A program made the translations under genes and the position numbers. Of a stretch of DNA of 24,983 nucleotides, positions 1-24,983 are shown piece after piece. The notes below the pieces were generated by a model. That model worked only from the letters and a program-made list of their open reading frames with translations, did no database searches and was not told where the DNA came from. Numbering within the stretch: position 1 is the stretch's first letter; every line of letters starts with the position of its first letter. Source of the stretch: a virus; IMG/VR virus record IMGVR_UViG_3300040946_000098, positions 1 through 24,983 of that record. One strand, given 5' to 3'.

Positions 1-1541
1 CGATTGTTGCTCAGAAGCGGGCGAAGTTCAGGATGCACGCGGAGAAAATAATCCTTGAACGATCCATCTGGTTCTGGTGTCGAGTTGACCACCTTAACCA
101 TTACCAGCGGTTCATCTCCCGGAATCTCCTTGCGGTAGAGAGTCCCGAAATCGTCCTTGTGGATCTCCACCGCACCCGAATCAAGCAAGTAGCGGGGTAA
201 CCCGTACCTCTCCATCATGACACGCCGCACTTCTGCGTTAGTTTCTTTCTCAATGTGCTGAGCGCTCAAACGCTCAGGATAGTCGATAATCCACCGCGGC
301 ACCCTCACTCCACGGACTGCATAGAGTGCCGAACCGTCGCGCCACTGGCAGAACGGTCCATCGTCGCAGTGGGGCCGATTTTCAGAATCCACTTTGAGCA
401 CAACTGGCCTCTGGCAGACCAGGCAAAACTCTTTGTGCATCACGCGTGGTCCGGCAGTGGCTAGAATCTCGTAAGGATTCCACTTCTCATAGTCGATGGG
501 CAGTTGTGCGACGTGCCGAAAGAAGCTCAAAAAAGCTGTCCATCCAGACCATTGATTCCCACCATTCCACATCTTGTAGGCATTGATAGCACATCGCAGG
601 AGAAAATCTGACGGCCCAAAGGTAGCAGCCAGAGCACCGAAATCACCATCGCAGCGATACCACTTGTCCCTCGTGGCGTCCCACGTGGCGGCCTCCGTGG
701 CGTCCCTCGTGGCGTCCCACGTGGCGGCCTCCGTGGCGGCCTTCGTGGCGTCCTCCGTGGCGGCCCACGTGGCGGCCCACGTGGCGTCCCACGTGGCGGC
801 CTCCGTGGCGTCCCTCGTGGCGTCCCTCGTGGCGTCCCTCGTGGCGGCCCTCGTGGCGGCCCTCGTGGCGGCCTCCGTGGCGGCCTCCGTGGCGGCCACC
901 GTGGCGTCCCTCGTGGCGGCCCTCGTGGCGGCCCTCGTGGCGTCCCACGTGGCGGCCTCCGTGGCGGCCTCCGTGGCGGCCTCCGTGGCGTCCCACGTGG
1001 CGTCCCTCGTGGCGTCCCTCGTGGCGTCCCTCGTGGCGTCCTCCGTGGCGGCCCTCGTGGCGGCCCACGTGGCGGCCCACGTGGCGGCCTCCGTGGCGGC
1101 CTCCGTGGCGGCCTTCGTGGCGGCCCTCGTGGCGGCCTTCGTGGCGTCCTCCGTGGCGGCCCTCGTGGCGGCCCTCGTGGCGTCCTCCGTGGCGTCCCAC
1201 GTGGCGTCCTCCGTGGCGGCCCTCGTGGCGTCCCACGTGGCGGCCTCCGTGGCGGCCCTCGTGGCGTCCTCCGTGGCGGAATGCAATCGCAAATACCAGA
1301 TAGCAGCAGCGAAGCCCCCCGCGAACTGCGCAACAAATGGCGATGGCACGATGATGATCCTATGCCGTGGCGGCGGCGTCAAATTCGCGGCCTTGTACAG
1401 ATCCTCAACCGCTTCAACAATGGCTTTCCTTCCCGCGTCGTCCATCGACTTAGTCGAGAACGCATTCGCAATCCATTTGTCGCGCCAGGGCACAAACTGG
1501 CTTTGGTGCTCGGGTGTGAGTTCGTACTTCGTCATATTCAT
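1..1541 (-). CDS. DUF6745-type repeat protein, 3' end cut by window edge
   Basis: The frame is open from ATG at 1541 down to base 1, giving at least 513 residues, and the stop lies outside the window. An alternative in-frame ATG is at 1535. Residues 1-89 form an N-terminal region (LTPEHQSQFVPWRDKWI, then LYKAANLTPPPRHRIIIVPS). Residues about 90-290 are 50 tetrapeptides of the form Thr-X-(Asp/Ala)-Ala. The rest carries features I recall from DUF6745 proteins: WTAFLSFFRHV, NAEVRRVMMERYG, GTLYRKE, and VNSTPEPDGSFKDYFLRVHP. From memory, other DUF6745 proteins also have W/R/D-rich tetrapeptide arrays in this position. The biochemical function is unknown. The gene starts one base after the upstream stop (TGA-T-ATG), so it is the last visible gene of a three-gene cassette. 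Family assignment is from recalled motifs and was not searched. Confidence 0.85.
   Translation of the reverse strand, partial: MNMTKYELTPEHQSQFVPWRDKWIANAFSTKSMDDAGRKAIVEAVEDLYKAANLTPPPRHRIIIVPSPFVAQFAGGFAAAIWYLRLHSATEDATRAATEAATWDATRAATEDATWDATEDATRAATRAATEDATKAATRAATKAATEAATEAATWAATWAATRAATEDATRDATRDATRDATWDATEAATEAATEAATWDATRAATRAATRDATVAATEAATEAATRAATRAATRDATRDATRDATEAATWDATWAATWAATEDATKAATEAATWDATRDATEAATWDATRDKWYRCDGDFGALAATFGPSDFLLRCAINAYKMWNGGNQWSGWTAFLSFFRHVAQLPIDYEKWNPYEILATAGPRVMHKEFCLVCQRPVVLKVDSENRPHCDDGPFCQWRDGSALYAVRGVRVPRWIIDYPERLSAQHIEKETNAEVRRVMMERYGLPRYLLDSGAVEIHKDDFGTLYRKEIPGDEPLVMVKVVNSTPEPDGSFKDYFLRVHPELRPLLSNN
673..1278 (-). repeat. Tandem array of 50 twelve-bp units inside the DUF6745 gene
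   Basis: On the plus strand the unit is GTGGCGKCCHHC, starting at 673 and holding exact 12-bp phase to 1272, followed by a terminal GTGGCG at 1273-1278. Read in the gene's frame, each unit is ACG-NNG-GMC-GCC, that is Thr-X-(Asp/Ala)-Ala. By hand count X is Arg 18, Glu 17, Trp 11, Lys 3 and Val 1, and the next residue is Asp 21 or Ala 29. Only eight distinct unit sequences occur. Every difference between units changes an amino acid and no silent change is present. A change in copy number would keep the reading frame. Several other frames are also open across the array simply because the unit lacks stops. Confidence 0.97.
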
Positions 1542-1542
1542 A

Positions 1543-1878
1543 TCAATCAGCAACGTTCCTGATTGCAGTGGCAGTGTATTCGCGCTGTGTCACTTTGCGA
1601 ACCGCACGACCGTGCGGAAGCATTATTGGACCGTGCTCCTGATGACGGAGCACCGGCGCGACTTTTGGTTTTGCCGAGACGGAGACGAAATCGTCCTCGC
1701 CGTCCTTCCACCAATCTGCGGTGTCCGCGTCGATAGTATGGGCGTGGCCGGTGACTTCACCCTCGGCCAGCACGATTTTGCCGTTCTTCGGCTTGACTCG
1801 TTTGGCACTGGCGGGGAGTTTTGCGACTTCCTCCAGGAGGACATCGCCTTGGCGGTACTGACCTTTGATCTTTTTCAT
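1543..1878 (-). CDS. Small GEVTGHAH-motif protein
   Basis: This is a 111-residue protein. Its start is well fixed, because ATG at 1878 follows the upstream TAA with one base between (TAA-T-ATG), and its own TGA lies one base before the DUF6745 start. The clearest motifs are RQGDVLL near residues 9-15 and LAEGEVTGHAH at 37-47, with a later LPHGRAVRKVTQREYTA segment. I recall small proteins of this type in phage and environmental bacterial genomes, sometimes near DUF6745 genes, but no function is known to me. The His-rich GHAH motif could bind a metal, which is inference only. There is no signal peptide or membrane segment. Tight packing between the regulator and the repeat protein suggests co-translation and a shared role. 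Confidence 0.85.
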   Translation of the reverse strand: MKKIKGQYRQGDVLLEEVAKLPASAKRVKPKNGKIVLAEGEVTGHAHTIDADTADWWKDGEDDFVSVSAKPKVAPVLRHQEHGPIMLPHGRAVRKVTQREYTATAIRNVAD

Positions 1879-1879
1879 A

Positions 1880-2098
1880 TTACGATTTTGGTTTCGTGTC
1901 GAGGATGAAGTTGCCCCGCGCCAGTTTGGAAATGTCCGGCTGCGGCCGTGACACGTCGATGCGGGGCGTCGAGAAGAGGAGTGAACTTATGGCGAAATTG
2001 ACAATCTGCGCCATGGACATCGAGGCGGTCGCCGGATTGAATTTTGCCCATGATTTAAGGGCCTTCTCGTTCTTGTCTTCAATGCGAACTCGAATCAT
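1880..2098 (-). CDS. Ribbon-helix-helix-like small regulator
   Basis: This 72-residue protein has the pattern expected of an Arc/CopG/MetJ-type ribbon-helix-helix fold: a short N-terminal strand (IRVRIED, residues 2-8), a first helix (about 9-22) and a second helix around MAQIVNFAISSLL (about 29-41), with a polar tail. That fold dimerises and inserts its strands into the DNA major groove. The ATG at 2098 has no Shine-Dalgarno sequence. Directly upstream lie two abutting 10-bp direct repeats and a TTGACC -35-like element, consistent with autorepression. The gene heads the cassette with the GEVTGHAH protein and the DUF6745 protein. The fold call is from pattern alone, and a structural or antitoxin role is also possible. 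Confidence 0.7.
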   Translation of the reverse strand: MIRVRIEDKNEKALKSWAKFNPATASMSMAQIVNFAISSLLFSTPRIDVSRPQPDISKLARGNFILDTKPKS

Positions 2099-2135
2099 GG
2101 CCCATACGTTACCAGAATGGGCCAGAATGGGTCAA
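2099..2135 (-). promoter_or_regulatory. Candidate autoregulated promoter/operator of the three-gene cassette
   Basis: Two identical 10-bp sequences (CCAGAATGGG on the plus strand) abut at 2112-2121 and 2122-2131, one helical turn apart. A 7-bp inverted repeat (GGCCCAT at 2099-2105, ATGGGCC at 2117-2123) overlaps them. On the minus strand, TTGACC at 2135-2130 is a reasonable -35, and the weak TAACGT at 2111-2106 could be a -10. The direct repeats would then fill the spacer. Transcription would begin at or just before the ATG at 2098, giving a leaderless or nearly leaderless message. Tandem sites spaced by one turn are typical of ribbon-helix-helix repressors. Confidence 0.5.
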
Positions 2136-2174
2136 CAACTATCTGCGGCTCTTGACAAAGAATTTTTGCAGGGA

Positions 2175-4028
2175 CTACGGGGCCTGCGCCTGGGCGAGCG
2201 CGAGGGCGGCGTTATCCGCTTCGGTCTGAGAGTTGTAGGACTCCGCCGTGGCGCTGTAGGTGTTGCCGTCCGAGCCTTTGAAGTTCTGCGTGGAAGTCCA
2301 CACCGGCTCGCAGTTGAGGAGGGCCTGGGCCGCAGTCGTGGCGGCGCTTAGTGCGGACGCATCCGCCGCGCTCTGGCTCGCGCCGGTCTGCGTTGAACTC
2401 GCGCATTGCTGCGTCGGCGCCGGGGCGTAGAGGCTGGGCGTCCCGATGTTGGGCGCGTTGCCGTCCGACGTGGCCGTGACCGTAAGCTGGTAGTAGGTGA
2501 ACGCGGCCGGGTTTTCGACCGGGAACCGGAGAGTCTGGCCGGTGACAAAGGCGAGGTCGGTTCGCTGGTCGAGCAGTGTCCAGGTCGTGCCATTGTTGGA
2601 GCCGGAGAGCGTCCACGCGGTCGGGTAGTTCGAGCCGGCGTTGGTGATTGAGTAGTCGGAAACGGTTGTGCCGGCGGAGAAGGTCCACTCGATAGTTTCG
2701 GGGAGCGGCGCTGAGGAACTGGCCCCGCTGATGGACTCCACATCAAGCTGTAGGAATTGGCCGGTGACCGGCTGGGAGATAAGAGTCGAAAGCGGATAGT
2801 TTGTGCCGCCGCCGGGATCGGCTTCGCTGCCGGAAACCACAAGGGCGCTGCTGTTTGGGAACTCGTCAGCCCATCCGGCGGGAATGATTTTGGCGTAGGC
2901 GGCGAGGGTCACTGTCGCGCCGCTTGGAATCTGAACGCTGAGATCGTAGTCCACCACGCCGGGCAGGATGGCGGGGGAGCCACCTGCCGCCGAATTGAGG
3001 CAGTAGGTGGCCGAGTACGTGCCGTTGGGATCATCGATGATGAGGATGTACTCGTTGTTGCCGCTCGATGGGTCGAGCCCGCCGTAGTTGTTCCCGTTCA
3101 GGGTGGCGAGGGAGACATAATTCTTCAACTTGAGGACGTAGCCGGTTTGCGTCCCTTCCGGCGGGGCGGCCGTGCCGCTGTTCGTGAAATCGATGCTTTC
3201 GATGACGCCGCGGAGTCGCAAGCCCACAGTGTAAACCGCGCCGGGCTCGCCCTGAATGACTTCGCTCGTGATGGTGTAAGGAGGGCAGGCGGAGCCGTCA
3301 CCGTTTTCATAGGGCGGCGCGAGGAGGATGTACATCGTCGAACCGGAGGGGATGGTGAGCCCCTCATTGTCCGGCAGAACGTTGAGCACGGTGTAGTTTG
3401 TGCCACTGCCCAACGCCACAATCTTGAGGGGCACCCATGCCCCATTCGGGGAAACGTAGAGGATAGTCCCGGTTGGCCATGTCGAGCCCTGTTGGAGATT
3501 GATGGGGAACTGGCCGCCACCTTGGGGAATGGTAGTCTGCCCAATAGTCGTTGCGGCTCCGGTGATAATCGGCAACTGCCAGAGCAGGCCGCCCAAGGTG
3601 GCTTGGATGTTGTTAGGGCCGGTGACGCTGGGCTGGGACGACGGAACGAGCGCGGTCGTGCTCAGGTTGACGTACCCGGTCGGGCAGGTCGCGCAATACT
3701 GTTTCGTGCTGGAGAAGCTCCCCGGGGCCACGCCAGAGGGGTTTTCGATGTCGGCAATCGGGTTGGGGTCGGGCGCTTGAATTGGCGGCGGTTCGGCCAG
3801 GCAGGTGTCCGAGTATTCGCAGTCCGCGCCTGAATAGTAGCCGCACCCGGGGAAGTAGGTCGTGCCGGTCCCGCAGCGCGGCGGGAGGTACTGCAGGTTG
3901 TCCTGGTTGAACGTCCCGTCAAAGAGGACGATGCCGGTCGTGGTGTCGGTGAACTTGACCTCTTTCAGCAGGCAGCCGAATTGGGGGTTCTGCGTGCCCG
4001 TCGTGCGGGGTGAAGTTGAGCCGGCCAT
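2175..4028 (-). CDS. Large virion-type protein with discoidin-like and DUF5977-like regions
   Basis: This is a 617-residue protein of beta-rich composition. Residues 1-120 are Cys-rich (Cys near 19, 52, 62, 70, 76, 112, 115). Residues about 200-380 look like beta-sandwich sequence. Residues about 445-535 resemble an F5/8 type C (discoidin) carbohydrate-binding fold, with AWTLSGSNNGTTWTLLDQRT followed by FTYYQLTVTAT. The C terminus carries two short Ala/Asp/Gln modules, about 541-573 (SQSAADASAL, ending LLNC) and 575-617 (YSATAESYNSQTEADNAALA). These match the modules in the capsid and adaptor proteins on the other strand. I infer a virion surface or receptor-binding protein. The start at 4028 follows the previous gene by 18 bases, and there is no clear ribosome-binding site. 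Confidence 0.75.
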   Translation of the reverse strand: MAGSTSPRTTGTQNPQFGCLLKEVKFTDTTTGIVLFDGTFNQDNLQYLPPRCGTGTTYFPGCGYYSGADCEYSDTCLAEPPPIQAPDPNPIADIENPSGVAPGSFSSTKQYCATCPTGYVNLSTTALVPSSQPSVTGPNNIQATLGGLLWQLPIITGAATTIGQTTIPQGGGQFPINLQQGSTWPTGTILYVSPNGAWVPLKIVALGSGTNYTVLNVLPDNEGLTIPSGSTMYILLAPPYENGDGSACPPYTITSEVIQGEPGAVYTVGLRLRGVIESIDFTNSGTAAPPEGTQTGYVLKLKNYVSLATLNGNNYGGLDPSSGNNEYILIIDDPNGTYSATYCLNSAAGGSPAILPGVVDYDLSVQIPSGATVTLAAYAKIIPAGWADEFPNSSALVVSGSEADPGGGTNYPLSTLISQPVTGQFLQLDVESISGASSSAPLPETIEWTFSAGTTVSDYSITNAGSNYPTAWTLSGSNNGTTWTLLDQRTDLAFVTGQTLRFPVENPAAFTYYQLTVTATSDGNAPNIGTPSLYAPAPTQQCASSTQTGASQSAADASALSAATTAAQALLNCEPVWTSTQNFKGSDGNTYSATAESYNSQTEADNAALALAQAQAP

Positions 4029-4046
4029 AGGAGGAATCGACAGAAG

Positions 4047-4268
4047 TTAGACCGCGCCGTTTACCGGGTCCCATGTCCAGATCCGGCCCGAAGTTGTGTT
4101 CTTCCAAAAGGCGAAGGTTACGCCGCTCGGTGTCCAGCCAACCGGCGGGTCGGTGGTTGCGGAGAACGTCCCAGTAGCGCCGCCCGATGAAGAGGAGGGC
4201 ACGGTCAGCGGATAGCCCAGGAAGGGATTCCCGGGATTCGGGGTGTAGTTTCCGAATTGGTCAGCCAT
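4047..4268 (-). CDS. Small protein of unknown function
   Basis: This is a 73-residue protein beginning MADQFGNYTPNPGNPFLGYP and ending WTWDPVNGAV. It is rich in Gly, Ser, Thr, Pro and aromatic residues, with no charged helices, signal peptide or membrane segment. The composition resembles small beta-rich virion accessory proteins. It sits 18 bases before the 617-residue virion-type protein, so it may be an N-terminal partner or decoration protein, which is inference. I do not recognise the family. The 60 bases upstream (4269-4328) hold no obvious signal. Confidence 0.65.
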   Translation of the reverse strand: MADQFGNYTPNPGNPFLGYPLTVPSSSSGGATGTFSATTDPPVGWTPSGVTFAFWKNTTSGRIWTWDPVNGAV

Positions 4269-4328
4269 AACGACTTCATCCTACGGCCACGGTCGGGAAC
4301 GCGGCAACGGATAATCCCCGCCGGGCCT

Positions 4329-5003
4329 TCATCGCCCATGCACCGCTTGAGTCCCGCCATTATTGGCGGAAGACACTTCCGCGTGGCCTCCGGGTGCCAC
4401 ATTGATTTGCATGGCGAGTTGCGGGGGCTTGTTTTTGGGCTTGCCACTGCCTGCCTTGGCGTGGGCTTCCTTGGCCAGGGCCATGATCTCCTTGGTCTTT
4501 TCCCCGTGCGCCTTGCTCAGGTGGCCGAGGTTGACAGCCGCCCTCTCGATGGCCTCTGGCGTGGCTGTGGGCGAGTCCAGCATCTTCCGGTAAGCGTCGA
4601 TGGTCTCCTCCAGGAGCCTGAGTTGGTAGGAAGCGCGCGCCAGCATGTTCGCCGCCACCATGTCGGGCTGGACACTCTCGCTGCCGGTGACCAGGATGCC
4701 CGTGACCTTCTGGCTACAGGTGGCGGGGTTGGCGAGGGCCGTCTTCCATTCCTGATGGATTCTCCGTGTCCTGGCGGGCGAGTTCCTGAGCGAGACTTGG
4801 GGCACCAGGTCCGGCCTCCGGCCCGCGTACCGCGCCGGGACTGGCTGGGGTGACGGTGACGACAAAGGTGCAACAAGGCTGGGGTCGAGCGTTCCGGCTG
4901 GGGGCGTCGGCGCCGGAAGCTCGCCATCCGTTTCCAGCAAAGGATCGGAGGGCGGTGTTTCCGCCGTCGATGGTATCGTCGAGCCAGCAGGTTGATTCGG
5001 CAT
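4329..5003 (-). CDS. Pro-rich then helical phage protein of unknown function
   Basis: This is a 224-residue protein. Residues 1-60 are low-complexity and rich in Pro, Ser and Thr. Residues about 80-165 look helical (ANMLARASYQLRLLEETIDAYRKML, read in two pieces, then AIERAAVNLGHLSKAHGEKT), followed by a Lys/Ala-rich stretch and a flexible tail. The position in the terminase operon and the helical core would suit a packaging or head accessory protein. No helix-turn-helix is visible, so I do not call it a small terminase. Its first 290 bases overlap the zinc-ribbon-like reading frame. The true start could therefore be further in, although ATG at 5003 is the first candidate. Confidence 0.65.
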   Translation of the reverse strand: MPNQPAGSTIPSTAETPPSDPLLETDGELPAPTPPAGTLDPSLVAPLSSPSPQPVPARYAGRRPDLVPQVSLRNSPARTRRIHQEWKTALANPATCSQKVTGILVTGSESVQPDMVAANMLARASYQLRLLEETIDAYRKMLDSPTATPEAIERAAVNLGHLSKAHGEKTKEIMALAKEAHAKAGSGKPKNKPPQLAMQINVAPGGHAEVSSANNGGTQAVHGR

Positions 5004-5328
5004 AACGGGCCTTGGCCAGCATTAGGCACCAGCAGCCGACATCATGCAAGCCTTTTTCGAGAGGACTCCCGCACGTCCCCCAGCGGCGCGAGTAGAACGG
5101 GCAGCGGTGGCAGGTGACCAAACGACGTTTGTAGAGGGCTGTCGGGGCCAATGCACCGACGGCGCGGGCGAGGCGGGTCCAGACCTTGAGGGCACCCCAC
5201 AGCCGGCCTAGGCCGACGCGCGGCGTTGCCAGGGAAAAGAAGCCCGCCACCAGCACCGCCCGGGAAAGCTGCCAGCGGTCGAGCCAGGGGCGCATACCCC
5301 AGAGGCGGAATTGGGCTGGATTGCTCAC
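4714..5328 (-). CDS. Zinc-ribbon-like Cys-rich phage protein
   Basis: The distinctive core is RLVTCHRCPFYSRRWGTCGSP, read as RLVTCHRCP then FYSRRWGTCGSP, followed by DVGCWCLMLAKARY and ESTCWLDD. That gives at least seven cysteines in CxxC-like pairs, typical of small zinc-binding phage proteins I recall without an assigned function. The start is uncertain. GTG at 5328 forms a GTGA overlap with a 12-codon mini-frame (5363-5325), and ATG at 5295 is an alternative. The conserved core ends near 5000. The remaining 95 or so codons overlap the 224-residue gene in another frame and look unstructured, so the biologically relevant end may be earlier or altered by a frameshift. An N-terminal hydrophobic stretch (LSRAVLVAGFFSLA) is short for a membrane anchor. 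Confidence 0.6.
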   Translation of the reverse strand: MSNPAQFRLWGMRPWLDRWQLSRAVLVAGFFSLATPRVGLGRLWGALKVWTRLARAVGALAPTALYKRRLVTCHRCPFYSRRWGTCGSPLEKGLHDVGCWCLMLAKARYAESTCWLDDTIDGGNTALRSFAGNGWRASGADAPSRNARPQPCCTFVVTVTPASPGAVRGPEAGPGAPSLAQELARQDTENPSGMEDGPRQPRHL

Positions 5329-5389
5329 ACCGTCCCGGTGTTGGCGCTTGGCTCTTTGCTCATATCGGTTACGCGGGGGATTGAGAGCT

Positions 5390-5554
5390 TTACGGGGCGC
5401 GATGCAGGATTGCTTCAACCTCGGCCAAAATTCCAGCATCCGCCAATTCTCGGAGTTGCCCGGTTTTGAAGGGGCCGAGGTTAACCTGATAATACTGGAC
5501 AAGAGCTTCCATGCGGTTGATTTCGTCCACCAAATTGCCGATTGCGCGAATCAT
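5390..5554 (-). CDS. Small helical protein of unknown function
   Basis: From ATG at 5554 this encodes 54 residues: an amphipathic helix (MIRAIGNLVDEINRMEALVQ) followed by a second helical part (TGQLRELADAGILAEVEAIL). The same frame is open upstream to 5752, but that extension would overlap the cysteine protease by about 180 bases. The internal ATG, 19 bases after the protease stop, is therefore the more economical start. I do not recognise the family. It lies inside the terminase-led operon and may be a small head or lysis accessory, but nothing in the sequence decides this. Confidence 0.6.
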   Translation of the reverse strand: MIRAIGNLVDEINRMEALVQYYQVNLGPFKTGQLRELADAGILAEVEAILHRAP

Positions 5555-5573
5555 GTCTTTTGTGTAGCGGGCG

Positions 5574-6107
5574 TCAACCCTGGACGACTTCAATTCCGTG
5601 CGTCGGCCACCAGCTTCCATCGGCCTTGGGTTCGCAGCCATCCAGGATGTAGGGCACGATGCGCCCGGCCCAGGCGACGACAGAGCACCAATGAGGATCG
5701 CTCTCACAAAATCCCATCGTGTTGATGTCAAAAACGAACCGGGCCGCCCCATAATCGCGCACCGCTATCCAGTGCGTATGCCGATACCGGACGCGCATCG
5801 GGACGCCGGGTTTGGTCCAAGGGCCGCCCCATTGGATGCGCACGAGGCCGTTTTTGAGGACGGGCAATGACTTGCCGGGCTCATCGGCTCGGTATGCCAT
5901 TGCAAGCTTAACCCGCGCCCGTTTAAGGGCGTCGATCATCAGGGTTGGGTTGGTGTAGCCCTTGTCCTCAAAGCCGGGCATCAAGCCTCGGACAACGGGC
6001 AGCGAAACGTCGAGGCAGGCGGCCAAAGCGGTCGGGCCGCAGTTGCAGCCCCAGGTTTTCGAGGCGAGTTCGGCGTCGGCGAGAGTAAAGGCTTTTATGG
6101 GAATCAA
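5574..6107 (-). CDS. C39/papain-like cysteine protease
   Basis: This 177-residue protein shows a plausible Cys-His-Asp catalytic arrangement: WGCNCGPTALAACL with Cys23 as candidate nucleophile, RHTHWIAVRD with His112, and FDIN with Asp127 or Asn129. This pattern is shared by peptidase C39-like and related papain-fold enzymes. The start is TTG at 6107, overlapping the upstream stop as TTGA. The next internal ATG would remove the catalytic Cys. There is no signal peptide. It sits two genes after the terminase, so it could process head proteins or act on the host envelope, and the sequence does not distinguish these. The fold call rests on motif spacing. Confidence 0.7.
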   Translation of the reverse strand: MIPIKAFTLADAELASKTWGCNCGPTALAACLDVSLPVVRGLMPGFEDKGYTNPTLMIDALKRARVKLAMAYRADEPGKSLPVLKNGLVRIQWGGPWTKPGVPMRVRYRHTHWIAVRDYGAARFVFDINTMGFCESDPHWCSVVAWAGRIVPYILDGCEPKADGSWWPTHGIEVVQG

Positions 6108-6232
6108 CCAGATCCTTTCAATTGGGGAATCAATCCGGGATGCACCCTGGCCGGGTCAATCACCGGATGTTCCGGTTGTGAGCGGTCGCCACACAAATCG
6201 CAGCAGAGGACTATCGTGGTTTCTTTAGGCAT
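6104..6232 (-). CDS. 42-residue Cys-motif protein
   Basis: From ATG at 6232 this gives a 42-residue protein beginning MPKETTIVLCCDLCGDRSQ. The CC-x2-C cluster could bind a metal. The ATG lies in an A-rich context, and the stop overlaps the protease TTG start (TTGA), so the two are probably translationally coupled. The frame is also open upstream to a GTG at 6391, which overlaps the terminase stop as GTGA. If used, that start would give 95 residues and place the interleaved inverted repeats inside coding sequence. The extra N-terminal part reads as low-quality protein, so the shorter form is preferred with modest certainty. Confidence 0.5.
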   Translation of the reverse strand: MPKETTIVLCCDLCGDRSQPEHPVIDPARVHPGLIPQLKGSG

Positions 6233-6251
6233 ATTTTCGCGGAAATTCTCG

Positions 6252-6342
6252 GAACTGACCCCGAGGCAGTCGCTCAAGACGGCTCGCCCGAGGGTGAGTT
6301 TCCCCAGGGTCAGTTCGGAAAATTCCAGCGTCCGTCTTGAGC
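6252..6342 (-). other. Interleaved inverted repeats (candidate pseudoknot or switch)
   Basis: Two perfect inverted repeats interlock in the order A-B-A'-B' on the plus strand. A is GAACTGACCC at 6252-6261 and A' is GGGTCAGTTC at 6307-6316. B is GCTCAAGACGG at 6272-6282 and B' is CCGTCTTGAGC at 6332-6342. The A pair extends imperfectly outward to 6241 and 6326. In minus-strand RNA the B' copy comes first. This gives an H-type pseudoknot topology with an 11-bp and a 10-bp stem, or two mutually exclusive hairpins. It lies between the terminase stop and the 42-residue gene. Confidence 0.7.
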
Positions 6343-6387
6343 ATGAAACCATCGTAAGTGAAAGACGACGCCGCGTCAATCGAAAAA

Positions 6388-8025
6388 TCACGACGGCACA
6401 AAAACCATGCTCGATTCCCTACGCCTGCCCACCCGCATCTCCCTCGCCACTTCCCTTCCCACTTCATCGTAAAGCTCCTCGGTGACTAGGTAGCGCGCCG
6501 CGTCGAACGGATGCTTGGCCGGGCTTCCCGGCTGAATCAGCCGCGTGCCTGTCTTTGGCTTCCGTAGCACCTTGTTGGCCTCGACCAGCTTCGGGCAGTT
6601 CGCCGCCGAGAAGTACATCCGCTCCTCGAACAAAAGCCGGTTCCACAGGTCGATCCCGGGCGCGAGACTGCCCGGGGAGCGATCCGCCGCCACGAGCACG
6701 ATCTTGAGACTCTCCGGGAACTCGCCCCGCTTGATCCACATCACGGAGGTAACGTAGATGAGTTGCGAAAGGAGCATGAGGCTGCGTTGCTCCAGGCGCT
6801 CGAAAACGCTCCGGTCGGACCAATGCCGCCACTTCACCCGGTTGACCCGGTTCAGGTGGACTTCCCATTTCAGCATTTTCTTCATAAACTCGTACACGAA
6901 ATCCTCAATGCGGTGCGGTTCACCGGTGATGACTTCTTCGTCCAGGAACTTGATGACGGGCACGCGAATCACGGTCTCCTCGCCGTCTTCGTGTTTCACC
7001 GTTTCCGTGACGCGGGATACCTTTTCGGCAATGACGGCGGCCGAGTTCACGGAGTCGCCCGGGTCCCAGCCGCAGATTAGCTCGGCGCAGGTGTCCAGGG
7101 GCAGAAGCGTTTCGGGCTCGTGTACGGCGGGGGTTGGAGTGTCCCCGATAACGTGGATGGTCTGGCGGAAGGTCTCCGCAAAGAGAGAGTTCTCCGTGGT
7201 CCGGGTCGGTTCGCCCAGGATGTATCGCTTGTACAGGTCCTGGTTGTGGGCGTACTTGGCTTTGAGGAGGGCGACGTGTTTCAAATCGGCCCAGGGGTTG
7301 TCTTCCAGGAAGAAGTCCAGCCGGTAGAGGTTATGCTTCAACTCCAGCAGGGCGTCCATGGCTTCCGGGTCTTCCGGGTCAAAGCCCCAGTCGGAGGGAT
7401 TCAGGGCGGCTTCGTCGGCGTCGTGGAGATCCCACCATAGGTCGTGAATCCACCAGCAGGTATCGTCCGGCGGGTTGCCATCCGCAAGGAAAAGGTGTTT
7501 GTTCTCCGGCAGTCCCACCATGCGAAGGCACTCGGTCCAGGTGTCGAACGTCTGCCGCTTCGTGAACGTAGTGACCTCTGGGACGTAGATCATGGAGTAC
7601 CGCCGGGGCTTGAACCTCTCCTCGACTTCATCCTCGACTGCCAGGGATTCGAGCGAAATCTGAGTTTCCCCGCCATCGATATTCGTGATGGCACAGTAGG
7701 GCTTTTTGGTCGTGCCGTTGATGCTGGGCTCCCGGGCCCAGTCGAAGCCGAAATTACCGTCGATCCACTCCGGGATGACGATCTTTGTCAGGTCTTGCCA
7801 CACGCCGGAGTCCATGCCGACGGTCTGCGAGATCGTCACGATGGCGACATTGCCAGGCGTGGTATTCCAGGCGTGCTCAACGAGGGCGTGGAGGCAGCCT
7901 ACGGTCTTGGCTGTGTAGCGCCGTCCGTTGGCGAGGACGTAGCGATACTGCCGGCACGCCTGGCGGAGTTCATCCCGCTTGGGGCAGGTCGTGGGCGACC
8001 AGTTACCATCGGCATCTACGGGCAT
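6388..8025 (-). CDS. terL: Phage terminase large subunit
   Basis: This 545-residue protein has both domains of a DNA-packaging motor. The ATPase part has a Walker A-like NGRRYTAKT at 33-41 with Lys40, a Walker B-like SMIYVPE ending in Glu150, and a coupling-type LADGNP near 180-185. The RNase H-like nuclease part has candidate metal ligands Asp321 (GWDPGDS), Asp404 (HWSDRS) and Asp508 (KHPFDAARY). The length is normal for the family. Two oddities are Ala where Gly usually precedes the Walker A Lys, and Pro where Asp usually precedes the Walker B Glu. ATG at 8025 leaves a short N terminus before Walker A. The gene leads the minus-strand operon and is divergent from the portal arm. No small terminase is recognisable here. 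Confidence 0.92.
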   Translation of the reverse strand: MPVDADGNWSPTTCPKRDELRQACRQYRYVLANGRRYTAKTVGCLHALVEHAWNTTPGNVAIVTISQTVGMDSGVWQDLTKIVIPEWIDGNFGFDWAREPSINGTTKKPYCAITNIDGGETQISLESLAVEDEVEERFKPRRYSMIYVPEVTTFTKRQTFDTWTECLRMVGLPENKHLFLADGNPPDDTCWWIHDLWWDLHDADEAALNPSDWGFDPEDPEAMDALLELKHNLYRLDFFLEDNPWADLKHVALLKAKYAHNQDLYKRYILGEPTRTTENSLFAETFRQTIHVIGDTPTPAVHEPETLLPLDTCAELICGWDPGDSVNSAAVIAEKVSRVTETVKHEDGEETVIRVPVIKFLDEEVITGEPHRIEDFVYEFMKKMLKWEVHLNRVNRVKWRHWSDRSVFERLEQRSLMLLSQLIYVTSVMWIKRGEFPESLKIVLVAADRSPGSLAPGIDLWNRLLFEERMYFSAANCPKLVEANKVLRKPKTGTRLIQPGSPAKHPFDAARYLVTEELYDEVGREVAREMRVGRRRESSMVFVPS

Positions 8026-8107
8026 GGGTAAAGATTATTCTTGCATTCTCGTGGCGGTTGCCATTAAGACAATCTTAGCGCCCCGACCGGCAAGGGGTCA
8101 AGACACC
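8026..8107. promoter_or_regulatory. Divergent intergenic region between the two arms
   Basis: These 82 bases separate the terminase start from the first plus-strand gene and must hold any local promoters for both arms. A 13-bp palindrome, TAAGA-CAA-TCTTA, lies at 8065-8077 and could be an operator. A possible plus-strand promoter pairs TTGCAT (8041-8046) with a weak TTAAGA 17 bases later (8064-8069), overlapping the palindrome. No convincing consensus promoter was found, and a phage-specific polymerase cannot be excluded. Confidence 0.35.
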
Positions 8108-8461
8108 ATGCCATACGACGTGCAACCGATGCTGGACGAAGAATACGGCAGCACCGACAATCGGATGACCCTGAGCCCGACGACCTACGATTGGGTCGGG
8201 GAGATGGAATCGGGGAAGGAGTATACCGTGTCCTGCAAGGTCCGGGTGCAGACGCCGGGCCGGATGGCGGTGGTGGCCGCAGTGAAGCCGCCGGAAATGG
8301 AGGCGGCGGAAGGGGAGCCCGGCACGGAATCACCGGACGTAGAGGGTGACCACGACCTTTCCGGGACACCAGGGGGGCGGGAAGGAGAGGCCCCGCAGAT
8401 GGTGACCGGCAACCCGGCGGTGGACTCGCTTATGGCCAAGCGCAGCCGCAACGCCATGTAA
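8108..8461 (+). CDS. Small portal-adjacent protein, paralog 1
   Basis: From ATG at 8108 this encodes 117 residues. The frame is open further upstream, but that part lies over the terminase N terminus. The middle has GKEYTVSCKVRVQTPG, a beta-strand-like segment, then an acidic Glu/Gly/Pro-rich linker, and it ends MVTGNPAVDSLMAKRSRNAM. The next gene has the same layout and a matching C-terminal motif (TGNPAIDRLMKRKG), so the two are probable tandem paralogs. The position just before the portal suggests a head accessory or decoration role, which is inference. I do not recognise a named family. Confidence 0.75.
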   Translation: MPYDVQPMLDEEYGSTDNRMTLSPTTYDWVGEMESGKEYTVSCKVRVQTPGRMAVVAAVKPPEMEAAEGEPGTESPDVEGDHDLSGTPGGREGEAPQMVTGNPAVDSLMAKRSRNAM

Positions 8462-8473
8462 TCAGGAGGATGA

Positions 8474-8851
8474 ATGGACCTTGGATACAAGAACGAATCC
8501 CCTGGGATGCCCGTCGCCCCCAGCGAAGGCTCCGAAACCTCGTACCCGGGACTTTCCATCCAGGCCGACGCCGCCGAGAAGTTCATGGAAGAACACCCCG
8601 ACACCAAGGTCGGGGACGAACTCGAACTCAAGATGCGGGTGAAGCTGTCGGGCATCCACGTTTCGGATGAACGATGGGACAAGGGCAAGCGGGTCGAGTT
8701 CAACTGCCTCGAAATGAACGACATCAAGCCCGCCGGGGAATCCGAAGGGCACGAAGACGAACCGGAGCCCGAGCCCGAGCATGAGGAGGACGAATCCGAA
8801 GGCGGCACGGGCAATCCCGCCATTGACCGGCTGATGAAACGGAAGGGCTGA
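8474..8851 (+). CDS. Small portal-adjacent protein, paralog 2
   Basis: This 125-residue protein has a strand-like core (GDELELKMRVKLSGIHVS), a Glu-rich acidic linker around residues 95-112, and a C-terminal motif TGNPAIDRLMKRKG. These parallel the gene 12 bases upstream. It is one of the few genes here with a clear Shine-Dalgarno sequence: AGGAGG at 8464-8469, four bases before ATG 8474. A second ATG at 8470 is out of frame. The protein is acidic overall with a basic tail. A short motif near the C terminus after a flexible acidic linker suggests a tail peptide that docks onto the capsid or portal, which is inference. Confidence 0.78.
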   Translation: MDLGYKNESPGMPVAPSEGSETSYPGLSIQADAAEKFMEEHPDTKVGDELELKMRVKLSGIHVSDERWDKGKRVEFNCLEMNDIKPAGESEGHEDEPEPEPEHEEDESEGGTGNPAIDRLMKRKG

Positions 8852-8856
8852 ACGCC

Positions 8857-11397
8857 ATGTCCGTTGACATCGACTACCTGAAAAAGCGCGGCGTCTCTTC
8901 GGACGCTTACCGCGGCATCTTCTCAGAAACGCCCGACAAATGGCCCGAAAAGGTCCGCCGGTTGATCAACAATATCTCGGCTCGAATCCGGGACGGGTTG
9001 AACACGGGCGTCGATGAGAAGGTCGCGCGCGCCTACTGCGCCATTGACGCCGCCTATAACATCCCGTACGACCAGACGACCCCGACGCTGGTCAACGACA
9101 TCCTTTCCCGATTCCACGGCCCGGATGACGAGGAGGCGGTGCGCGGTGCCCTGGACGACTGGGGCCTGGGCGATGACAAGCTGTGGATGCGGGTAAAGGG
9201 CGTGGATGGGCACGAACATTGCCTGCCCAACCCGCCGGTATTTTTCAACGTGGTCCCCAATCTGGTTAAGGCGTACACTACGTCCGTCCTGGGCCGCCTT
9301 TTCAACGCCAGGAACAAAAACCCTTTCCTGCAATTCAAGCCCAGCCGCGAGAGCGAGGAGGAGGAGATCCTCTGCAACGCCCTGACCGACCGCATTGACA
9401 AAATCTCCATGAACTATGGTTACGCGGACGTGCTCCGGTGTGCCATAGATCAGATGCTCAAGTACGGCCTGAACCTCACGTTCCCCCGCGAGGAATGGCA
9501 CTGCGAAAATCAGACCGTGACGTGCGAGCCGTACACCGACCCCGCAACCGGAATCGTCCGCACCGAAAAAGACGTGGTGGTAAAGGAGGGCAAGAGGTAC
9601 TTCAACCCGCACCCGACGCGGTTCTACTACGACCTCAAGTACCCGCTGACCAGTTTCAACACCGATACCGGGTGCGAGTTCGCCGGGCATTGGCACGTTT
9701 TGTCCTATGGGCAGATTCTCGACAACGAGGATTACTGGAACCGGGATCATATCTTCGCCGGCACAAACTGGTTCACGGCTCCTCTGAAAAAGTTCTACTG
9801 GACCGAAGTGTTCCCCTGCAAATTGAAATTCCCCGAGGGGTACAAATGGGGTGCGCCTATTCAGCGCGAGGACAAGGCCCAGCTTTACGTCAGTGCCGAC
9901 CGGGACAAGGCGATCTTCGTGGCCGAGCATTACGACAAGATCGTCCCCGCCAACTGGGGCTTGGGCGACTACAATTACCCGGTGTGGCATCGGTTCACCA
10001 TGGCCGGGGACGACACTCCCGTTTTCGTTGAGCCCTGCGCATCGTGCCCCATCACGTTCATGGGGTACGACTACAGCGAGAACAACGACCGGATGCCGTC
10101 CCTAGCCCTGGAGGTCATCCCGTGGCAGGATTGGCTGGGGAACATCCTCTCGCAAATCTTGCTCACGGCGAAGCAAAACCTGGAGCGTGTCATTTTCTAC
10201 GACACGAACCTGGTGAACGCCGACGACATCCGCCGCATGGAGAACATGGGCGAGCAACGGTATCGCGGGATGCACTTCATCGGGATCGACACCATCGCCC
10301 ACCGCATTCCAGGGCTCCAGCAAAGCGGGGCGTTCTTCCCCGTCAACCTGGGCCAGGTCTCGGTTGCCGAGATGTTTTCCACGTTGCAGGTCTTTTTGAA
10401 CATCATGCAGCGCGTGCTCCTCATTGCCGCCCAGGGCACGGGCGCCGCCGGCCCGCATCAGCAGGGCAAGAGCGAGATTGCGATGCTCCAGGCCGCCACC
10501 CAAGACCGGGAACTGCTTCTCGGCTCCGCCGTGGACTCCTACATGGACGCCTGGCAGGTGCAGATTTTCAGCGCCGCCAAGAACTACGCGGACCCCGAGT
10601 TCGAGGCCGAGGTGGACGCCCACACGCCGGGCCTTGAGGAAGCGGTGAAGAAGATCGGTTTCGAGCTGGTACGGAAGGGCAAGACCAAAGCCGTGGTCAA
10701 GGGCAACTGGAAGAAGATCGGGCTCCGGGATTTCGCCAGGACCGCGGAGGGCGACAAGGTCGACGCGGACAAGGAATCGGGGCAGGCCATGATGAACGTC
10801 ATCGGGATTATCGGCAGCCACCCGGATCTGTACGCCGACGTGGGCAAGGAGAACATCAAGCTCATGATCGAGTTTGCGGCGCACCTGCTTGGCGCGCCCG
10901 CGGATTTCAGGATTCGACCGGCGGACGAATCGGACAAGAAGCCGGACGAAGTGCCCAAGGAGGTTATCGAGGCGATCAAGGCCGCCCAGACCGCCACGTT
11001 GAAAGATGTCGAGGCGAAGATCGGCAAGCCCGCAGCGCAGGAAGTGGGCCAGATGCAACAGGAGTTCACCCAACTGCAACAGCAGGTCCAGCAACTTGAG
11101 AAGCTGTCGAAGGTGGCTCAGGCATTGGTGGACAAGCGGAACGTCGAGGCGCAAAAGGCGCAGGAGAAAGCCCAGGCCGACGCGCAGGCTGCACAGGCGG
11201 AGCAGGCGCGGAAGAACACCGAGTTGCAGTCCGAGGAGCAGCGCAGAAACGCGGAGGCCGCGGCGCGCATCGCCCGCGAGCAGGCGGAATCCGACGCTCG
11301 GTTGGCCTTGGAACGGCAGCAGGCAGAGGCTCGGATCGAGAATGACCGGCTCGTTGCCCAGGCCAAGGCGAATCAGGCCCCGAAGAAAAAGGATTGA
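8857..11397 (+). CDS. Phage portal protein
   Basis: This is an 846-residue protein in the position and size range of a large podovirus-type portal, the dodecameric ring through which DNA enters the head. The N-terminal half is mixed alpha/beta with segments such as NPPVFFNVVPNLVKAYTTSV and the central PSLALEVIPWQDWLGNILSQ. A Gln/Ala/Glu-rich coiled coil occupies the last 120 or so residues (QQEFTQLQQQVQQLEKL onward) and would form the portal barrel or crown. ATG at 8857 follows the previous stop by five bases. The call rests on size, context, the coiled-coil tail and overall resemblance to portals, not on a search. Confidence 0.82.
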   Translation: MSVDIDYLKKRGVSSDAYRGIFSETPDKWPEKVRRLINNISARIRDGLNTGVDEKVARAYCAIDAAYNIPYDQTTPTLVNDILSRFHGPDDEEAVRGALDDWGLGDDKLWMRVKGVDGHEHCLPNPPVFFNVVPNLVKAYTTSVLGRLFNARNKNPFLQFKPSRESEEEEILCNALTDRIDKISMNYGYADVLRCAIDQMLKYGLNLTFPREEWHCENQTVTCEPYTDPATGIVRTEKDVVVKEGKRYFNPHPTRFYYDLKYPLTSFNTDTGCEFAGHWHVLSYGQILDNEDYWNRDHIFAGTNWFTAPLKKFYWTEVFPCKLKFPEGYKWGAPIQREDKAQLYVSADRDKAIFVAEHYDKIVPANWGLGDYNYPVWHRFTMAGDDTPVFVEPCASCPITFMGYDYSENNDRMPSLALEVIPWQDWLGNILSQILLTAKQNLERVIFYDTNLVNADDIRRMENMGEQRYRGMHFIGIDTIAHRIPGLQQSGAFFPVNLGQVSVAEMFSTLQVFLNIMQRVLLIAAQGTGAAGPHQQGKSEIAMLQAATQDRELLLGSAVDSYMDAWQVQIFSAAKNYADPEFEAEVDAHTPGLEEAVKKIGFELVRKGKTKAVVKGNWKKIGLRDFARTAEGDKVDADKESGQAMMNVIGIIGSHPDLYADVGKENIKLMIEFAAHLLGAPADFRIRPADESDKKPDEVPKEVIEAIKAAQTATLKDVEAKIGKPAAQEVGQMQQEFTQLQQQVQQLEKLSKVAQALVDKRNVEAQKAQEKAQADAQAAQAEQARKNTELQSEEQRRNAEAAARIAREQAESDARLALERQQAEARIENDRLVAQAKANQAPKKKD

Positions 11398-11401
11398 CGC
11401 C

Positions 11402-11417
11402 CCGCCAGAAATGGCGG
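11402..11417 (+). other. GNRA-capped hairpin after the portal gene
   Basis: CCGCCA (11402-11407) and TGGCGG (11412-11417) form a perfect 6-bp stem closed by a GAAA tetraloop, four bases after the portal stop codon. There is no T tract, so it is not a standard terminator. It could stabilise or mark a processing point of the message. Confidence 0.5.
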
Positions 11418-11432
11418 TAGTTTCGCCGTGTT

Positions 11433-11642
11433 ATGGATTGGACACGCTGGCAGCGAAAGGCGCTACAGGCCAAGGCAAACTTCGACCGGGCTTTTGAGCG
11501 GTACACCGGCAAGAAGCGCGGGCGCCGCAAGCATCTCCGCCGCGTGATGAAGCGGGCCAACGTGATGAACCGCTTGGTACGACGCCAAATATACTATTTC
11601 CGTTTCCAGCACGTCAGCACGTCAACACATGATCAAACCTGA
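11433..11642 (+). CDS. Small strongly basic protein
   Basis: This is a 69-residue protein rich in Arg and Lys (for example GKKRGRRKHLRRVMKRANVM) with predicted helices and a polar C-terminal tail. It is preceded by GTGTT-ATG without a Shine-Dalgarno sequence and overlaps the next gene by 14 bases, so translational coupling is likely. High basicity between the portal and scaffold genes suggests nucleic-acid contact or an internal head protein, but this is inference and I do not recognise the family. Confidence 0.65.
   Translation: MDWTRWQRKALQAKANFDRAFERYTGKKRGRRKHLRRVMKRANVMNRLVRRQIYYFRFQHVSTSTHDQT
11608..11623 (+). repeat. Short tandem repeat before a start codon
   Basis: AGCACGTC occurs twice in succession, at 11608-11615 and 11616-11623, ending five bases before the ATG at 11629. 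It lies within the 3' end of the basic 69-residue gene, where it encodes QHVSTSTH. It could be chance slippage or affect initiation of the next gene. Confidence 0.6.
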
Positions 11643-11904
11643 GCGAGTACCCCTGACAGCCGACCAGCACAGGAAACTCCTGGAGTGGCTCAGTGTCGAA
11701 TCCTTCTCGGTCTTGCTGCGGGTCGTGGAATCGCGCGCCAACGAGGAAATGGTGAAGTGCGCCAACGACGCCATGGGCAAGGTGCAGGGCCAGCTTGATC
11801 GCGCCAACGCCCAACTCGAAGTCGCCCGCGAGTGGCACCAGACAGTGGAGCATTTGAAGGAAATTGCGCGGGCGGAGACCTTGTACTACGTGACGCTGAA
11901 ATGA
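11629..11904 (+). CDS. Small helical protein of unknown function
   Basis: This 91-residue protein is predicted to be almost entirely helical. A first part (TADQHRKLLEWLSVESFSVL) is followed by a longer heptad-like helix (MGKVQGQLDRANAQLEVARE). The start overlaps the previous gene by 14 bases and the next gene begins three bases after its stop. It therefore sits in a tight portal, small proteins, scaffold series. Similar small helical proteins between portal and scaffold are common in phages, but I cannot name this family. Confidence 0.72.
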   Translation: MIKPERVPLTADQHRKLLEWLSVESFSVLLRVVESRANEEMVKCANDAMGKVQGQLDRANAQLEVAREWHQTVEHLKEIARAETLYYVTLK

Positions 11905-11907
11905 TTT

Positions 11908-13608
11908 ATGCCCCTCGACAATGACATCCTTGACGCACCCGGCCAGCCGCCCCCGACTTCTCCCGACCCACAGCCGCCCGTAGCCCCGCCCCAACCCGCT
12001 GCTGCCGCACCGCCCCCGGCGGCAGCGGGTGCGTCGGGCGCCGCCGCGCAGCCTCCTGCCCCGCCCAAAGAGTTCACGCCCGAAGAAGGCAAGGGCCTGA
12101 ACGAATTGCTTGGCGAGTTCCTGGAGCCGACGCCAGGAGAGAAGGCCAAGGCGGAGAAAGAAGCGGCAGCCGCCGCAGCCGCATCGGGCGAGCCCGGCGC
12201 GCAGTCGGGTTCCCCCGCACCCGCAGGCACCCCACCTGCCAAGCCCAAGACGCCAAAGAAGAAGCCCGCAATGACTCCGCCGTCCGCCGCCGCCCCACCC
12301 GCGCCGGCCTTGACCGCTACCGACATCGCCACAGCCACCGCCGAGGCCGTGGCCCGGGTGATGAAACCCGCCGCACCCCCGCAACCGGAAGGCCCCAAGC
12401 TCGACGAGGACGACGAGTACACCTTCAAGGTGTACGAGCACCTGGAGACGATTGACCCGAAGCGCAAGGGGACCGCCGAACGATTCAAAGCCGCGCAACT
12501 CAAGGCATACGCGTATCAAGACAAATGGGAAACCGAGAACCCCGGCCAGGAGTTCGACCCGGACGCCGAGGAACACGCCGCCTGGCGCGCCGCCAACGAG
12601 TACGATTCCTTCCCGCCCGACCGGGAGTTCCGCAAAGCCGAAGTGGACATGGAAGTTCAGCAAAGGCTCGAGAAAGAACGGGAACGGCTTGAGGCGAGGC
12701 TAAGTCCATTCGAGCGTGCGCAGAAGCTCCAGGCCGCGCAGCCGGTCATCAACCAGCAAGTCGTTGCGAGTCGGCAAACGTTCTGGAAAGGGCTCGGGGA
12801 TGGATTCCAGGACATCGTGAGCGACGCCGGCGTGCCGGACAAGGCGAAGATCGATGCCGCCCTTGCCGCCGACAAAGAGGCTGCTAAGGCCACGTACACG
12901 GCCGCGCCCGCGCTCTCTGAGGCCATCCTTTCGGGTGAGTTCGCGCCCCCGCCCCTTCCAACCGCGCATCGCCTCGCCGCGGCGCGCGCCCTTGATGCGG
13001 AAGTGCCTGAGATATACGCCCTGATGGAGGAACTCAAGCCCGTGGCGAAACATCCCGGAGCCTACGACCCCGCCTCAGCCCTGCCCGACCCGCAGTTCCC
13101 CGGCCTTAACCCGCTCCAGGCGTGGCAGCGCAAGGTAGGCTTGTTCAATACCCAGCAGGAAATCATCCGCTTTGGGCTCCAGATGCAGCAGGACATCCTG
13201 GCACAGCCGGCCAACGAGCAACTCGACGCCCAGGGGCGTCCTTTCATCTCCGATGACCGTTACTGGAAGCTCCCCAAGCCCGAGCGTGCGCGCTACTGGA
13301 CATTGACCCCGGACCTGGTAATTGCCTACCGAACGAACTATTGGAGGGAAAAAGCGCAGGAAAATATCGCCGCAGACCAGGCGCGGGTGGCCGCTTTTGC
13401 CAAGGCCAAGGGCGTTACCCTGCCCCAGCGTGCCGCCTCGCAGCGCCCAGTGGCGCCCGCGGCAAATGCTCAGGGAACACCCGCAGCCAACGGCAATAAA
13501 CCGCATTCGCCCTCGATCTCCACCCCGTCAAAAGTGGCAGCATCCCGTCAGGCCAATCTTCCGGTGGCCACAGATCCGCTATCTGCTTTTGTCGGCAGCG
13601 ACTTCTGA
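11908..13608 (+). CDS. Scaffold-like head assembly protein
   Basis: This is a 566-residue protein directly before the capsid gene. Residues 1-165 are extremely rich in Pro and Ala with acidic and basic patches, so likely disordered. Residues about 170-300 are helical and charged, including a coiled coil (MEVQQRLEKERERLEARLSP). A mostly helical middle continues to about 500, and the last 65 residues form another flexible tail ending ATDPLSAFVGSDF. Position, composition and helicity match scaffolding proteins that organise capsid assembly, although the length is greater than usual. No protease motif is visible. ATG at 11908 follows the previous stop as TGA-TTT-ATG. Confidence 0.72.
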   Translation: MPLDNDILDAPGQPPPTSPDPQPPVAPPQPAAAAPPPAAAGASGAAAQPPAPPKEFTPEEGKGLNELLGEFLEPTPGEKAKAEKEAAAAAAASGEPGAQSGSPAPAGTPPAKPKTPKKKPAMTPPSAAAPPAPALTATDIATATAEAVARVMKPAAPPQPEGPKLDEDDEYTFKVYEHLETIDPKRKGTAERFKAAQLKAYAYQDKWETENPGQEFDPDAEEHAAWRAANEYDSFPPDREFRKAEVDMEVQQRLEKERERLEARLSPFERAQKLQAAQPVINQQVVASRQTFWKGLGDGFQDIVSDAGVPDKAKIDAALAADKEAAKATYTAAPALSEAILSGEFAPPPLPTAHRLAAARALDAEVPEIYALMEELKPVAKHPGAYDPASALPDPQFPGLNPLQAWQRKVGLFNTQQEIIRFGLQMQQDILAQPANEQLDAQGRPFISDDRYWKLPKPERARYWTLTPDLVIAYRTNYWREKAQENIAADQARVAAFAKAKGVTLPQRAASQRPVAPAANAQGTPAANGNKPHSPSISTPSKVAASRQANLPVATDPLSAFVGSDF

Positions 13609-13740
13609 GCGATAACCGTAGCAGTAAGGCTTGAGACGCCACTGCGCGGTTAATCGTTTGCAGCAGCATTCAAGGTCGGGCCTGTTGCCCGACCGCCCGC
13701 CTTGGGGCACCGCAAGCCGTATTTTAACCAATACGATCTT
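13609..13740 (+). promoter_or_regulatory. Structured leader of the capsid gene
   Basis: This 132-base gap is the longest between plus-strand genes. A perfect 8-bp hairpin, GGTCGGGC (13674-13681) and GCCCGACC (13687-13694), has a 5-base loop and no T tract. A second perfect 6-bp inverted repeat, CGTATT (13718-13723) and AATACG (13730-13735), flanks TTAACC and ends five bases before the capsid ATG. Together they suggest message stabilisation or control of initiation for the most highly needed virion protein. No clear promoter is visible. Confidence 0.5.
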
Positions 13741-15816
13741 ATGGCACTGTCTGCCCCCGATGCCCCGGTAGCGTTCCAAATGAACCCCAACGCATTTGCG
13801 AAATGCGCGCCGGCGGTCTCCACGAACATCCGCGAGTGTGGTACGGTCACGCTCTGCAACATGAAGCCGATGACGGCAAACGACCTGACCAACGTTTACC
13901 TCAAATCATCGCAGTTCCGGGTCATCAAGGACATGCTCAAGCACGAGATCGAGTTGAAGATGTGCGCGCCGGTCCAGAACGGGCTGTGGGACTTCCTGAT
14001 GGCCAACAAGGTCGACGTCAGCCGGAAGATCCAGACCGGCGGCGAGAACGGCTCCGGGCTCTTGGAGATCAAGCCGTTCATCCTAGCCAAGCGGTATCAC
14101 CCCATCAACAACGAGTGGTGGATCATCACCCAGGGCCAGCAGGACACCGGCAACTCCAGCGGCTTCGGCACGAACACCTGGATCTGCCAGGTCACGTCCT
14201 CGACCAATATCCCCGCCGACGTGCGCAGTTTTCCGCCTGACATGTACGTCTTTGCCGAGGGTGTTTCCTCCGGGGGCACTGCCACCAGGACCGCCTGGAA
14301 GGTCATCAACAGCGTGGTCAACACCGCCGGGAACTACATCACGCTTTATCTGGAGGACATGAACTCCGGTTCGCACCTGCCCGCTTCCAAGCTCGGCGCG
14401 CCCGTGTCCGGCCTGATGATGCGCGGCACGAACAACAAGCACGACGCCGAAGCCTGGTGCGCCGAGGGTCCGGCCTACCGGAACTGGACGAAGTTCCCGT
14501 TCTTCTTCCAGACCTGGCGCCGGAGCTTCTGCTGGAGCGAGCACTACCACAAGTGGCGGAAGTACGCTCTCCAGAACGACCTCTACAGGGAGTTCTTCGA
14601 TCTGGACGAAACCGAGCGCAACAAGCAGTTGGCCGCGGATGACCGGCGGCAATTCTGCCAGATGTTCTTCCGCAACCCGCCCATTTCCAACTTCCAGACC
14701 TACTACGACTTCGACAAGCTCGACCCGATCCCGAGTTTTGACCCCGCCGACATTGGCCTTGAGGGGCTGGGCGTTGACGGTGGCCGATGCGTCGGTTACC
14801 GGGCCAATGCGACCGGCTTCTACGATCAGATGTCCGAATGCGGCCGAGTCTGGGATATGCAGGGCTCCACGCCCTACATCTCCGACCTGGCGATCCTCCT
14901 GTACAACATGATGCGGGTGAAGGAAGGCCGCGGGCATCCCAAGCCCAAGGTTTTTGACCTGTTCACCGATTCGATCTCCGCTTACTGGCTCAACACCGCG
15001 TTCCTGGCCTACTACAAGGCCCAGGGGCAGGGCATGGTCCAGATCCACGTCGAGGCCGGCAAGTTCTCGGACGAAAAGGAGGCCCAGTTCGGCTTCCGGT
15101 ACAAGACGTTCCAATTCTTCTGGCCGCAAGGCGTCACGATCAACGTCATCACGCACGAATATTTCGACGACTGGATGACCGCTACCCAAGCCGCCGTCAC
15201 TGCGGGCGCCAACTCCGCGTTCGCCAACACTAGCCGGGTGTGGTGGATCATCGATTGGACGACGACCTACCCTGGGATCATCGCTTCCAACCGGGTGATC
15301 AACAAGTCGGGTGACCTCAAGACGCTGGCCGCCATCGATCCCAAGGGCTACGGCTGCACGATGAAGGTCTTCACCCAGGAGCAAACGTTGATCTCCACAA
15401 CCTATTGCGTTGTGGTGGATTGCCCGGGCGCGAACGCGGTCATCGAAAACATCGGCCCGACCAACGGCTACCTCACCGGACGAAGCGGCAATCCCGACGC
15501 GGGGGCCAACACCTACGCCGGCATGTGCGTGCCCGACCCAAGCTCCGCACCGCTGGATACCTTCGGCACTGTGGGCGGCGGCGCGACCACGACCACGACC
15601 ACCAGCACGGTTGCGGTGTATGCCAACACGCAGCAGAGTGCGACGTGGACGAATCGAGTCGGTGCCACCCAGACGGTCTATATCCCCGCCGGGACGTTCC
15701 ATTCCTCGCAATCGCAGACGGTGGCCAACAACATGGCCCTGGACGCCGCGAGCGCCGAGGCCGAGCAACTGGCCGCTTTGGACGTTGCACCTGAGCAGAC
15801 TCAGGTTGGCCCGTAA
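13741..15816 (+). CDS. Major capsid protein with C-terminal DUF5977-like extension
   Basis: From ATG at 13741 this encodes 691 residues. The frame is open upstream from a TTG at 13702, but the ATG fits the local start pattern (CTT-ATG). The call rests on position after the scaffold, size, an alpha/beta composition without low complexity up to about residue 610, the following terminator, and general resemblance to capsid proteins of large podovirus-like phages. After about residue 615 a Thr-rich linker (ATTTTTTSTVAV) leads into a module (VYIPAGTFHSSQSQTVANN, then an Ala/Glu-rich helix) matching modules in two other virion proteins. This extension probably projects from the capsid surface. I cannot confirm an HK97 fold by eye. 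Confidence 0.78.
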   Translation: MALSAPDAPVAFQMNPNAFAKCAPAVSTNIRECGTVTLCNMKPMTANDLTNVYLKSSQFRVIKDMLKHEIELKMCAPVQNGLWDFLMANKVDVSRKIQTGGENGSGLLEIKPFILAKRYHPINNEWWIITQGQQDTGNSSGFGTNTWICQVTSSTNIPADVRSFPPDMYVFAEGVSSGGTATRTAWKVINSVVNTAGNYITLYLEDMNSGSHLPASKLGAPVSGLMMRGTNNKHDAEAWCAEGPAYRNWTKFPFFFQTWRRSFCWSEHYHKWRKYALQNDLYREFFDLDETERNKQLAADDRRQFCQMFFRNPPISNFQTYYDFDKLDPIPSFDPADIGLEGLGVDGGRCVGYRANATGFYDQMSECGRVWDMQGSTPYISDLAILLYNMMRVKEGRGHPKPKVFDLFTDSISAYWLNTAFLAYYKAQGQGMVQIHVEAGKFSDEKEAQFGFRYKTFQFFWPQGVTINVITHEYFDDWMTATQAAVTAGANSAFANTSRVWWIIDWTTTYPGIIASNRVINKSGDLKTLAAIDPKGYGCTMKVFTQEQTLISTTYCVVVDCPGANAVIENIGPTNGYLTGRSGNPDAGANTYAGMCVPDPSSAPLDTFGTVGGGATTTTTTSTVAVYANTQQSATWTNRVGATQTVYIPAGTFHSSQSQTVANNMALDAASAEAEQLAALDVAPEQTQVGP

Positions 15817-15850
15817 TCACGGCCTGGCCTGGAATAAGGCTTGCTTTCAT

Positions 15851-15885
15851 GGCCGGGACAGTTGTAAAAGCTGTTCCGGCCTTTT
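15851..15885 (+). terminator. Rho-independent terminator after the capsid gene
   Basis: GGCCGGGACAG (15851-15861) pairs with CTGTTCCGGCC (15871-15881) over 11 bp, with a single G-U pair and a 9-base loop. TTTT follows at 15882-15885. It begins 34 bases after the capsid stop and would partly separate capsid expression from the downstream tail genes. Confidence 0.85.
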
Positions 15886-15897
15886 CACTTTGATTAT

Positions 15898-16593
15898 ATG
15901 TCAAACTCAGCAGTAGCGGAGCCGGCACCCGCTCAAGCCCCGGCACAAACATCAGCACCAAAACCCCCAACCCCACGCGCGTACGTTTACTTCGCCAAGC
16001 AACTGCCCAATATCCCAGTAATCGCTGGCGGCGGCAAAGTCGGCTGGGAGGTCCTGGACGGTCAGCAGGGTCGGGCGCGGTTCAACCTTGCGACCGACGC
16101 GGCTGTCATCAAGGATCTGCGCGCGCTCGCGGCCAGGAACTCGGGCGGTGTCACCGAAATCTCGGAGGCGCAGTACGAAGACCTAAAAAAAAACCATCCA
16201 TACCGGCCCACGGTGAGACAAAGCGAAATACAACCTATTCCCTCGCGAGTCGACTTCCTACCAAAGCCAATAAAAAGAGGGGCACCTGCTGCGGCGGTTA
16301 AGGCTGTGGCCGAATCTGCCGGCGTGCCCGTTACGACCGTGCCTAAACCCTCTGTGACGCCACCGCCAGGCCCGGCGCCCGAAACGCCGCCAGCCATGGG
16401 GATGCCGTCATTCAACCCGACCGGAGGCGGAATCCAAGCCGCCTTGCCCCCGGCCCCGTCCAGCCCGCCATGGCATCCCCCAACCGAAAATCCCGAATCC
16501 ACGGTTGTCAACGCGGGCAGGCCGACGGTGGGGAGAATCAGGACTGCGGCGCCGGCCAAGGGCAAGGCCCCCGGGCCCAGCCCTGGAAAGTGA
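15898..16593 (+). CDS. Pro-rich head or connector-region protein of unknown function
   Basis: This is a 231-residue protein. After a Pro/Ala-rich start, residues about 27-105 look folded (YVYFAKQLPNIPVIAGGGKV, then RFNLATDAAVIKDLRALAAR and ISEAQYEDLKKN). The remainder is a long Pro/Ala/Thr-rich disordered tail. There is no signal peptide or membrane segment. It lies just after the capsid terminator and ends three bases before the next gene, so it belongs with head completion or connector genes by context. I do not recognise a family. Confidence 0.75.
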   Translation: MSNSAVAEPAPAQAPAQTSAPKPPTPRAYVYFAKQLPNIPVIAGGGKVGWEVLDGQQGRARFNLATDAAVIKDLRALAARNSGGVTEISEAQYEDLKKNHPYRPTVRQSEIQPIPSRVDFLPKPIKRGAPAAAVKAVAESAGVPVTTVPKPSVTPPPGPAPETPPAMGMPSFNPTGGGIQAALPPAPSSPPWHPPTENPESTVVNAGRPTVGRIRTAAPAKGKAPGPSPGK

Positions 16594-16596
16594 CTT

Positions 16597-16788
16597 ATGG
16601 CAGACAGCGTGCCCCTCTACCGGATGCCGGAACCGCCGAAGATGCCCGACGCGGAAGACCCGCGGTGGCTTTTCGTCGGCTCTGGGCGCAGGGAGTTGTG
16701 GGATTTCGTTGCGCCTCCCGCCGTCTCGCCGTGGAAACCCGAAGTTGAATCGCCCGAATCGCGGGAGTACGCGGGCGCGGGAAGGTAA
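16597..16788 (+). CDS. Small protein of unknown function before the adaptor
   Basis: This is a 63-residue protein rich in Pro, Glu, Trp and Arg (for example PEPPKMPDAEDPRWLFVG and ELWDFVAPPAVSPW). It begins three bases after the previous stop (TGA-CTT-ATG) and ends one base before the adaptor ATG (TAA-A-ATG). This tight packing supports it as a real gene. Nothing in the sequence points to a specific role, and a short connector-associated peptide is possible. Confidence 0.65.
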   Translation: MADSVPLYRMPEPPKMPDAEDPRWLFVGSGRRELWDFVAPPAVSPWKPEVESPESREYAGAGR

Positions 16789-16789
16789 A

Positions 16790-18589
16790 ATGTCTTACAC
16801 CTGGGGGCAACTCAAGACCGACGTTCGAGCGATCCTCTTTCCGTCCGGAGAGGCCCCCAACCTCGTCACCCCGCACGACACCGCGTTCCTGCATGGCATC
16901 CTCGATCTCCAGCAGTTCGTCCCGTGTCTCCAGCAGGATCATACGGACGTGGTGCCCGCCTGTTCCAGCTTCTATCGCTGCGGGATTACCATGTTCAACG
17001 CGCCGCGGGGTTTCATCAAGCGTGTCTCGGTAATCGGCTCAGATCCATCCGGCGACCCCGACTACTGCAAGGAGGTCGAGTACCGACAGATTGCGCCCCA
17101 CTACATTCGCGGCTGGCTGCAACGGCATGGCCGCGACGAGCGGAACGGTTTCCTCGATTTACCCGCGTTCTTCGCCTTGGACCCTTGCCTGTGTCGGAAA
17201 GCGATGTTCCCGGTCCCCACCGACAGCGGGCTTCCTGCCGGACTAGCGCCGCTGCAACTGGGCGCTCACTACGCCCAGGGGTCAACAGATCGGCCACGCC
17301 GTTCACGGGCCGGGGTCTGGGCGGTAGAACGCGGTGTTCTTCAACTGGCGCCATGGATCAACGTGGAGAAATGGCCTGAAACTGTACTGATTCTCTGGGA
17401 CGGCATCAAGCGCACCTGGAGCGATTCGGACCCGGTTGACCCCGACCCGTTGCTGGGGGCCGCGCTTGAGGAGTTTGTCAGAGCCGACCATGCCCGGAAG
17501 TTCGACCGGGACTTTGACGTGGCCCAGGCAGCCGAAGCAGCTTACTTCGAGGCTCGGAAGAATCTCTGGCACAACTGCCGCAACGAGACGCGGACGCGGG
17601 AGCGGGAACCCGCCATGGGCCGAAGCTCTGTGGCCACGCTCGAATCCTCCGGCGTGTTGTATTACAACGACACTCCCTACACCGCGAATTACACGGCGAC
17701 AACGGCGGATTGTCCGACGGGCGAGACGGCGGCGCAAAGTTCAAGCGCCAGCTATACGGTTCAGGCGGGGTCCGTTTCCTCGACCGTTTCGGTTGCCGAC
17801 GCGGATACGCAGGCGCAGACATTGGCTCAGAACACGGCCAAAACCAACGCGATTGCCGGCTTGACCTGCACGGGGACACCGACCGGAGGCGGCACCACCA
17901 CGACGCCGGGGACGTACTCGAACCCGGGCGGGAGCAAGGTTGTTGTGACGTGCGCGAGCACGGCTTCCGACGCTGGCGACCCCAACGCGCCAACCCCGAC
18001 TGGGACCTCTGCCACGGGGCAGACAGTGGCTGGTTCAAATACGAGCACGGTTTCTGCGGCGGACGCCGAGTCCCAGGCCGTCAAAACCCTCACGGACAAC
18101 CTGAAGGCCAATCTGATTTGCTGTTACCTGAACTCAACGCAGACCGGCCAGCCGGCTAACTGCACGACCGTCCTGCCCCCCAACCCCGCTATTACTGCGC
18201 CAGCGCAGACGACGCCTGCGGGGACTTCCTCCTGCACCCAATGCGGACCAGCAAGCGCGGCAAGCACACTCCAGACCGCCGCGAACACCGCGGCGATGGC
18301 TGCCGCGAACACCGCCGCCGTCAACCTCCTGCCCGGCCTTGGATGCCCCAGCACGATTCAGGCACCCGGCAACACACAGCAGGGGTACGCCTGCTGGCCG
18401 TCCACGCTTACGGAGCAGACCGGCTTGGTCCAAGTCTGCGTCACCGTGGCGGTTGGCAGCTTCCCCACTAACGCCCTCGCACAGACCTACGCCCAGACAT
18501 TCGCCCAGCAATACTGGTTCTTGGCCGTTAAACTGGGACTCCAGGGCCAGATCAGCCTCACCTACCCCGGCGGCATGAGCCTGCCGTAA
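16790..18589 (+). CDS. Head-tail adaptor fused to DUF5977-like modules
   Basis: From ATG at 16790, one base after the preceding stop, this encodes 599 residues. The frame is open further upstream across the 63-residue gene, but that extension is not supported. Residues 1-280 resemble podovirus-type adaptor or tail-accessory proteins, with MSYTWGQLKTDVRAIL at the start and a helical WPETVLILWDGIKRTW plus EFVRADHARKFDRDFD region. Residues about 288-599 contain several Ala/Asp/Gln modules: AGSVSSTVSVADADTQAQTL, AGSNTSTVSAADAESQAVKT, and two more diverged copies, several ending in Cys. A fusion of an adaptor to surface-type modules is unusual. The adaptor call is from pattern and position. Confidence 0.72.
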   Translation: MSYTWGQLKTDVRAILFPSGEAPNLVTPHDTAFLHGILDLQQFVPCLQQDHTDVVPACSSFYRCGITMFNAPRGFIKRVSVIGSDPSGDPDYCKEVEYRQIAPHYIRGWLQRHGRDERNGFLDLPAFFALDPCLCRKAMFPVPTDSGLPAGLAPLQLGAHYAQGSTDRPRRSRAGVWAVERGVLQLAPWINVEKWPETVLILWDGIKRTWSDSDPVDPDPLLGAALEEFVRADHARKFDRDFDVAQAAEAAYFEARKNLWHNCRNETRTREREPAMGRSSVATLESSGVLYYNDTPYTANYTATTADCPTGETAAQSSSASYTVQAGSVSSTVSVADADTQAQTLAQNTAKTNAIAGLTCTGTPTGGGTTTTPGTYSNPGGSKVVVTCASTASDAGDPNAPTPTGTSATGQTVAGSNTSTVSAADAESQAVKTLTDNLKANLICCYLNSTQTGQPANCTTVLPPNPAITAPAQTTPAGTSSCTQCGPASAASTLQTAANTAAMAAANTAAVNLLPGLGCPSTIQAPGNTQQGYACWPSTLTEQTGLVQVCVTVAVGSFPTNALAQTYAQTFAQQYWFLAVKLGLQGQISLTYPGGMSLP

Positions 18590-18594
18590 CGATT

Positions 18595-20202
18595 ATGCTT
18601 GCCCAGGGTATCATCACCACTTACCCCTGCCAAAACCAGGCGCCGCCGCCAAACCCGCTGTGCTCGGACCCGGCGTACGCCCTAGCTAATCCTGGACTCT
18701 GCTCGCCTCAGCCGCAGTTGATCATCACGCCGTCCATCGCCATCGCCTGCACCTTGGGGAGCGTGCAGTTCAAGGCGTACTTGCAGGACGCCACCGGCCA
18801 GACGGACGTGACCGATCAAACGACGTTCACGACCAAAGACCCCACAGTCGCCGTCATCGGAGTCTCGAGCGGAAACGCGACCGGCACGGGAGCCGGGAGT
18901 GTTCAGATAACCGCCTCCTACCAGGGGATGTCGGCCTTTGCCGAATTAACCGTCATGGCGGGGACGGACTGCTGCTCGGTTCAGACATCGGCTTTCATGA
19001 TCCTCGTCGACGTCACCAAATCCATGTCGGCGGCGTTCGGCGGCTCGTATGCTACCCGACTTGCCTTTGCGGCCGAGGCCGTTCAGACCCTCCTAGAGAA
19101 ACTCCCCGGCAGCGCCCAAGTGGGCCTGATGACGTTTACGGCCGCAGGCCAGACGGTGCTCTCGCAGATCGTCGGCAACAAGACTCTAGTTGAGGATCAG
19201 GTATCCTCGATCGTACAGACCCAAGCCACGACTGGATTTACCGCCGCGCTCCAGGCTGGGGTTACCGCCCTGAACTCGGCCATTGCCGACCAGAAGATCC
19301 TCGTCTTGATCTCGGACGGCGAAGACGAGACGGCAGACGAGTTCACCGCGGGAGCCGATCCAATTCTGGTTACGGAGGCTTTCCAGGCCGACGGCGGCAT
19401 CGTCATGTGCCTTGGCGTGCGGGCTTCCTCGACGGACAATGGCTACCCGATGCTGTCCGACCTCTCGACGGGGGGGTTCTTCCTGAACGCCCTGCCGTCG
19501 AACGCGGACGCGGTGCTGGGATTCTTCACTGGGCTTCTGGGCTATATCTGCTGTGGCGACTGCACTCCTGAAGGTGACGTGGTTGTCGGCGTCGGCGCAC
19601 TGAACTTCAACGAGTTCCAGCAGTGGAACGTGAGCGGCGGGAACGTGGATCTTATCGGGAACGGCTTCTTCGATTACCTGCCCGGCAACGGGCTCTACGT
19701 GGACCTCGGGGGCACATCCACGCCCCATAACGGGGTTTTGACTACGAAGAGCACTTTCCCGGTCGTGGCGGGGCACACGTACACGCTGACACTGACCCTG
19801 GCGGGCAATCAGGTTGACCCCAATGCCGGGGCGGCTGTGACGGCTCTCGTTGTCGGCTCGTCTGGTTCTCTGCTCGATTACATCGTGCTCTCGAACTACG
19901 CCAGCGGGTTCGAGCCCTACAACTGGAGCTTCACGGCGGCGACCACCGACCAGGTTTATATCGTCATCCAGGAAACCGATCTGGGCCCGGGCGGGACATC
20001 GAACTGGCAGCCGCAGGGCCTTCAACCCACAACCTCCAGCATTACTATGATGCAACTTACCGGAAGTCCAGAGGGGGTAGTCACAGCTTCCACCGGGCAG
20101 ATGGGCTGGGACGCCACCCACCTTGCGCTTTGGATTAAGAACACCGCCACAGGCAATACGGGCTGGCAGCCGCTCGTTGTGCTGGGGACGCCCTACTCGT
20201 AA
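18595..20202 (+). CDS. Big2-VWA-DUF642-like tail protein
   Basis: This 535-residue protein has four parts. Residues about 41-122 are a Big2-type Ig-like domain. Residues about 130-318 are a von Willebrand factor A domain with a full metal site: Asp139, Thr141 and Ser143 in DVTKS, Thr216 in TTGFTAAL, and Asp241 in LISDGEDE. Residues about 335-475 resemble DUF642 (NVSGGNVDLIGNG, LYVDLGG, TYTLTLTLAGNQ). The C terminus (GVVTASTGQMGWDATHLALW, then GNTGW) matches a common phage tail-fibre ending. Ten or more Cys residues are present. There is no signal peptide. VWA domains bind ligands through a divalent cation, so host-surface attachment is likely. ATG at 18595 follows TAA-CGATT. Confidence 0.82.
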   Translation: MLAQGIITTYPCQNQAPPPNPLCSDPAYALANPGLCSPQPQLIITPSIAIACTLGSVQFKAYLQDATGQTDVTDQTTFTTKDPTVAVIGVSSGNATGTGAGSVQITASYQGMSAFAELTVMAGTDCCSVQTSAFMILVDVTKSMSAAFGGSYATRLAFAAEAVQTLLEKLPGSAQVGLMTFTAAGQTVLSQIVGNKTLVEDQVSSIVQTQATTGFTAALQAGVTALNSAIADQKILVLISDGEDETADEFTAGADPILVTEAFQADGGIVMCLGVRASSTDNGYPMLSDLSTGGFFLNALPSNADAVLGFFTGLLGYICCGDCTPEGDVVVGVGALNFNEFQQWNVSGGNVDLIGNGFFDYLPGNGLYVDLGGTSTPHNGVLTTKSTFPVVAGHTYTLTLTLAGNQVDPNAGAAVTALVVGSSGSLLDYIVLSNYASGFEPYNWSFTAATTDQVYIVIQETDLGPGGTSNWQPQGLQPTTSSITMMQLTGSPEGVVTASTGQMGWDATHLALWIKNTATGNTGWQPLVVLGTPYS

Positions 20203-20206
20203 TCCC

Positions 20207-23200
20207 ATGAGACTATTCAGAATCATCTTCGCGGCCTGCATAGCCCTGGGCGCTGTTAGCCCGGCGGGGGCGGCTAATCCTCCGATTCAGGCGTTTCCGT
20301 GGACCACGGGGGGTAACATGGCCGGCGGGTCCAACACCACCAGCTACGTTGACGCCGTGCGTGACTTCAACGCGCCGACTAACGGGCTGGTTGACGCCGC
20401 ACCGGCGCTGAACGCAGCCGCGATGGCGGCGGAAGGTGGGACGCTTTATATCTCGAAGGGCCTCTTTCTCATCAACTCGACCCTGCTTGCTGGGAACGTG
20501 ACTATCCGGGGCGACGGCGACTCGACGGTCATTTTTGCCACGAATACTTGGAACTTCCCGACTGCCTATCCGAAGCTCCTGGCGAACAGGTCTTCGTGGG
20601 TGCCCTCTCAAGGCGGATCGCCACCACTGCCTATAGCGTGGAACTCATATCATTGGCTCAACTTCAAACTGGTCAACGCCATCCCGACAAACCTGACCGG
20701 GTGGGCCTTGAGCGGACCGCCTGGCGGTCTTCCGTCCACCGGCACGTCCTCGCCCGATGTCACCATCGGATATTGCCACGACAGCACCATCAGCGGGGTT
20801 CACTTCGTCTCTTCGGCTCCCGGAGCGGGCTCCCAGGTCATCACGATCCAAGGGGCATGTAGCAACCTCACCATTTCGGGGAACCTCCTGGAGAATTTGA
20901 CCTACAATACCAACTACGGAACGGTCCTCATCTGTGACGTGAACCTGGGGACGGCTCTGGCACCAGGCTTCGTGTCCGGGCTTCGCGTCGAGGGCAATAT
21001 CGTCAATCACAGTGCTTGGGATGAAGCGATCATGGTGGCGGCTGGATACAGCGCGGCATACCCCGGACCGACTATAATCACGGACTGGCATGTCCGCCGC
21101 AACGTCATCAATCTGCTGGGCGGGCCAAATTCCAAAGGGATGACCCTCATGGGTGGCTCTGACTATTCGAGCGCGACGGCCTCAACGATGGCCAACGGCG
21201 ATTGCACGGGGAACTATATCTACGCGACTAATACGTGGTATTCCCTCCTACAACTGGGCGGCTGCGGGTCGTTCAGCAACAATGTGATCGCGGACAACGT
21301 GTTGCAGAACTACTCGACAAACCTAAACGCCAACGGGGTGAACGGAATCCACTGCGATTCCGGCTACGCGAACGGCACAGCCATCAAGCTGATCAACAAC
21401 CACATTTGGAACTGGTCGCCCACCAACATGCTGACGGCTTTCGACCGGCTCGGGTCCGGCTTCACTGTGCGCGGGGGCTCGTTGCGCGGCGGGTTCAACA
21501 ACACCAACCTGAACTGCGCTTGCCCGATTTCCATGGTGGAAGTGAGCAACACCTTTATCAGCGGCGTGAGCGCGAACGTGGTTCAGCTTTCATCAGGGCA
21601 AACCATAGGGGGCGTGGCATCGGATGGGCTGAATAATCTGTTCATGGGGACTGGGGCGGGTGCGGCTAATACAAGCGGGCATGACAATTCTTTTTCTGGA
21701 CTCAATTCTGGCCACGCAAACACAACGGGTTATTACGATACCGCCGTCGGAGCAAGCGCCTTGCTTTCTCTTACGACCGGCTTCAATAACACAGCCGAGG
21801 GCCAGGGAGCGGGCGAAAACCTGACAACTGGAGCGAGCGACGTAGCCATTGGGACTCAGGCACTCTTTGCGGATTGGGCAGATAATGGAAACTCGGCGCT
21901 TGGTTATCAGGCGCTTATTGCGCTGACGAACGGGGGCGCGAACACGGCAAGTGGAGACCAAGCGGGTTGGGCTCTCACCAATGGGGCAGGCAATACCCTT
22001 AACGGCAATCGAGCCGGCGCGGGACTCGTCCAAGGCAGTTATAATAGTTACGTTGGAGACCAGTCCGGGCCTCCAAATGGCGCGGGGCGAAGCGAGTCTT
22101 ACGCCTTGGCTTTTGGGTATGGAGCGGATGCCGGAGGAACGGGAAACATCGCCATCGGTGGACCTCAAAACGCAGGTAAGGTCTTTTCCACATCCGCAAT
22201 ATATACTGGGTCTGGTGCTGGGTTGACCAACCTTACCAACTTCGCCCTTGCCGCGGCGGCTGGCGATACGGCGGGCGTTCGAGCGCCCACGCTGGCCGCG
22301 GGTGCATCACTGATAGGAGCGCCGAGCAACCAGGTGATTCGCCTTGGCGCGTTGCTGCCGGCGCAGAGCGCGGAATGCACGATCATGCGGGATACTAATT
22401 CGCTCCTGCTCTCGCTGCCGTCTTCGACTTGGATCGTCAAATGCTGGGGCGACGGAGGCTACTTCGAGTCGGCCACGGGCACTAATGGATGGGTAGGGCC
22501 TTCCAATGACTTCCCGCAAGCGTCTCGCGGGAACGTCCTGCGCGACGCCGCCGGGCTGTATCACCGGTGGAACAATGATTTCGTCAACCAGACCAACATC
22601 TACCACTATACGAGCCCGCAAGGGACGAACTGGACCAAAATCGGCGTGGCGTTCACGACCAATGCGACTTGGAATATGCAGGGGTTGGGGAATATCGGCG
22701 TGATGTGGGACCCGCTGACAAGTAAGTTCCGTGCCCTTCTCGATGGCCTGGGGCTAATCAACGGCGGCGTCTACTGGTCGGTGGGGGAGTACGACAGCAG
22801 CGATGGCGTGAACTGGACACCCTACAGCGGCAACCCAGTCTTGAGCATCCAAGGCAGCGCCTATTGGGAAGCTACGTCCTGCCGGCCATTCTACACGAAT
22901 GGGGCCTATTACACTTTCTGCCAGATCATGCCCTATCAGGCAGCCCTGCCCTCGGAAATCGGCCTCTACAAATCGCCGGACATGGTTCACTGGACGCCGT
23001 GCAATGGCGGCTACCCGGTCATCACCCGGCAGTCTTGGTTTGAGGGGGCGTGGAACAATACCACCATCTACACGACAACGCCGGGCAGCAGTTCGCAGGT
23101 AGCCGACTGCCCTCAGCCGGTGGATATGGGGGGCTGGACCCTCCTGGTGTGGAGTGCGCTGATGGACCAGCGGGCCATTGGACCCAGCCCTGGGTTCGGT

Positions 23201-24064
23201 TATGTGCCGCTTGGTTTATCAAGTTGGTTGGCGAGTCTGTCCGGTCCACCGCCTGGGCTTGAGGTGGCCGGGCCGATTTCCCTGAGCAGGTCGGCTTGGG
23301 GGCGAGGGCTGGACCAGGTTACCAACGTGCAGAATGGCGGGTTGAACATGGTGTCTGACCTTCCCTGGACCATCAAGGGCGGGCTTTCGGTGCAATCGAG
23401 TGGCGGAGGGGTGCCTCTCTATTTGTTCAATTCGAGCGGGACCCAAGTCGGCTATGCGGACAATTCGGGGAACTGGAACATCAACGGTGGCGTGCTGTTT
23501 GACAGTTCCGGCGTGTATTCCGGGACGGCCATGAATGCCAGCGGCTTGCTCCTAGGTTCTGGTCAGAATGCCGTGTTGGGGCTTTTGGGCACGGGGCTCT
23601 TCGCTTATCACACTGGTACTGATGGCAGCGCCGCGCTCACGGTGCAGCAGGATACCGTGGGGTCCGCAGGCCCTCTCCAGGTTTGGCGCGGGACCAATAG
23701 CTTGGCGTATGCTTCGATGGACCAGTTGGGTGATCTGACCCTGAACAGTGTGATCGGGGCCAGCGGCACCCTCACACTGAACAATGGCTCAGGGACGGCG
23801 GTGAGCACGCTCGGCAACCTTCAGGTCGGGGGCACGGCGTTTTTCACGAATAATGTGGCGATCAAGCAGACGCTTACAGTGGGCTCAACGCTCTGGCCCT
23901 CCAACGGTGTCGCCTTCGCCCAGCAATCCTCCACGCCGAACGCGGCAACCATCGGCGGCGTCTCAGGCAGCGTCACAAACCATCTACTTCTCAACCGCAA
24001 CGGACTCCTGATCGACTTTTGGAGCGATGGAACCACGGTCTATTCAAAGCAACTCGCACCCTGA
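20207..24064 (+). CDS. Multidomain tail spike with signal peptide
   Basis: From ATG at 20207, four bases after the previous stop, this encodes 1285 residues. An upstream extension in frame overlaps the VWA gene and is not supported. Residues 1-23 look like a Sec signal peptide (basic MRLFR, hydrophobic IIFAACIALGAV, then SPAGA). Residues about 45-460 begin like pectate-lyase-3 proteins (RDFNAPTNGLVDAAPALNAA) and continue as a parallel beta-helix. Residues 477-629 are YadA-head-like repeats, followed by GSGAGLTNL. Residues about 765-1005 resemble a GH43/GH32-type five-bladed propeller (YTSPQGTNWTKIG, KSPDMVHWTPC). The C terminus ends NGLLIDFWSDGTTVYSKQLA. I infer a receptor-binding and possibly polysaccharide-degrading spike. 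Confidence 0.82.
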   Translation: MRLFRIIFAACIALGAVSPAGAANPPIQAFPWTTGGNMAGGSNTTSYVDAVRDFNAPTNGLVDAAPALNAAAMAAEGGTLYISKGLFLINSTLLAGNVTIRGDGDSTVIFATNTWNFPTAYPKLLANRSSWVPSQGGSPPLPIAWNSYHWLNFKLVNAIPTNLTGWALSGPPGGLPSTGTSSPDVTIGYCHDSTISGVHFVSSAPGAGSQVITIQGACSNLTISGNLLENLTYNTNYGTVLICDVNLGTALAPGFVSGLRVEGNIVNHSAWDEAIMVAAGYSAAYPGPTIITDWHVRRNVINLLGGPNSKGMTLMGGSDYSSATASTMANGDCTGNYIYATNTWYSLLQLGGCGSFSNNVIADNVLQNYSTNLNANGVNGIHCDSGYANGTAIKLINNHIWNWSPTNMLTAFDRLGSGFTVRGGSLRGGFNNTNLNCACPISMVEVSNTFISGVSANVVQLSSGQTIGGVASDGLNNLFMGTGAGAANTSGHDNSFSGLNSGHANTTGYYDTAVGASALLSLTTGFNNTAEGQGAGENLTTGASDVAIGTQALFADWADNGNSALGYQALIALTNGGANTASGDQAGWALTNGAGNTLNGNRAGAGLVQGSYNSYVGDQSGPPNGAGRSESYALAFGYGADAGGTGNIAIGGPQNAGKVFSTSAIYTGSGAGLTNLTNFALAAAAGDTAGVRAPTLAAGASLIGAPSNQVIRLGALLPAQSAECTIMRDTNSLLLSLPSSTWIVKCWGDGGYFESATGTNGWVGPSNDFPQASRGNVLRDAAGLYHRWNNDFVNQTNIYHYTSPQGTNWTKIGVAFTTNATWNMQGLGNIGVMWDPLTSKFRALLDGLGLINGGVYWSVGEYDSSDGVNWTPYSGNPVLSIQGSAYWEATSCRPFYTNGAYYTFCQIMPYQAALPSEIGLYKSPDMVHWTPCNGGYPVITRQSWFEGAWNNTTIYTTTPGSSSQVADCPQPVDMGGWTLLVWSALMDQRAIGPSPGFGYVPLGLSSWLASLSGPPPGLEVAGPISLSRSAWGRGLDQVTNVQNGGLNMVSDLPWTIKGGLSVQSSGGGVPLYLFNSSGTQVGYADNSGNWNINGGVLFDSSGVYSGTAMNASGLLLGSGQNAVLGLLGTGLFAYHTGTDGSAALTVQQDTVGSAGPLQVWRGTNSLAYASMDQLGDLTLNSVIGASGTLTLNNGSGTAVSTLGNLQVGGTAFFTNNVAIKQTLTVGSTLWPSNGVAFAQQSSTPNAATIGGVSGSVTNHLLLNRNGLLIDFWSDGTTVYSKQLAP
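21635..22093 (+). repeat. Nine 17-residue YadA-head-like repeats
   Basis: Residues 477-629 of the spike divide into nine 17-residue (51-bp) units with the pattern N-x3-G-x2-(A/S)-G-x3-T-x-G-x2, for example NTAEGQGAGENLTTGAS and NSALGYQALIALTNGGA. The last unit is the most diverged. Left-handed beta-roll repeats of this type form trimeric stalks or heads in YadA-type adhesins. The nucleotide copies have diverged, so the array is not a recent expansion. Confidence 0.85.
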
Positions 24065-24072
24065 TTTGATTT

Positions 24073-24983
24073 ATGAGAAAACTTTTCACTTCCCTGATGG
24101 CTGTGGCGGCGCTGTGCCTGTCGCTGGCGACGGCGCGCGCGGCGGTCAACCCGGTCAACATGTTCGGCAGCCTGGGTTGCACCAATCTGACCGTCTCGAA
24201 CAGCATTGTCATGGTGGACATGAGCACGATGATTCCTTATACGACGATGTGGATTGCGCCTGGTGGCGGTGTCGTGTTTGGGGTGAATTTCTTTGGTGTG
24301 GAGGGGTGGCTGGGCGCGGGCGGAACTCTCTACGCCAGCAACGGCGTGGTTGCGGTCGGCGGCAGCGTGGCCGGGCTCTCGGCGTTGACCAATGCTGCGG
24401 GCTATGCCGTGGCGGGCCTTAACGACACCACCAACGCGGCGACAAAAGCGGCGGCGAACAGCACTAACATTCTGGGCGCATCAGCCTACAGTAGCACTAC
24501 CCCTTTACAGGCAACCAACGGCCTCACCCCGTCCGCTTTTGCGCCCGCCAATACCTTTGCAACCAACACAGGGGTGGGCATCGCCTACGCGGCGGCGCAA
24601 ACACCGGCCTTTACGTCATTCACCAATGGTCTCTCAGGGGGGACGAATTGGTCGGCCATTGCCGGGACCAACGCAGGCCGGATCTTTGCGTGGAATGGCA
24701 TATTCGAGGCTGGGCCAGTCCGGGAGGTTGGGGAGTTTCGAGCTTATGGGACTGCGGGTATTGGGACGCTGTTTGAACTGGCTACCCTCCTGGGCTCTAC
24801 GGCAACCTCCACCGATCCCGATAGCACCCATGGTTCATCCGACACCTACACGACTGCGGCGACAGTCGGCAAGACGAATGGGTTCTTCGGGAATAACTGG
24901 TACTACCCTGGCCGCAACGGCTACTGGAGCCTCCTGGTAACTATCTGTACGAATGGTGCCTATTACTTTGTCGGCGCCAGTTC
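24073..24983 (+). CDS. Second signal-peptide tail protein, cut by right edge
   Basis: ATG at 24073 opens a frame that continues to the window end with no stop, giving at least 303 residues. Residues 1-23 form a clear Sec signal peptide (MRKLF, hydrophobic LMAVAALCLSLA, then ATARA). The rest is Gly/Ser/Thr/Asn-rich and beta-structured, with CTNLTVSNSIVMVDMSTM, AGLSALTNAAGYAVAGL and a C-terminal part reading FFGNNWYYPGRNGYWSLL. The style matches the spike before it and fibre-like proteins of Verrucomicrobiota-type genomes. It follows that gene by eight bases (TGATTTGATTT-ATG). I infer a second fibre or spike subunit. Confidence 0.8.
   Translation, partial: MRKLFTSLMAVAALCLSLATARAAVNPVNMFGSLGCTNLTVSNSIVMVDMSTMIPYTTMWIAPGGGVVFGVNFFGVEGWLGAGGTLYASNGVVAVGGSVAGLSALTNAAGYAVAGLNDTTNAATKAAANSTNILGASAYSSTTPLQATNGLTPSAFAPANTFATNTGVGIAYAAAQTPAFTSFTNGLSGGTNWSAIAGTNAGRIFAWNGIFEAGPVREVGEFRAYGTAGIGTLFELATLLGSTATSTDPDSTHGSSDTYTTAATVGKTNGFFGNNWYYPGRNGYWSLLVTICTNGAYYFVGAS

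What the first reader, a model, noticed from the sequence alone, without database searches (positions are those of the whole stretch)
6241..6342. Interleaved A-B-A'-B' inverted repeats behind the terminase gene
Two perfect inverted repeats of 10 and 11 bp interlock, so both stems can form together only as a pseudoknot, or else as alternating hairpins. This is unlikely by chance and sits in the longest stretch not clearly coding. It could be a phage RNA switch, a packaging-RNA-like element or a dyad protein site at the terminase gene. The frame is also open here, so it may be dual-function sequence.
Basis: partly seen in the sequence, partly recalled or inferred. Interest (0 to 1): 0.65.

Follow-up and report, generated by a model that had tools for sequence, protein, structure and literature searches.

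The report
Structured RNA leader of phage cargo
Just after a phage's DNA-packaging gene, a stretch of about 110 bases looks like the start of a messenger RNA that can fold into either of two competing hairpins, possibly timing the expression of newly inserted cargo genes, but it is known from only one genome and is unproven.

Summary
Two perfect inverted repeats (10 bp, 6252-6261/6307-6316; 11 bp, 6272-6282/6332-6342) interlock, and none of 200 shuffles of the window has such a pair. The 10-bp repeat is the core of a 29-nt stem that is strand-specific: as minus-strand RNA (the terminase strand) 27 of 29 positions pair, four of them G-U; on the plus strand those four are A-C mismatches. It is the best ungapped minus-strand stem in the window.

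It does not belong to the terminase. In nine related phage lineages none has a comparable stem. In six, terL directly abuts the next conserved gene; in three, an HNH endonuclease gene is inserted there. In this window the gap holds the element, a small ORF and a papain/C39-like gene: inserted cargo.

A sigma-70-like promoter would start RNA at the 5' end of the 11-bp arm, and the long stem ends 5 nt before an ATG. Predicted nascent folding forms the 11-bp hairpin first, then replaces it with the long stem as the leader is completed. Best reading: a cis-acting 5' leader of inserted cargo with transient and final folds, resembling the MS2 maturation-gene leader. No homologue was found, so covariation could not be tested and function is inferred.

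The parts
6388..8025 (-). terL, large terminase subunit; upstream neighbour
   Evidence: phrog_2 terminase large subunit E 5.6e-10; TIGR01547 weak; relatives at 37-78% identity
6351..6379 (-). sigma-70-like promoter, TTGACG-17-TACGAT (9 of 12 matches); predicted start of RNA about 6344-6342
   Evidence: a match placed 5-11 nt before 6342 occurs in 39 of 20000 shuffles. Consensus match only; host unknown
6332..6342 (-). arm B' (GCUCAAGACGG), 5' strand of the 11-bp stem, at the predicted 5' end of the RNA
6302..6330 (-). arm A', 5' strand of the 29-nt stem (perfect core 6307-6316)
6283..6298 (-). possible small hairpin C in the loop (CUCACCCUCGGGCGAG); probability about 0.03 in the full leader
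6272..6282 (-). arm B (CCGUCUUGAGC), 3' strand of the 11-bp stem, inside the loop of the long stem
6238..6266 (-). arm A, 3' strand of the 29-nt stem; ends 5 nt before ATG 6232
6104..6232 (-). candidate small gene, 42 aa from ATG 6232 with a CCDLCG motif; no recognisable Shine-Dalgarno; no homologue found
   Evidence: sequence; family scans negative at meaningful E-values; coding score low
6104..6391 (-).
5574..6107 (-). cargo gene, 177 aa, papain/C39-like from invariant NCGP, HW and D residues; start TTG overlaps the preceding TGA, AAAGGA upstream
   Evidence: relatives in four other phage contigs, alignment, start context
5390..5752 (-). further cargo ORF (120 codons open; about 54 aa if it starts at the internal ATG near 5554)
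   Evidence: no relative
4714..5502 (-). Cys-rich ORF that directly follows terL in most relatives; marks the far end of the insertion

Best explanation
The element is the 5' leader of an mRNA read from the minus strand for cargo genes inserted between terL and the Cys-rich gene. Transcription starts near 6344 from a promoter just behind the terL stop codon. The nascent RNA first folds through arms B'/B (11 bp). When the last arm (A) leaves the polymerase, it pairs with A' and replaces B with a 27-pair stem ending 5 nt before the ATG at 6232. The final fold should hinder initiation at that ATG, and so, through the overlapping stop/start, limit the papain/C39-like gene; initiation would be favoured on young RNA or when something holds the B fold. 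Shown from sequence: both stems, the strand bias, their rarity by chance, the absence from relatives, the insertion site. Predicted: energies and order of folding. Inferred: promoter use, translational effect, any ligand or factor.
For: Long stem exceeds every shuffled window, on the minus strand only. B arm complementarity given A: 9 of 20000. All four transition differences between the A arms are G-U on the minus strand and A-C on the plus strand. Promoter-like site placed so that RNA begins at B'. From a start at 6343, the B pair has probability of about 0.95 or more for RNA ends from 6275 to 6245; A has 0.99 or more at 6240 and 6235; constrained energies A -49.9 and B -43.1 kcal/mol; similar when started at 6388. 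Stem and insert are absent from relatives: nine lineages score 22-28 against 56, six have terL abutting the Cys-rich gene.
Against: No homologue of the element, so no covariation. No Rfam match. The promoter is only a 9-of-12 consensus match and the host is unknown. The 42-aa ORF has weak coding statistics and no homologue, so the regulated start codon is uncertain. Equilibrium folding of growing RNA is not a kinetic simulation. Much evidence was assembled after seeing the sequence.
Confidence: 0.4

Rival explanations
1. An RNase III-type processing or stability hairpin in a read-through terL-cargo mRNA: the long stem is cut or protects an end, separating the two messages; the B stem is incidental or slows folding.
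For: Long minus-strand stem (27 of 29 pairs) between two genes on the same strand; such processing stems in polycistronic phage mRNAs are established knowledge for T7 and lambda (from memory, not tested here).
Against: Does not explain the perfect 11-bp loop/flank complement (9 of 20000) or the promoter-like site directly upstream.
Confidence: 0.2
2. A DNA-level element: a dyad bound by a repressor or recombinase, or a scar of the cargo's insertion by template switching or recombination.
For: The site is an insertion hot spot (HNH genes in three relatives); a 15-of-16 direct repeat lies near the far end of the insert (5427-5442).
Against: Strand-specific G-U pairing is not expected for DNA; the direct repeat is not above shuffles window-wide (the element's best match elsewhere in the window is reached by 3 of 40 shuffles); A-B-A'-B' order cannot come from one inverted duplication.
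Confidence: 0.17
3. Coding sequence of the 95-residue ORF whose pairing is accidental.
For: Frame open from a GTG overlapping the terL stop to a TGA overlapping the next start; codons 6307-6233 score coding-like.
Against: Whole frame scores below 99.6% of equally long coding stretches of this phage; both stems exceed chance; no homologue of the peptide.
Confidence: 0.13
4. A packaging-RNA-like or cis-acting terminase element.
For: Position directly behind terL only.
Against: None of nine lineages with a readable terL 3' end has a comparable stem; covariance search negative.
Confidence: 0.03

Closest known systems
MS2 maturation-gene 5' leader (translation timed by delayed folding; described in PMC6582335 citing Poot 1997 and van Meerten 2001)
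   Same: A small hairpin near the 5' end forms first; a stable fold that hinders ribosome binding follows; predicted order here is the same.
   Different: MS2 is an RNA phage with a differently built leader; here a DNA phage, two interlocked stems, no sequence relation known, no experiment.
hok and aapA3 type I toxin mRNAs with metastable hairpins (PMC6582335, PMC6733600)
   Same: Transient hairpins during transcription compete with a final fold.
   Different: No small hydrophobic toxin or antisense RNA identified here; in aapA3 the transient hairpins block translation, whereas here the final fold is proposed to block it.
Riboswitch and attenuator leaders in general
   Same: Mutually exclusive stems in a 5' leader before a start codon, with a 5'-terminal stem.
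   Different: No Rfam match, no conserved aptamer, single example.
HNH homing-endonuclease insertions next to phage terminase genes (PMC10448857)
   Same: Same insertion place behind terL in three relatives.
   Different: This window's insert has no endonuclease gene but a papain/C39-like gene.

Membership tests
Known Rfam RNA family | score at or above the family's gathering threshold | tested here: not met
   none; best sub-threshold match has E 0.22
Metastable (kinetically timed) mRNA leader | two mutually exclusive stems in a 5' leader | tested here: inconclusive
   two mutually exclusive stems are there by sequence and thermodynamic prediction; that they lie in a 5' leader rests on a promoter consensus match
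Metastable (kinetically timed) mRNA leader | early stem forms first and is replaced by a more stable one | tested here: inconclusive
   equilibrium folding of growing transcripts agrees; no kinetics or probing
Metastable (kinetically timed) mRNA leader | effect on translation of the downstream gene | not testable with these tools
   needs reporters
Structured RNA under selection | covariation among homologues | not testable with these tools
   no homologue found
Intrinsic terminator | GC-rich stem followed by a U run | tested here: not met
   neither stem has a U tract on either strand; scan lists only a weak site at 6378-6366
Packaging-RNA-like terminase element | conserved with the terminase in related phages | tested here: not met
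Programmed-frameshift pseudoknot | slippery heptamer 5-9 nt upstream of the stem | tested here: not met
   none at that distance by reading 6328-6360 on the minus strand

The most novel reading that the evidence does not exclude
A new class of cargo-borne phage RNA switch: a self-contained promoter-leader unit with interlocked stems that travels with inserted genes and times or conditions their expression, possibly with a ligand or host factor stabilising the pseudoknotted or B form.
Probability: 0.12. Interest if true: 0.65.

Novelty: new member of a known kind. Interest (0 to 1): 0.34.

Why it matters
If true, cargo genes can enter a late phage operon with their own promoter and a self-timed leader, so they need not follow terminase expression. 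It would add a DNA-phage case to the few known leaders where order of folding sets translation. As it stands, one genome carries it, so it is a candidate for probing rather than a result.

Tried and rejected
Rfam at gathering and relaxed thresholds: nothing. Relatives by terL, C39-like protein, ORF95 peptide, B-arm DNA pattern, terL and portal profiles: all eight viral scans and both genome scans used; only the portal profile gave many relatives, none with the element. INPHARED phages: no match to terL, to the region or to the C39-like protein; the 82-residue peptide only at E 8. The ORF95 hit in L017 (E 0.002-0.004) lies far from the terL junction; I treat it as chance. The 15/16 direct repeat 5427-5442/6319-6334 looked like an insertion scar but is at shuffle level window-wide. 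The promoter-like site at 5577-5550 overlaps a likely start codon and is probably coincidental. One search did not apply its fold constraints (corrected). (window-wide z-scores) timed out; the ungapped-stem comparison replaced it. Frameshift pseudoknot, terminator and packaging RNA rejected as stated in the membership test. Searches failed on coordinates or strand.

Full report
WHAT IS THERE. The window is a 24,983-base virus record. On the minus strand, terL (8025-6388) is followed by the reported repeats, then by an open frame ending at 6104, a 177-aa gene (6107-5574), a short ORF, a Cys-rich ORF and a TerS-like ORF. No shuffled copy of the window (0 of 200) has an interlocked pair of that size, whereas single 11-bp repeats are ordinary (0.79 per shuffle).

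THE LONGER STEM AND ITS STRAND. The 10-bp repeat is the core of a 29-nt stem, 6238-6266 with 6302-6330. As DNA it is 23 of 29. As minus-strand RNA 27 of 29 positions pair, because all four transition differences are G-U there; on the plus strand they are A-C. With a simple pairing score the element is the best ungapped stem of the minus strand (56; 100 shuffled windows reach at most 50), but only 36 on the plus strand, below the average shuffle maximum of 39. The best plus-strand stem of the window lies in a tandem repeat elsewhere (843-972). The minus-strand fold of 6228-6352 has z = -3.78 against -1.77 for the plus strand. Given the stem, an 11-bp perfect complement between its loop and a flank arises in 9 of 20,000 shuffles. 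So both stems are unlikely by chance and the minus-strand RNA is the likely functional form. The four-out-of-four wobble direction alone is weak evidence (1 in 16 by chance).

CAN BOTH FORM? The outer B' arm sits one base from the base of a 27-pair stem while its partner is in that stem's loop, so the two complete stems exclude each other. A partial pseudoknot (upper 15 pairs of A plus B) is conceivable: helix energies -28.3 and -19.2 kcal/mol before any pseudoknot penalty. This is geometric reasoning, not a model.

NOT A TERMINASE ELEMENT. A portal-protein profile brought 18 related contigs. TerL and the region behind it are readable in nine distinct lineages. In six, terL abuts the Cys-rich ORF. 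In three there is an insert: an HNH endonuclease gene in sense (L013; Pfam HNH) or antisense (L014, L018; PHROG HNH families). The best stems in the 400 nt behind terL score 22-28 in all nine, against 56 here. A covariance model of the element finds only itself. So the place behind terL is an insertion hot spot, as is known for endonuclease genes near terminase genes (PMC10448857), and the hairpin came with, or arose in, this phage's insert. The 177-aa gene has relatives in four other contigs with other neighbours, as expected of cargo, and keeps invariant NCGP, HW and D residues, suggesting a papain/C39-like fold (not tested by structure).

IS IT CODING? The 95-codon frame begins with a GTG overlapping the terL stop and ends in a TGA overlapping the next gene's TTG. 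Its codon score is -20, below 99.6% of equally long coding stretches of this phage, although codons 6307-6233 alone look coding-like. A likelier start is ATG 6232 (MPKETTIVLCCDLCGD...), 5 nt after the long stem, but that 42-aa ORF also has a weak coding score and no homologue. Coding of the repeat region is unlikely but not excluded.

LIKELY MECHANISM. Between the terL stop and the B' arm lies TTGACG-17-TACGAT, whose transcript would begin at about 6344-6342, the first base of B'; such a placement arises in 39 of 20,000 shuffles. A similar site, TTGACC-18-TAAGAT, lies before terL. Folding transcripts of increasing length from 6343 gives the B stem with probability of about 0.95 or more for 3' ends from 6275 to 6245, then the A stem at 0.99 or more at 6240 and 6235; final energies are A -49.9 and B -43.1 kcal/mol. 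The same order appears when the transcript starts at 6388. I therefore read the element as a 5' leader of the cargo in which a first hairpin gives way to a stem that crowds the start codon, like the MS2 maturation leader and, more loosely, hok and aapA3 (PMC6582335; PMC6733600). The steps shown are the sequence features and the comparison; folding order is predicted; promoter use and translational effect are inferred.

LIMITS. There is one example and no covariation. The host is unknown, the promoter is a consensus match, and the folding calculation is at equilibrium. RNase III processing, a DNA dyad or insertion scar, and coding sequence remain possible. Overall the finding is a sound structural observation with a plausible but untested role.

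Noticed in passing
L013 4700-5700, L014 4370-5460, L018 380-1640: The junction behind terL is an insertion hot spot: HNH endonuclease genes in three lineages, in sense or antisense; direct terL/Cys-rich gene junction in six others.
   Followed up: yes
L009 2417-5218 (same record as L012): The TerL ORF of this relative runs over 934 aa and carries an apparent intein-like insert at its Walker A region (CVAPDTLVF... to VGNGFINHN).
   Followed up: no
L006 3301-3990: A reverse transcriptase gene (RVT_1, E 1.1e-10) lies directly upstream of the relative of the papain/C39-like cargo gene.
   Followed up: partly
window 669-1084: Tandem repeat with unit around CCACGTGGCGKCC, giving the strongest plus-strand stems of the window, inside ORF 583-1908.
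   Followed up: no
window 5427-5442 and 6319-6334: 15-of-16 direct repeat near both ends of the inserted segment; not above shuffles window-wide.
   Followed up: partly
window 15851-15881: Textbook intrinsic-terminator-like hairpin with T run, plus strand, after ORF 13702-15816.
   Followed up: no
window 8072-8108: Minus-strand terminator-like hairpin overlapping a promoter-like site just upstream of terL.
   Followed up: no
L003 1-106: Contig starts with a 50-nt inverted repeat with a 6-nt spacer, 98% complementary, probably an assembly end artefact.
   Followed up: no

Follow-up and report, generated by a model that had tools for sequence, protein, structure and literature searches.

Tail assembly in tailed phages is generally regarded as completed within the cytoplasm. 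Trimeric autotransporter adhesins of the YadA type have a signal peptide, YadA-like head repeats and a C-terminal YadA anchor.

Two described systems bring export and phage-like proteins together. WceF of Pantoea stewartii is presented as a secreted, phage-tailspike-like trimer of right-handed beta-helices with a cleavable signal (PMC7949094). Porphyromonas gingivalis phages of the proposed Nixviridae are described as encoding Sec-signal proteins adapted to the +1 Gln rule of the host (PMC10367356), +1 Gln being given elsewhere as the Bacteroidetes Q-rule (PMC5837995). In metagenome annotation, the absence of a signal peptide has been taken, in one account, as support for phage origin (PMC6199706).

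Here we analyse a viral locus where two consecutive genes in a virion structural block, spike 1 and spike 2, encode proteins with predicted Sec signal peptides. The window, by which we mean the whole stretch of DNA analysed (24,983 bases), is a single IMG/VR virus record taken whole.

Gene layout of the window

The window is a metagenomic fragment from a tailed, probably short-tailed phage, and its contig end truncates spike 2. The spike genes sit right after a VWA gene and downstream of the portal-, scaffold- and capsid-like genes:

6388..8025, minus strand: terminase large subunit, terL (phrog_2, 5.6e-10)
8857..11397, plus strand: portal-like protein, by homology and gene order; it matched no curated portal family
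11908..13608, plus strand: scaffold-like protein, by position and homology
13702..15816, plus strand: major-capsid-like protein, by position and homology
16505..18589, plus strand: adaptor-like structural protein, at the G17_596 position of relatives (ORF as listed, true start uncertain)
18595..20202, plus strand: VWA + DUF642 protein, signal-free and conserved in the near clade; alternative candidate for the virion fibre
20207..24064, plus strand: spike 1, 1285 aa, with signal peptide, post-cleavage tag, possible beta-helix region, YadA-like repeats and fibre-like C-terminal part
20207..20272, plus strand: predicted Sec leader of spike 1, 22 aa long, with the cut following AGA (rule score 5.27)
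20273..20311, plus strand: post-cleavage tag of spike 1, ANPPIQAFPWTTG, in a form common to other signal-bearing spikes of the family
21620..22270, plus strand: spike 1 segment with YadA-like repeats, roughly residues 472-688, GC3 low (phrog_4636 match, tblastn, GC3)
24073..24983, plus strand: spike 2, 303 aa seen, ending with the contig; no family
24073..24141, plus strand: predicted Sec leader of spike 2, 23 aa up to ATARA, or 21 aa by the rule (rule score 5.22)

No Shine-Dalgarno sequence is recognisable at 10 of 13 window gene starts examined, both spikes among them. Several structural proteins (13702-15816, 16505-18589 and 2175-4028) seem to share a short DUF5977-like segment. The signs of it are a PF19404 match of the capsid-like protein at E 0.0018, under the family cut-off, and local matches to G017 proteins.

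At the start of the window, a DUF6745 protein that contains many short repeats in a row (3-1878) adjoins a small conserved protein, g1543. DUF6745 matches occur in 15 viral loci, and 9 of these 15 also hold g1543 matches. The portal and spike 1 were sought in the records of the 15 loci and not found, the DUF6745/g1543 module alone being common; the pair is perhaps a mobile accessory module.

Signal peptides of the two spikes

The original prediction held that both spike genes start with Sec signal peptides, and rule-based scoring agrees. Spike 1 begins, from the ATG at 20207 (upstream stop at 20202), with MRLFRIIFAACIALGAVSPAGA^ANPP, and spike 2, from the ATG at 24073, with MRKLFTSLMAVAALCLSLATARA^AVNP, the caret marking the cut; in spike 2 the rule places the cut two residues earlier. 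The rule, which is not SignalP and was applied to genes called as longest ORFs, looks for positive charge in the n-region, a 9-residue h-region, the -3/-1 residues and no membrane helix following. Its yardstick was one annotated region of E. coli K-12. There, all 12 Sec proteins passed, as did 1 of 6 inner-membrane proteins; the 23 cytosolic proteins and the single Tat protein all failed.

Both spikes show the n-, h- and c-regions and the -3/-1 cleavage site of predicted Sec/signal peptidase I substrates. Their scores, 5.27 and 5.22, are like those of OmpF (5.37) and OmpA (5.05), and when residues 2-60 were shuffled the observed score was reached in 0 of 5000 draws for spike 1 and 4 of 5000 for spike 2. 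Among the 16 proteins tested of the 18 listed in the window, only the two spikes pass; the other 14 fail. Mechanically, spike 1 could also begin at a TTG, at 20123, and from there the rule still passes with hydrophobic core and cut unchanged. Sec-type signal peptides are thus predicted on both spikes.

Homology and domains

Both proteins had also been called spike-like, a description that matches of the repeat region support for spike 1. Residues 523-688 of spike 1 match the tail spike family phrog_4636 (1.3e-8), and its repeat (about residues 472-652) has tblastn matches in 7 phage records at 33-48% identity. Spike 2 fell into no family in Pfam and PHROG searches, and tblastn in 50,697 phage records gave it no match.

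At E 0.1, Pfam returned 0 families for spike 1, and so found no YadA anchor, no beta-helix and no outer-membrane anchor or sorting domain. Single-sequence AF2 models of its residues 23-470 and 705-1034 reached a pLDDT of 31, too low to judge a fold by; a right-handed beta-helix, as in depolymerases, is possible. A glycosidase-like propeller, suspected by eye in the C-terminal half, found no support. The YadA-like repeat segment (measured over 21617-22270) has a GC3 of 0.54, against 0.71-0.85 in the other genes and segments measured, which suggests that this segment was recently acquired as a domain.

Wider searches were negative within their scope. A PDB sequence search with both spikes gave no match; exact-peptide scans found no close relative in viral contigs (spike 1, spike 2, portal and capsid as queries) and no relative in genome contigs (terL); and tblastn of portal, terL and capsid in the 50,697 phage records gave no match.

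Export-tagged spikes recur in relatives

Relatives were sought by the fibre motif of spike 1, G[SN]GAGLTNL, which occurs in at least 120 loci. True relatives among the motif matches listed are G016 and G017 (portal 39-41% identical, terL 40%) and, distantly, G046. A portal profile matched 48 viral loci and a capsid profile 40. The gene order is conserved, with terL on one strand and portal, scaffold, capsid, g15898, the adaptor-like G17_596 and VWA/G17_940 on the other. A host search with the portal profile matched 1 of 291 genomes of L195's phylum (Armatimonadetes), namely the seed itself.

Export-tagged spikes are not confined to the window, and their positions vary among relatives. First, in G017 the slot of the window spikes, right after G17_940, holds signal ORFs of 1088 and 278 aa in succession. 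The longer combines a P-domain-like stretch with repeats that look YadA-like by eye, and the shorter matches a lectin-type domain right at Pfam's cut-off; past terL there is a second pair, of 553 and 140 aa. Second, L273 has one signal ORF in each of these slots, after VWA/G17_940 and beyond terL, and G061 has four in succession beyond terL; G091 has three successive ones upstream of the terL end. Third, in G094, G095 and G046 signal ORFs lie between the adaptor-like gene and the next structural gene, which in G094 and G095 matches the virion structural protein phrog_3287. In L184, a relative of the non-signal type, the equivalent slot holds a signal-free protein of 623 aa, followed by a phrog_3287 gene. 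In L265, the closest relative, the sole signal ORF at these positions is a partial one beyond terL, with none after its VWA homolog.

Near-clade records (portal identity of at least 35%) have a signal ORF at either end of the block in 12 of 26 cases; the figure is 1 of 17 at 28-35% and 2 of 19 below 28%. The count is of deduplicated records at two positions, before which many records end. The other 14 near-clade records, many truncated, have none at the two positions tested, and some distant records carry signal ORFs elsewhere than at the block ends. Loci in already-counted records and near-duplicates (L157, L164, L165, L174, L267, L271, L280, L295 and L297) were dropped, L155 was kept over G062/G063, and L195 and L196 were left out. 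The position test misses spike 1, since the longest ORF there extends into the VWA gene, and the window is counted through spike 2.

Two other features of these relatives were seen. One 1721-aa signal-bearing ORF of G046 (L143:9798-14963) is laid out like a polymorphic toxin, with RHS repeats and with C39 peptidase and Tox-SHH nuclease domains. The near-whole G061, G059, G066, G077, G091 and G095 each have a single giant protein, some 3,000-3,800 aa long.

Controls and cleavage-site statistics

None of 282 family hallmark genes (head, neck, packaging) has a signal. Non-hallmark family ORFs of at least 100 aa pass the rule in 47 of 463 cases near the hallmark block and in 12 of 369 farther away (Fisher p 1e-4), with all G061 ORFs counted as near because the hallmark block there wraps the contig ends. 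Control phages, the 7 records matched by the spike 1 repeat, have a signal on 0/11 fibre-type or virion proteins, and 2/101 ORFs of at least 100 aa in the same stretches pass. Of the motif ORFs among the matches listed, 93 start within the locus, and 34 of these bear a signal; counted by distinct N-termini, the figure is 14 of 45.

Apart from barring proline, the rule takes no account of the +1 residue. Yet, of the 57 distinct signal proteins in the family, 19 have Gln at +1 (background 3.1%, p 4e-15) and 12 have Ala (background 9.0%, p 0.004). Since so strong a bias falls on a residue that the rule does not see, cleavage of the family signal peptides is, judged from sequence, probably real. 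In the window itself, spike 1 has Ala at +1, and spike 2 has Ala there or, with the cut that the rule prefers, Arg; neither follows the Bacteroidetes Q-rule. A tag, [FYWILVA]TT[NG] within 22 residues past the cut, occurs in 10 of the 57, spike 1 included (null mean 1.17, maximum 5 in 2000 draws), a statistic that overstates its weight because the motif was picked after looking. Spike 2 has neither the post-cleavage tag nor a homolog.

Signal fibres in unrelated phages

On the unrelated contig L086, a head-tail adaptor (phrog_211), a head-closure protein (phrog_460) and a sheath stabiliser (phrog_227) are followed by a signal fibre. Directly past its signal this fibre has a canonical fibre N-terminus, and the same segment opens non-signal fibres in seven other loci. 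The L115-type signal fibre matches four tail-fibre PHROGs, and two small ORFs near it have weaker matches to L-shaped tail fibre assembly. Homologs starting downstream of the signal, which had been named beforehand as refuting evidence, do exist elsewhere, for the mature N-termini of L086 and L083, but none was found for spikes 1 and 2.

A wider claim can be put tentatively, with the odds leaning against it: in several unrelated tailed-phage lineages, receptor-binding spikes may be completed outside the cytoplasm, being exported by Sec, cut by host signal peptidase so that an N-terminal docking tag is exposed, and loaded in the periplasm or during lysis.

Discussion

We propose that spikes 1 and 2 are fibre- or spike-type proteins that would be exported by Sec, cut and used outside the cytoplasm, the likeliest use being to dock on virions at lysis. 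On the sequence evidence, we put the probability of this reading at roughly 0.45. The spikes would be synthesised as Sec precursors; host Sec would export them, and signal peptidase I would take off the leader, baring a short N-terminal tag in spike 1 only. They would then fold, and presumably trimerise, beyond the inner membrane and gather most likely in the periplasm, where they would stay until lysis because they have no recognised outer-membrane anchor. As the envelope breaks, docking on virions would be the likeliest fate, with action on surface glycans close behind; thus, we rank use at or after lysis first, and within it virion loading slightly above free action. Export, cleavage, periplasmic residence and virion loading are all steps that we infer.

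Cleavage-site selection at the family level, observed directly like the predicted signals, their absence from the other structural genes, the recurrence and the non-signal controls, supports the export of a surface-acting protein, and the fibre-module context together with the post-cleavage tag suggests use as a fibre. Such export and an unusual assembly route, two of the explanations first offered, are thus both still plausible. Three relatives, G059, G057 and G065, have non-signal structural proteins that end in the P-domain-like stretch found in the G017 signal spike. Several points count against the proposal. Signal ORFs are missing at the two positions tested in 14 near-clade records and in nearly all of the more distant ones, L265 has only its partial one, positions vary among relatives, and spike 2 has neither tag nor homolog. 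The signal-free VWA/G17_940 protein may be the real virion fibre, and the lytic verrucophage P8625 is reported, in the part of its description bearing on this, to have 0 signal peptides in 52 proteins (PMC4642752).

The best-surviving alternative, nearly as likely as our proposal though more probably wrong than right, is that the spikes are exported and cut but never become virion parts. On this view they would serve as secreted adhesins or as proteins that degrade glycans. Set free or kept at the surface, in infection or in lysogeny, they would change the host surface, loosen slime or keep out superinfecting phages. VWA/G17_940, a distinct signal-free candidate for the fibre in the near clade, fits this; so do the beta-helix, lectin-type or sialidase-like repeat domains on some relatives' signal ORFs, the searches, which turned up no signal-free copy of these spikes, and the precedents, as far as they are described, of the P. 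gingivalis phage Q-rule proteins (PMC10367356) and Pantoea WceF (PMC7949094). However, signal fibres lie within tail-gene modules, in L086 a virion-type N-terminal motif comes after the cut, and sorting or outer-membrane anchor domains were found neither in spike 1 nor in 20 Pfam-scanned signal proteins of relatives.

That same negative result bears on the recent capture of a host adhesin gene, one of the explanations first offered for the signals, which we do not favour. Relatives hold different signal-bearing fibre ORFs in the same slots, and the start context of the spikes, without a Shine-Dalgarno sequence, is that of most other phage genes.

We consider it unlikely that the hydrophobic N-terminus stays uncut, whether it anchors the spike in a hydrophobic tail pocket or merely resembles a signal, with assembly in the cytoplasm as usual. 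Tails of well-studied tailed phages do assemble there, and related fibre types elsewhere are signal-free. But the strong +1 bias (Q, A) and a tag placed just past the cut fit cleavage, and an anchor would need no conjunction of charge, hydrophobic stretch and -3/-1 residues.

Chance or an annotation artefact (a mistaken start codon, host DNA in the contig or a false-positive prediction) is very improbable and largely refuted: the contig is a metagenomic fragment with a truncated spike 2, the TTG at 20123 could mechanically serve as a start and 2/101 control-phage ORFs pass the rule, but the shuffles, the same tandem arrangement in G017, the 0/282 hallmark genes and a pass from either start all speak against it.

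If fibres of some lineages pass through Sec, as our proposal would have it, then tail assembly has an extracytoplasmic step. Otherwise, these phages would have an array of proteins that look like tail fibres but are secreted and act on surfaces. Either outcome would alter the metagenomic annotation of receptor-binding proteins and supply secreted spike-type proteins that bind glycans.

Comparison with known systems

The nearest described proteins on the phage side are fibre-type proteins of CRP-1 and CRP-831 (Roseobacter), HTVC111P and HTVC112P (Pelagibacter) and Venkman (Methylophilales), which share the YadA-like repeat of spike 1. They sit in tail gene modules, a context like that of the spikes; unlike spike 1, none has a signal peptide. 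Trimeric autotransporter adhesins resemble spike 1 in joining a signal to YadA-like repeats, but the YadA membrane anchor was not found in spike 1 (Pfam, E 0.1). WceF differs in being, as described, a bacterial rather than a phage-borne gene with a Tat rather than a Sec signal (PMC7949094), and its beta-helices have a possible counterpart in spike 1. The signal proteins of the P. gingivalis phages come, in the account available, from five genes of unknown function that are not described there as fibres or spikes (PMC10367356). Searches of an open-access library brought up no account of signal peptides as a lineage trait of tail fibres, an absence that is weak evidence. Taken singly, phage spikes, Sec signals, secreted enzymes of the tailspike fold and secreted phage proteins are already known.
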